From the NCBI GenBank assembly GCA_905221605.1, contig CAJNDS010002108.1, positions 247,909 through 311,908 of the forward strand: DNA of 64,000 bases. Direction: 5' to 3'. The translations under genes were made by a program, and so were the position numbers. The stretch's first letter is position 1. Every line of letters begins with the position of its first letter. The notes under the pieces were generated by a model. That model saw only the letters and a program-made list of their open reading frames with translations. It did no database searches and was not told the DNA's origin. This document shows, piece by piece, positions 1 through 64,000 of this stretch. This DNA is from Symbiodinium natans (lineage: Eukaryota > Sar > Dinophyceae > Suessiales > Symbiodiniaceae).

Positions 1-148
1 AGGAGAGAAGAGAGGGGTGTAGGTAGGTGTGGGTGTGGGTGTGAGTGTATGCGTAGGTGTAGGTATACGTGTAGGTGTAGGTGCACGTGTGCGTGTGCAC
101 GTGTGCGTGTGTGCGCGTGCGCGCGTCTGCGCGTGTGTGCGTGTGTGT
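1..148. repeat. GT-rich simple repeat
   Basis: This is a GT-rich tract, first a degenerate GGTGTA/GTGTGG pattern and then GTGTGC/GCGC alternation. It is purine-pyrimidine alternating DNA with Z-DNA potential. No coding signal was seen. Confidence 0.85.
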
Positions 149-3100
149 CAAGTTCGATCCTGAACCTGCCCACTTCTTGAAACGCGGAATCCTGATGAGG
201 AAATTGACGGTCACGGCGGTCCGGCACTTCTGTCTTTCCTTGGGGTAGTTCTTTTGAAAGCTTAAACCAACCGCCTAGCAGCTCAAACTCCTGGCAACAT
301 TGAAGCTGTTGCGAACTCCAGTTTGGGGCCGGACAGAAACGCGAGAGCTGGCAGATGGTAGGTAGAAACAAAGTTAATGACCGTCGAAACCTTCAACCGC
401 ATGCTCAACCCAATGCCCTCTTTGCTCTGCTGTCATGACCAGGACAAGGCATGCGAATTCCCGTTCGAGCCAGTGGCCACCAACACAGCGGCTCGTCTCA
501 GGATGCCAGGGGGACTCTTACTGTATCCTCTCTCCAAACCTGTGTCGTTCAAAACAGTCTCAGCAGCCAATTGCAGGGGATGCTTTGGGAGTTTCAGGCC
601 TGTTGCGGCTTGTTTCGACCCGGCTAGAATTACAGGATTAAACAATCAGTAGGAGCCGCCAGTGTGTTTGGGTTCGTCCTTGTTGCGATCAGCGGGAACG
701 GCAGAAGAGGTTTGCAGGCTGCTTCGCATTGCTGCAACAATTGATTTAATAGGTGTGACGGAGCTGCTGCCAAACTTCTCACGATGCCCCACGTAACCCC
801 GACGCATCTCTTGGACACGGCCAGCTTGTGTTTTCCTGGAAGCCCGGGAGCAGCGGTGAGGGTCGAGGAACTTTTGGCGGCTTAGTAGTGCTTCGGATGG
901 TCCGGATGTTGGGGGTACTGGGAAGAACCTCAGAAGCGTCGCTGCAGGCCCACTGACAACGTAGCTCAGAGATGCACGAACCCCATGGTCGAAGTAGCAC
1001 ACAGGCCCACTGCGTGGAAGCTGCTGAGACTCTTCGCCCTGGGAAGGGATGCGCTTTGGATTGCAACCCCTCCATTGTCTTAGGCTCATGTTTTTTCAAA
1101 ATATGTTTCTTGGAATCTGGAGCATTTGCTTCGTGTGGGCGTGTGAAAGCATAATGAAAGCATCAGCCACGTAGTGGCCCACAGCCCGGTGTGAGCCCCC
1201 ATCCGCAGCACTAGCACAATTCTCCGTCGGTCCTTGTCTAACCATGGACCAGCACACCAGAAGCCCGCCAAGGCATGTGGGGCGGTTGGCCAGACGTCGT
1301 CTCCGAGGCAGAGGGCTGCAGTGCATTAATATAAGGGCCACGGCGCAGCCTGAATTCAGTTTTGGACAGGGCTGGCTTATTTGCTCGTTTGGGCTTGGTA
1401 TTTTACCCAAGTAAGGAGTTCACAACGCCGAACTTGGGCCTGCGAGGGGGTGGGGATGCGGGCTCAGGATCCTGGGGCCCGGGGCTTTAGGATGCCAGCC
1501 AAGTTAGCCATCTGCATCTGAAAGATCCCCTTGGGCAGGTGAGCTACGCTGACTGGCCCCAGGGATGTTGCTCGAAGGCAGAAAAGAAATGCCAACTTTA
1601 GGTGTTCGGTGCAAGATTCGAATGCCTTCAGACTGTTGTGTCAGGTCTGGTGTGGTCTTCTGCCACCATAAGGAAACGAGCTTGAAGATGACAGCATCTG
1701 CAGAAGAGCATTCAAAAACATCCAGCTTCACACACCCCAACTACCCTTCACGACAAAAGGATGTCACAGGCGATCTTAAGGCTCAGTGCTTCGCCAGAAA
1801 TACGGCGTCTTCACCTCTCTTGGACCCAGCTCCCGGCCCAAACCAGCTTGCAGTTCAACGCGCAACGCAACACACCACCACGCCGCGCCCCAAGCCCGAA
1901 CTAAGGCTACTTCTATGCGGCGTGCCAGGGGGGCTGCTCTCTTGGGTTCAACCCACAAGGCGTCATGCAGGGTTTGTCTTTGGCTTGCAGAAGACCTTCA
2001 GGGCTTGTTTTCATGGTTCTTGGGGGCCCTCGGGTTCGGTTCAATGATGTGGCCTCAGCACAGGCGTCGCAAGCTAAGCAGAAGTGCTTCTCTCGTCTTC
2101 CGCTTCATGTCCCGATGCTGCTATTTTGAGCCTTCAGGAGTTGAGTCCCCGCCCGTGGCCCCCTTTGATCCCCAAGCCTGATTTCAGCCTCCACTCTTCC
2201 AATCACCAAACCTTTTAGCCTCAAGCACCTCTGGAACTCTACTATATCCCGCTTGGGAATTATTTTTGTATTTATATAAAGCCCAAGAGGATATTAAACG
2301 TTTTGTTCTTATTAAGATTGTAAGGGGAGTACAACTCTACAACTGCAACTGTAACCGACTGTAAACTCTTGCATCTCCAGGTCAGGGGAGGCACTGCCCG
2401 ACGCAAGGTGCGCCATGTGAAGGGTGGTTGCAGTTTCAGCTCTTAGGGGCGCTGGGCTCCGATGCTTCGAGGGGTTTAGTGGCAGAAGTGTGCAAGCTGA
2501 CGCAAGCTGTTGCATGTTGCATGCAGGGTGACATGCTGGGAAGTCCACGGGGCTTTGCAAGTTTGGAACATGCAAGTTTCTAGAGCTGTGTTGACAGAAC
2601 TGACCATCTTCACTGCAGCAGCCTGTGAAGAGCAAGCAAAGCAGCGCAGCATGTGACGGAAAGGGATGTGTGCGGAATCATCTGAGCAAGCGTTTGCATT
2701 CCTGCAGCAAGTGCATTCCTAGCTACAGCAGTGGGACATGGACATTTGCTGGACATGACCCAGTTCACGGAGACTAGCTGTCAGCAGCGCGTTCTTTAGC
2801 GGGCCCATTCCCTCTTCTCCATTCTTGCGGAAAGAACCCTTCAAAGCCGGAGACCTGAATGAAACCCTCAAGCCCTCAACAATTTAGAGCCCCTCCTGAA
2901 AGCTCAAGCCCGCAAAAGCCGAAGTCATGACAGGCACAAAAAGAAAACGAACACTTTCCAGACAAACAAGAACCGAACACCAGACCTGCCTTCAACCCTA
3001 AACGCCAGTCCTAAAAACACAAACCCTTGGTTAAAACGACCGCAGACCCTCAAACCCTGCGCCCGATAAGCAAGAACCCCACAGCGAATGTCTTTAAAGC

Positions 3101-3997
3101 AACCGCACAGCTCTGAGCCCAAGATCAGCCCAAGATCGTAACACATGGGTATGTGGTTTTGTGGGGTCCCGTGTTGAAGAAGGGCATATGGGTTGCGCGC
3201 GCGCGCGCGCGAAAAAAACATAGCCCGCAAACATGCCCCCGAAACACGCCCCGAAATTGCATCTAGAGTAGCTCATGATGCCACCAAACAAACCCCTAAA
3301 CCTGCACCCGAAACATGCCCCAACAGATACCGCCCGGCCCCCCAATATCGAAGAAACCCATATTCTGAGCTAAAAACTCCAACTCTGAAAGACAACCGTT
3401 TTCTCCACCCCACGATATGGCCTCCCCGACGAAGGCCCCCACAGACTGCTGTGAATGCCAAAGTCCGGTTTCAGGCAGAGCAATGATCTACCAAGTGCTG
3501 TGAAGCTGAGTTCCTTCAAGCCCGAAGCCTGCGCCCACGACTGCAAAAGCCCCTTCAATCCTGGTTCTTGCTGCGCAACCACACCCCAATATCGCCAACA
3601 CTAATGACATACACCCGTACTTGCCCTCTAACGACAAGGAGACCAGAAGTCAAAAAGACCATGAGATCAAAACGCGGCCAGGTGACTGCATGAGCATCAG
3701 CATGATTTGTCAGCTGCGGGTGCAATGAGTCCGTTGGCCCTCCTCTGGGACTGCAGAGCCTTGCCGAAAGGATTTTGGGTGCAAGGCTTTTGCCATCAGA
3801 GGCTTCTGATGGCTGAGCGGATGTACGTAAGCTTCTAGGCTGATGCAACATTGTGGTGGCGGCCTGAATTCGTGCTATCGCATGTCATTGGCCAGCCCGG
3901 ACCTGCTGGCAATGACACTTTTTGGAGTGCTCACTGTACAGACGTGCTGGTGACGAGGATCATCATGACGTAGCACAGGTTTCATGCGGCCCCTATG
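149..3997. other. Intergenic, no gene recognised
   Basis: The open frames here are short, overlap on several strands and show no recognisable domain. A run of alternating GC lies at 3197-3210. A cryptic repeat rich in CCGAAAC and CCTAAAC occupies about 2880-3370. I see no other structure. Confidence 0.5.
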
Positions 3998-4100
3998 GGG
4001 GTTTCCGAAATTAGGGGAACCTTATTGGGGTTCATATTAATGACAAGGGAATCCTACTATTTGGGGATCTATATTGGGGGTCCCCTATTTTCGTAAACCC
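3998..4100. repeat. Imperfect inverted repeat (small foldback)
   Basis: Arms of about 22 bp at 3998-4020 (GGGTTTCCGAAATTAGGGG) and 4079-4100 (GGTCCCCTATTTTCGTAAACCC) are near reverse complements, enclosing about 58 bp. It resembles a tiny MITE-like foldback, but no target duplication was established. Confidence 0.55.
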
Positions 4101-5590
4101 ACATATTGCGTAGCATTGAATTAAATTATGTAGCACAGTGCCAGCAGTGCGCTGTTGAAAGCTTTGTAAAGGAGGCTGCAAATGTTGCGCTTGCCTATGC
4201 CAAAGTCCACATGTCATACGCGCGGGTACGAGATATTTCGGACCACCGCGACGGCGCAAAAATGGCTCAAATCAACCTCCCATGTGCTGGTCGGCCTGAT
4301 GTCGGCAGCTTTTTTCTTCTTTGCGATTGAATCCTGAACTGACAGACCTAAATGCTAGCGTGTTGGGTTTGAGGTTGATTCCGAAATTGTTGAGGGTGAA
4401 ACCGCTAAACCCGAAGGGTTTAGCACCGAACCCTGAACTTCAAACTCTAAGCTCCTTTCGGGTTTCCGGTTTAAGGTTTCGAGCTTGATGTTGTATGCAA
4501 AGCCGTGGGAGCACTCGGACAATCGGACCAGCAGGGTACAACTTTCCTGTATTTCCAATATGCACATGTCGTGGCTATGACAATGCAAGACAGAGTATTG
4601 TTGCGAGATTCTCTCTTTTGCGGTCAGAGCTTAGAGACGATACATGCAGTTGTTTGTTACGGTTTCTGGGGGGGGGCGGGGGGGGGGGGGGGGGGGGGGG
4701 GGCACCCCCAACAGTGTAAGACCACGACGCGGGGCAGGAAAAAGAGGCTTGCCCTGTGAAATGTAAGGGCAACAAAAATTTCTGCAATATGGATATTTCA
4801 GCAAATACAGAACAGCTAGCAAAGGTTTCCTATCAACCTCTGGAGGAAACACGAGGCCTTTGAATGTTAGAATGGAAGACATGAACAAAGGTTGTCAATT
4901 GACCAGGTTCTTCCAGTCCAAGAGGTTTTCCGCTAGAATGATAGAGAAAAACATGACACACAGGAGACACAAATGAGGTTTTCGTCCTATGAAATTCACG
5001 GGAATGGACAGGTTGTCCTCTTAAACGATTGAGAAAAAAACTTACAATATGCAGAAATAGAAGGCTTCGCTTTGAAATCCAAGGGAACCGAGGTTTTCCC
5101 GACGACAAATATAGAAACATTGTAGAGATTCAACCTATTGCATCCAGCTCAACCCCCCCCCCCCCCCCCCCCAAACAAAACAAAACAAGATATCTTAACA
5201 TCTCTACCCTTCAAGTGTGTCCGGAGCCAAGCCTATATCCCTGTCCAAAATCCCATCACACGGCGAACTTCCTCTCAACATGGTTGCGAAGATCTGACAG
5301 GCGGAAAAAAGCCACAACAAGCAGAACAGGGCGGCTGATCTAGGCAACAGCGTTAAGGTTTCGGGTGTTGATGCCTACTTCCGCGAAGTACCCCCCCCCT
5401 AGGCCCTCAAGCCCTCCTGAACGCTGGGAACAGAATCCTGAACCCCAGAACAGGAGGCCCGGGCCCGCACCCCGGCTCAAGGCATTGCCTGTTTAATTCG
5501 TTTGCAGAGCTTTCTGCACGCCCACGCTCCTCTTAGAGTTGTGCATGTTAGAGCCAGGAAGCTGGTGCTCCCCGGCTTACTTTGGTAGGC
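4101..5590. other. Intergenic with poly-G (4668-4702) and poly-C (5150-5172) tracts
   Basis: No gene is recognised. The stretch holds an almost pure G run of about 34 bases at 4668-4702 and a C run at 5150-5172, plus a short C run at 5391-5399. Open frames here are homopolymer artefacts. Confidence 0.6.
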
Positions 5591-5649
5591 CTGTGGGTGT
5601 GATTGTGTGATAGGGTGTGTGCGTGCGTGGGTGCGGCGGGTGGGTTGGT

Positions 5650-5831
<182 letters not shown>

Positions 5832-6493
5832 CGTACCACTTTTCCTAAGCGGCTTCTTGCTGGCACGCGCAGAGGGACCAACGCACCTGCTCAGCACTCT
5901 TGTGACATCATATACCCTGAAAGCCCAGAACCGACCCAAGTGCCTGGCTTCGTTCCTTGGATATCATGATAACTTCCATGTCGGTTCTTGGTCATCTTTG
6001 TGCTTTGGTCATGCATTCACTGAAGTGCTGTGTGGTGGACTCCGGTGCTGGGCAAGCCACCTGACTCTTAGCCCCGTGGCATTGGGGATGTAACGGTGAA
6101 CTGCGGCCACCTGCTGCCCCACATACTCGCCTGCGTCGGCGAAGACTGCGGGCTCCGGCGGCTCGTGACCTTCATGGTCCTAAGTCAAACATTCCATGCC
6201 TCAGCGTGTGTGAAAGCCAGAGCCCTGTTCTTCGAGGGCATGAACGAATAGAGAGGTAAATCTCCAACATGGGTTGAGCCCTGGAAAACCTGAAATCCAA
6301 CACCGTGCTTTCTGCAGGGTTTCACGGCCCAGTTCACAGTTCAGGATTCAGAAGGCTGTCTCGTGTGTGGTGGTTGGCTTGGGTTAGGGCCTGTACAGCG
6401 CAGTGCATCTGTTTCGGGTTACACAAAACTCCGAATCCTTCCTGAGTGTTTTCAAGATCGGGCCGTCGACCAGCCCTGACTCTCTGCCCGCTT
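5832..6493. other. Intergenic, nothing recognised
   Basis: No domain, RNA gene or clear repeat was seen between the GT microsatellite and the telomere-like array. Confidence 0.5.
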
Positions 6494-6628
6494 CCCTAAA
6501 CCCGAAACCCAAAACCCAAAACCCTAAACCCCAAACCCTAAACCCTAAACCCTAAACCCTAAACCCAAAACCCAAAACCCTAAACCCAAAACCCAAAACC
6601 CTAAACCCTAAACCCTAAACCCTAAACC
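6494..6628 (-). repeat. Interstitial telomere-like array (CCCTAAA)n
   Basis: Tandem CCCTAAA with CCCAAAA and CCCCAAA variants, the complement of the TTTAGGG telomere heptamer used by plants and many dinoflagellates. It faces a TTTAGGG array at 6755-6799 across a 126 bp island. Confidence 0.95.
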
Positions 6629-6754
6629 AAGGCCCACGCCCACGAAAGGGCAGCTTCACGAAGGGTGGCCAGACCATGCCCAGCGAGTGCCCGCCGGCTC
6701 CACGGCTGCCCTAAGAGCAAATGTGAAGCCAGAGTCGATGAAAAGAGCACCTTC
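6629..6754. other. GC-rich exon-like island between convergent telomere-like arrays
   Basis: A unique 126 bp stretch open in at least one + frame across its whole length. It has an AG near its left part (ending GGTGGCCAG) and an edge reading CTTCGG followed by GTTTAGGG, which would be a GT splice donor. The coding nature is an inference from the open frame and the splice-like edges; the encoded peptide matches nothing I recognise. Confidence 0.3.
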
Positions 6755-6799
6755 GGGTTTAGGGTTTAGGGTTTAGGGTTTAGGGTTTAGGGTTTAGGG
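6755..6799 (+). repeat. Interstitial telomere-like array (TTTAGGG)n
   Basis: Six tandem TTTAGGG units, opposite in orientation to the array at 6494-6628. Confidence 0.95.
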
Positions 6800-7512
6800 C
6801 TACAGGGGTTTCCCCAACCCTGGTGAGAGAAGCAGGGCAAAATCTTGCTAAAGTGCAGAGAATGCTCTGAAGCAGACTCCTTGCCCACACATCATTCCAG
6901 GGGCACTTTCCTATGTAGATCTGGTGCACAAGATGGAATAGGTTAGCCCAACGTCTCAAAAGCAGTGACAGCAACACACATATCCCAGCTGCAAGCTTCT
7001 CCATCCTGGCCCCGTGTGTCAATATTAAACCTTAAGCCTTAGGGCCTCAGTGCAAACTGCTTCTGCTTCCCCAGGGAACCTTTTCTCAGAGCAAAGGAGA
7101 CAAGGCTGGTGCGTCCAGGGCATTGGACTTCAGGGGCCCAGCGTGCAGGTTTGGGACCTGTGAGTCCACAAAGGTGTTTCCAGATGAGTATCGGTGTTCA
7201 AACTGTGCAATGCTTTGGATTTTGGGCTGGGTCTGTGTTCATATGTATTTACACACATATATGTATGTATGTATATACATATATATATATATATATCCTT
7301 CATACCCTTGAATGCCGAATGCAGGGCCTGTTTCTTGGGACTTCTTCCTCACTGCACAGCCAAGCCAACTACGAGCAGGGTGCTCCAGTACAGATCCTTC
7401 GTTGCGTTTAGCACTGGTTTATGGCTTGCCAGGAATGATCACCCGTGATGGCTTTTCCTTCTGCAGACACTTGAAGTCCTCATGTCTGTGTGTCCGTGTG
7501 ATTGTGTGTTGT
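6800..7512. other. Intergenic with TATG/AT microsatellite
   Basis: No gene is recognised. An ATGT/AT microsatellite lies at about 7254-7296. Confidence 0.6.
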
Positions 7513-7584
7513 CTGCGTGATTGTGATTGTGATTGTGACTGTGGCTGTGACTGTGACTGTGATTGTGACTGTGACTGTGATTGT
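7513..7584. repeat. Hexanucleotide (TGTGAY)n microsatellite
   Basis: About eleven TGTGAT/TGTGAC units. The Asp-Cys frame on + and Gln-Ser frame on - are repeat artefacts. Confidence 0.9.
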
Positions 7585-7726
7585 GCCTTAGAGGCGCAAC
7601 TCCTAAACCAATCGATAAAGAGCCTAAGCTCTCCAGCCCTGCTAAGTCCTGACACCATGAAACTCCAAGGCTTCCCCTCCCTCCTGGCCCGGTGCAGCCT
7701 CGAAGCGGTCTTGAGCCAGGAGCTGC

Positions 7727-7804
7727 GGTTTAGGGTTTAGGGTTTAGGGTTTAGGGTTTAGGGTTTAGGGTTTAGGGTTTAGGGTTTAGGGTTTAGGGTT
7801 TAGG
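7727..7804 (+). repeat. Interstitial telomere-like array (TTTAGGG)n
   Basis: Eleven near-perfect TTTAGGG units. The left edge reads CTGCG then GTTTAGGG, a possible splice donor. The 110 bp to its left (7614-7726) is open in a + frame that runs into the array, follows a CTCTCCAG acceptor-like sequence, and is preceded by a single CCTAAACC relic near 7603. Confidence 0.95.
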
Positions 7805-10771
7805 CATTCCACCCAGAATGCTCAGAACAACTGGCCGCTCTCTGCTGCGTTTCGTGCTCCATGATGCTGCTCGAAGAGAAGTTCCGGTGCCACCCTGGCC
7901 TGTCTATGATATTCAATCAATACGGTTGGCGCGGACGTTCGCGCGTCATGTTCAACGCTCTCATGGGTCCGGGCCGTGCTTCGGGTCTGGTTAGTGATGT
8001 TATTGACATTATTGTGAGAGTCCGCGATAATTACGCTCAGGCCCACTTGGATGCAGACGTTCTGCATCCAAGTTGCAAAAAGCATCGAAGATCCGCAGTC
8101 CATCCGGTGGGCCTTGAGCAGTGAGGTAGCGCAGTGCCTGACGTCACACAAGTAATAATAGTAGTGATCATAACAAGAGTAATTTTAACGCTACGCGACC
8201 CGCCTCGGCCCGGCCCAGCGCATCCGCGTGACCATGCGATTCCGCAGCGCCCAAGTCGCTGGACCCCAAGCAATAAGGGTTGGGTTTAGGGTTTAGGGTT
8301 CGGGGTTTATGGTTTATGGTTTGGGGTTTAGGGTTGAGGGTTAGTTTAGGATTGAGGGCTTAGGGCTCAAGGTTCACGCTTTGGGGTGTAGTTTTTTTTT
8401 TGGGTTTAGGGTTCAAGAGACGATTCGGGCTTGGATTGATCGTAGGGTTGAGCCAGGCCCCTCAGGGGGGGGGGTGGGGGGGGGGGGGAAGGGGGGTGAA
8501 AGGGAGGGGCTTCAACTGCCTCTGGTCCTGGCGAACCGTCCGCTTGCGGACCCCGGTTTCCTAGGGGGGGTACCAATTTGAGGCAAAAAAGGGGTCCGAA
8601 AAAGGGTTTGGAGGGGGGTGCCTGTTGGCGGATAAGAGCAATAGAAATCGTAATAATACTCATAAGAGGAATCTGCGGAACCCTTGAACCCCCGCAGATT
8701 GTATTGCACTCCGAAGCCGACAGCACGAGGTCTCAGACAGATCGACCGTCCGATATGTCAGGCCAGTGGCATTTTGCCGCCCTTACGCGCCTTGCAGCCC
8801 AGTCATCAAGCAGGAGCAGAGGATATCCCCTCCGAGTGCAAGGATCCTCAGGGTACTATCTACTTCGCCAACCCAGCTCAGGGAAATCATGCAAGCATCC
8901 AAGTTCACCAGGCCAAGCTTCATAGAGGCAAGTGTACGGTCTTAATTAGTGACGTTCGCCACTATACTCGTCAAAGCTGTGAAGTGCTCGATGTTTCCCA
9001 GCCCGTCTTGAAGTCAGAAACAAGCGGAACAAAACACGTTGCACACTGAATGCAGCTCAAAACCGCGGGCCAAATCCACTGCGAGAGCTGCAGAGCCAAG
9101 AAGTCCGGCGCCAGCATCGTTCCACGCCGTTGCTTGTCTCCTCTTCAACTTGCCTCGCGTTTTGCAATCCTCTGGCTGCTGGGAAAGGTGCGTCTGGCCA
9201 GAGGCTTTATCTTTGAAATGTGAACCCCCCCCCCTCCAACCCCCCCCCCCCCTCCAACTCGAAGTGCAAGTCCTCAACCCAGAAACCCCGAAGCCCCCTG
9301 CGCAGGCATGCGGATCAACAAATAGTTGCTTTGGATCAAAGCGAACGTATTTAGGATCAAAGGACATGTTTCAGGAACAACAAATTGCGTACTGCGGCTC
9401 GCTCTTTGGTCCTCCGGGTTGCTGCGGTCCTCCACCTTCTGTGTTGCGTTTCTGGTCCTGTGGTCCCGTTGTCCTGTGGTCCCACGGTTCTGTGGTCGGT
9501 CCTCTGGTCCCCGGTCGGTGGTTTGCTTCAAAACCCGCCCTACTCTTTTCCAAGTTCGTCATACCAGCGTTGTACCAGCATTGTGTCAATGTCGACTGTA
9601 CAGCACACAGTCAGCGCAAAGGGAGAAGTGAATACACAAGTAGTGCTAAACATGTTTCTTTGCGGTTCCGAAGCTGTTTGCGAGATTTGTTTTGTTGCGG
9701 CAGTTTGTGAATAGTTTCCACATGGGTTGAATGCGTAAATACTTGTAAACGCTTGCGCCTCGGCAGCAGGGCCTGACCCAATCGCGGGGTGTAGCACGCG
9801 CACCGGTCCGAGGAAGGGTCCCAGTGTGGACGGGTGCCCCAGCCGCCCCCCACCCCCTGCCCAGTCCTAAGCCATTAAGCTTTGCTCGGCACTTTGAAAT
9901 GATTTCTTGATCTCAAATACATGTTTGTATCCCCTGAGCAAGGATTCTGAATGTAAGCTGAGTGTTTCAGGAGCAATACACGTCGATGTCCGAGCCTCTG
10001 GTGGAGCAGGTTCTGGAAACTGTCGACATCCATGGTTCTTGCTCCAGCATCAGGCTGCGGTGGGGCGCATGCAGACAACGTAGACGGGGTGCTGTGTATC
10101 TGTTGGAGTTTGAGTCGTTCCCCACTTCAAAAATGCTCGTAGATCTGCTGTCGGTCAGTGAAAATTGAGATCAGCACAGCATTTTTTCTCTCTCAACTCA
10201 GACCAAACGTCCACTATATCCACTGATAAGCCAGCTTGAGTTTGTCACTTTTCCTGGAAAGCATGTTATGCAACTGCTCATGACTCACAACTGCTTGTCG
10301 GGGGAACATGAGTGGATGTTTGGACTGCGTGCCGTCTGTGGAGCCATTCTGGGGAAAACCTTGGAGAGCTGTTGGGCCTCCTCGGGCTAACATAAACCTC
10401 GTAAGTTGCCATGCCTCGTTTTGAGAGAGTTGCTGAGTTGCTTGTCTTCTGATCGTGGATTGTTTTCTTAAGTTGGTCTCTGTTTACATTGCTGCGGCCT
10501 GGTTGCAACCTGCATGTTAATAAGCTGCGCCCCGATGCTTCCCTGTCTTCGGGCAGCTTGCAAGGAGGAGAAGCAGCAGTTGCACAATGCTGGCAGATGC
10601 CATCCCTGTGTGGCCTATGCACTCCGTGCTCCGGCTAAGGATGCTGACTCAATGACCGGCTTGCTTGGAAATCATGCGTTGTGTGGTAGCAGTCCTGTCA
10701 TGGACGAGAAAGAGGGGCCTCGGCAGAGATGGCATCGCGCAGCGCGTTCTAGCAAAAACAGAATCAAGACC

Positions 10772-10810
<39 letters not shown>

Positions 10811-12332
10811 TGCAAAGAAGGTCCGCTCACACCTTACCCCCGCGAACGCGCAGGAAACGCTGTAGATATCGTGTGTTTCTCGCATGTCGGGATGCTGTGA
10901 CGCCCCGAAGGTGCGCATCATCGACGCCCCCGTCATCCCGAGGTAAAGGCAAAGAAAGGGTCGCAGTGCATATCAGATTTAGAATGGAACTACCACTTCT
11001 GGTTAGAACATGTGTTGAATTACAACCGGTGGCCTCCAACCAACCTAGAGTCTGACAGCAGCCTTAACAAAACAGTAAGCAAACGCATACAAAACAGCGA
11101 ACCTTCTGCAGGGCATGTCTCGAAGCGTATGTCGGTACGCGGGAGCATCGACAGCGCAATCGACCCCCTCAAAGCTAAAGCTTGAGGCCCGCGCCCCAGC
11201 GGGTGATGGTTTTCTGATTCCATGCTTGCGCAGAGCTACGCAGCCCGCCTCGGCCGGCTTCACGGTTGACGGTTCCAGGGCTGGAAGGTGTAGCAAGAGC
11301 CACCTTCCGCCTATAGGGCCTGCTTGGGGATTGATGAACCCTTGGCGACCTCCAGCTCCGGCCCCATTCTGAGTGGGTCATGGCTTCGGGCGTGCTTAGA
11401 GGACACTCAAATCCAAGAGTTTCTCTGAAGGCCGTGCCCACGACCCTGATTGTTTCGTTTCCCTTCAGCTCTTCAAGATGCGACGCAGCCCTACACCGCA
11501 ACAATGGATGTTTTGGTCAGTGTGTGAGCAGCTCAGGTGCGGATGGCTGCTGGAAGGGTTCCTGGATGTGTTTCATTGTGATTGCTGCATCGGAGTCCCA
11601 GTTTTGGGTTTGCAGGGCTGAGGGGCGGTGGACGAACCTTGTCCGAAAATATTGAAGATTCCAAACTGTTCGGCGAACCAGAGCTTGAAGAACCTCTCCA
11701 GGAATCTGGTTCTCAGGTGACGAGTGCTCCCATTGTCACTTCTGCACTGCTGCAACGGCACGCGTACGGAGGACACGTGGGGTCAGGCGACATTTCCGCA
11801 GTGGACTGAGGATACAGGGGCTTCAGGGTTTGCTTCTGGGGGAGAAAATCTCCTCCTCACCCCAGCCCCCCTCAGTGTTGTCAGGGTCCAAGCTTCAAAA
11901 GAAGCACATCGTGCACCGTGAGCCTCGGCCGGAAGCCGCGGCAAATTAGGGGACTAGCGGTGACTAGCGCTAACTTAGGTTACCATTCAGGAGAGATTTC
12001 TGGCAGCAAGTGCTCCGAAGGAGCCAACTTCAAGCTGAAGCTCGTCGGAGGAGGAGGCGTGCGAGGAGGATGCAACCGAGCGGCCCCTGTGCATGTTGGA
12101 GTCGATGGCAGTCTGTACAAGCTCTGTACCCCTCACCATCAACGTAGGCCTGCAGGGGGTGTTGGGAGATGTTGGGAGGCAAAAGCCAACTGGCAACTGC
12201 TTTGCCGAAGAATGCGCGAGGGTTCGATGCACTTTTTTCTCATGGTATCTCAGGTTCCGGCGAAGTTCCCGATGTCGAAGCAGATGATCTGGAGACTGGG
12301 GCTGAAGCTTCAAGATTTTGGTCTCAGCGCAT
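7805..12332. other. Intergenic with degenerate telomeric, poly-G/C and CA repeats
   Basis: No gene is recognised. Contents: degenerate TTTAGGG-like DNA at 8279-8412; G-rich run at 8466-8505; C-rich run at 9226-9254; cryptic GGTCCTGTGGTCCC repeats at 9407-9520, probably slippage-derived; a (CA)n microsatellite at 10771-10807. The longest open frames overlap several frames and lack recognisable domains. Confidence 0.55.
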
Positions 12333-12590
12333 CGCCAAAGCTCGCACTCCGCATTGTCCTGTGTCCCCCCCCCGTGCCTGTTCTGTGGGGTCCCCGCCAC
12401 CAAAACTCGCACCCCGCAGTGTCTGTCGCAGTGCCTGTCCTGTTGGGTCCCGCCGCCAACACTCGCACCCCGGATTGTCCCTCCCGTCCCGTGCCCATCG
12501 CGTGGGGTCCGCCGCCAAAGCTCGCGCCCCGCGGTGTCCCTCTGTCTGTCTCAGTGCCCTTTCTGTGGGCTTCTCGTGGACCACCGCCCA
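12333..12590. repeat. Minisatellite, about 62 bp unit, four copies
   Basis: Four diverged copies of a unit containing CCAAAGCTCGCACCCCGC, then TGTCCCTGTC, then GTGCCTGTTCTGTGGGGTCC. The 319-codon + frame covering it (11918-12877) repeats a Trp-Gly-Pro pattern because of this array and is probably not a gene. Confidence 0.8.
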
Positions 12591-15500
12591 AAATCCTCGC
12601 AGCCCCCCCCGCTTGGCACCCTAAACAAGAACCCCCCTTCCAGGGTTTTTGGGAAAAACTCAGCTTGGTTGTATGTGCCGTGACACTCAGGAAGAGGAAG
12701 AAGAGTCCGCCCTTAGCGCTGAGGCGATTGCGATGGGCCAGCCGTTTTGGATTTAGGGCTTGGAGCCTGGAACCTTGTAGTGCTAGAAGAAACGCAAGCA
12801 GGTTGAACTCCAAGCCTCTAAACCGCGCGGTTCTTTCTGCGGACCTGCCTCCGCGCACCTTCCTGGAGGGGAGGTGATTCCGCAGCCCATGCGAGCTACG
12901 GAGGGCAGTGCAGCAGTAGCCGTCACAGTCGCAGTCGCAGTCGCAGTGGGCGTTGCAGTGGCCGGAGGATGTAGGTGCATTCAAACTACTGTAGTATAGT
13001 TGTACCCGATGCTTCCATCAGGCCCAGGAGCAGGTGGGACATTGAGAAGCCTGGAAGCTACTTGAAAGGCGGCCGCTGCATGAAGAGCTTTCTCTGGCTG
13101 TGAGGTGGTCGTTTCCCTGAGTGGATGACTCCGTTTAAATCAGGCTGCGCACAAGGTCAAAGCAGGGCACACAAGCGCACGCCCCACGCGCCTGTGCACC
13201 AAGTTTCGCTTAGCCTTGTGAGCCGTGCCAAACGCCACGGCGATCCGAAGCGCAGCTGCCCCCCGAAATTTCTTTCCCGAAACATCGCTAGCTTTCGGCT
13301 GCCCTGGACCTATGTGAACCTATGGCGAGCGGGTGCTGCGAGGTTTGTTCAGTCGGGACTTAGATCCTTTGGATCCTGCAAATGAAATGATTCCTACTAT
13401 TTCCTACCCACCAGGCCATCCCCGGGGCCTAAATCCCAGGTCAACTTTGTCCAGGAGGCCAAACCCTAAGCCAAGGGAACATAAAGGTTACGAGAGATCC
13501 GCGTTTGTGTCCAGGGCTGTCCGATCTGATTATTTGGAGATAGGCCCAGTCTTGTCCCTGCAATACCCCGTCTTAGGCTTCGTGCCCCGATCTCTAGTCC
13601 GGAGGCACAAGAACGGCCTCCCTGTCTGCTCTACGTTGTGCCGGGCCTGTCTTGGCCTAAAGTGGCACGGCCTGCCCGTCTCCCCTCTTGCTGCCTTGCT
13701 TTGCCATTGCTCTTCGCTTCTGCGTGACTACTTCCATCCCTTGATCGTCTGTGGATTTGCGGGTTTTGGATTCTATTCACCGCGAACCCTCTCTTCCCCT
13801 GGCTACGCACTGCCTTCAGCCAGTTCCTCCACTTGAATCTCTCGCGGAGTGAAATTCAAATGACGCTTGTGGGGCGAGGGGGCGACATAGCTGGTAGGGA
13901 GACTCGCCTGTGGCCAAAGGTCCGGGGGCCAACAGGATGTAAATTCCTGTGACGCTTTTCTCTTGGGAATCCGCAGTGCTGGTTTCGGGTGCAGGTTGTT
14001 GGTTGCCATTGCAGTTCGTAGTCGTGCCTGCGCTTTCATTTGTTGGTACCAGTTTTTCTTTTATCAATTTACCGAGAATGAAGCGGTTTTGCACCGAGCA
14101 TGCTCATGTAAAGTTGGAGGTGGTGTCAGACCTTGCGACTGTTGTAGAGACTTTGTCGACCGGTGGTACTGGATGCCCGGAACATCTCTTCAAGGTGGGA
14201 GCATGCGCGCTTGTATGGAGCTTTTTTTGGCATGAAGAACCAGCTCAGTACGGGTTTCATCTTGCTTCGTTTATGGTTTTGTAGCTTGGATGTGCCACGA
14301 GCGCTGTTCGGTTTCATTCTAGCCCCGAGCCACCCTTCCGTACCGATTGCTTGGGACGGACTTCTAAAGGCACCCAAGACGTAAGCGGGGGGCCCTGCAT
14401 GCCGTTTTCGTAAGGGTCGTAAGGATGGACTCATGCAAAAGCTTTGCTTGGGGTTGATGGGTTGACTAGGTTGGTTGCTTCTGCGGATTCTCAGCATCCG
14501 GCCTCTTTTTCTCGTCCAGCGAGACCATCACATTTTGGGGCCAGACGCATGTCCTGGAGGGAGTGCAAGGGAGTGTCCAGGGAAGGCGTCATATGACTGT
14601 GCTTCTCGACTTTTCGGAGCACGACGGATCTCGAAGTTGGGTTGAACCTGCTCAGGCCAGAGGCCCAGCAGGAAGCCAGGAGCTTCGTGTAGTTCACAAT
14701 CCCGCCCAAGCCAAACGCATGGAACACAAAAGTCGATCTTGTCGTGTACCTGACATACACCTGACATAGCATGTGCGGTTCTGCAGTTGCACAAGATCCG
14801 TCGCAATTGCCGCAATTTGTTCTTCGACTTGGGGCGCGGGGCCCTTGGGTCTTTGACCTGTCCGGCGTTGCATCGAGCGGATTTGGGCTTTAGGTTTTTG
14901 AGGTTTCGAATGCTGCTGAATGTCATTTGATATTCATTTGATTCCGAACAAATGGGGCACCCAGAACTTGTTCCTCTTCAAAGGGTCCAAGGGTATTGTT
15001 CTGAAGTGTCTTAGATCACAGAAACGTTACTGCCGATCTGCTGAGCGTCTCGAAGCAGCCGAGAGGGATCAGGCAAGCTGCTTGTTAGGACACTGCTTGT
15101 GTCCGCGATTCAATTTATAGATGCATCACTTGCGCTGCTGGTGGCGGCGAGATGTGCCGTTCTTTTACCTTGACTTCTCGGTTTCTTTGCCTTCGCAGCG
15201 CCATGTATGACTACGACCGATGCTGCTACTTCAGCTATGGGACTTTGTGTTCTGCCAGCTGTGCTGCTTTAGGATCGCATCGCATCAGCTCGTTTCAGTA
15301 TGAAGGTGGAGCGATTGCACGTCCGCCGGGTAGCTGAGACTCTGCGGCTGCGAGGGACAAGAAGCAATAGGAGGAACATTTCAAAGACTCGCCCGCCCTT
15401 GTTATTTCAGACCTTTTGAAGTGGACGGGCTCACGGAATGAGGCTTTCGTCCCAACTGGTATGCGCCGTGCAATGACTGCTTTGTGCAATGCAGGGCAAG

Positions 15501-17000
15501 CAGGTCTCACATGAAACTGCAACAACCAGTTTGTCTTCTCCACCCTCCATGTGTGTTTTGCTAGGTTTTAAGTCAGCCATTCTCCTTGCCCCCTAAGAAA
15601 ATCCCGCAGAGAGTCCCCAGGAGTGCCCACCCCCAGAGACTGCCGCAGAGAGTTTCGCCGAGTATCCCTCGAGTGCCCCTCCCAAGCATCCCGTTGGGTG
15701 TCCCACCGAGTATGCCTGGCGCGTCTGCGGCGAATGATCCTCAATGAAAAGGCAGGATGGCCTCCACGTTGGTTAGCTTTGGGTTGGAGATGATGGAAGT
15801 AGACAGCTCTGAGATCTCATGAATGCCCCCGGCACGCTTAACACAAACTCCTATGCCTTGCTCACTGCTTCCCGCCTGGTAACCCCAGGATCACAGAATT
15901 CAACACATCCTATCTGCAGCAGCTGTTGGGAAGATTGCTGTTCACAGTGACACCGGAGGTGTCTACTCTGAATTTTTATTTGACGGTTTTACCGTCGGGG
16001 CGATGTGGGGCATTTTCTCCGGCCAGCCCTTTTCCGTCCAAATTTCTCGGGAAGAACCCGAGCTGCAACCATGCCCGATGTGCATGGCGAAACTTGGCAT
16101 CTTCGCTCTTAGTCAGTGTAACTTGGGCTTGAGTGACAGGCAGGCCGGGCTTTGGAGGAGTCCATGGTGTCGCCGTATGGGTTTGTGAACTCTCGGGCTT
16201 GCCAGCTCCTCCACTCTACCTGAATGCTCTACCTTAATACTTTGCCTTCGGGTTTCGATATTCGAGGAAAGGCAGTCCTGTGTGGCACCTCTCGTGGCAC
16301 CTTTGGAGTTTTGTACTTGTCGACCATGCCTGTGGTCAACCTGACAACTCTGCGAAGAGGGGGAGAGGAAGCCTCGGGACAGAGTCCCCGTCACTTCCAA
16401 ACCTCTCTTGGTGGCTGGAGGCCGCGTCTGCAGGGTTGATCTACACAGTTGCAACGCACGGTTGCAACGTTGAATTCGGTAGAAGGGGTTGTGATCGGAG
16501 CGCTGCGAAGATAAAGAGGACTTGCGTGCACTTTTGGGTTGAAGCCCCTGTGTCTTGTCCGTGAATCTGACTCAGAGTTGAAATCATCCCAGAAACGAGC
16601 AAGCTGTGAAACCTTGTCACTCACACTTTTTTAAGGGTTTCGAGCTTTAAGGGCTTGGGGTGCTTCATTCCGCACTCAAGAATCGGGTCCGTTGAAGGTT
16701 GATGGGCCGGGAACGCACAGGAGGCCCACGGAGCGAAACCGTTGTGTTAAGTTTAAGCTGTGTTTTGGCTTGGGCTTGCGGTTTCGGGACTCCTGTCTGG
16801 CTCAACCCTCGAGCTGGTTTCAGGATGGTCGTTGTTGGAGACACGGAAGCCTTCGAGGGTATAGGGGAGAGGATTTAGGATAAGGGTATCAATGGTTGAC
16901 TACTTACGTACGCAACTTGCAACGCCCTCTCTCGGTCGGTGCATGAGGCACTTTTTCGTGAGTTGATGTATCTGTAAGCATGCATTCACACTTTGTTTTT
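12591..17000. other. Intergenic, no gene recognised
   Basis: Short GCAGTC repeats occur at 12918-12960. A 167-codon + frame at 13333-13836 has no recognisable domain. At 15590-15730 there is a cryptic repeat of AGAGAGT and GAGTGCCC words. Nothing else is supported. Confidence 0.5.
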
Positions 17001-17024
17001 CGTCTTAGCCATTTTGGCTCCAAG
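17001..17024 (+). other. Dinoflagellate spliced-leader relic
   Basis: The stretch contains TAGCCATTTTGGCTC (17006-17020), an exact 15-base match to the core of the conserved dinoflagellate spliced leader, followed by CAAG with one extra C. It lies 70 bases before the ATG-less GTG/first open codon region of the beta-propeller gene. Genomic leader relics are known in dinoflagellates as marks of trans-spliced mRNA copied back into the genome. Chance similarity cannot be excluded but is unlikely given the position. Confidence 0.7.
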
Positions 17025-17093
17025 CCATAGTTTTCCGTATTTTCTGCTGCCATACTTGCAAATGAAACTGTGATGTAGTTAAGGCTGTTAGAC

Positions 17094-18021
17094 TTGCGTT
17101 TTGAACAGATGACATGGCATGAACGACGACAATCGTTTCTGACAGCTGTTGTGCTGGTGAGTGCCACTTTGTACATGATACAGTGCAGCGTTGAGGCTAG
17201 TTCTACATGCCCGCACAAACAAAGCAGACAGTTTAAGAGGCCAGCGGTTGCCAACCACACGAAAGTCTTTTGTCTCACTGCGATTGCAGATCCAATCGCG
17301 CAAGTTTCCCCACAATTCAAGCACACGTGGAATCCGTGGTGGCATTTGCTGTTGACCCCTTGGGTCTTTCGCATAATTCCGGTGGATGGCTCCCTCACTC
17401 CAATTTGGACATACCAAACTGGAGACTCAGGATTTGAGAAGATCCATGCATTGGCCGTGGATCCCAACGATAATGCCGTGGTGATTGGAGGCATAGCTCA
17501 AGGAACTGTCAATGGTGAGGCCCCGCAAGGAAGCTATGATTTCTTGGCAATAAAACTGGATACCGATGGTGTTGTAGAGTGGACCTACCGAGTTGGAGAC
17601 GGTGCGGCCCAAAACGTCACTCTCAAAGCTGCTATTGATGCTTCTGGGAATGTGTTCCTCGCCGGCGAGTATGAAGGGAATGGATTGGCGACGCCCATTG
17701 GTCAGATGGACCTGACAGTCGTGAAGCTGAACAGCGCCGGAGCTTTGCAATGGGCTTTCAAAGGAGTTTCGACGGGGAACGATCGAGCCGATTGCTTGGC
17801 AGTCGACACATCTGGCAATATCGTGGTTGGCGGCTACACAACAGGCGTTGTCTCGGGGCATGCCAATCAAGGGGGACAGGATAGCGTTCTGTTGAAATTG
17901 AACAGTGCTGGAGTTCAGCAATGGCTCTTATCGGAGACAATGTCAACCAGTGGCACGGACGGCTGGGAAAGTTGCGTGACCGATTCCTCTGACAACATTT
18001 ATGTGACCGGAACATTCATTC
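17094..18021 (+). CDS. SBBP-type beta-propeller protein, N-terminal part (frameshifted)
   Basis: This frame encodes a hydrophobic stretch near residues 14-30 (possible signal anchor) and, from about residue 100, tandem repeats of about 50-55 residues with the pattern of beta-propeller (SBBP) repeats. Each has an Ala-x-Asp-xx-Gly-Asn-x-x-x-x-Gly core followed by a Lys-Leu-[Asn/Asp]-xx-Gly-xx-[Gln/Glu]-Trp element. Such proteins are usually secreted or surface proteins of unknown function. Near 18021 the frame loses the pattern. An extra base there (likely C18021) shifts the continuation to the next frame, where the repeats resume at 18022. The first ~90 residues are poorly conserved-looking, so the true start may lie later or upstream. 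A spliced-leader relic sits just upstream and no intron is evident. Confidence 0.7.
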
Positions 18022-18776
18022 GGAGGTGTTTTCGACGGCAACGCAGGCTACGGAGGCAGAGACATCGTTGTCTTGAAAACAGACGGTTCAGGCACTTTCC
18101 TCTGGTCTTACCAGGTGGGATCAACTGCAAGGGATGATGGGCAAGCGATAGCCCTCGGTCCGTCTGGTGATGTCTTTGTCGCTGGAAGTACCCTCGGCAG
18201 CATGCCTGGCTACACCAATCTGGGAAGTCAAGAGGATGCCGTCATGTTGATGTTGGATGCGGCTGGAACCCAGCAGTGGTTGGTCCAAATCGCTGCCCCC
18301 ACAGACGCTCAGACTTCCCGTGGAATAGCGGTCCATCCATTGACGGGAAACCCTGTGATGATTGGAGCCAGCGCAGGTGACTTCAATGGAGATGCAGGTC
18401 AGGGTGGCTGGGATTTCCTGACTGTCGAGTATAATACAAGCGGCGACTTGCAATGGTCTCACCTCTATGGAACGAGCTCTACTGGTGAGGCCTGGTTTGC
18501 TGGTGCGTACGATTCTGACGGGAATCTACTGCTTGCTGGTGAGACGCGAAATTCCTTTTACGGGAACACTTGGAACGGTTTCTCCGACATGATAGCAGGG
18601 AAGTTTGGTATTCCGTCTACCACAACAACGTCCACAAGCACTAGCAGCACCAGCACCAGCGCCAGCACCAGCATCAGCACCAGTGCCAGCACCAGCACCA
18701 GCACCAGCGCCAGCACTGGCACCGGCACCGGCACCAGCACCAGCACCAGCACCAGCACCAGCAGCAGCACCAGCAG

Positions 18777-18808
<32 letters not shown>

Positions 18809-19551
18809 TCACCACCACCACCACCACCAGCAGCAGCAGGTCGTCGACAAGTACAGCTTCAACCAGCACATCATCAAGCATTGTGACTGCGACCGCAACC
18901 TCAGTTGCCATAAGCACTTCCTCAACTGCATCTTCAACAAGCACATCCGAATCGACCATATCAACAAGCGTCACGACAGTCACATCTTCAATCAGCATAT
19001 CCGGCACGTCGACCTCTACATCAGCAGCAGTTACCGTAGCAACCACCACTTCATGAAAAGTGGTGGCCCCAAGCACAACCACCATGTCTGGGACCTCCAC
19101 CTCCACAGTCACATCCTCTGCAAGCACCTCCCCTTCAGATTCCTCCACCACGACCTCTTTCACATCTTCAGCCAACACCGCTACAACCTCTACGTCTTCT
19201 GCAATCTCGACGTCCCTTACATCTGAGACCAGGACGTCCTCTGTGTCAACTTCGGTCACAGTCAACGAGATAGCTTCGATTGAGAAGCTGGCAACTGCGC
19301 AGGCTGCTGTACTCGAAGACGTGCTGCAGCTGGCGAAAAACTCTTCCGACATCGTTACCGCAATATCCGTCAAGGGCATCGCTGGCACAGAGGTCGTGGC
19401 CGCGGCCATAAAATCGGAGGAAGCCACAGAGGATGTCGTTTTTCAGCTGCAGGTGCACCTGGAAGCTGCAGCCGTCGCCATCCCAGCCAAGGACCTGGGC
19501 GCAGCGAGCTTGACCTTGGCACTCATCGCTACTGAGAACGATCCTTGGTGA
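18022..19551 (+). CDS. SBBP-type beta-propeller protein, C-terminal part with in-frame stop
   Basis: Continuation of the beta-propeller gene in the +1 frame. Three more propeller-type repeats run to about 18600, followed by a long Ser/Thr-rich mucin-like segment encoded by (ACCAGC)n-type repeats at 18624-18840 and less regular Thr/Ser codons to 19250. An in-frame TGA at 19054-19056 interrupts the Ser/Thr region; the same frame resumes immediately and continues to a TGA at 19549-19551 with an Ala-rich, non-repetitive C-terminal domain of about 100 residues. The Ser/Thr stalk suggests a glycosylated extracellular linker. The frameshift plus the stop indicate a pseudogene or sequence errors; a retrogene origin is suggested by the leader relic and lack of introns. 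Confidence 0.65.
18624..18840 (+). repeat. Coding (ACCAGC)n hexamer / trinucleotide repeat
   Basis: Imperfect ACCAGC, CAGCAC and ACC/AGC tandem units inside the beta-propeller gene, giving Thr-Ser repeats in frame. The opposite frames give Ala-Pro and Leu-Val tracts. Confidence 0.85.
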
Positions 19552-19619
19552 TCGTTTCAAGTTTTTTATGGTTTGGACTTGCGTTTGCTCTGTGTGATTT
19601 TGCATTTTTCCAGGCTATG

Positions 19620-20455
19620 ACCCCCCCCTCCTCCTCCTTCTCCTACTGCTACGACTACGACTACTATTGCTGCTACCACTACCACTACACTACTTTTGTC
19701 ATGAATATTAATATAAATATTAATACTAATCTGAATATAAATATTAATACAAAATTTGAATATGAGTATTAATATGAATATGAATATGAATATGAATATT
19801 AATATTGATACTAATATTAGTATTGATACAAATACAAATACTAATACTAGTACTAATACTAATACTAATACGAATACTAAGACTAATACTAATACCAACA
19901 CTAGTACTAGTACTAATACTAATACTAATATTAATACTTACCAATACTAAATACTAAATACTAAATACCAAATATTGAATATTAAATACTACATACTAAA
20001 TACTAAATACTAAATACTAAATACTAAATACTAACTAGTAAATACTAAATACTAAAAACTAACTACTAAATACTAAATACTGACTACTAAATACTAACTA
20101 CTAAATATTAACTACTAAATACTAAATATTAAATACTAAATACTAAATACTAAATACTAAAAAATACTAAATACTAAATACTAAATACCAAATAATAAAT
20201 ATTAAATACTACATATTAAATACTAAATACTAAATACTAAATGCTAAATACTAAATACTAAATACTAAATACTAAATACTAAATACTAAATACTGAATAC
20301 TGAATACTGAATACTGAATACTGAATACTGAATACGAATACTAATGCTAATACTAAGATTAATACCTGATACATAATACTTAATACTAATACTAATATTA
20401 AGACTAATGCTAATAGTAATACCAATATGAAACTAATGCATCTAATGCTAATACT
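19620..20455. repeat. AT-rich heptamer/hexamer array (AAATACT)n and AATACT variants
   Basis: Starts with CTACTA-type triplets (19640-19690), then AATATT/AATACT hexamer-like repeats (19700-19950), then long runs of the heptamer AAATACT (19950-20330) with GAATACT variants. Read on the other strand the heptamer is TTTAGTA, which differs from the telomere unit TTTAGGG only in the last two bases. Confidence 0.9.
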
Positions 20456-20468
20456 AATCCTAACCGCT

Positions 20469-20500
<32 letters not shown>
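20469..20500. repeat. Poly-C tract
   Basis: About 30 consecutive C bases with one T near the end. Confidence 0.95.
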
Positions 20501-20502
<2 letters not shown>

Positions 20503-20938
20503 CCCTCTGTTATCCACCGTTTTCGGGTTTCCGAGAGTGAAGCTTGCACCGGCCGCCGATGGTTTGCAATGAGCAGTATCTTTGAGAAATGATAACCATG
20601 TGGGAAGCATGGAGAATGAACAGCCAGATCTTGCGAGCAACTACTAGCAGCCTGTTGAACGGTCCTAGGAAATAGTAACAATATTTGCTCGCAACAGGCA
20701 CCCTGACATAAAGCCCTGAATGAGTTGATCGTTTGGTTTAGGATTGAGGGTATAGTATGGTTTAGTGTTGGAGGCATTCTGGGGCTGTGGGCAAGCACTG
20801 GCACCCCGGCATGAAGCCCTGAATGTGCTGATCTGGTCTAGCTCTCCCCATGCTATGGGTACCCCCCCCCCAACCCTAAACCCCAGCCCCTAACCCTTAA
20901 AGTTTAGGGCCTTTAAACCAACCCACGACCACACCACG
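20501..20938. other. Intergenic with one short telomere-like cluster
   Basis: No gene is recognised. Degenerate CCCTAAACCCC is followed by GTTTAGGGCC at 20869-20912, the same convergent orientation seen elsewhere. Confidence 0.5.
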
Positions 20939-21038
20939 GGGGGGGGGGGGGGGGGGGACGGGGGGGGGGGGGGTGGGGGGCGGGAGGTGGGGGGGGGGGG
21001 GAGGGGGGGGAGGGGGGAGGTGGGGGGGGGGGGGGGGA
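20939..21038. repeat. G-rich tract
   Basis: Almost pure G over 100 bases with occasional A, C or T. It has strong G-quadruplex potential on the + strand. Confidence 0.95.
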
Positions 21039-21272
21039 TGGCCAACACTACCATAAAGACCTTTGTCTTTTTTTTGAGGGTTTAGGAAGTTTTGTAGACA
21101 CCCACCACCCCCCAATCCTTCGACAACCTGCCAGAATCTTAAACCCCTAAAACGCTGACATCCATACTTGCCCCGAGCTCATGGCACCGTCGAGAAGCAG
21201 CCAGACAGGGCTGAGGACATGCAGCGTCTTTCTGATTGAGTCCAGGGTTTAGGGTTCACATCCATACTTTGA

Positions 21273-21812
21273 GTTCACAGTTTAGCGTTTAGGGAGCGTA
21301 GCGACGTGCCAGGCGTGTGTCGCTGCAAGCGCGGGTGGAAATTCCTCTACCGGGAGGATGGCAAGCGCAAGCAAACGAAGTACTTCCACAGCAGGGAAGC
21401 TTGCGAGGCGGAGGCAGCGCGACTCCGGGGAGGAGCGGCAAGCTGCTTCACGTCGCGGCCAGGCCGCGCGAAAGCCTGCTCCGACGCCCCCCCTTCTTTC
21501 ACAAGCCCGACGCCGGGTGTGTGGTGGCGCCCGCGGGAGCGTTCTTGGCTGGTGGACGTGCGCCGCTGCGAGGCCCGTTTTCATCGGCGATTCAAGGCCA
21601 GTTCCTACACCGAGAAGGACGCGCAGAAGGCGTGGACCTTGGCTTGCAAATGGAGGCTGGCTCGCTTGAGCCAGCTTGCCAAAGCTCAGCCTGCCAAAGC
21701 TAAGCGCAAAAGCAAAGGGTCTGTGGGGAACATTGCTGAATCCCGGTCGGGTGAAGGATCTACGAAAAGAAAGCGGCTTGCCAAAGGTGAGCCGCGCGCG
21801 AGCCGGTCCTAG
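21273..21812 (+). CDS. Protein with two AP2-like DNA-binding domains (terminal exon)
   Basis: The frame is open from 21273 to the TAG at 21810-21812. No ATG lies at the start, so this is probably a downstream exon; AG acceptors occur at 21279-21280 and 21291-21292. Counted from the GTG at 21306, residues 2-42 read Pro-Gly-Val-Cys...Gly-Trp-Lys-Phe...Gly-Lys-Arg-Lys...Tyr-Phe...Glu-Ala, the layout of an AP2 domain (three beta strands and a helix). Residues about 70-125 repeat the layout with Gly-Val-Trp-Trp...Trp-Leu-Val...Phe-Lys and a Lys/Ala-rich helix. The C terminus is Lys/Arg-rich with an Arg-Lys-Arg-Lys type nuclear signal. AP2 proteins are transcription factors in plants and apicomplexans, so a nuclear DNA-binding role is likely. 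The weak point is that the match is by eye. Confidence 0.6.
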   Translation, partial: VHSLAFRERSDVPGVCRCKRGWKFLYREDGKRKQTKYFHSREACEAEAARLRGGAASCFTSRPGRAKACSDAPPSFTSPTPGVWWRPRERSWLVDVRRCEARFHRRFKASSYTEKDAQKAWTLACKWRLARLSQLAKAQPAKAKRKSKGSVGNIAESRSGEGSTKRKRLAKGEPRASRS

Positions 21813-22144
21813 CTGCTGACAGAGTTGGGGTTGTGCAAGGGAAAAAAAAACACGGTGTCTGCGTGCAATGCCATGTACTGCCGAGAATGAGCGGACCTGC
21901 GCGTCTTGGTCACGTTTCCTGCGCTCCAAGTGCGAGCGCGTCCTGACGAGCATCTAGGCCTCGGGTTTCCGGCTCAACAGGCAGCGCAGACTGTGAAACA
22001 CAGCGCGTCCGGTGATGAAGGCGAGAAGGAGGGATGTGCAGGCGAGCAGAGGTGGAGTATGCCCGGCGCCGATTCACCTTCCGCTGAGAGCATTCGCAGC
22101 AGCATTCCGAGCCAGCTGTCCCTCGGTGTGCGTTGGGGGGGGAA

Positions 22145-22446
22145 TGGCCGCCAGGTACTGCCTAAGACGTAGCTTGTAGTCGGCAGGGAGACTGCCGCGG
22201 ACAGTGGTGGGAAGTCACACAAGCCCTAAACTTTCAGGACCTGGCAGCTCCGATGGCGACCGGGGCCAGCTGAGGCAGGTCTGGGTAGAAATCCAAGCCC
22301 TGAAACCGTCTAAACCCCTTCCATTCTTAACGTGCTCCTGTCGCCGCTTGGAGCACTCTTCACAAACAAGTCCAATGCGGGGGCATTCTGGAGATGGCCC
22401 GCCAGGTACTGCCTAAGACTTAGCTTGTACTTGGGAGGGAGACTGC
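22145..22446 (-). repeat. Duplicated 50 bp segment, coding-like on the minus strand
   Basis: Segments at 22145-22195 and 22396-22446 are about 90% alike (shared core GCCAGGTACTGCCTAAGAC). On the minus strand both read Ser-Leu-Pro-x-x-Tyr-Lys-Leu-x-Leu-Arg-Gln-Tyr-Leu-Ala within open frames (22310-22522, and an equivalent frame around 22080-22210). They may be duplicated exons of an unidentified minus-strand gene. The function is unknown. Confidence 0.4.
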
Positions 22447-22698
22447 ACTTGCCGGTCGGTGACGCCTGCACCACACGGCATATCCAGCGTCGAATTGGTA
22501 GCGCAAGCGACTCCTCCATCAACGTGCGTCAAAGCCCTAAACCCTTCCGCCCCCTCTCTATCTGCTGTCTTTCGAAACGGCCAACCTTCGTCGCGGCACG
22601 GGAGGCACAGGTGGAGGGGTCAGCCCTAAGCCCCGCATCACCCGCCGCGGGCACGGAAGGCACAGGTGGAAGGGGAAGCCCAAAGCCCGAGCTCAAAG

Positions 22699-23551
<853 letters not shown>

Positions 23552-23701
23552 GACCCAGGTGTGCGGACAAGCCACAAAGAGATGATCCTCCGCGTCGCTG
23601 TACGGGAAGTCGACAAAAGCAGCCAAAGGCGCCGGAAGTCGCACGTCGGCCAAACGCAGAACCAGCAGAGCTGCGACAGCCGCAGCCAACCATGGAATCA
23701 T
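23552..23701 (-). CDS. Possible minus-strand first exon with signal anchor
   Basis: From an ATG at 23701 down to about 23552 the minus strand encodes Met-Ile-Pro-Trp followed by about 15 Ala/Leu/Val-rich residues (typical signal peptide or anchor) and then a polar segment with acidic and aromatic residues. GT dinucleotides near 23540-23550 could be a donor before the frame stops. The family is not recognised. The call rests only on the signal-like N terminus and high GC codon pattern, so it is tentative. Confidence 0.22.
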
Positions 23702-23900
23702 CGGTCTCAAAACGCAGAACGTAAAGCAGCGTCCAAGCAACAGAGTTTAAGGGTTAAGGGTTTAGGGTTGAGGGGGCCTGAACAAGTGTGCAGACCTATG
23801 ACGTGCGAATTGTCTGAAACACTCGCAAGAGTATTGCCACCTACAAGGATGGACTGTTTCATTGGCAGCGGCGCGAGAGACATCATGGCTCAGTCAGGGG

Positions 23901-24000
23901 NNNNNNNNNNNNNNNNNNNNNNNNNNNNNNNNNNNNNNNNNNNNNNNNNNNNNNNNNNNNNNNNNNNNNNNNNNNNNNNNNNNNNNNNNNNNNNNNNNNN
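23901..24000. other. Assembly gap (100 N)
   Basis: Exactly 100 N bases, the conventional size for a gap of unknown length. It hides the 5' end of the retroelement, including any 5' LTR and the start of Gag. Confidence 1.
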
Positions 24001-24150
24001 GTCCCTGAGGCCTCGGGCGCTGGAGGCGACAGTCCGCCGCGGGTGGACGTCAGCGCCGCGGCTAGGGAGCTGGCCATGGTCCCTACCGGTGCTGCCTATG
24101 CCCCTGCTACGGCACCGGGGTCCCGCCCGGCGGGACCGTCCGGTCCGCCG
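24001..24150 (+). CDS. Gag N-terminal fragment
   Basis: The frame beginning at base 24001 is open and Ala/Pro/Gly-rich up to about 24150, where the coding pattern moves to the frame of the main Gag part (a -1 change near 24145-24155). It is truncated on the left by the gap. No domain is recognised in this short disordered-looking piece. Confidence 0.45.
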
Positions 24151-25921
24151 TCGACCCAGGCACCGCAGAGGGCTTGCAGGCGGAGCTGCGCGCGATTTTC
24201 CGTCCAGACCAAGAACCGGTCGCGGACTACTTGACGCGCGTTTCGCGGATTGTCCTCGCGCTGAAAGCGCATGGAGTCACGGTGAGCTCCCGTGACCTTG
24301 ACGCCTTAAGCACCAAAGCCACCCTCCTTGCGGATGAGTTCTCCAAGATAGGCGGGGATTGGCATCCGACAAAGATGGTCCGTCGGCTGCGGACCAGATT
24401 CTCGGTCGCGGCTTTGCGCGGTGGCGAGGACCCCGAAGACGCAGAGGAGATTCAGCGTGAAATCCAATGCATCGGGGAGCTTATCCTCGCGTTGGGGGGA
24501 AAGGAAAGCTCGAGCCAAGAGAAGGTTTGGAGCTCCCCGTCCGATGTGCCAGTTGAAGCCGTGGGGCCGCGTTCCCCAGGGCTCCCACAGCCTGCGACTG
24601 CAAGTGGGTTGGGGGTAGGATTGGACCGCGGAGGTTTGCACACTGCAGAGGTTGCAGGTGGTCCTTCCGCGGCCCGTGACCTGGGCGCGACGGACGGCGA
24701 TTCCCCTTTGCGCGCGAAGCTTGCGGCGCTGGAAATGGAGATAGAAGCCCTGAAGCGAGGTTCGGACGGCGGAGGTTCGCAGACCGGGTCCCAAAACCCG
24801 GCGGGCGATTTTGCCGCCGCACTCGCCGCCCAAACTGAAGCGCTGAAAGAAGCGTTAGCGCAGAGGGGCGGGCAAAGCTCCATAACGACGGTCAAAACTG
24901 ACCTCACGTGGCCGACGCTGACCGACGACAAGTCGGACGCGCGAGACGTTGTCCTGTTCTACGAGGAGTTCGAGGACGTCTGCGCGCTGGCCAACAACTG
25001 CCGCGGTATGAGTGCGCGCGAGAAGCTGCTAGCGCTACGCGGGCGCTGCCGCGGCTCGCGCATGAAGACGTACACGAACGCGTACCGCGCAGCGTGGAAG
25101 TCGGGAGAGGTTCTCTCCGATCCACAGGCGGTGTACGACCGCATCAAGAACAAGCACTTGATGTTCGGGGAATCGCGGGAGGAAAGAGAAGTCCGCGTGG
25201 ATGGTGAGCATGCCTCCCTCGCAAAGGGCAAGCTCACAGGCCACCAATTCGAGCCTTTGTTTGAGGCATCGATCGCAGACCTTGAGGCGGTGGGTCTTGG
25301 GAAGACCCCACGAGAGTTGTATCTCTCGTACCTCCGCAAGATGCCCCCGTATCTCCAAAAGGAGATACGAAACGACAAGCGGTTGTGGCCCGGCGATCCC
25401 AAGGATGGCGGGCTGCGAGGGCCGCAGACTTGGGAGGAGAGCCACAAGGTCGTCTTGGAGTACGAACAGAGGGAAGCAGCTCACCGGGCTGTTTCCCACT
25501 CTGTGTACTCAGCGACCGGCTCTCAGAGCGCGGACCCGTCGGTCGCGCTAGCCGAGGCTCAGAAGGAGATTAAGAGCCTCAAGGCCGCTGCGAAGGCTGC
25601 TGCGAAAGGAGCAGCTGCCGCGGCCAAAGCTGGCGCGGACCAGACGTATGCTGCTGCGTCGAAGGGAGCTGGCAAAGGAGCGGACAAGAAGATCTGCTTC
25701 CACTTTCGCGATCATGGGAATTGCCCGAAAGGGGATGCCTGCCCGTACAGCCACGACAAGGAGCTTCGCAGAAAAGCTCTCGCGGCCAAGAAGGGTGACC
25801 AAACCTTTGCCACTGCGAAAGGTAAAGGCAAGGGGAAGGGAGGTGGCAAGGCAAAAGCCAACGCAAAGCCTAAGGCTGCGGCCAAAGGCGCGGCAAAGCC
25901 ACCAGGCACTGTTTGCCCCTT
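24150..25921 (+). CDS. Gag-like protein with CCCH zinc finger
   Basis: From the frame starting at 24174, about 580 residues are coding up to 25921. The first ~110 residues are helical with many charged positions; about 180-230 could form a coiled coil; residues about 245-430 form an alpha-helical block resembling the retrotransposon Gag (capsid-like) domain, with Trp-Pro and Tyr-Leu-x-x-Leu motifs. There follow an Ala/Lys-rich stretch and a CCCH finger, Cys508-x8-Cys-x5-Cys-x3-His. CCCH fingers bind RNA and would here replace the CCHC knuckles that package retroelement RNA. The Lys-Gly rich tail then leads into a second CCCH finger, interrupted at its first half by the frame change at CCCCTTTT (25916-25923). 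The 62 codons after that in this frame are spurious. Confidence 0.7.
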
Positions 25922-27382
25922 TTCTCCAAGAATGGGTCGTGCAAGAAAGGAGCCAGCTGCGACATGGTCCACAACCTGACGACCTCAGGAGGGACGCCGG
26001 CCTTGCCTGCCAACTGGGCCCCGCCCTCCGGTGCTTCCATGTCTAACCCCTTCGCCGCGTTCAGTGTCCAGATAGGCAGCTCAGGCGTCCAGGCAGGCGT
26101 CTCAGGAGCCGCAGGACGCGCCGCGGTGCAGCAGCACGCGCTTCCGTTGAGCAAGGGCGGGCGGGACAAGTTCGCCACCCTGGACGATCTGCCGAAGGAC
26201 TGGTGGAACCTGGCGGACAACGAGCCGGGAGGCTACCAGTACAGGACGGTAGTCCAGGTGCTCGACCGTAAGGTCGAGTGCATGCTCGACGGATGCGCAG
26301 GCGCAAACCACGTGACAGAGGAACTCGTGGTGGGCATGATGAACCGGGCTGCAGAGCTGGGGATCGGCACCGAAGATCCCGGCTTCCCGGTCGTGAGACT
26401 CGAAAAGTGGGTCCACCCCGAATACGTGCATGGCATTGCTTCGGGAGCCCCCGTTCCTCTGAAGGGGGCAGCAGTCTTGCGCGTCACGCTGCTGGAAGGC
26501 AGGACGGCGGACGACTGTCGCCCCAACACTGAAATTTTCGTGCGATGCAAAATCGCAGCCAGGGGGACGTCCGATTGGCACGGACTGATCCTCGGCGGCA
26601 GAGGGTTGGACTGCGCCGGAAGGATGGGCCTGGGTTTCAGGCCGGGTCCCGACTTTCACGTCCTCGACACGCTGGGAATCAGGATGCCCAGATGTGAGGA
26701 TCACAGCAAGACCCGGAAGGACAGGGCCTATGCCTTTGAAGCGCGGTTGTCAAGCCTGGACGACGCGTCATGCACCGAGCCTGGGGGCGGAAGTCGTGAG
26801 CTTCTCCGCTATGACGGGGAAGAGCCGCTCGAGCTCTCGCCAGGTGATGGGGTGCTGGTGCCAGTCGTGCGGGAGGCAGGAGTCTCCGCAGAGGGATCCC
26901 TGTCCGAGGTTGTGCTTCCGGTTGAGTGTGGGGTTGAGGCTGTGCCAGGTCTCTGGCCCGCGGGAGAGGGTAAAGGGTTTGTGTTGCTTGCCGCCCAAGA
27001 GTGTGATCACTCTCTCCAGCCGGGCGAGGTTGTTGCGGAAGTGCGTTCCGGCCTCGTCAGCACTGCGGCCTGTGGTTGTGGCGCGATTGAGACGGTGTTC
27101 GAGTCAGAGCCGTCTCCGCAGGCATGTGCGGATTGTGGGGTCGCCGTTGCTTCGGTTGACCATGACCCGTGCTTTGCTTGCGGGTCCGCGTCCAGGGCCG
27201 CGGCAAGAAGCTTCCAAGGTTGTTCCTCGTGTGCGCGGTCCTTTGGGCGGCTGCGTACCGGCGCCAGGATCGGTGTGCTATCGGTCCTTGCTGCGGTGAC
27301 TGTTCTCGCCTCGGTGTGGGGCGGGAGCGGCCCGGTTGGGCGCCCTGTTGAGGAGCCTGGAGTGCTTACTTGCAAGGCTTAA
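25921..27382 (+). CDS. Second CCCH finger and retropepsin-like protease
   Basis: This continues Gag in the -1 frame. Reading across the shift completes a second finger Cys-x8-Cys-x5-Cys-x3-His. After a Pro/Ala-rich linker comes a protease-like segment. At residue ~126 (26288) it has Leu-Asp-Gly-Cys-Ala-Gly, where retropepsins have Asp-[Ser/Thr]-Gly-Ala, preceded by a hydrophobic strand and followed by a helix, as in retroelement aspartic proteases. A Gly-Leu-Ile-Leu-Gly-Gly-Arg-Gly-Leu-Asp element near residues 224-233 corresponds to the second conserved retropepsin motif (Ile-Leu-Gly...Asp). Residues about 380-450 contain at least ten Cys in CxxC pairs (zinc-binding-like), then a hydrophobic segment. 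The frame ends at a TAA which is also the left target duplication of the nested element. Confidence 0.62.
27380..27382. repeat. Left TAA target-site duplication
   Basis: TAA immediately outside the left inverted repeat, matched by TAA at 34776-34778. The same TAA closes the protease reading frame. Confidence 0.6.
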
Positions 27383-27527
27383 TCTTCGCATCCGGTGCCC
27401 GAAACGCATCCGGTGCCCGAAATTTCTGCCTGCAAAATCTTGCCAACGTATACCTCGTATAACAGTGAAGCCACAAGCGACGTGTGACAACAGGAGTGTA
27501 AAGACGCCCTCGAGACTTCAATTTTTT
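27383..27527 (+). repeat. Left terminal inverted repeat
   Basis: It begins TCTT followed by two direct copies of the 18-mer CGCATCCGGTGCCCGAAA (27387-27422). Further blocks shared with the right end are ACAGTGAAGCCACAA (27462-27476, followed by GCGACG) and CTTCAATTTTT (27516-27526). Confidence 0.85.
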
Positions 27528-28050
27528 CTCAGAATACAGGGCCAAGGAGTGAAATAAGGTTTGTTCACGCTGTAACCTGTACAGCAAGAACAAGACCTCG
27601 TATTTATTGGCTTCTACTTTCTACAAGGCTACAAGTTACTAGCTCAGAAAATGTCAGAAATGTCGAGGGTAAGAGTAATACTTGAAAGTTATGGTTTAAA
27701 TCAGTATTTAAGATCGCCGAGTCGTATTCTAAAGCTATTATTTTATGATTATGATTACTGCTTCTTGTTTTTGAAGATCATTATCTTTATTGTATGATTA
27801 TGTGTATTGTATTCATATTCTTATTCGCATGTTTATTATCCCGATTATATATATATATAACTATCAAGAAACGTATTGGTGACATTGCATATTGCTTATT
27901 AATTTTTACTGGTTACGTACTTGTTAGTTCTTACTTCATACTCATTACGGTTTAGACATTCGCTTTTTATCGACTAGTATTTATTTGTATTTGCTACTTT
28001 CTACCAATTAATTGTCATTCTTGCTTCTTGCCTCGTACTTTATGATATTT

Positions 28051-29125
28051 ATTACCTATTACTTATTACTTATTACTTATTACTTATTACTTATTACTTA
28101 TCACTTATCACTTATCACTTATCACTTATTACTTATGACTTATTACTTTTTACTTATTACTTATTACTTATTACTTATTACTTATTACTTATTACTTATT
28201 ACTTATTACTTATTGCCTATTACTTATTACTTATTTCTTATGTCTTATTTCTTAATACTTATTACTTATTACTTATTACTTATTACTTATTACTTATTAC
28301 TTATTACTTATTACTTCTTATATACTTCTTACGTATGACTTATTACTTATTGCTTGATGCTTATTACTTATTACTTATTACTTATTACGTATTGCTTATT
28401 ACTTATTACTTATTACTTATTACTTCTTGCTTCTTGCTTCTTACTTGTTTCTTCTTACTTATTCCTTCTTACTTCTTACTTCTTACTTATTACTGAATGC
28501 GTATTACTTGCTTCTTACTTGTTACTTATTACTTGTTACTTATTACTTATTACTTATTACTTATTACTTATTACTTTTTACTTTTTACTTTTTTCTTATT
28601 ACTTATGACTTATGACTTATGACTTATTACTTGTTACGTATTACTTATTACTTATTACTTATTGCATATTGCTTATTTCTTATTACTTATTACTTATTAC
28701 TTATTACTTATTACTTATTACTTATTATTACTTATTATCACTTATACATTATTACTTGTTACTTGCTTCTTACTTTTTACTTATTACGTATTACTTATTA
28801 CTTATTACTTATTACTTATTACTTATTACTTGTTACTTATTACTCATTGCGTAATCCTTATTACTTGTTACTTATTACTCATTTCTTAGTACTTATTGCT
28901 TATTAATTATTACTTATTATATATTACTTCTTACTTCTTCCCTATTTCTTTTTGCATATTGCGTATTGCTTATTGCTACTTGCCTATTGCTCATTGCTCA
29001 TTGCTCATTACTTATTACTTATTACTTATTACTTATTACTTATTACTTATTACTTATTACTTATTACTTATTACTTATTACTTAGTACTTAGTACTTAGT
29101 ACTTATTACTTATTACTCATTATTT
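28051..29125. repeat. (TTACTTA)n heptamer array, left arm
   Basis: About 1 kb of TTACTTA heptamers with single-base variants. The right part of the same element (33980-34535) carries the reverse complement, TAAGTAA. The poly-Leu/Tyr/Ile frames are artefacts. Confidence 0.95.
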
Positions 29126-29529
29126 ATGACTTCTGACTTGTGACTTATGACTTATGATTCAATGCTTGGTGCCCATTACTTATTGTTTATTGCTTGTTAC
29201 TTGTTACTCATTACTTAATCATTCCTTATTGCTTCTTAGAGTGTGCAGAAGAGTGCGCGCTCCGGTACTTCAGAACTTCAGTTTTTCGGTGGGATTCGGT
29301 GCCCTGCGGTTCAAAACTTTATGAAGGGCACCATAGTATTCTGGTTTCGGCATGCCGTGGTTCAGGACTGCATTAGGGTATATCCAGAAGGGTGTAAAGC
29401 AATGGGGCATTCAGGTTGGCGCCCAAAACCCTAAACCAGACATCCCTAAACCCTAATCTCAAACCCCTACTCCTTACTCCCTAATCTCCAATCCCCAGTC
29501 CCTTGTCCCGAGTTTGTATCTGGGCCTTT

Positions 29530-29914
29530 CCTAAACCCTAAACCCTAAACCCTAAACCCTAAACCCTAAACCCTAAACCCTAAACCCTAAACCCTAAACC
29601 CTAAACCCTAAACCCTAAACCCTAAACCCCTAAACCCTGAACCCTAAAACCTTTTGCAGCGAGCCTCTTGCGCCAGCAGCTCGGTTACCCTAAACCTAAA
29701 CCCTAAACCCTAAACCCTAAGCCCTAAGCCCTGAACCCTAAACCCTAAGCCCTAAGCCCTAAGCCCTAAACCCTAAACCCTAAACCCGGATTGGAGTAAG
29801 GGAGTCATTGCATTTCAAAAACAAATAAACCCTAAACCCTAAACCCTAAACCCTAAACCCTAAACCGAAACCCGAAACCCTAAACCCTAGACCCTAGACC
29901 CTAAACCCTAAACC
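29530..29914 (-). repeat. Telomere-like (CCCTAAA)n arrays, three blocks
   Basis: Blocks at 29530-29651, 29687-29787 and 29826-29914, with CCCTGAA, CCCTAAG and CCCTAGA variants. The spacer 29652-29686 contains TTTTGCAG followed by about 24 bases and GGTTA, a microexon-like layout. Confidence 0.93.
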
Positions 29915-29974
29915 TGTACACGGAGGGTCGAGGGGCACGGGCGTGGGGCTTAGGGAGCTTAGGTGTTTTGTCCC

Positions 29975-31100
29975 TTGTCCGAGCGTGTCCGATGCTCGGA
30001 TCCGATGCTTCCCGACAACCCGGAGAAACCCGCACGGTTGGGGGAGACGACAACCCGCGCGGTTGGGGGAGAATTGTCCGATCCGAACCTTCCGAGTTGT
30101 CGAGAAGTGTCGGATCCGAGGTCGGATCGGACACTTCTCCCCAACCGTGCGGGTTGTCGTTCTGGAGAAGTGTCGGATCCGAGGTCGGATCCGACACTTC
30201 TCCCCCAACCGTGTTTTTTGTGGAGAAGTGTCGGATCCGGGGTCGGATCCGACACTTCTCCGCCAACCGTGTTTTTTGTGGAGAAGTGTCGGATCTGAGG
30301 TCGGATCCGACACTTCTCCCCCAACCGTGTTTTTTGTGGAGAAGTGTCGGATCCGGGGTCGGATCCGACACTTCTCCCAACCGTGTTTGTTTGTGGAGAA
30401 GTGTCGGATCCGGGGTCGGATCCGACACTTCTCCCCCAACCGTGTTTTTTGTGGAGAAGTGTCGGATCCGAGGTCGGATCCGACACTTCTCCCCCAACCG
30501 TGTTTTTTGTGGAGAAGTGTCGGATCCGAGGTCGGATCCGACACTTCTCCCCCAACCGTGCTTTTTGTGGAGAAGTGTCGGATCCGAGGTCGGATCCGAC
30601 ACTTCTCCCCCAACCGTGGTTTTTGTGGAGAAGTGTCGGATCCGAGGTCGGATCCGACACTTCTCCCCCAACCGTGCTTTTTGTGGAGAAGTGTCGGATC
30701 CGAGGTCGGATCCGACACTTCTCCCCCAAGCGTGTTTTTTGTGGAGAAGTGTCGGATCCGAGGTCGGATCCGACACTTCTCCCAACCGTGTTTGTTTGTG
30801 GAGAAGTGTCGGATCCGAGGTCGGATCCGACACTTCTCCCCCAACCATGATTTTTGTGGAGAAGTGTCGGATCCGAGGTCGGATCGGACACCCAGACCCG
30901 TCTCTGCGCAGAGGGTGCTTGGTGTCCGATCCAAGGTCGGATCGGACACCCAGCGCCACTTTTTTTGGGGGCCTTTATCGCCTTAGGGCTTTGCGGTCAT
31001 TGGCTTTCTTTCACATAGGCCTTCTGAGTGTCCGATCGCAGGTCCGATCGGACACCCACACATGGCCCCGAGAAACAAGTTAGAAGTGTCCGATGCAAGC
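29975..31100. repeat. 58 bp hairpin satellite
   Basis: About a dozen tandem units of 57-58 bp between 30160 and 30890, with diverged relatives at 29978-30160, 30920-30951 and 31027-31058. Each unit is a perfect palindrome: arm GGAGAAGTGTCGGATCCGA, loop GG, and the complementary 19-base arm, joined by a spacer CCCAACCGTGTTTTTTGT. Each arm itself contains the palindrome CGGATCCG. All six frames are nearly stop-free, so the long frames here (about 350 codons on both strands) are artefacts. Confidence 0.95.
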
Positions 31101-31442
31101 CGTCTCGTAAAGAAAATGACGCCAAAACCGTTGAACATCGAACTTCTTGCAATAAAAAACCGTGTTTTGGATGCTTTCTGGCCGCCGGACCTACGCCGGT
31201 GATGCTCATGATGCTCCCACCCCGCCATCACGGGCATCAGCGGCTTGGCCCCGGAAAGGCTTTCCAGACACCCTTTGGCTCCTCCCCAAAAGCCCGAATC
31301 TCCAAGACGATAGGGGTAAGTTTTGAGCCGATTCAACCTCTAAACCTGTAGCCTTGCAGCCTTAGAACGTACGGGAACATGACACTGGTTTTTCTGCGGC
31401 GTTGTCGCCTGTGAGTACAACATCCCAAGATATCGGTACACA
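31101..31442. other. Spacer within the nested element
   Basis: Mostly unique sequence with no recognised gene or repeat. Confidence 0.4.
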
Positions 31443-32042
31443 GGTAGATTTTATGCTTTAGGGTTTAGGATACATATATATATATATATATTATCTTTGG
31501 GATTTCTGTATATTTTGTACGGGAATTGCCTATATTCTTAGTGTTTTATTATGATGAGGGGTACTAAAGTCCATCGGGTAAGGGTATTAAACTTAGATTT
31601 TATGCTTTAGGGTTTATGATATATATATATATATATATATATATTATTTGTGGGATTTCGGTATAGTTTGTATGGGAGTTGCCTACATTTGGAGGGTTTT
31701 ATTGCGATGAGGGGTACTAAAGTCCATCGGGTAAGGGTGTTAAACTTAGATTTTATGCTTTAGGGTTTATGATATATATTATTTGTGGGATTTCGGTATA
31801 GTTTGTATGGGAGTTGCCTACATTTGGAGGGTTTTATTGCGATGAGGGGTACTAAAGTCCATCGGGTAAGGGTGTTAAACTTAGATTTTATGCTTTAGGG
31901 TTTATGATATATATTATTTGTGGGATTTCGGTATATTTTGTATGGGAGTTGCCTACATTTGGAGGGTTTTATTGCGATGAGGGGTACTAAAGTCCATCGG
32001 GTAAGGGTGTTAAACTTAGATTTTATGCTTTAGGGTTTATTC
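31443..32042. repeat. Satellite of about 133-151 bp, four to five copies
   Basis: Units contain AGATTTTATGCTTTAGGGTT, a variable (AT)n stretch, GTGGGATTTCGGTATA, then GGGGTACTAAAGTCCATCGG. Unit length varies with the AT run. The last copy is cut at TTTAGGGTTTAT and runs into telomere-like DNA. Confidence 0.92.
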
Positions 32043-32050
32043 CTGAACAG

Positions 32051-32376
32051 TAAACCCCAAACACTAAACCCTAAACCCTAAACCCTCAACCCTAGACCCT
32101 AAGGCCTAAACCCTAAACATGTGGGCTTGCACTGTTTCAGTTTTTTTGGGGGGTGGAGGTTTAAGAGGTTAGGCTTCGGGTTCAGGGATTTGGGCTTGCA
32201 CTATGTTTTTTTTTGGGGGGGGGAGGAGGTTTAAGAGGTCAGGGCTTAGGTTCAGGGATTTGGGCTTGCACTGTTTTTTTTTGGGGGGGAAGTCTTTGGA
32301 GGCAAGATTGGGCCTCTAAACCCTAAATCCTAAACCCTAACCCCTAAACCCTAAACCCCAAACCCCAAACCCTAAA
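32051..32376. repeat. Telomere-like blocks flanking a 72 bp tandem repeat
   Basis: CCCTAAA-type DNA at 32051-32119 and 32313-32376. Between them are three copies of a unit of about 72 bp containing GGGCTTGCACT, a T/G homopolymer run, and GGTTTAAGAGGT. Confidence 0.85.
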
Positions 32377-32402
32377 ACGGACCTCGGGTCCATCGAGGGA
32401 TT

Positions 32403-32860
32403 GAGGCAGTGCTTTGGGCATGGGCGTAATATATCAATGACGTTCTTAATCCCCCCCCCCCCCCCACCCCACCCAGCAAGACCAAAGCAGTCAGTGCTTT
32501 GGGCATGACGTAATGTCAATGACGTTTCTTATCCCGCCCCCCCCCCCCACCCCACCCAGCAAGACCAAAGCAGGCAGTGCTTTGGGCATGGACATAATAT
32601 CAATGACGTTCTTATCCCCTTCCACCCCAGCAAGACCAAAGCAGGCAGTGCCTTGGGCATGGACGTAATATCAATGACTTTCGTATCCCCCCCTTCCACC
32701 CCACCCAGAAAGACCAAAGCAGGCAGTGAATTGGGGCATGACGTAATATCAATGACGTTCTTATCCCCCCCCCACCCCACCCAGCAAGACCAAAGCAGGC
32801 AGTGTTTGGGGCATGGAGTAACATCAATGACGTTCTTATCCCCCCCCCCGGCAAGACCAA
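32403..32860. repeat. Tandem repeat of about 75-85 bp, six copies
   Basis: Units contain GGCAGTGCTTTGGGCATG, GACGTAATATCAATGACGTT, CTTATCCCCCC and CAGCAAGACCAAAGCA. Length differences come from the C run. Each unit carries one or two TGACGT-type words. Confidence 0.92.
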
Positions 32861-32994
32861 AACAGGTACATGTAGAATGTTTGCGAGAAACAGCACGAAT
32901 TTTACCCTCGACTCTTTCTTGGATGTTGTTCTAAACCACATGTTTGAGGCCCTGAAGTAAGGAGTAACATAGCGTCAATTGTGGCACCGTCTGG

Positions 32995-33700
<706 letters not shown>

Positions 33701-33979
33701 CGTCGTCGTCGCAGTTGCAGTAGCCGTAGCAGTAACAGCAGCAGCAGTAGCAGTAGCATTAGTATTGGAATCGCGTTAGGGAAAATAGAATCAATAGAAA
33801 TCGTAATCGTGCTCGGATAATTGTGACTATCATTGTCACTATCTCGATATAATTACAACCATTACGATTACATGTTGATGACTAGCGCAGTGCGCTCTTG
33901 AAGCAAACAAAACCATGGGAGCACACATAATTCTGCGTTCTCGCCTTTAATTTAAGAGCGCGCACTCCGAATGGCGAGC

Positions 33980-34535
33980 GCCCGAAGTAAGAAGTAAGAA
34001 GTCACCAGTAATTACACAATAAGTAGTAAGTAAGTTACACATTGTTATGTGATCAGCAGTAGGTAATAAGTAGTAAGTAACAAGTAACAAGTAGGAAGCA
34101 GTAAGTAATAAGTAATAAGTAACATGCAACAAGCAATAACCAATACATAATAGGCAATAAGTAAATCAGTGACAAGGAACAAGTAATAAGTAACAACCAA
34201 CAAGTAACAAGAATCAAGCAATAAGTAAGAAGTAAGAAGTAAGAAGTAAGAAGCAAGAAGTAATAAGTAATAAGCAATAAGTAATAACTAATGAGCAATA
34301 AGTAAGAAGTAACAAGTAGTAAGTAATAAGTAAGAAGTAAAAAGCAATAAGTAATAAGCAACAAGTAGCAAGTAATAAACAATAAGTGATAAGTAATAAG
34401 TAATTAGTAAAAAGTAATGAGTAATAAGTAATAAGGAAGAAGTAATCAGTAATTGGAAAAAAGTAATGGGTGAGTAATAAGTAACAAACAATAAGTAACA
34501 AGCAATACTCAGTAAGTAACAAGTAAACAGTAGTA
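33980..34535. repeat. (TAAGTAA)n heptamer array, right arm
   Basis: Heptamers TAAGTAA with variants, the reverse complement of the left-arm heptamer at 28051-29125. Together they make the nested element a giant inverted structure. Confidence 0.92.
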
Positions 34536-34667
34536 CCTCATAATAACAATTTAAGCTTCGCGGCTTGATATCTTCAGGCTTCTTTTATTTCGCTTAATGT
34601 TAAAGTTGGAGCTCGAGAGCAAGAACAGTATTCCGCGTCCTCGTCCTTGTCCTTGTCCTTAAAGCCT

Positions 34668-34775
34668 AAAAATTGAAGAATGCAAAACTGTCGTCGGTTG
34701 TGGCTTCACTGTCAATTGGTTTTATGTTGACAAATTTTCGGGTACCGGATGTGTTTCGGGCACCGGATGCGGAGA
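34668..34775 (-). repeat. Right terminal inverted repeat
   Basis: The reverse complement begins TCTCCGCATCCGGTGCCC, continues with a second, slightly diverged copy of the 18-mer, then carries the ACAGTGAAGCCACAA block (complement at about 34697-34711) and CTTCAATTTTT (complement 34668-34678). TAA follows at 34776-34778. Confidence 0.85.
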
Positions 34776-34778
34776 TAA

Positions 34779-37140
34779 CTCTTTTTGCTTGGACCACCTC
34801 CCAAGCGTCGACAGCTGGTGGGAGGCGCCGGGTGGTTACGCGTCTGTGTGGGGTAGGCGCCCTGCGCAGAAGGACCTTGGGACCCTGGCGGTCGAGAAGG
34901 CGCCTTACGAAACGTGCTTGCTTCAGCGCGCAGGTGAGGCGTGGCGTCTTTGGGACACGAGGGATTTGCGTGTGGCGGGAAGCGTTGCGTGCAGCGATGA
35001 GGTTCCAGTCACCGAACGCCTCGCGGTCTTTAGGACGCGCAAGGGGCCACGCTGGGCTGGCTGGCGTGAGGGATCGGCCACGGCTGGAAGAGGCGCAAGT
35101 GACGCTGTGCGCCCAGCAGACGCGGTCGACACGGCGCGCTGCCCGAGCTATCATATCGTGGAGAGCTGGGACATCGATAAGATGATCGAGGAGCCTCCAA
35201 CGGACTATTATTATGAGCAGCTCGCGGCAGATATGCGCGCCCGGCACCCTAAGGCGTGCCCGCACCTCCTCGACCACCTCGTTTCCTTAGAGGGTTTCCT
35301 AGACAAGTCAATCTTGTTTGGGTTCTCCTTTGGGATCAGCAAGGCCGAAGTTTGTGTCTCCAAAGGTAAGCTCCTAGGACACAACATTGGGCGGGACGGG
35401 AGTTCGCCTGACGAAGAGCGTTGTCAGGCGGTGATTGACTTTCCCCCGCTCTGGGAGAAGCTTCACATTCAGCAATTTTTGGGTTGCGCAAACTGGTTGC
35501 GCGGCTACCTGCCTGTTGAGTATGGGCACGCAGCCAAGATTTTAGGGCAGTGGCAGAAGCCAGGCGCCGTCTTTCCTGAAGGCGGGCTGGGCTCAGCCGC
35601 CACCGAGGGTTGCAAAGCCTTTAAAGCGATTAAGCGCATGATGCAGAACCGCATCAATTTGGCTACCTTCGATGAGGCCTCTGCTGCGGATGGGTCGTGT
35701 CCCCTTGAGCAGATCGCGGATGCGTCGGGCATCGCGGTAGGGGGCAGCGTCGTGCAGATGACGCGTGACTTGAGTCAGCTCAAAGTGCTTATGACGCACT
35801 CGAAGAGCTTGACCCCCGCGCAGCAGAACTGGCCGCCCTTGATACAGGAGGCGTTTGCCCAGCTCGAGGTAAAGCGGGCGACACGCCGCATGTTTGGCTC
35901 TATTCGGACTCTGTGTTGGACAGATCATGCCAACCTTGCCCGAGCGCAAACGTCGGACATCGGAATGGATCCGAAACTCGTCCGGTGGGTTGCGGAAATC
36001 CTTATGGATGGGTCCGAAATAAGGAGCCTTAGCGGTCGCTCAGCGACGCTGGGTGACAGTTTTAGCCGCAATCCCAAAGATCGGGATGCGCTCCTTGCGG
36101 CGAGGACGAAAGATCTCGAGGGCCTTTCGGGCCAACTCCGAGGTTTCGACCTGGACCAGTACCTCGGAGAGGGTACTGAGGGTGACGGACCCGTGCCCTG
36201 GGCGGTCGGCAACGACGCCGTCCCAGAGCCTGCGGGCCGTGTCCAGGCCGCGGCTGTGCCGATGTGCGTCGTCGCAGCCCTTCCGGTGCGCGTCATGGTT
36301 GTCTTTGACTACGCGCGTTGGAAAGAGCAGGACGCAGAGCTGACTGAGATCAGGCGCGTCTTCCAAGCGAGCCTCCCTGGAGTTTCTGTGGCTGTCAGGG
36401 GTTGTTGGGGTCCGTTTGAGGATACCGACGGGCTTGCCTCGCATTTTGATTGCGGGGCCGGCAGGCTCGCAGGGACCAAGAAGATCAAGCGGATCAGGGT
36501 CGACTTGCTTACTTCGTGTGCCAAGGTTCTTAGGGAAGCTTCGGGGTTTCGCCCGCAATTCCTCGTAGGACTTGGGCAAGGCGGGCTTGTCACAGCCGTC
36601 CTTAGGTGGCCTTTGGTTGTTGAGCTCACGCTCCAAGCAAGGAACCTGCAGCGCAAGGAAGCCAGGGCTGTAGGAGAGGCTTGGGCAGGCATCAAGGCTA
36701 TCTGGGCGGTGCGGCCACGCCTTTGGCGCACGCAGCAAGGCCACTTGGAAGTGGCCGAGGCTTGTCCGGAACTCAAGAAGGATTTTCCGGAGCCTCCCCT
36801 GCGAGGTTTTGGGATCGTAGGGAAGCAGGCATTGGGGGCGGAAGTTCTGCGGTCCTTGAGGCTGGACGCGGTTCGTTCCATCGATGATGCCAGCATTAGA
36901 GGAATGCTGGACGAACCGTCACGACCCCTCTGGGACCATGAGGGTCTGTGCATCTGCGGCAAGCGGACCTACCTGTTTTCTCGCTGCCCCGCCTGCATCG
37001 AGAAAGAGGCAGTCGATACCTCGGTGGAGATAGCCGAGCGGGAGGAGCCCGAACCTCCGCTTGAGGGCGACCTTGAGGCCCATGAGGTGGGCCTAGAGGT
37101 CAACTCCGTCCTTGCAACTTTGGATAGGACAGGAGGTTAG
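34779..37140 (+). CDS. RT C-terminal part and RNase H of the retroelement
   Basis: The frame including 34789 is open from just after the nested element to TAG at 37138-37140. Counted from 34789, residues about 160-290 match the end of a Ty3-type RT: a helix, then Lys-Ala-Glu-Val (for Lys-Cys-x-Phe), Leu-Leu-Gly-His-x-Ile, and the connection segment with Phe-Leu-Gly-Cys-Ala-Asn. RNase H follows with Asp311 in Asp-Ala-Ser-Gly, Glu near 345, and Trp-Thr-Asp379-His. The RT fingers and palm, including the Tyr-x-Asp-Asp motif, are not visible. After RNase H comes a domain of about 200 residues with a Gly-Leu-Gly-Gln-Gly-Gly loop (about 596-601), and a zinc-ribbon-like CxC...CxxC near 723-740. The frame change toward the integrase is -1 near 37130. 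Confidence 0.72.
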
Positions 37141-40100
37141 TTAGGGTTAGGTCCTCAACCATCCAGCAATGGGCGGTAGGGTTCAGGACTACGCCCAAAG
37201 ATGCTCCAGTTCCCACAGCATATGGCATGCTGAGTGGGAAGATATGGAAGAAGAGCCATTCCATGAAGCTCAGCCTCGGCTCCCAGCACAAGGATCTTTC
37301 CAAGTGGGGCGATGTGAAGCCTTACTGGACCACATGGGTGGTTAGAGAAGATGGTGCTGTGGTGGCGGGGCACAACTGCTCGCCCTTGAATGTGGTTCAA
37401 GGCGACATCGTCGTGCATTGGTCGTCAGTAGTGAACTGGCACGGCCACAGACATGTCGTGAATGAGCAGTGTGAAGTGCTCTGGAGGTCTAATGGCAAAG
37501 AGGTTGCCTTAGACCCCTCCTTCGGCAAGCTGATAGCCCTTGTGGGTAGGGTTACTCAGGTCATTGGCTGGCGGGCAACCGGAGAAGCAGCTTCGGATCC
37601 CCGCAGTTCTACCCGGCAGGCGTCAAGGGTCCTTGCTCAATTCTCTTCGTCCAACGAGGGCGTAGAAGGGCATTGGACCGCGGGCGCTATCAGTCGCGGA
37701 AAGAATGCCAATGAGTGCAAGCTGAAGGGTAGAGTTTTGGCGTTTATGGGTGAGGAGCACAAGGGCCCTGCAGTGGTTCTAGAGCTCGTCAGCCATAGCC
37801 CCATCCTGTGCATTTGGGACCATTCCTCAACCAAGGTCAAGGTCGAGTTTAAGGGCGGTGTTCCGTCTTTGAGCCTGATCGCGGAGGAGGACGAAAATCG
37901 TCGTGAGCGGCTTGCGGTCGAGGCAAGGGACGCGGCGAACATTTCGGAGTTCCGAGTCACGGGATCCCTTCGTACGGCGTGGTACGAGGGTCAGCGGCGC
38001 GATCCCTCATTGGCGGGCTCGATTCGCAAGCCAGAGCCGCCGATGGTGATATCCGGAGACGGGTTGCTTGAGCGCGAGGTGACCCTCAGGACGGGTCAAA
38101 CCGTCGTTGTCCCAGTGGTTCCCAACGGGGCTGCGGGCGCGAATGGAGTGACCTGGCGCCGCGCTTGCTACAATTCAGTCCACTGCGGAGTCCTTGGGGC
38201 CCATAGGTCCGCTGAGGTTACCATCAAGCTGCTAGAGAGGGCAGTCTGGTGGCCCGACTTAGAGAAAGATGTGCGGACCTGGGTCGCCAAATGTCTCGCT
38301 TGCATTAAGGGCCGCTCTCGACCGACGAAGGTCGAGGCTCGTGCGGTCAAATGTGGCGCCGAGACATGCTGGCAGGAAGTCAGCGTGGACTGTGAAGGTC
38401 CAAACCGAGAGGACAGGGAAGGGCATAGGTACTCGCTTACGTACTTCGATTGCCTCAGTCATGCTGTCCTCCTCGAGCCGATGAGGTCTCTGACTCATGC
38501 TGAAGTCAGGAGGGCGTTCGTGCGCTGTGTGCTTCGCAGCAGGACGATCCCGAGCCTCATCAGGTCGGATAGAGGGCCAGAGTTCAAGAATGCGCTCATG
38601 GCAGAACTCAGCGCTATGCTTGGGACCGAGTGGCGGTTCAGCGCGCCCTTGAGGCCTTGTGAGTTGGGCGCAAACGAGCGAGTCCACCAAGAAGTTCAAA
38701 AGGTGCTGGGGGCGGTCGTCAGGCAAGTCGGCGCCTCCCTTTCCGAAGCTTGGTCGGATTGGCTCGTGGTGGCGGAGTACGTCATTGATAACACTCCGGG
38801 ACCCCACGGGTATACCCCGAGGGACCTAGAGCGGAGCTGGTCGCTCGCTCTACCACTTGAAAAGGACGTCCTGCGAGACGCCTTGCAGTTTGAACCCATC
38901 TCTGATTGGGCTCGGAGCCAGTTTAAGCAGTTCTCGGAACTAGCTGCTGCGGTCCGAGAGCACTGGACGCGGTCTTCAGAAGCGCGGGCGAAACTTGCAA
39001 ATCGCCATAGGCGCACTGTGGACCTTAAGCCAGGCGACCGAGTGGTCTGGAACGCTCCGAGGGCCCGTTCAGAGGGGGCGGGGCGTGTGCCTTGGAAACC
39101 GGGTCTGACCGGCCCCTGGCGCGTGTTGGAAGTCAAGGGCCACAGGCTCACCTTGGAGCCCGTGTCGATGGAGTCGGGGGGTACTTCTTCCGCCCGGCGC
39201 GGCCCGATGGAGGCGCACGCAGAAGACTGCATTCTTGTTCCTGCGGATGCAGATGGCGCGGAATCCCGCGAGCCGGTCGTCTTTGAGGACGATGGAACCG
39301 GCGGGGACGGCTCGTCTCGCCCCAGCTTAGGGCAACAGGTTCAAGGCGACGCCAAGCAAGTGGAGTTCACGCTGACCAGGCGCGGGAGGGACTTCGTCCT
39401 CCGCCTTGGTGACCGCATTGCCTATCGGGGTGTAGGTGGAGGCCCGAAGGTGTGCAGGTTAGGACGGGTCACGCAGGTAGATGCTGCCCGTGCGCAGGTC
39501 GGCGTGCACCGCTATCTCCCCGACGCCAGCGGGGTTCGCGTCAAATGGCGGCTCGCATACATCGCCGAGGACGGTGCGCTCACGCTTTCAGAGGGGACTC
39601 GTCCGGCCCACGAAGCGGTTTCCGTCAGGGAGATCATTTCCAAGATCGACCTGAACCGCGACGGCGTGCTTGCTGCAGCCTCGGCCAGAAAGTTGGACAA
39701 GGGAGCGTACTCGTTACAGGACAGGGCGCTCGAGAGAGCGTCTCGCACTGGCACGGGTGTGCTCTCGATCCGAGAGGCCCTCGCGGACCTCTTGGTCGCG
39801 GAACCCCGCGTGTTGCAGCCTAGGGCTTCCCCAGAGTCGGGTGCTGTCGAGAGTTGGTTCCGGCAGTATTTCCTTGGAGGGGTTGCCGATGTCTTAGAGG
39901 TTGCTTGGGGTGACGCGGCCGTCTCCGACGCGGCTAGGAGGCACGGGTACAGGGTTGTTCCCGCTTTTGTGCAAGGCAAGCAGGCCTACGGGATCACCTG
40001 GAACCTGGCCGCAGAAGAGCACTTAGAGGCCATTAGCGGCGCTGTTCTGCGCACAGAGCCGAAGGTGCTCGTGATTGGGCTTGAGGGCAAGAATGTGCCC

Positions 40101-40352
40101 CGGGCTTTCCTCCAGCTAGTCGTCCGGTGTACGCAGGAACGCACGCGCGCGGGCGCCCACGTCGCGCTGCATTTGCAGGCACAAAAAGGCGAGTGGGAAC
40201 CCTGGCGGCTTGGGACGCTCGCAGAGCCACGCTGGCCTTGGGCTTTCGTGCGGGCTGACATGTGCCAGTTCGCGCGGGCCAGTGGCCGCGGCAACCTCGT
40301 TGAGAGCGGGGCCCTGTGGCTCGCCGATTTCAGCTTAGAATCGGTAGGTTGA
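37131..40352 (+). CDS. Integrase with GPY/F motif and methyltransferase-like tail
   Basis: The ATG at 37227 is the first Met, but the frame is open back to about 37131, so this is probably continuous with the preceding part through a -1 shift. Counted from 37227: the zinc-binding N-terminal integrase motif is His319-x6-His326-x29-Cys356-x2-Cys359; the catalytic triad is Asp388 (Val-Asp-Cys-Glu-Gly), Asp448 (Ser-Asp-Arg-Gly-Pro-Glu) and Glu484, giving the expected D-x35-E spacing. The C-terminal Gly-Pro-Trp-Arg-Val at about residues 630-634 is the GPY/F module of Ty3/gypsy integrases. It would insert the cDNA into host DNA. Residues about 850-1035 resemble the Rossmann-like methyltransferase module carried by some dinoflagellate retroelements, but a catalytic Pro-Cys motif is not seen. 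Confidence 0.82.
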   Translation, partial: RRLVRVRSSTIQQWAVGFRTTPKDAPVPTAYGMLSGKIWKKSHSMKLSLGSQHKDLSKWGDVKPYWTTWVVREDGAVVAGHNCSPLNVVQGDIVVHWSSVVNWHGHRHVVNEQCEVLWRSNGKEVALDPSFGKLIALVGRVTQVIGWRATGEAASDPRSSTRQASRVLAQFSSSNEGVEGHWTAGAISRGKNANECKLKGRVLAFMGEEHKGPAVVLELVSHSPILCIWDHSSTKVKVEFKGGVPSLSLIAEEDENRRERLAVEARDAANISEFRVTGSLRTAWYEGQRRDPSLAGSIRKPEPPMVISGDGLLEREVTLRTGQTVVVPVVPNGAAGANGVTWRRACYNSVHCGVLGAHRSAEVTIKLLERAVWWPDLEKDVRTWVAKCLACIKGRSRPTKVEARAVKCGAETCWQEVSVDCEGPNREDREGHRYSLTYFDCLSHAVLLEPMRSLTHAEVRRAFVRCVLRSRTIPSLIRSDRGPEFKNALMAELSAMLGTEWRFSAPLRPCELGANERVHQEVQKVLGAVVRQVGASLSEAWSDWLVVAEYVIDNTPGPHGYTPRDLERSWSLALPLEKDVLRDALQFEPISDWARSQFKQFSELAAAVREHWTRSSEARAKLANRHRRTVDLKPGDRVVWNAPRARSEGAGRVPWKPGLTGPWRVLEVKGHRLTLEPVSMESGGTSSARRGPMEAHAEDCILVPADADGAESREPVVFEDDGTGGDGSSRPSLGQQVQGDAKQVEFTLTRRGRDFVLRLGDRIAYRGVGGGPKVCRLGRVTQVDAARAQVGVHRYLPDASGVRVKWRLAYIAEDGALTLSEGTRPAHEAVSVREIISKIDLNRDGVLAAASARKLDKGAYSLQDRALERASRTGTGVLSIREALADLLVAEPRVLQPRASPESGAVESWFRQYFLGGVADVLEVAWGDAAVSDAARRHGYRVVPAFVQGKQAYGITWNLAAEEHLEAISGAVLRTEPKVLVIGLEGKNVPRAFLQLVVRCTQERTRAGAHVALHLQAQKGEWEPWRLGTLAEPRWPWAFVRADMCQFARASGRGNLVESGALWLADFSLESVG

Positions 40353-40401
40353 GGTGTAGTAGGCCGGATGCGTTAGGCGCAGTGCAGCACAAGCACGTTG
40401 A

Positions 40402-41085
40402 GCGCGCGCAAGCCGACTACAACCTCATAGGGGCGGCTTTCTGCGCTTCGCTCCAGGACCTTGGTCTGAGGGGCGCAGAAGAGAGCTTATAGACCGGTAT
40501 GGCCCGGCCATGTGGCACGGCACGGACCTGCATGTCGTGCCAAGCCTGATTCAGAACGGCTTGATCCCCGGCGGCGGGCCGGGAGGCCGCCTCGGAGTGC
40601 ACTACGTCCTAGGCCACTGCCCCACGCAGTGGGAGGACGGGAGACGCGGGTTCCGCCGCGGATCGACTTGCATAGTCGAAGTCCGGCTGGCGGTCCTGCG
40701 GGACGCCGGAGTGCCCATCTATTCGGGAGCGGATGGGGTGGCTCTCACTGGCCAGATTAGAGCCACCGGCATCTCCCGCATCTGGGCACTCCCCAAGGGC
40801 TCGCCTGTTTACTCAGTCTTGATTGCTGAGTTAGAAGTGGATCGGTTGATCCAGCATGTCGACCTAAGGAGTTTAGGCGACACCAGTGCGGGCCCACACC
40901 CGCCGTTGGGGCGAGGACCGAGACTGGGCACGGTCCAGGCGTCCCAAGCTGCTGCGGCCAGCAGTGGCGCGGCGAGCTCCTCGACGGTTGTGCTGGCCCC
41001 TGCGGGCCGTGTCATGGCCGCGGGGGCCGCCCAACCTGTTACCCCTCCTAAGGCCGCGCCTAAGGCCAAAGGGCGTCCCTCAGGG
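40402..41085 (+). CDS. KptA/Tpt1-like RNA 2'-phosphotransferase domain
   Basis: The frame is open from 40402, 50 bases after the integrase stop, with the first Met at 40510. From that Met, residues 2-5 read Trp-His-Gly-Thr, the NAD-binding His-Gly-Thr of Tpt1/KptA enzymes. Then come Ile-x-x-x-Gly-Leu-x-Pro-Gly-Gly, a Val-His at about 30-31 (second conserved His), Arg-Arg-Gly near 53-56, and Val-Pro-Ile-Tyr-x-x-x-Asp-Gly-Val-Ala-Leu-Thr near 74-86, matching the family's aromatic-Asn/Asp-Gly-Val-x-Leu-Thr element. The family transfers a 2'-phosphate from RNA to NAD, or acts as an ADP-ribosyltransferase on nucleic-acid ends. Family members have an N-terminal lobe of about 80-90 residues that is only partly present here. 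A -1 shift near 41085 continues the protein in the next frame. Confidence 0.62.
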
Positions 41086-41902
41086 GCTCTAACACTTCGA
41101 TCGTTCCAGCGAAGCCCAAGGTGTACCCTAGGCGCAACGTCCCTGGCCCCAATGTCCTCGAGGCCGAAGACTCGCTCGAGGAAGAGGCAGCCCAAGAAGC
41201 TGAAGGTGTCGAGGAAGATAGTTCCAGCTCGGATCTTCCCGACACGCGGGCGCCTCCAGCCGCGGTCAAGGTGAAGGAGGACGAGGAGCCCGCTGATGGG
41301 GCCCATGCCGAGAGCACAGAGGAAGGGTTCCTCGAGCTCGGCCAAACGGTGGTCAGCAGCGCGAAGGAGTACCTCGCGCGGTCCGAAGCTCTTCTGAGAG
41401 CGCAGAAGCTCCAGTCGAGGATACTGGAGGTGGCGGGAACCGCGATGGTGAAGCTAGAGAAGATCACCAAGCGTGAGGAATCCCTCAAAACACTGCGCCG
41501 AGAGGGAGAGAGTCGGGCGGCCGGGGAAGGCGCCGACGGGGAAGAGGTGTCTGACGATGGTCAGGACGCCCCCGGGGTTGCGGGGTCGAGCAGTTCCGCC
41601 AGGCCTTCAGGAGGCGGGACCGCCCAGTCCGCCCCGGCCCCAGAGGAGCCTCGCCCCAACGCTGACGGCCACTATGGATGCTCAGCTCCTGGATGCGGGC
41701 TGGCCTTTGAGTCGCTGGTGCAGTACCACTTGCATCAGGCGGCCTGCCATGGCGCCTCTCTTCCGCCCAACCTGGGGATCAGCCCCTCCGCACCTCTTGA
41801 CCCTTTTCGTCAAGACTGGCGGGGACGGTTGTTCCGCCGAGGAAAGGACGGTGAGTATGGGGAGGTGCCCATGCTCCGAGTGATTCGGTACCACAAGCCA
41901 AT
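41085..41902 (+). CDS. Middle part of the extra polyprotein, C2H2 zinc finger
   Basis: Continuation of the previous part in the -1 frame. It begins with a Pro/Lys segment, then about 60 acidic and Ser-rich residues, then a probable coiled coil (about residues 75-130 from 41121) and another low-complexity linker. A C2H2 finger follows: Cys187-x4-Cys192-x12-His205-x5-His. Near the end an Arg-x-Leu-Phe-Arg-Arg basic patch precedes a Val-Ile-Arg-Tyr-His sequence. At about 41902 the protein passes by another -1 shift into the following frame; the last eight codons before TGA at 41931-41933 are then spurious. Its role is unknown, with nucleic-acid or protein binding suggested by the finger. Confidence 0.55.
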
Positions 41903-44869
41903 GGGTACGATCACTCGAAGGTCCCGCTCCTGAAGAGAGGGGACCGAATCCAGCTTGAGGACGGGTCGCACCACATTTATGGTGGTAGTCATCCGCCGGG
42001 GTGGCTTCGCGATGACCCGGAGCTGGATCCCGCTCCAGAGAGCAGCAGTGGAGGGTCCACGCCCAAGAGCGAGCCCAAAGAGGAGGCCGAGCCGAGACCT
42101 CCGCGGGAAGCAGCTCCGCGCGGGCGGGCCCTCGAGCCGCCGAAGGGCGACGTTCAGCAACGCCTTGCGGAGCGTCGTTCCAAACGGGATTATTCGCCAG
42201 ACCTGGTGACGCCTCTTGACGATCTCCATGCCCAGGAGATCGATTCCTTCTTCGCGGGCGACCCAGCCGCGGACAGCCTTGACGTCATTCTGATGCGCGC
42301 CGAGGTTCGCACTGAGTCCCACCTCAAAGTTGGCCGGGAGGAGAAAGAGCCCCTGGTCAAGGAGGAACAGGAGGAGGAAGCTGAGGTTGTCAAAGACGAG
42401 GAGGTATCGGTTGAGATGGAGGAGGGCACCGCGGATGAGGCGGACGATGTCGCCCTCCCAGCCAACCGAGCCTACGTCGAAGGCCGCTTTTACCCCTACG
42501 GCAGCTGGCGGTGCTTCTTCTGCGAAGCCATTAACCCGGTCACCGAGGACCAGTGCCTCACCACGCACGCGGGCGGCCCGAACGCGGGCGCCCCGTGCGA
42601 CGGCCGATGGATCAACGGGATCGACATCGGGTGGTGGGAGGTAGATCCTCAAACCGCGCCGGAGCAATGGCGGCGGAGGTTTTCTGCCGAAGAGCTTGAA
42701 GAACAGCAAGCGCGGGCAGATGCCGCGAGGCTTCTCAGCGATGAGGAACTCGCTGAAGCCCTCCAGGCGGCCGAGGAGGCGCGGGCGGCCGAGCGCGCCA
42801 AGAAGCGGGAGCGGCGCCAGGCGGAGAAGGCAGAGCGCGATGATCACATCAGCGAGGCGCTCCGCATAGCAGGGTGGCAGTGCCCTAACTGCTATGAATG
42901 GAACCTTTCATTCAGGCAGCTGTGCTTTCGGTGCAGCACGCCTCTCCGCTTGGCAGAGGTCGTTTCCCGCGGGATCCCTGATCCGCGGCGCGGCGAAGAG
43001 AGGGACTCGGGCTCCGAAAGCAGCCAGGACGAGCTGGAGTACGAGATCCTTCTGGCCAATCGCGCGATGGACCAAGAAACCATCCAACCTCTTCTTAGAA
43101 ATAAACACAAGAAGAGGGGCGGCAAGAGACGTCGCGAAGAGGCGACGTACGGCAAGGGCCGCGACCCTTGGAGTGCTTGGGCAGACGCCCGTGGCAAGGG
43201 CCAGGGCAAGCCGAAGGGCAGAGGCAAGTCCGATGCCAAGGGCAAGCCCAAGGGGAGGGGCAAGTACGCCTGGGGCGCTTTCGCCGCGGGCATTGTTGCC
43301 GCGCTCCAACCCCGCCCAAGCACAAGCTGGGTCCCAGCCTTCCCGTGCGGGTCGGCCCGGCCGCCGCCAAGTGTTCCGCTTCCGCCGCGGACCCCCTTTT
43401 TCCTGGGTCGCGGGCTCCTCAATCGGTTGATGCACGCCCTCAACGGGAACATCAACGGTTGGTGGGGCCTGGCGGCTGCAGCGTCGGCGCCGATTGCCTT
43501 GCAGTTGCACCGCGGGGTTGTGCATGTTGTCGAGGACTCCATGCACGCGGTTGCAACGGTTTCGGCCGACGTAGTCGAGGAAATCGGTCATGGGGCCAGG
43601 CGGACCGTGTGGGTCGCCGGAACAGCCATCACTCTGGTAGTAGTGATTTTGTGCGGCGCTGTTCTGTGGTACGTGAGTCGTGCCGTTGCCAATCGCATTG
43701 CGCATATGCGACATGGCAACACCGCGGCCCCTGAGGCGCGGCTGTCTCAGCTCCTTGGCTCCGAAGCGACGTTTGAGGTCGCGAGCTCCAAGAAAGGGGT
43801 GACCCATAAGGTTTGGGTGCACCTCAAGGAGGAGACAGCTGCCTGTGGCTGTCGTGCTTACCTGGCAGAAGGACGCTGCGGGCATTGCGAAGCCGCAATG
43901 GACACCGCTCGTTCCCTAGGGTTTTTGCACGCGGCCCAGCGAGGCGCGGGTCCTGCGCTCACAGACTCCATTCGGAGTACCGCCTCCGAAGCCCTGGCTA
44001 AGGGTAAGGTTGTGTTGGGTTTGGGGAACAGTGAAGGATGTTTCTCCCAACTTGCGGCCAAGAGCCGCGGGCTCTCCTGCTTTCAGGGGCTCGCGGGTCG
44101 TGACCTGGCCGCGGCCCCAGCAGATGGAGCGAGCGCAGCCCACGCACAGTCCGGCTCCGTGCAACGTGCCGCCACTGCCACTGTGGCGCGCACACCAGGC
44201 CGGAGGAACAAGGGCCCAGCCCCCGCTAGGAGTTCTCCAGTCAAAGAAGCGGAATTCCTTGCGGGCGGGCCATACGTTCAGGCCGCCCAAACGCTGCTTG
44301 GGTCTGGAGCAGCAGAGGATGTGATCTACATCCGTGCGTACAGCTTAGATTGCCCATCCTGCATCGAGGCAATCGAAGCGTCGCTTAGCAAGGGCGCAAG
44401 CGTTCGGATTGTCGCCGACATGGGGCAATGCCACCGCACCAAACTTCAGTGGCAAGCGTTGAAACGCTTGGCGGCTGCAGGTGCCGAAGTGAAGGTGGGT
44501 TGTGGCACATCCGTGCGCGACGCCTATGCTCGCGACGGCCGCGGGGCTAAGGTAGGCACCGGGATTCAAGGCCTGCACCATGCCAAGGCCCTATGCCTAC
44601 TGCGGCCTGATGGCGCGGTGGTGCTGATTGGGAGCCTCAATTTTACCACAAGCAGCAAAGCCAATGCGGAGGCAGGGCTTAAGCTTGAGGTCCCCAAGAC
44701 GCACCCAGTCGCACAGTCCTACATCGAGGAATTCCAGAGGGTGTCGGCTGAGGCATTCTCCCTCGATGAGGCGGTTGCAAAGCGCCCTCAGTTGGAGCGA
44801 GCCAGTAGCTCCAACGTTGCTGGCAACGCCACTCGTGCCCCTAACACTGCTCCACAGGGTATCGAGTAG
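41903..44869 (+). CDS. RanBP2 fingers, membrane segment, SWIM finger and PLD-like nuclease domain
   Basis: The frame is open from 41903, with numbering here from GTG 42206. An acidic stretch is followed by a RanBP2-like finger (Trp-Arg-Cys103-x2-Cys106-x10-Cys), a charged helical segment (about 155-215) and a second RanBP2-type finger (Trp-Gln-Cys226-x2-Cys229-x10-Cys240-x2-Cys243). Then come a Lys-Gly-rich basic region (about 330-355), a hydrophobic segment at 468-490 likely to span a membrane, and a SWIM-type finger (Cys547-x-Cys549-x8-Cys558-x-His560). The last 190 residues form a phospholipase-D-family domain with a single motif, His792-x-Lys794, followed by Asp802-x6-Gly-Ser-x-Asn. The Asp is three residues later than in the canonical HxKx4D. 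Single-motif members act as dimeric nucleases or phospholipid hydrolases. It ends at TAG 44867-44869. Confidence 0.68.
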   Translation, partial: GYDHSKVPLLKRGDRIQLEDGSHHIYGGSHPPGWLRDDPELDPAPESSSGGSTPKSEPKEEAEPRPPREAAPRGRALEPPKGDVQQRLAERRSKRDYSPDLVTPLDDLHAQEIDSFFAGDPAADSLDVILMRAEVRTESHLKVGREEKEPLVKEEQEEEAEVVKDEEVSVEMEEGTADEADDVALPANRAYVEGRFYPYGSWRCFFCEAINPVTEDQCLTTHAGGPNAGAPCDGRWINGIDIGWWEVDPQTAPEQWRRRFSAEELEEQQARADAARLLSDEELAEALQAAEEARAAERAKKRERRQAEKAERDDHISEALRIAGWQCPNCYEWNLSFRQLCFRCSTPLRLAEVVSRGIPDPRRGEERDSGSESSQDELEYEILLANRAMDQETIQPLLRNKHKKRGGKRRREEATYGKGRDPWSAWADARGKGQGKPKGRGKSDAKGKPKGRGKYAWGAFAAGIVAALQPRPSTSWVPAFPCGSARPPPSVPLPPRTPFFLGRGLLNRLMHALNGNINGWWGLAAAASAPIALQLHRGVVHVVEDSMHAVATVSADVVEEIGHGARRTVWVAGTAITLVVVILCGAVLWYVSRAVANRIAHMRHGNTAAPEARLSQLLGSEATFEVASSKKGVTHKVWVHLKEETAACGCRAYLAEGRCGHCEAAMDTARSLGFLHAAQRGAGPALTDSIRSTASEALAKGKVVLGLGNSEGCFSQLAAKSRGLSCFQGLAGRDLAAAPADGASAAHAQSGSVQRAATATVARTPGRRNKGPAPARSSPVKEAEFLAGGPYVQAAQTLLGSGAAEDVIYIRAYSLDCPSCIEAIEASLSKGASVRIVADMGQCHRTKLQWQALKRLAAAGAEVKVGCGTSVRDAYARDGRGAKVGTGIQGLHHAKALCLLRPDGAVVLIGSLNFTTSSKANAEAGLKLEVPKTHPVAQSYIEEFQRVSAEAFSLDEAVAKRPQLERASSSNVAGNATRAPNTAPQGIE

Positions 44870-45640
44870 GCTGCGGCCAGTTGGCGCGGCGTGGTATGCA
44901 TCCACGCATTATCAGAGCAGGCGTTGCAGCACGGCACGTTGCTTCGCCAACCTTTTGCACTTTCTTTTGCTTGACTGCGGGCGAAAAGCCGCGGCAGGTG
45001 GAAACCTGCCCATTTTGCTTCCCCGCACCTTTCTCCTTCGCCCTGCCTGTGGCCCCTCGTGCCGAGGGTGCTCTTTTGCAGGTGCTGCGGACCGTGTCCT
45101 GGTCGCGGCAATGCGCTCGCCGAAGCGCGTGTGAGTTGCATTGCCCGCGGCACGAGCCATGTGCGCGGCTCTCACTGAGTCTGGTAGCCCGTAGGGTAGT
45201 TCCGGATAGGTGAGTAGCCGTAGCCGTAGCTTAGGACCGGTAGTGTACAGTGTACCATTTGTACCATAGTCTGCGTACTGGCAGCTAGAGACCAGCTCGA
45301 GGATTCAAGAGCCTCGCCCACCAGCAAAAGGGTGAGGACCTCCTGGGAAAGGGTGGTTAAGGGTTGCTGAGGGTTGCCGTCGTCGTGCGTTCGTTGTGGT
45401 GGTGCGGGCTAGCGTCCCTGCCGCATGCCAATGCTCATGATGTGCGGACCACCGCGGTCGCACGCGACACCCTCTCGCTTCCCTTTCTGTGTTCAGCGCG
45501 AGTGCCTGCTGCACTCCGAGCTCGAGATGAGCTGGAAGCCTCGGCTGAGGGGCGAATGTGAGCAGGTCTAAGCACGCACGTTGCATGTGCAGAGCTGCCA
45601 GGACCAGTACTGTAGTCTTCTTTGCATGTGTAGGTTCGCA
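44870..45640. other. Retroelement 3' flank, no gene recognised
   Basis: GC-rich DNA after the last stop, possibly 3' untranslated and LTR sequence, but no TG...CA ended repeat could be defined because the 5' copy is hidden by the gap. A short TAGCCG repeat lies at 45213-45232. Overlapping open frames on both strands have no recognisable domain. Confidence 0.4.
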
Positions 45641-45651
45641 ATTCGTTTCAA

Positions 45652-45669
45652 TGCCAATTTTGGCTCAAG
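45652..45669 (+). other. Second spliced-leader-like relic
   Basis: TGCCAATTTTGGCTCAAG matches the 3' end of the dinoflagellate spliced leader except for one extra A. It is followed by TACC rather than the GT expected of an active leader RNA gene, so a relic is more likely than a gene. Confidence 0.5.
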
Positions 45670-45852
45670 TACCGAGCTTGTGCCTTTGAGCACGGTAGCG
45701 TCGTACAGTAGCTCCTAGGTTGCTGTGCGGTCCGACCGGACGCACTCAGGCGTAGCTGCACAAGTGCTTGAACTCGCGAAGTCGTAAAACAGCGTGACCG
45801 GGCTGTGATTGCATTGGCTTAGTGCAAGTCCAGTGCTGGTCGACTTCACATA

Positions 45853-45902
45853 CTACTACCACTACGACTACCACTACCACTGCTATTACTGCTACTACAC
45901 TG

Positions 45903-45949
<47 letters not shown>

Positions 45950-45963
45950 GCTGCTGCTACTAC

Positions 45964-46012
<49 letters not shown>

Positions 46013-46045
46013 GCTACTACTACTACAACTACTACTACGACTACG

Positions 46046-46085
<40 letters not shown>

Positions 46086-46214
46086 GTACTACTGCTACTA
46101 CTACTACCACTGCCACTACCACTACCACGACCAGTACCAATACCACTACCACTACCGCTACCGCTACCGCTACCGCTACCGCCACTACTTACTAGCTACT
46201 ACCTACTACTACTG

Positions 46215-46254
<40 letters not shown>

Positions 46255-46297
46255 TACTACTACGACTACTACAACTACGACTACTACTACGACTACG

Positions 46298-46352
<55 letters not shown>

Positions 46353-46560
46353 CTGCTACTGCTGCTACTACTACTACTGCTACTACTATTACTACTCCCA
46401 CTACTACTACTACTACTACTACTACTGCTGCTGCTGCTACTACTACTACTACTTCTTCTTCTACTGCTGCTGCTGCTATTGCTACTGCTACCTCTACTGC
46501 TCCTTCTCGTTCTCCTTCTCCTGCTCCTGCTACTGCTACTGCTACTGCTACTGCTACGAC
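45853..46560. repeat. (CTA)n triplet array with CTG, CGA and CCA variants
   Basis: About 700 bp of CTA/ACT triplets. Interruptions include a CTACCG cluster near 46150-46185 and CTTCTC triplets near 46450-46530. The poly-Thr, poly-Leu and poly-Val frames are artefacts. Confidence 0.96.
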
Positions 46561-46948
46561 AATGATGACGACGACTTCTGCAACTGTGTCTTCGCTAACG
46601 GGCAAACTCATCAGCACTGATCAAGCATGCCTCAAGTTCTAACCTCAAACTTCAATCCCAATCCTCAGGCCATTGAAAACACCACGACGGGGCCCGGGTT
46701 CGGGTTCCAGAGGGTGTACATGGAGCATAGGGTTTACAGGTTTGGTCAACGGGAGATTGCGCAATTCGAGTTGGTTGATCCGTTTCTGTTCCCTTCCGCA
46801 TTGGAGCCCAGGATGTTGTCGGTCTGCTGAACGAGTCCACGAATGGATCAATGCTGGCCTCCCCCCATCCTGAGTATCGAGCTTTTGGGTGCTGGAGTAC
46901 CATTGTACCATACTTGTTTTGATTTTTGGGTTCGGGTGTCCTTGCAGG

Positions 46949-47470
46949 GCCCGCTTTGGAGCGAACGTTTAGGTTTTTCCTCCATGATTACTTCAAAGCC
47001 CAGGCTTTGGGATGCCAATGGCGATCAGGTCACGGGAGACTCGAGCACGCCTTTGAGTTTTAATCTCACCGCCGGGGCCGCCAGCTGCGACCCTAGTGCA
47101 AGGTGCATGTACTGGGACGAGGTCGCAGAGTCTTGGTCCACTCGTGGAGTGTCTACTTTGTCTGCTTTCCCAGAGGATGGCACCATTGCTTGCTCAACTA
47201 TGCATTTGTCCCTGTTTGCCATCATCGTTGACGCCATCGCCTCAACGCTTGTCTGCTCCAATGCGGCTGCCATCTTTTCCATGGAAGGCTTCGAATCTCT
47301 TCTTTACACGACGTGGATGATTCGGCTGCCATCAATGCTCAACTGGGTATGGGTGACGATGGGAGTTTTCCATCTCTTTCTGGCGATGAGAGCAGACCGG
47401 AAGCACCGGGCACACATGGCAGAGCTGCAGCAAACGCTCGACACTTGTGCATTGCGCCAGCGCAGTCAAC
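46949..47470 (+). CDS. Polycystin-like membrane protein, GPS part
   Basis: The exon probably starts after the acceptor TCCTTGCAG at 46940-46948. About 45 residues in, a GPS motif is visible: Cys-x-Tyr-Trp-Asp...Trp-Ser-Thr...Cys-x-x-x-His-Leu-Ser-Leu-Phe-Ala. This is the autoproteolysis site of adhesion receptors and polycystin-1 relatives, cleaved between Leu and Ser/Thr; one of the usual cysteines is replaced by Val. A transmembrane helix follows (about 47340-47395). Near 47470 the coding frame shifts by +1. Upstream exons were not found in the 300 bp before the acceptor. Function in calcium signalling or mechanosensing is known for the family but not shown here. Confidence 0.6.
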
Positions 47471-48196
47471 CAGGAGTTGAAGTCAAATTTCTTTGGGATG
47501 CTGCGCCCCAATTTAACCCGAAAAATCTCTTCTGTCGTTGTTCGTCGGAAAACAGGGCTCAAGCTTGACCAGCTGGACCGGGTTTATTCGAAATCCGGGA
47601 CCACCGACTTCGATCGGACCACCTTCCGCTCGAAGCTGTTCTCCTTGTACAACATGAACTGCTCCTTCATCCAGGTCCTGGACCCTCGCATGTCCTCCAC
47701 GTGCACACAGCGAACTGCAGCCGTGATCTCGAAAGTCTACTCCGGCTGGGCCGTCTCGGCGGTCTTCTTCGGCCAAACGGCCCTGGCGCCTGATCAGCCA
47801 GATTGCGTACCGCCGGAGACGTTGCTGGAGAAGGTGATCCGCTCTGTGGTCATCGCCTGGATCTCTGCCATCGCTGGCGCTATACCCCTTGTCGCATTGA
47901 TTGGCATTTGCCAGAAGGCTGCCATCATTCCGCCCACGCCTCGCCTGATCTTCTTCTGGACCGTCCTCGTCTCATATTTCCTGCTTTGTCTCATGGTGGT
48001 TTGCATTTTCATCGCGAGCGTGGGCGCGGCAGACAGTGAAAAGTGGTTCATATCTGCCTTGACCAGCGTCCTACAGTCAACATTCTTGTCTCCCATGCTT
48101 CTCGCCTTCGCCATGGTCTTATGGCTGCATCGCGGCGGGTTGGAAGGCACTGCCGCCAAGGATTTTGCCAAATGGCAACACTCGGGCGAGTTGCAG
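47470..48196 (+). CDS. Polycystin-like membrane protein, multi-helix part
   Basis: Continuation in the +1 frame. A soluble segment of about 100 residues precedes three hydrophobic helices near 47830-47930, 47945-48030 and 48045-48125, spaced by short loops as in the membrane region of polycystin-1-like proteins (Phe/Trp-rich helix, then Lys-Trp-Phe/Leu-Ile-Ser before the next). After Glu-Leu near 48194 the pattern continues in the next frame, again +1. The frame's own stop at 48281-48283 is spurious. Confidence 0.58.
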
Positions 48197-49087
48197 GCAG
48201 TTCGTGTGGATCGTGTTCTGCTGCCAGGTGGTGGAAGACCCCGAAGGCAACTACCTGCCAGGTCGCGCGGAGGAGCGATGTGACAAGACTGCAGGAGATG
48301 GGTGCCACCTTTCAGTCGGATGCTCTCTACACGCTGGAGCCGAATCAGGTCCTCATCTTCTCCATCTACAGGATCGAGGAGAAGAAGTCCACCTCGTTTA
48401 TCGACGGGAGAGTCGGCCGGTTTTGAAGGGGCTCTGCCGCTCTACGACCAGAACAAGAGAAAAATCCAGATCTTGCTGGATGTCAAGGTGACAGATGTGA
48501 CAGTGCCCAGGTCGGAGAAAGAACCGCTGAGCGAGGGCAGTGAGGCACCTGAGGTGGTCCCGGTTTCAATCGAAGATGAGGTGATCGGGATACAACCCGC
48601 CGCCGGCAACCTCCGAGACGAGGATGTTTGGGATGAACTGGAGATACCGAAGGAGTTGGAGCGTCCCTTTGTCTTGATGTCCCTGGAGTCGTGTGAAGCT
48701 CATGAAGCTCCTTTGTCGGGAGCCCGAGCCGCAGGGCTCTTCGACGAGCATGCGGATCCCCTTGTCGCCGTATCCGGCGACGTGGGGCAGAAGGAAGCTC
48801 CCTCATCGGAGCTGGAGATGAGTGCAAGCAGAGAGGCTCCGAGGCATCATGCCCCCCTGCAGATGATGCAAGGAGAAGCGGCCATGGAGCTGCAGCCGGC
48901 CCCCCAAAAACCCCCAAAGCCGGAGCAGGCTCCCGACTTCTCCCCGCCCGAGACCGGGGAGCTGATCCTAAGCGTGACTCCAAGGAAGGTCGCATTGATG
49001 CCGAGGCCTCCTAAGTCAGGCAGCCTTCGTCAGGAGCTGGTGCAGGCCATCTCCGATCCGGGGCTTCAGGAATCTAGGAAGAAGGGA
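48196..49087 (+). CDS. Polycystin-like protein, cytoplasmic tail (two further frame changes)
   Basis: Coding potential runs 48196-48275 in one frame, 48275-48415 in the next and 48415-49087 in the next, each change being +1. The first piece holds a hydrophobic run Phe-Val-Trp-Ile-Val-Phe-Cys-Cys; the rest is a hydrophilic tail rich in Glu, Pro and Ser, ending before a GT donor at 49088 (GGA|GTGTGT). The longest single frame is 48302-49144. Four same-sign shifts within 1 kb suggest either a decaying gene or systematic one-base insertions. Confidence 0.5.
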
Positions 49088-49240
49088 GTGTGTTTTTTTT
49101 TGGTCTTGTTTATGTTGATATGTATGTTGTGGTTCCGTGTATGAGAAGCCCAGCTTTTGGCATACCAATGCATACGACACGGTGTTCCTCTATTTGTTGT
49201 GGGATCTTCTTTCCATTTTAGAAATACAGCTGCCCCCCAG

Positions 49241-49318
49241 GAGTTCATCAAGGCATCGGAGAAGCGATTCCGATCGAGGAGTGCTTCGCCACCAAGAAGC
49301 CGACCCAGCGGAAGCTGA
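49241..49318 (+). CDS. Probable last exon, RS-rich C terminus
   Basis: After an acceptor (polypyrimidine, TGCCCCCCAG ending at 49240) a phase-0 frame encodes 25 residues rich in Arg-Ser dipeptides and ends in TGA at 49316-49318. Joined to the donor at 49088 it would close the polycystin-like gene with an intron of 153 bp. Inference from splice sites and phase only. Confidence 0.35.
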   Translation, partial: EFIKASEKRFRSRSASPPRSRPSGS

Positions 49319-51829
49319 GCAGCGTGTTTAGAACCACTCTTAGGTTTAGTGTTCAGGCTGTCTTGGGGAGTTTAGGGTTTGGGGTTGCGGTCGGTCTTGG
49401 GTCTAGAGTTTAGGGCTCGCTAGAATCAGGATCCTACTATCTGGAGCAGAAAGGCTCTAAGGTTTTCACAAAATTGAGATTATTGCTGGAGTTGTAAACA
49501 CCCTCAAACGGATGCTGCCTCCAATCGGATCTCCTTAGCACCTGGAATTGCACCAAGAAGCATCGAATGGGTGCGGCACAGGGTGTGGCAATGCCCGCTC
49601 GGGTCTATGTCTGCTACAAGGGATTTAAGTTCAGCGTATGTTTCACCATCGCCGGATAGAGGCGAGTGTTTAGTGCGTTTCACCTCGTGGCCCCGTGGCT
49701 CAGACCCCCCGACAGCAACAAGCGTGAGAAAGGGAAGTGTCGTGAGATGTAGCCAGCGGATATGTGTGTCTGTCGGGCTTCAGTCAGATTCAGTTGCCTG
49801 CCCAAGAACTTGCACAGCTTGAAAGGCTTGTCGCCTCGGAGCTCTTTGGGGGAGCATGTAGGGAGGGGCGACGATTCCGATGGGGCCGAGCCCTCTGGTG
49901 AGCGAAGAGTTTCGTTGTTGAAGAGGAATGTGGATGCCTTGCACGTGGCAAAGGCGTTAACGCCAAACGTTGGGCCAGTGGAGCAGGCTGTGGTGATGGC
50001 ATGGAAGTAGTGTCTCAGCTTCCCACAGCTGGCAACGAGGAACCTTCTAAGTGCATTGACATCCCGGTCTGTGGGTTTGATATTTCCCCGCGGAGCGGGC
50101 TGTCTTTGGATTGCCTACCCGCCTGTAGGGGAGACATGTCCGGTTCCGCCAAAGGTTATCACGCCCATCATTAGGCGCAGATTTTCCTTTATTTGGGTGA
50201 CAACTTGGTCGTGCTGGGACATAAACCTATAGGAGCATCGTGATAAATGCAATGACCAAGTGTTTCAGCCACATCCGTGGCCACACGCATGAGCTCATTC
50301 ATAGCTTTTACCTAGGACTGTGCGGTCATGCTGGGGCGGCGCACTGACCCCGATGTCCTCCCAAACCGCACACTGCGGTTTAGGGTTGAGGGTTTTAGGG
50401 TTTAGGGTTTGGGGTTTTAGGTTTTCGGGTTTTCGGGTTTTAGGGTTTTAGGTTTGAGGGTTTTAGGGTTTTAGGGTTGTGCTTAGGGCTGTACCATGCC
50501 TTTGGTCACAGTAGAGAGTTTGGAGGGACATGACAGCGTGCAGAATCCAGACGCCTTGCCTCGGTAGCACTGGCTGGGAGGGCCCTTCCCAGACCCCTTC
50601 TCAGCGTGTTCTTATACGGAAGGTTTTCCAGGATTGGGAACGCTTTCTGGGATGTGGTGCCCACGCATGTCCTGAAAACTTGTCTTTAACTTCTTGGAGC
50701 CCCCTAGGATTTTGCCTGTTTCCTCCAAGCACATCGAAGCCGCCCGGACTTTGCTTCATGTCCTGGAACGGAGAATTTTGAGTTTCCAGGATTCTGGTTT
50801 GGCCCCCCCCCCCCTTTGCCCCTGAAACCTTGAGAGTCGCTTCGATGTGCGGTTAAGCGCTTGGCTCGAGCTTGCCTGCTCTTGGCTGCCTACACCTTGG
50901 ATGTCAACAGTGCCTAGTTCTTGGCTGTCTCATCCAAACCCTAAGGGCGATTGTATAACGTTGCCCTGCCATGCTTCTTGCAAACCGCCTTTGACATGAT
51001 CTTGAAAGTTTGGGGGCTCTCTGCTTTCAGGGTTTTCCCCACAAAAAGCAGAGACAGGAACGCGTTTTTTGAACTCCGAAGCTGTCGGCCTCGGCCTGAA
51101 GTCCACAACCCTGCAAGGCCGGCCAACCCCTCAGCCGCAGCCGTTTTTTGTAAACCCTTAAGAACTTACTTTCGTCTCAATCTTTGCATGACGCATACAC
51201 CCGAACACACACACACACACACACACACCTCAAGCCCTCATGGACCCATGTGCGCCCTTTGCGCCGGCCCTGAGCGCCACACCTTCGGTTGGGCCGCGGG
51301 TGTTGCGCGGATGTGAAAGAGAGAGAGGGTGGTGTCAGTGTGGGGTGGCGGGGTCAAATTGCTCACATCGGTAGGCTTTTTGTCATGGCTATTTGTCTCT
51401 GGGCTCAGGGTTTGAGCAAGGAATTTGGGGTTTGAGTCTACTTGCTGGTGCGGGAAGTTTGCGGATGTTGACTGTAGTTTTTAAAGTCTATAAACTTGTG
51501 TAAATGGAAGCTTGGGTATGCGGACTACAGCCCGAAGTCTGCTGGTTATATTGCAGAGTCTTTTCTGCCCAAGCAATGGACTTGCGTGGTAGCCGGTCAG
51601 AGAGTTCGGCAGTTCAGAGTTCGAGTTCAATGACGTCAGCCTGCTCTCGATCTCGTGCATGCGCAGAATTAGACTTTGCAAACACCCCACGCCACAATGT
51701 GTCACGGCATTCCGAAATGGCTCCTCTGAGTCTGTGGTTCGGTCTACTATTTATGGGTCATTTCTAGGTACATCTGGACTTGATGATATAAATCGACAAC
51801 TAAATTATTTTACTTCGAACATCCCACCT
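49319..51829. other. Intergenic with degenerate telomere-like DNA and (CA)n
   Basis: No gene is recognised. Degenerate TTTAGGG-type DNA is at 49342-49410 and 50378-50482; the latter starts with CTGCG then GTTTAGGG as at 7727. A C run is at 50804-50813 and a (CA)n microsatellite at 51206-51228. Confidence 0.55.
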
Positions 51830-51984
51830 TAGCACTCCAGGGTCTCTGGGGCTGGACACTCCAGGGAGTCTCTGGGGTAGGGCACTCCAGGAGTCTTTGG
51901 GGTTGGGCATTCGGGGAGTCTCTGGGGTTGGGCACTCCAGGGAGTCTCTGGGGTTGGCTTTTCAGGGAGTCTCTGGGGTTGGGA
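51830..51984. repeat. Minisatellite, about 26 bp unit, six copies
   Basis: Unit GGCACTCCAGGGAGTCTCTG followed by GGGTTG, with small variants. Confidence 0.93.
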
Positions 51985-52180
51985 GTAGACCGGGCGAGGA
52001 GAAGAGTTCCGGGCGAGGGGAAGAGTCGAGTTTAAAATCTAACAGCCCCACACCGAAGGTGAGGAATAAGCAAAAAACAGCAATACAGATAGACATGGTC
52101 ACATCCCGCCCCCCCCCCCCCCTCGGGCAGCTGCCAGGCTGCTGGGGCCATAGATCCTGGAATTTAGATATCTTTTGAAC

Positions 52181-52360
52181 GTTCGAGCCTGCTGGCGACC
52201 TACGAGATTTTGGAAAATTCGAGCCAGCTCGAATTCCCAGAGAAGCCTCATAAATGACCGAGTTTAGTTTGTTTCTTGAAGTTTCGACTCGGGCCTGCCC
52301 GAGTTTTGGCGACCCAGTGCTTTAAGATCGTTTTTTGAAATTCGAGCCGGCTCGAATTTT
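52181..52360. repeat. Cluster of perfect and near-perfect palindromes
   Basis: AATTCGAGCCAGCTCGAATT (52216-52235), ACTCGGGCCTGCCCGAGT (52287-52304) and a 22-base perfect palindrome centred on GAGCCGGCTC (52338-52359), spaced by about 52 and 34 bp. Each is followed or preceded by related TTTTGG/GGCGACC words, so they look like diverged tandem units. Confidence 0.8.
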
Positions 52361-52624
52361 CCAGAAAACATCCCAAAACTGTAGCCATGTGGCCCTCAGG
52401 CATCGTAGATGACAGAATTTGTTTTTTTTGTTGGGAAAAAGTAATCCAGCCCGAGTGTACTTGACCTTAATGATGTTAAAGCGATATAGGGTTTATCGGC
52501 CCCGTCGGCGTTTCAATCGCTAGCTCACAGCCCCCTCCCCTTCTAAGGTCCACCCGGGGGGGGGGGGGGAATATAAATATAAATATAGTAGATAACTACA
52601 CATATATATATATATATATATATG
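52361..52624. other. Intergenic with poly-G and (AT)n
   Basis: A G run lies at 52556-52569 and an AT microsatellite at 52601-52624. No gene is recognised. Confidence 0.6.
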
Positions 52625-54296
52625 CATGGTACTGTCGCGAAACCTTGCTCAATCAGTATTTATGAATAAAGGCTGTATTAAATGGAACATTGAAGAGCGA
52701 AGAGTGCTTGGGCTGCAACATATTTCTGAAAACATTCTAACCAATACAATAGCTAACCTAAAGTTAGAAGATTCCCGGCGAGGTGTTTCTTGGATCCAAA
52801 GCCTTCAAAATCTTGGATCTAGGATCTTGTATACATAAGGGGGCAATCTTAATGGATCTTAGTTTTGGCGCCTTTGGCCTACTCATTGAAAACAGAGAAG
52901 AAGCTGGGGAGCAAATAAATGAAGTAAATTCGCGAAGGTATAACATATTTACACAGTGATTGAGTGATCATCATCGGATATTTTCTCTTTCGCAACCAGG
53001 GACTTGCCGCACTTGTAAACTTAAGTTACAATCGGTTTAGCTTAAATGCTCCCTCTCGATTAGAACATGTAGATGCTTGTCGAATTCCCCATACAAAAAG
53101 TAGATTTCCTAAGTAAATGTGAGGATTCAAGTAGTTTGAACAGCACAACTGATGTATTATTGCAGAGAGCCGAGAACATTGGAAGCGAATGATAAGGGCA
53201 GCTACTGAGACAGTCGATCGAGACGGAAAGCCCTCAAAACGCAGCGGCTGATGTTATTCACCGAAGTCTAGATTGCTTTCCGCATGTTTTCTATTTGGGA
53301 GAACGAGTACAACTACTCGTAGCAGTATTGTCCTGTAAGTTCTATCTTGTAGATCGATGAAAGTACTATCTAAGTTAAAGATCCTTTGTTACTCAAGAGC
53401 AGATAGTCAAAATTGCACCGAGGAGCAATAAATCACTAGAAGCTAGCCTCAAATGATAACAATTATGTTGAATGTGCATTGTAAGAATCACCGTTTGATT
53501 GCACTATCGCTTCTTGAGCTTGCTTTATATGTTGGGCTGGCATTTCTGTATTCTCATCAAGGAAGCTCGATTCGGAAAACTGAGAGTCTTATTCAACTAA
53601 CTCTTATCATGGAAGCAGTTCCATTTAGTTCAATGTGTATTTCATTCAAGGGCCATATTACGTATTTTTCAACTGAACAGCCACTGCAACTGACACCTGG
53701 CTGTACTTGCGGAAAATATTTATAATGCTACTTGCTTCGCTGCTCTGCAGCGGAATGACATCTTCACAAAGTCGGAGACGGAGAACTATATCTGCTTTCA
53801 TGAATTGAAAACCTTCTCCCAGGATAGCCGCTAGCTGAGATTTTGTATCGAGAAAGAGTGTGACGTGGTCAGATGGAGAAACCGTGCTGTGTTTTCACAG
53901 ATGCCTATATATTGCAAGGTGCAATCAGTGAGTCTAGTGTACAGGCTTCATGTAAGAATAACACCACTTACGACACACACACACAGAGAACATGAAAACT
54001 ACATGTTCAAAGTGGCTTCAGTTTGAGCAACAAGAAACCGGTTATATCCGAAAGAACGATACAGTTGAACAAGTCATGATCAAAACCATAGGGTTTGCCA
54101 CAAGTGTTTTGCCATCAAGGTTTGCAGCAAACCTGTTCAACCCCTCCCCAACATTGTTTCTCGAGCATACTGCATGCAGATCTACGGAAGCACCTTGCGA
54201 CGAAGGCCTTTTTTCAGTCGGCGAAAAAGGAAGGAGTGCCAAACCTGATCAAGCAGCAGCTACAAGTTTCGTGCTCGAACCTTGCATGGCCTGCAC
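52625..54296. other. Lower-GC island, function unknown
   Basis: Base composition is visibly more AT-rich than the flanks and simple repeats are nearly absent apart from a short CACACA run at 53972-53984. A 90-codon + frame at 53453-53725 begins with ATG, has a hydrophobic segment near residues 17-33 and two Cys near its end; codon use is AT-biased. No family is recognised for it or for the shorter frame at 52626-52838. It could be a foreign or mobile insert, or simply a different intergenic unit. Confidence 0.35.
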
Positions 54297-54366
54297 CTTA
54301 AACCCTAAACCCTAAACCCTAAACCCTAAACCCCAAACCCCAAACCCTAAACCCTAAACCCTAAAC
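54297..54366 (-). repeat. Telomere-like array (CCCTAAA)n
   Basis: About ten CCCTAAA/CCCCAAA units facing the TTTAGGG array at 54478-54547. Confidence 0.95.
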
Positions 54367-54477
54367 ACTTTTCTTCGCTGACTCGTCCGAGCCCGCATCC
54401 TTTCCCAGGCTTCTCGCCCGGCATGGCCTGGGGCTGCAGGGCTTGCACAGGCTGCACAGGCCTCCCTCCACCGGTTC
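54367..54477 (+). other. Exon-like island between convergent telomere-like arrays
   Basis: A GC-rich 111 bp island with an acceptor-like CATCCTTTCCCAG (ending near 54402), an open + frame through to the right edge, and an edge GGTTCTGGG then GTTTAGGG that supplies a GT donor. No protein family is recognised. Confidence 0.35.
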
Positions 54478-54547
54478 TGGGGTTTAGGGTTTAGGGTTTA
54501 GGGTTTAGGGTTTAGGGTTTAGGGTTTAGGGTTTAGGGTTTAGGGTA
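54478..54547 (+). repeat. Telomere-like array (TTTAGGG)n
   Basis: Nine to ten perfect TTTAGGG units. Confidence 0.96.
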
Positions 54548-54887
54548 GGGTCCATATTGACAGATCTTGGCCCATCAAGGGGTATGGATCGTCTTCTAGT
54601 CTTGCACGGTACAAAGCCAGAACATCCGCGTCCATCCGAACCTTATAGCACAGAGTTCGGAAGAAGAAGCCTGCTGGGACCCATATGGGGCTTATTGTTA
54701 GACCGTTATAGGGTTTGCTGGAGCCTCTGGTCGGAGAACAAAGCAGGTTTTACTCTACCCTGAGATCTGGCAAGCGGGAACCCTTCAGAATTCTATGACA
54801 TTGAAAAGCTTACAGTTACACTGCTGACCTCAAGCGAACCAGGCTACCGGGAGTTCCCAAACCGATCTAAATGTCAAACATTAAGAA

Positions 54888-55140
54888 ACCCTGAACCCTG
54901 AACCCTGAACCCTGAACCCTAAACCCTAAACCCTAAACCCTAAACCCTAAACCCTAAACCCTAAACCCTTGTTAAACCCTAAACCCCTTGGCCAAAGAGT
55001 CCCTCTTGTGCTGAACGTTAACTCCTGAGCTGCCCTGCCAAACCAGCCCTAAACCCTAAACCCTAAACCCTAAACCCTAAACCCTAAACCCTAAACCCTA
55101 AACCCTAAACCCTAAACCCTTAACCCTTAAACCCTAAATC
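54888..55140 (-). repeat. Telomere-like arrays (CCCTAAA)n, two blocks
   Basis: Blocks at 54888-54994 (starting with CCCTGAA variants) and 55047-55140, in the same orientation, separated by a unique spacer of about 52 bp. Confidence 0.95.
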
Positions 55141-55611
55141 CCCTATGGCCCCCACGCCCCAGAGCGTCTGTGTGACTCTGGTCTGCTCACGGAATCCGGC
55201 ACCCCAAACACATATTCCGCCCCTACTAAACCTGAAGCCTCGACGCTCTAAGCCTCGTCAGGTGGGTCCCTTGTTTGCTCGCATTTCGGACGCTGCCGCG
55301 CTTGCAGGCAGAGCTTTGGGCTTCGGACTGTGGGGGCGTGTAGAGTGTAGAGGTTTAGATGTGGGGTTTGGTTCATGACCGTGTTTACATGCAGGGCTCG
55401 GGGTGAAGTTTTTTTTTGGGAGTTCATGACGCTGGTGTGAGTTTCGGGCGTTTGCTGCACAAGGGTGTTGGTTGGTTGTTATCAGGGTTCGGGTTCGGGA
55501 GTGTGGCTAACCGGCCCACTTACGCGTCATTGACTCGTAGTGATGAGGGGCGAGATTGTCGGCAGACGTGGCATTTTTTTTGTCACAAAACTTCTGACTT
55601 GCCTCGTAGTA
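55141..55611. other. Intergenic, nothing recognised
   Basis: No recognisable gene or strong repeat apart from short GTTTAGG words near 55350. Confidence 0.45.
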
Positions 55612-55755
55612 GAGGGTGGGGGAGGGCGGTGGAGGGTGGAGGAGGGTGGCGGCGGGTGGCGGCGGGTGGCAGCGGGTGGTGGACGCAAGAGGCGGAGGGC
55701 GGTTGAGGGCGTCGGAGGAGGGTGGCGGAGGGCGTAGCGGAGGGCGTGGCAAGGG
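55612..55755. repeat. G-rich minisatellite (GGAGGGTGGCGG type)
   Basis: Units of about 10-11 bp built on GGTGGAGG/GGGTGGCGGC. The poly-Gly/Val and Pro/His frames on both strands are artefacts. Confidence 0.88.
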
Positions 55756-57556
55756 TGCACCACTGCCCCAAACAGGTTGGCCATGCATGCGCAAAGCAAG
55801 CGAGGTTCGGGTTTCGAGCTCTTGAAAACCTGAAACCAGAGAACCCTGTACATACCGACAAACGAAATCCCTGGAACTGAGCCCGCTTTCGGAAGCAGGG
55901 GGAAGGGGGTGAAATGCCAAGCAAGAGTCAGACTACTCGAGGCCACGAGCCGACAGGCCAGAAGGACTGGCAAGAGTGAGCCGAGCCAGCGGTTAGTCGT
56001 GGATGTTCGGCTTCTTTGGCTCCGGGTGTAGGATTTCTATGGATTTCTAGGGCGTGCTGTTTGAAGCCCCCGGATTGACGTTTGGACACGTGTTTCTTTG
56101 TTTGGGCCAAGCATAGCAATGGCGTGTATTATAAAGATGCTGTTTGACGCATTGCCATTGTTAACCGTGATGGTTTCGTCTAAAAACGTTTTGTCATCTA
56201 GTTTCGGGATTTTTCAGTTTTGAAGATGTGCTCGCTGTCTGTTTCGGCAAAAACTAGGCCACCATTGCCTCCAGGAACACCACATCCTCGCCCAGGAGGA
56301 TCCAGCGCCCCAGAATCCCAATCAAGCACTGCGAGCGCCAAGGCGAAGGCCAAAGGCTCGACGATGAGTTCGAGTCCCCTGGCCTGCAGCACGTTGGGGA
56401 CCTGCCATGTTTGCGTTTGTTGGCTAAAGCCCCTCCCAAAGTTTTGCCCAAAGCCGAAGCACTTGGGCTGGTCTTAACCTGTCGAATGGCCTTTGACACT
56501 GCCGGACAAGTTCTTATCCTGCCTTTTTCGCAATTGCTGTTTAAGGGTCTCAGGTGTAGGTTTGTGCTCGGCCATGTTGAACATGTTGAGTAGCTGCCCG
56601 AAGCATTCTCTTGTAGAGCAGCAATGGAGTAAGCCTCTGCGAGCATGATTTGCATGATGGCCCAGGCGCTGCAGTGATGGTCCGGCACCCCGCAGAGGCC
56701 GGTCCATCTTCTGATATGGGATGCAGCACATCTGCATCACAGTTGCAGCATGTTGCAGCCAGCAGGCACGCGAATTTGGTTTTCACCCAATCTGAAGTAG
56801 GGATTCGGCATGAATCATCCTGCACGGTCTTGGCAGCTTGCAGTTGGGGGGCTCATTCAGCGGGAGCCCTGGGTCGGAGGACATCTTCTCACTGGACGTG
56901 GAGTGCCTGGCAGTGGGACGAACACATGACACTCGACAGCATCACAGCGTCACCCCTGCAGTCCACATTGTAGTGCCCGAATGTAGAAATGTAGCATGCC
57001 GCATGTCTGTTCCACCTCTCGGAAGAGTAATTCGCACTTTTCGGATTCTTGCAGAGCAGCGCCGCAGGGGCAATGGTATTAACGAGGACTTCAAGAGCAC
57101 ATTGCAGCCTCGAACCACAAGACCCTGAATCCCTGCCCCCAAACTGAAATCGCCCTGAAATCCTCAAACTTTTGCTCGGGTGCTTAGAACAAGGGGTTTG
57201 GGGTTTAGGGTTTCGGGTTTACGGTTTCGGGAGACACATCTAATCTTGGTTTTCGTGCTCCGAGATTGTGTTGTAATTGCATGCCGTCGCCGCAACACGA
57301 CAGCACGACCCGGATCCAGTTAGCAGAAGTAGGGCAAGTAGCTTCATATGATTTCCAGGTACCTGTGCAGGTGCAGCGTGCAGACAGAAAGACAAATCGC
57401 CATCTCGTTCATGATCTCGCATGCCGGCCCCATCATAATTAATCGCTGCGCTACGTGAGACCCCTCAATCCTTGCCCAGCCAGAGTCCCGAAGCCGTCGT
57501 CTTTCGATCGTCTGGCTGCGCCAAGCCGTGCAGATATTTCGTCAGTTTAGTCACGA
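55756..57556. other. Intergenic, no gene recognised
   Basis: Several open frames of 60-144 codons overlap on both strands without recognisable domains. Short degenerate GTTTAGGG-like DNA is at 57197-57228. Confidence 0.45.
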
Positions 57557-57636
57557 AACCCTTAGCCCTCAACCCTGAACCCTAAACCCCAAACCCTAAA
57601 CCTTAAACCCTAAACCATAAACCCTAAACCCTAAAC
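57557..57636 (-). repeat. Telomere-like array (CCCTAAA)n
   Basis: CCCTAAA with CCCTGAA, CCTTAAA and CCATAAA variants; faces the array at 57773-57809. Confidence 0.92.
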
Positions 57637-57772
57637 GACTCGCTGTCAGGAGAAGACTGACAGGGCACCCTGCTCCTATGCCCTGGTCGATGGCTCGGGG
57701 CAGCTGCTGAAGCGGACCTTGATCCAGGCGCCCCGCAAGGCACAAGCTGGGGCCGCAGTCTGTCACCGGCAT
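57637..57772 (+). other. Exon-like island between convergent telomere-like arrays
   Basis: A 136 bp GC-rich island. After an acceptor-like GACTGACAG (ending near 57671) a + frame stays open to the array, with a codon pattern typical of coding DNA and an edge CAT then GTTTAGGG. No family is recognised. Confidence 0.4.
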
Positions 57773-57809
57773 GTTTAGGGTTTAGGGTTTAGGGTTTAGG
57801 GTTTAGGGT
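57773..57809 (+). repeat. Telomere-like array (TTTAGGG)n
   Basis: Five TTTAGGG units, followed closely by a poly-T run at 57818-57833. Confidence 0.94.
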
Positions 57810-57902
57810 GGAACCCGTTTTTTTTTTTTTTTTGTGGGTGCTTTTTTGCTGGTGGTGCTTTTTTCGGGGGCCGCCCCGGTGAGTGAGTGACCTGGCGCGT
57901 GT

Positions 57903-57998
57903 CGCCCCCGCACCCGCAGCAAAAAAAAAAACGCGCCCCCGCACCCGCAGAAAAAAAAAAAAAAACGCACCCCCGCACCCGCAGCAAAAAAAAAAACG
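57903..57998. repeat. Tandem repeat with A runs, about 37 bp unit
   Basis: Three copies of CGCCCCCGCACCCGCAG followed by 11-15 A bases. Confidence 0.88.
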
Positions 57999-58085
57999 CC
58001 CCCCCCCCCTTCCTCCCCACCCCCCAGGTCATTTGTTTTGCAATTTCCTCCCCAACCCCGCCCCCAACGCCCCCCCTCCTTTAAA

Positions 58086-58340
58086 TTGTGCAAGCGTTTT
58101 CAAAGCACTGAATCCTTCCCAAGGCCATCATGCGAGCATTGTGTTTGCAAACGGTGGAGGGAGGGCTGCACCCCGCCCGACCCCCCCCTCTTTAAAACCG
58201 TGGCAGCTTGTTTCTGAGCATATGAATCCTGTCCAAGCCTATCATGCGAGCATTGGGTTTGCAAATGGGGGGGGCTGCGCCCCCCCCCCCAGCCCCCCCG
58301 CTTCTTAAAGCCATGCCAGCTTGCTTCAAAGGAAAGGTAG
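58086..58340. repeat. Tandem repeat of about 115 bp, two and a half copies
   Basis: Shared words include ATCATGCGAGCATTG and GTTTGCAAA, a C/G-rich part, and GCCAGCTTG. The units end at 58200 and 58318, with a partial third copy. Confidence 0.8.
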
Positions 58341-58691
58341 GAAGTCGACCGAAACTGCGTTTCCCTCGGGCGGAATTGTCTACAATTCCATGCATGCGTG
58401 TCAGAAGCCATGTTGGCTATGCGTTCAGAGAAATGGTTGCCTCTTCTCCGTAAGTTTTGGTAGGCTTGGCTCCATGCTTTGCTTGTGTTTCACTCGGGCG
58501 GAGGTCCTTCAGCAACCATGTTGGATCATGTTTTCAGGCATGTTGAGCCCCAACGTTCCTTGGGAAAATCCATGCGTTCATTGGGGGGAAAGGATCCCGC
58601 AGTCGACTTCGTCAACTTCCTGAACCCTCTGCGTTCATTGGGGTTTCACGTCTCCCCCAATAAAAGGGTCGACTTTCCCGAGCCCCTGTAG

Positions 58692-58761
58692 GGGTTTAGG
58701 GTTTAGGGTTTAGGGGTTTGGGGGTTTAGGGTTTAGGGGTTTAGGGTTTAGGGGTTTATAG
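58692..58761 (+). repeat. Telomere-like array (TTTAGGG)n, degenerate
   Basis: TTTAGGG with extra G (TTTAGGGG) variants and one TTTATAGG. Confidence 0.9.
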
Positions 58762-60476
58762 GCTAGGGTTCAGGAGTAGCTGCAAGCTCAATACAAAAAG
58801 GCAAGATTATCTATCTAGTCTTGGAGGAGGCACATTGGGCGTCAGATGGATGCAAGAACCGCATGGTTCCCACCAACAGGCAGTGCGAGTACAGTTACCA
58901 GGAGCATTCTCCCAATGCTTGCACGCCACCTTGCCAGATTTTTTGTGCTTGTTGACATGTAACTAGTGGTCGAAGCTGTCGCCGCCCGCACGGCGCCATC
59001 GACTACGTTTGTATTGAATTGCGGTGTTGCGAGAGACCCACCTGGTGACAGGTGGTCAGCTATCTCACGACGCTTGGAAGAATGGTCGTTGGTACTCAGC
59101 GGTCAAACTTGTGACAAGTGTTTGACATGCGACGTCCGTTCGTTGTCTTTTGCCCGTCTCTGCAAATATCAGCCGTGTGCTCTTTCCGTAGCACCAGGCA
59201 TTAGAGGCATGGAAAACAGTTGTTTGTAGATGGGACAGTACTCTGCGCAGTGACGATCTTGTCTGACCAGGCCCTTCACTGGTCTGCGGGAAGGAGATAT
59301 CACTGGGCAGAATGCCGTGCGCCTCTGGTGGCACGCGGGCACTTCCGTACAGAGGGCGTTGAAGCGATTCTGATGATGAAGAAATAAGTAACATGGCGCT
59401 GTCTACTTTGATGTCGAATGCCAATCGATTTCCCATAGGTTTTGAAGACCTCCATCAGTTTGAGTAAAATCAAAAGCCCTAGCAAATGCTCTGACCTCTC
59501 AGAAACTGTTGGGGCTGGCAGAGGCTTGAGGCCACTCCCAGCTACCGCAGCAGTCTAAAACGGCGAAGTCTTGCAAGACTCCCATTTTGTGTGAATAGCG
59601 CCTCACGGAGCTCCCCGAGTCAGTCATTCCCGTGCAAAGCAGGAGGCTACCAGGGGCAACTAGGCCAGTCTAAGGATATCAGATTGAATCTTTAAGTCCC
59701 CCGAACATCGAAAAGCTGCAGTAGAGTTGTTCCTGACTACTGAGATCCTGCAGCAGCCCGAACCATACCCTGACTCCCAAATCCCTGGTACCCGTACTCA
59801 AAAGTCGAGAACAAAGGAGTCTGGAGCGTGCAGTTCGCGAACTTCGTGAGATATTGCCACGGAGGGCGATCCTGGTTGGGCAGGCGGCCGGGTCTTGGGT
59901 TGTCCATTGAAGTACCACAGACCCTGGACAGCCACAAGCCCCAAGCCCAGACAGCCTTGTGGCTGGAAGTGCAGATTTTTGGCTAGGTTTAGGGTTTCAG
60001 GGGAGGAGGTTAGGATCTCAAGGGATATCAAGGGATATTTGGGGATGTTCAGGGTTTCGGCATTCCCTGTGAGCCTGGGCTCAGGAGCCGGCTGGGGACA
60101 TCGAGTGGATGCAGCTGCGGCAGGGCGAGGTGGGATGGGACATGCTGGGCGTTTCGGGAAGTCACTACAGGGAATCTCAGGCTTATGACAGGGTTTGGAA
60201 AATTTGGCTAGAACGGCTGTTGAGGGCATCGGGATATACTCAAGAATGGTGTCTGGATTGGTATGGACATATCGATTATGTGACGAGGGTGGTTTGCGCT
60301 GCGCCTACACCACCTCCGCCGGTCCCCGCCGGGATCATTCTAGACCCTCAATGTTCGGACCCCAATCGCATCTGTACCGTAGGCACTCCACCCTCAGGTT
60401 CAGCAGAGCTCAAAGTTGGGATTTGTGTCAGGGACACTCTTGCTCACCAAAGATCCTAACCACATCGAGCCTCGAG
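58762..60476. other. Intergenic, no gene recognised
   Basis: Open frames are short and without recognisable domains. A single GTTTAGGG follows GGCTAG at 59984-59993. Confidence 0.45.

Positions 60477-60510
<34 letters not shown>
60477..60510. repeat. Poly-C tract
   Basis: More than 30 consecutive C bases. Confidence 0.97.
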
Positions 60511-60511
<1 letters not shown>

Positions 60512-60901
60512 AAAGGACTTCGCCGGCGCTGTGAACCTCTCAGAGGCCTTGAAGACGGCGCTCAAGGAAATGGGATTTTTGTTGACTGGGTTTGAGGCTT
60601 CTGGGCTTTGGCTTTGTCAACTTGCGACGTGAAGACTTCGCCACCAAGCCTCTGCACCTTCACTTCTAGGTGCTTCAGCCTCCTGCCCTCCAAGGATAGG
60701 AATGACCGCCCGACGCCCTCAGTCCAGGTGTAAACCAACTCATCATTGCAGCGAGCTCTATATGCTCATCGAAGCAGCACCCGTTAGCTGCCTCAACCTT
60801 CAAGACCTGAAAGCACTGAATACATGGTAGTCATGGGAAGTATCCTTTGAAGTTGATGAGCACAGCCATTCCCCCCAAAGCAGCCACTTCCAAGCCTAGC
60901 C
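60511..60901. other. Intergenic, nothing recognised
   Basis: No gene or repeat was recognised between the poly-C tract and the telomere-like array. Confidence 0.45.
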
Positions 60902-61017
60902 ACCCTAAACCCTGAACCCTAAACCCTAAAACCCTAAAACCCTAAAACCCTAAAACCCTAAACCCTAAACCCTAAACCCTAAACCCTAAACCCTAAACCC
61001 TAAAACCCTAAACCCAA
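60902..61017 (-). repeat. Telomere-like array (CCCTAAA)n
   Basis: CCCTAAA with CCCTAAAA octamer variants; faces the array at 61089-61128. Confidence 0.95.
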
Positions 61018-61088
61018 CACCTGAAGGTTTTCACCAACGACCGCGGGATGGTGTTCTCCCTACGCCATGAGGCTGGCTTGCTCACCTG
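61018..61088 (-). other. Exon-like island between convergent telomere-like arrays
   Basis: A 71 bp island. On the minus strand the incoming array ends CCCTAAACCCTCAG (an AG acceptor), an open frame of about 20 codons follows, and it ends TTCAG then GTGTTGGGTTTAGGG (a consensus-like GT donor). No family is recognised. Confidence 0.4.
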
Positions 61089-61128
61089 AGGGTTTAGGGT
61101 TTAGGGTTCAGGGTTTAGGGTTTAGGGC
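61089..61128 (+). repeat. Telomere-like array (TTTAGGG)n
   Basis: Five to six units with one TTCAGGG variant. Confidence 0.93.
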
Positions 61129-62155
61129 TCTTTTGCAGTGCTAGGCCCGAACCCAAAAACCCGTTCAGGCTATGGGCTCAGATGATTCCCAAGCCTAGCT
61201 CGCGCCTCAACCCGAAATCTCGACCTCAATGTCTTGGGACATATCAGTCGTCCGATACCTAGGGTTGCAGGCAACCTCTCCTTCAGAAATTTCAGGGGTT
61301 TGGAGAAGATTGCTCGTGTTTGCGACATCCATTTCTGTAGCCAAGTTTCTAGCGCATTTTGCGGAGCGAAATGTGTTTGCAGAGCGGCTTGTTTTTGTCT
61401 CGGGTGGTTTTCGTCCAAATCCCGGCAGAACCTCTGCCGTGCAGCATCAGACAAGCCCTGCGCCAATGGCTTGTGCTAGTTAATTAAGTCTGATCTGGTA
61501 GCACGCTGACTGGCCCGCAGCTCACTCACGTTTTTCGAATGGTCAGAACGAACGAAACGCAACAACAAACGAACACAAACAAACAAACATTTGGACTTTG
61601 ACGCTTTGCGCGGTCTGTGCTACAGTGGGCTCTAGCCCAGCATTCGCGTCACCATGTCACAACACAGGTGAGCTACGAGCCCAAACAGGGAAGCAAGCAG
61701 CCAAATGGGCTGTTTGTGTTTTTGCTGAGGCGTTTGCTGCTCACAAACGTGAGTCTGCACCTCCACCAAGTTTCTTTCATTCTTAGCATTGTAACTGTGT
61801 TACCTTCACTGTGCCTGTTTAAGGGGCTTTGCGCACTCCTCATGTGGACAGAGCGATGCGCAAAGAGAGATCGGAACACTCTTCCTGTAAGACTGCATGC
61901 TTTACGGCCCCTCGTAAGTCACAAAGGTTCTTCAGCATTTGGATTCGTTTGTTTTAGTTGTGCTGAGCCTGGTTCCTTAGCTTGCCCCCCCCCCCCCCCC
62001 CCTTACTCTCTGTAGCTGTCCTTCATGGTTTTTGAGCAGTCCCGGCCACTAAACCTGAGCAGCATGAACAATTTTCAAAACGCCTTGATATGCCAATCAA
62101 TCTAGTTGAAATTAAATGCACATTTCTTGGAAACTAGTCGAAATTTAGCAGGCAG
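61129..62155. other. Intergenic with poly-C tract
   Basis: No gene is recognised. A C run lies at 61984-62002 and a short CAAA/AAAC repeat at 61560-61592. Confidence 0.5.
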
Positions 62156-62410
62156 AATGTTTGGGGCAATCTTTCCATCTGGAGGGCGAGTTCATGGAGA
62201 ACATTGGTTTTAACAAAACTTTCCAGTAATTACATGTTGTCTGGAACTATAAGCGGGTTAAGGGTTTAGGGTTTAGTGTTTAGGGTCTCTCTGATAACCT
62301 GAAAGTTGGGGACAGCATTGGCAGAACCCATTCTTTCCATGAAGTTGGAGGACGAACTCATTGAACATTGGTTTTAGCAATGTTTTCCAACAATTCCACG
62401 TTTTGTGGAA
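62156..62410. repeat. Diverged 85 bp duplication split by telomere-like DNA
   Basis: Copies at about 62156-62245 and 62318-62410 share GAACATTGGTTTTA, TTTTCCA and TTGTCTGGAAC/TTGTGGAAC-type words. Between them lies a short TTTAGGG array at 62256-62286. Confidence 0.65.
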
Positions 62411-63534
62411 CGATGAGCGCGACGCCCTGCGATCTCTCTGGACCCCCCCTTCCCTCTCCCCAATTGGAGGCGCGGGTCCTTCTGGGCCGAGAGCCTGCCA
62501 CCCGGCCAATGATCAGAAAGGTTTCGGGCTTGCGCAGAGTTCTGATTGCCAAGCACTAAGCCCTAAGCCCAAGGAGCAACCTGGGCACTGAACCGGTGCG
62601 TAGGACAGTGCTGCGTGCGACAGCGCTTGTTGCAGATGAAAGCATCAGTCGTGCGTTGGCGTAGCTTCGCGTACCCCAGCCATCTTCTTCGGTTCCGATT
62701 GCGAGTTCAGCCGCGTAGCTAGGACCTGGTTCCGATTGCGAGTTACTTCTACATTTGCCGTTTGGGATGTCGTGTCTTCACGTGCTCGGGGGCGGTGCTC
62801 ATTCATGCAAGCTTCGTTTTTGTGCACTCGCTCTGTGCGTGTGGGTCTCGTATCCAGGACCCGGCACTGTAGGACATCTGTAAAGTACCCTTGCAGAACA
62901 GAACTGTAGCAACACAACAGCAAGCAGCACAAGGAGTGCAAACCTGACAGAAGTACCCGCCATGCAGTGCAGTACAGACTCCCCTGTGGGCTGAGCACTG
63001 AGCACTGGTGACCTGCAGAGCCTTGAAAGACCCTCGTATCCACGCTGGCATCCTGAAGTACGGACCAAGTCTAGCCCGAAGCATCCCTGGTGTGGCCGCA
63101 GGCTTCGGGAGTGCATGCAGCCCGCCAGCAAGTGGGGTTCAGGAGGGCAGTAGTCATAGCAAGCCTCATTGTGTGTTGCTTTAGCTGCAGGTTCCATCGA
63201 AGCTTCCTTCAGGTCTTCAGGTGCTGTAGGGATGTGTAGGAGTCCTTGTGGGGGTGATAGATCTGGTGCCCCAAAAATGTCAGGAAAGCCCACTTGGTTT
63301 CCTGTGGGCTCTTGAGCGCAGCACGGAGAGTCGCGGAGTGTACAGCGATTTTTTGTGTTCTTGTGGTGAATTCAACTCTGAGGATCCAGCTTGGGATGCC
63401 AAAGTCTCCGTGGAGCTCTACCAGCCCCCTGGCTTTTCGACCATTCACTCATAGCGTTTTCGTAACGTCTGGTGGAGTCTGGTGCCTCTGCGCGTCACCA
63501 TTGCGTAACTTCAACTTCGCCTTAGGCTAGGGGA
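62411..63534. other. Intergenic, no gene recognised
   Basis: Open frames up to 164 codons on the minus strand (62799-63293) lack recognisable domains. GATTGCGAGTT occurs twice, at 62697-62707 and 62734-62744. Confidence 0.45.
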
Positions 63535-63620
63535 ACCCAGAAACCCCAAACCCCAAACCCCAGACCCCAGACCCCAGACCCCAAACCCCAGACCCCAAAC
63601 CCCAAACCCCAAAACCCTAG
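63535..63620 (-). repeat. Heptamer array CCCCAAA/CCCCAGA
   Basis: About eleven heptamers, a variant of the telomere-like CCCTAAA in which T is replaced by C and one A by G in many units. Confidence 0.9.
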
Positions 63621-64000
63621 CCCTGAACCCAGCAAGCCAGGCTGGCTGCCAAGAGCAGTCCAAAGGACTTGTGTGGGGAGGGCCCTTGGCGAGAGGAACT
63701 TTATGAGTCAGCAAGGCAGAAGGGGATGCCTGGCAGGGCCTTAAGGGAGCGCTCAACTTGAAGGAAGATTATGGATAGGGTGGTTTCTTATACACTGGCT
63801 TTGTTTTCTGCACGCATAAGATGGTGTGGGAAGGAAGCTGTTCGGAAATTTTTTAGTACTCTACCGTCGATTTCAAACTGCTTCATGCTTCATGCCGGTG
63901 GTGGGTTGCGTTTTGCTTGCTTGGGCCTGGGGTCCCTGGCGCTGCGGGCCTGGGGTCCCCAACCTTAGAAGCAGCTATAGGACCGGCAGAAACGGACCAT
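63621..64000. other. Window end, nothing recognised
   Basis: No gene is recognised. GGCCTGGGGTCCC occurs twice at 63924-63959. Confidence 0.45.

Follow-up and report, generated by a model that had tools for sequence, protein, structure and literature searches.

The stretch of Symbiodinium natans DNA analysed here (64,000 nucleotides; hereafter, the window) raises the question of what kind of genetic unit carries a Tpt1-like domain and a PLD-like nuclease domain directly downstream of a Ty3-type integrase. Our results show that this region is part of a high-copy Ty3-type LTR retrotransposon of the dinoflagellate and not a host gene. The tail of the element occurs in at least 46 near-identical copies. 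In two fetched copies a single open frame (5,309 and 5,273 codons), enclosed by LTRs, runs from the Gag side through the integrase to the PLD domain, which bears out the earlier assignment of the Tpt1/PLD region to the retroelement. Five of the six fetched copies have a pair of ~294-nt LTRs (TGTG...CACA), with identities of 100, 100, 100, 97 and 98.3%, and 4-bp target duplications, judged by eye, were seen in three of these five; in the sixth copy, C1546, an LTR pair was not found. The lineage has been amplified recently. Paired TG...CA LTRs with a short target duplication, an H2C2-rve integrase, and a reverse transcriptase (RT) and RNase H of Ty3 type are present, as is characteristic of Ty3/Gypsy elements. 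Instead of the order protease-RT-RNase H-integrase with a contiguous RT, however, all six copies, and relatives too, have an RT that is split and permuted.

The window very probably holds a damaged copy of this abundant, recently active element of Symbiodiniaceae, which is about 17 kb long (Table 1). The preliminary description had followed a polyprotein through three frames downstream of the integrase, and the stop-to-stop ORFs (40402-41274, 41064-41933 and 41855-44869) were found as claimed. The frame changes are present, but they reflect decay of the window copy, since in other copies a single frame stays open throughout. The integrase ORF matches the Pfam families Integrase_H2C2 (2e-10) and rve (1.9e-8), and no 5' LTR of this copy was found within the window. 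The deletion took the RT fingers and palm (motifs A, B and C), the spacer and the RNA lobe of Tpt1, a stretch that is retained in the six other fetched copies. The palm, which lies between integrase and Tpt1 in those copies and is the feature of greatest importance, could therefore not form part of the preliminary description.

Table 1. Features of the element copy in the window (positions within the window).
Feature	Position	Strand	Basis
Gag and protease part	24001..27373	+	blastn, 96.4% to L009 4334-7720
Protease motif CMLDGCAGA	26279-26314	+	motif position
Later nested insertion, 7.4 kb, splitting the copy and foreign to the element	27374..34784	.	4-bp TTGC repeat flanks
Part of protease-to-thumb stretch	34785..35199	+	blastn to L009
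RT C-terminal half (motif D/E region, thumb, connection, RNase H)	35200..36099	+	tblastn; RT_RNaseH 5.4e-9
RNase H-to-integrase region, limits approximate	36100..38100	+	sequence comparison
Integrase, H2C2 zinc-binding domain and catalytic core	38157..38690	+	Pfam; motif positions
Integrase motifs	D 38379-38399, D 38559-38585, E 38670-38690	+	
Integrase C-terminal part and post-integrase region, to deletion point	38691..40483	+	blastn to L010
Junction of ~2.1-kb deletion (lost: L010 3535-5631)	40483..40484	+	comparison with other copies
Tpt1-like C-terminal (NAD) lobe left over (HGT, GRLGVH, RRG, DGVALT)	40486..40851	+	
C2H2-like finger	41679..41750	+	by eye
First RanBP2-like finger, imperfect	42506..42556	+	by eye
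Second RanBP2-type finger	42872..42934	+	present in P0152, P0153
Hydrophobic stretch, probable membrane segment	43604..43678	+	sequence
SWIM-like zinc finger CxCx8CxH	43844..43888	+	present in P0152, P0153
PLD-like nuclease domain	44312..44740	+	PLDc_2 2.9e-10
PLD HxK and GSLN motifs	44570-44641	+	
3' LTR, TGTG...CACA, 294 nt	45557..45850	+	
DinoSL-like stretch inside 3' LTR	45653-45669	+	

In intact copies, motif D/E, thumb and RNase H precede the integrase, and fingers and palm (motifs A, B and C, with YVDD) follow it. It follows from this domain order that the predicted polymerase is split between motifs C and D, its two parts being encoded in reverse order. The thumb-RNase H half of the C1828 copy matches residues 253-475 of the Ty3 RT structure PDB 4ol8 (E 1.2e-5; as a profile 1.2e-9), and the fingers-palm half aligns with positions 108-197 of that chain (9.6e-5). 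As a profile, the latter half matches the 'Enzymatic polyprotein' 8r0s, with an alignment through YVDD (2.5e-5), and 4ol8 (2.8e-4). Each half alone gives modest scores against solved structures, and together they cover complementary parts of the Ty3 enzyme. This is further seen in a normal-order Ty3 ORF of the same genome, where the two half profiles fall on the adjacent, non-overlapping stretches 430-634 and 648-919. A LINE-type second RT, prompted by the RVT_1 match after the integrase, was rejected as the halves proved complementary.

Each of the six fetched copies has one palm, located after the integrase; a six-frame profile scan of these copies found none upstream of it at E 1e-3. The protease-to-thumb stretch gave a probability of 0.1% against the palm profile (hhalign, 9 rows), and both searches led us to dismiss the idea that this stretch holds a decayed fingers/palm. 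Across the genome, 77 of the 131 thumb-RNase H matches listed are followed, on the same strand and no more than 12 kb downstream, by a palm, and in 76 of the 78 thumb-palm pairs among these matches the palm lies downstream at a spacing of 5.3-5.7 kb. Among the same listed matches, 52 of 131 have no palm within 12 kb and four have a palm upstream, at 6.2-11.9 kb.

Relatives that come from other sources, Durusdinium trenchii (P0056 and P0119) among them, share this order, and the idea of a permuted family confined to one genome was dropped. Nine of the 155 relative proteins contain both integrase and palm; in seven the integrase comes first (palm identity 45-99%), and the remaining two are normal-order Ty3. 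None of the 23 relatives with protease and thumb has a palm match. When P0006, from a related family, was used as genome bait for diverged copies suited to a dN/dS estimate, the 42 scored palm matches proved to be a single family, the one already described, at 77%. A match in the thumb search (P0130) carries the name of a planctomycete MAG.

Both RT halves are under purifying selection. Among the segments measured, pN/pS was lowest in the palm (0.00; 21 synonymous and no nonsynonymous changes), the thumb-RNase H half (0.01-0.02; 31 and 2, motif E and thumb included) and the integrase (0.01; 45 and 1), and it reached 0.77 in the spacer after the palm (13 and 29). The copies were partly drawn from similarity-ranked searches, and the pattern was unchanged with only six copies chosen by frame length. 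The aspartates of RT motifs A and C are kept in all 42 aligned rows, at identities down to 53%, and the acidic residues of RNase H in 54/54, 55/55, 55/55 and 47/47 non-gap rows.

The Tpt1-like domain reported earlier is real, but the window copy of it falls below the cut-off. It matches only weakly (13.9 bits against a cut-off of 26, E 0.058, over profile positions 102-175 of 177), the ~2.1-kb deletion having removed the N-terminal (RNA) lobe; R-H and the second R of the catalytic tetrad went with it. The C1828 copy has the whole domain above the cut-off (33.8 bits, 4.3e-8, positions 6-175), with both lobes of PTS_2-RNA and the Arg-His-Arg-Arg set. All 13 PDB chains reported for a joint palm and Tpt1 profile are Tpt1 (best 1.8e-15), with no RT chain at E≤0.01; a single-sequence Tpt1 search of solved structures gave nothing at E≤1, whereas the profile search did match. 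The PLD-like domain is clear in the window itself (PLDc_2, E 2.9e-10, 40.5 bits, cut-off 27) and has the HxK...GSxN signature of a single-HKD nuclease. The expectation that catalytic residues are kept held for PLD H, K and N (5/5 aligned rows) and nearly so for the Tpt1 residues R, H, R and R, described as essential in excerpts of PMC6333775 (17/17, 17/17, 16/18 and 17/17 non-gap rows out of 18, the last R located by motif spacing), but no more than 9 of 18 rows retain the RRG arginine. Pfam gave no hit at E≤1 for the RanBP2-like, SWIM-like and C2H2 fingers of the window copy. By eye, the second RanBP2-type and the SWIM patterns can be recognised, and both are kept in P0152 and P0153, two diverged relatives that were aligned (39-51% identical by segment).

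Purifying selection and most active-site residues of Tpt1 and PLD are retained in the tail. It might act on RNA ends, either of the element's own RNA or against an RNA-based host defence. The part in RNA/DNA end processing that the preliminary description proposed is thus a candidate role, and the hydrophobic stretch may point to membrane-associated replication, its other proposal. The tail may also be a second ORF, because a start codon and a basic beginning lie ~24-40 residues ahead of the Tpt1 RHG motif in 11 of the 16 relatives listed and the preceding spacer is unconstrained.

Very probably, this is a Ty3-type element whose RT is broken between motifs C and D, with halves that stand in reverse order and would assemble non-covalently. 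The polyprotein runs from Gag (CCCH) and protease to the first RT part (motif D/E, thumb, connection and RNase H), the integrase and the RT fingers/palm (motifs A, B and C), followed by the spacer, Tpt1, finger-like motifs, a probable membrane segment, a SWIM-like finger and PLD. Most likely, cleavage by the protease, or else separate translation, would free the two RT parts. These would then assemble in trans into one Ty3-like enzyme, presumably active as a polymerase.

An alternative explanation might be that the palm half constitutes a full second RT using another thumb or none, and that the upstream piece is an RNase H module only. We consider this unlikely. The palm half does match RVT_1 by itself (3e-6 and under the cut-off in the C1828 copy, over it in P0006), and an RNase H could work alone. 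Yet no replacement thumb is visible, because the spacer after the palm is unconstrained and diverged relatives match just its first 33-55 residues, and the upstream piece with its 31 synonymous and 2 nonsynonymous changes includes motif E and the thumb. It is quite improbable that the elements are polymerase-defective and depend for their copying on normal-order elements acting in trans (one of which lies on C1646), with the permuted order as a passive relic: a normal-order Ty3 ORF is indeed present in the genome, but this reading is at odds with the very low pN/pS of both RT halves and with the invariant palm aspartates.

The start codon and unconstrained spacer ahead of Tpt1 could also be taken to indicate a separate host gene beside the retroelement. 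This we regard as highly improbable, as the region lies inside the LTRs where copies have them, shares one frame with the integrase in two fetched copies, and is preceded by the palm in all 20 relatives with palm and Tpt1. Neither a separate host gene nor a failure of the HMM searches to recognise Tpt1 or PLD, which would have spoken against the preliminary description, was found. Dinoflagellate repeats are difficult to assemble, but an assembly or gene-model artefact is scarcely credible given 76 equally spaced thumb-palm pairs among the matches listed, frames that are open throughout, and an order shared with relatives from other sources.

To our knowledge, the order of palm motifs in RTs is regarded as fixed, an assumption that also underlies domain-order searches and RT phylogenies. 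The split, permuted arrangement proposed here is probably the first natural RT broken between motifs C and D, permuted across a polyprotein and active through two pieces without a covalent link; the lineage that has it would be both old and successful, and equipped with Tpt1 and PLD enzymes. Searches of open-licence papers found no description of an RT that is naturally split and permuted. The phrases 'fragmented reverse transcriptase' and 'split reverse transcriptase' occur in an Amaranthus genome paper and a CRISPR review, respectively. If true, a lineage under strong selection would show that two polypeptides can share the right hand of RT in nature, and the element would offer a natural model for split RTs. 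It would also explain how such abundant elements may be overlooked or mis-annotated, because the front half has no RVT_1 match. The Tpt1-PLD tail suggests a connection, open to experiment, of retroelement life cycles with the chemistry of RNA 2'-phosphate or ADP-ribose.

Gag fingers of Ty3/Gypsy elements are usually of the CCHC type, whereas those of the present element are CCCH. Like Ty3/Gypsy (yeast Ty3 RT/RNase H, PDB 4ol8), it has LTRs, a PBS-like site, a protease motif, RT, RNase H and an H2C2-rve integrase. It differs in that the RT is split between motifs C and D, with fingers/palm behind the integrase, and in its ~5,300-codon polyprotein with a Tpt1-PLD tail. In Gmr1-type elements, the RT remains whole. 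These Ty3/Gypsy elements also have an altered pol domain order, the integrase lying upstream of RT according to excerpts of PMC8220671 and PMC2774666; there, domains have moved, whereas the present element has a single domain in two pieces. SymbioLINE-Dnmt and SymbioDIRS-Dnmt3 are likewise dinoflagellate retroelements carrying extra nucleic-acid enzymes, in their case DNA methyltransferases in Symbiodinium, and the SymbioDIRS domain orders differ (PMC5890265). However, they are of LINE and DIRS types with other cargo, and the parts of that paper compared do not mention a split RT. A permuted palm order is described, in excerpts of PMC7508674, for the RNA-dependent RNA polymerases of Birnaviridae and Permutotetraviridae. 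In these viral enzymes the catalytic loop moves within one domain, whereas here the enzyme is an RT and its pieces are parted by RNase H and integrase.

Three tests agree that the reverse transcriptase (RT) of this Ty3-type LTR retrotransposon is split, with its two parts in swapped order. Reading the sequence places motif D/E, thumb and RNase H behind the protease and ahead of the integrase, whereas motifs A (FVDAVSGFNQI), B and C (AYVDDLT) of the fingers/palm come after the integrase. The same domain order is observed with Pfam in the pieces of the copy on contig C1828, where RNase H precedes the integrase and RVT_1 is found only behind it (residues 1390-1506 of piece L010). The front piece (thumb-RNase H) matches the solved Ty3 enzyme 4ol8 at 253-475, and the rear piece (palm) matches the complementary part at 108-197. 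Used as profiles, the front piece matched 4ol8 at 1.2e-9 and the rear piece matched 8r0s at 2.5e-5, in an alignment running through YVDD; a joint palm and Tpt1 profile retrieved Tpt1 chains only from the PDB at E<=0.01.

On a normal-order Ty3 ORF of contig C1646, the profiles of both halves also align next to each other (430-634 and 648-919); they are likewise free of overlap on the normal-order relatives P0146 and P0147. Among these three, the C1646 ORF scored best for both halves. This ORF (L027/L028, G000:C1646:326145-330530; 3,118 codons) lies in the same genome and has the RNase H end motif SRNPKDRD in common with the permuted family. A six-frame scan (E 1e-3) found no palm in window positions 20001-47000 and a single one in each of six copies, located after the integrase.

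The genome lists comprised 131 thumb-RNase H matches of 303 candidates and 147 palm matches of 281 candidates. Among the thumb-RNase H matches listed, a palm on the same strand lies up to 12 kb downstream in 77/131 and 6.2-11.9 kb upstream in 4/131 (both apply to two matches); for 52/131 none of the 147 palm matches listed lies within 12 kb. Spacing is 5.3-5.7 kb in 76 of the 78 downstream pairs among the matches listed, and none of the listed pairs lies at normal-RT distance. Protease and thumb occur together in 23 of 155 relatives, with the protease first and no palm match in all 23. Integrase and palm occur together in 9/155, with the integrase first in seven (palm identity 45-99%); the remaining two are the normal-order Ty3 proteins P0146 and P0147. 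The D. trenchii protein P0119 has the order RNase H, integrase, palm, Tpt1 pieces, and in P0038, whose palm is 58% identical, Tpt1 still follows the palm. Relatives of named origin belong to Symbiodinium microadriaticum, Cladocopium goreaui, Durusdinium trenchii and Effrenium voratum, which makes an alga of the Symbiodiniaceae the probable host. The tail (Tpt1-like domain to PLD) was found less widely, in 9 proteins; searches with the RT halves yielded 56 and 91.

Both RT halves look functional from their conserved residues. All 42 rows, at identities down to 53%, retain the aspartates of motifs A and C; in RNase H, the acidic residues are present in every non-gap row of a 56-row alignment (54/54, 55/55, 55/55 and 47/47). 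Selection on both halves is evident in synonymous/non-synonymous changes among copies, some of which came from similarity-ranked searches: palm 21/0, Tpt1 75/43, PLD 45/23 and spacer after the palm 13/29 (14 copies each), thumb-RNase H 31/2 (7 copies) and integrase 45/1 (6 copies). Six copies chosen by frame length only gave the same pattern (palm 13/0, thumb-RNase H 31/1, spacer 5/10).

Since the spacer is unconstrained, no replacement thumb is visible there. Its frame is open in the copies; 76 of 5000 first-order Markov sequences were equally open by chance. In 11 of the 16 relatives listed, the RHG motif of Tpt1 is preceded at ~24-40 residues by a start codon with a basic beginning. The tail could therefore form a second ORF, despite the open spacer frame. 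The spacer, with a recurrent start codon at its end, may be a cistron boundary.

The joint palm and Tpt1 profile, in which the RNA lobe is present, matched 13 PDB chains, all of them Tpt1. PMC6333775 reports Arg18, His19, Arg68 and Arg121 as the essential tetrad of CthTpt1. This tetrad is conserved here (R 17/17, H 17/17, R 16/18 and R 17/17 non-gap rows of 18; motif spacing was used to place the fourth residue), as are PLD H, K and N (5/5 rows), but the Tpt1 RRG arginine is kept in only 9/18 rows. P0152 and P0153, relatives 39-51% identical by segment, retain three features of the preliminary description: the second RanBP2-type finger, the cysteines/histidine of SWIM, and the PLD motifs.

In the window, the ORFs described earlier are present, and the Tpt1/PLD region, which had been assigned to a retroelement, is indeed one part of a retrotransposon copy. 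PLDc_2 is clear (2.9e-10, Pfam). The proposed Tpt1 domain gave a Pfam match, but a weak one below the cut-off (0.058), because its N-terminal lobe is gone. No 5' LTR of this copy was found within the window. By eye, the nested insertion has inverted ends (CGCATCCGGTGCCCGAAAC.CATCCGG) and a 4-bp TTGC duplication; it contains repeated sequence and looks like a TIR element. The post-integrase region (VLEVAWGDAAVSDAARRHGYRV) is conserved and, by eye, possibly methyltransferase-like; it had no Pfam match at E<=1.

Features of the window copy and of the C1828 copy (piece L010)
Feature	Position	Basis or remark
Retrotransposon copy	24001 to 3' LTR end at 45850	match to other copies
Gag counterpart	24001-27373	
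Nested insertion, 7.4 kb	27374-34784	
Post-integrase region	39160-40352	
Deletion	40483/40484	
LTR stretch with TTTTGGCTCAAG	45653-45669	
Palm-Tpt1 spacer	L010 codons ~1540-1760	absent from window

The element has amplified recently. Its tail ORF (1,004 codons) has at least 46 copies in the 759-Mb genome, with 96-100% amino-acid identity among the 46 matches listed of 1,682 candidates. Six copies, selected for long open frames, were fetched in pieces; a single frame is open for 5,309 codons in the C1828 copy and 5,273 in the C1878 copy. Pairs of ~294-nt LTRs occur in five of the six (identity 100, 100, 100, 97 and 98.3%), and none was found in the C1546 copy. The LTRs have TGTG...CACA ends, a site starting TGG follows the 5' LTR, and 4-bp duplications, seen by eye, flank three of the five LTR-paired copies. 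The C1828 copy measures about 17.3 kb from LTR to LTR. CCCH zinc fingers characterize the Gag, as seen in L009 from this copy. The C1828, C1878 and C9 copies are flanked by ATGT/GCAT/ATAC-type simple repeats, possibly a target preference.

All 11 LTRs read (the window LTR and those in L009, L011, L012, L014, L015, L017, L018, L020, L024 and L026) carry TTTTGGCTCAAG, with GCCA plus 1-4 bases as 5' neighbour. This stretch resembles the spliced leader of dinoflagellates in the leader's 3' portion; for four LTRs tested, 0, 1, 1 and 1 of 5000 Markov sequences scored equally high. The genomic RNA may be, or formerly have been, capped by trans-splicing at this point.

We infer that the polyprotein, or two products, would be cut such that fingers/palm and thumb-RNase H become two chains, which would meet to form one Ty3-like polymerase. 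Plausibly, the RT was duplicated behind the integrase and complementary parts were then lost; no remnant of a duplicated RT was detected. Tpt1 might act on RNA by taking off 2'-phosphates or by ADP-ribosylating the ends; the PLD domain might be a nuclease that cuts RNA or DNA. Host RNA processing is our guess at what the tail repairs or defends against.

Novelty is judged here against open-licence literature (split/permuted RT, dinoflagellate elements, Tpt1/PLD). Known precedents are the domain reordering of Gmr1 (PMC8220671, PMC2774666) and the motif permutation of some viral RdRps (PMC7508674).
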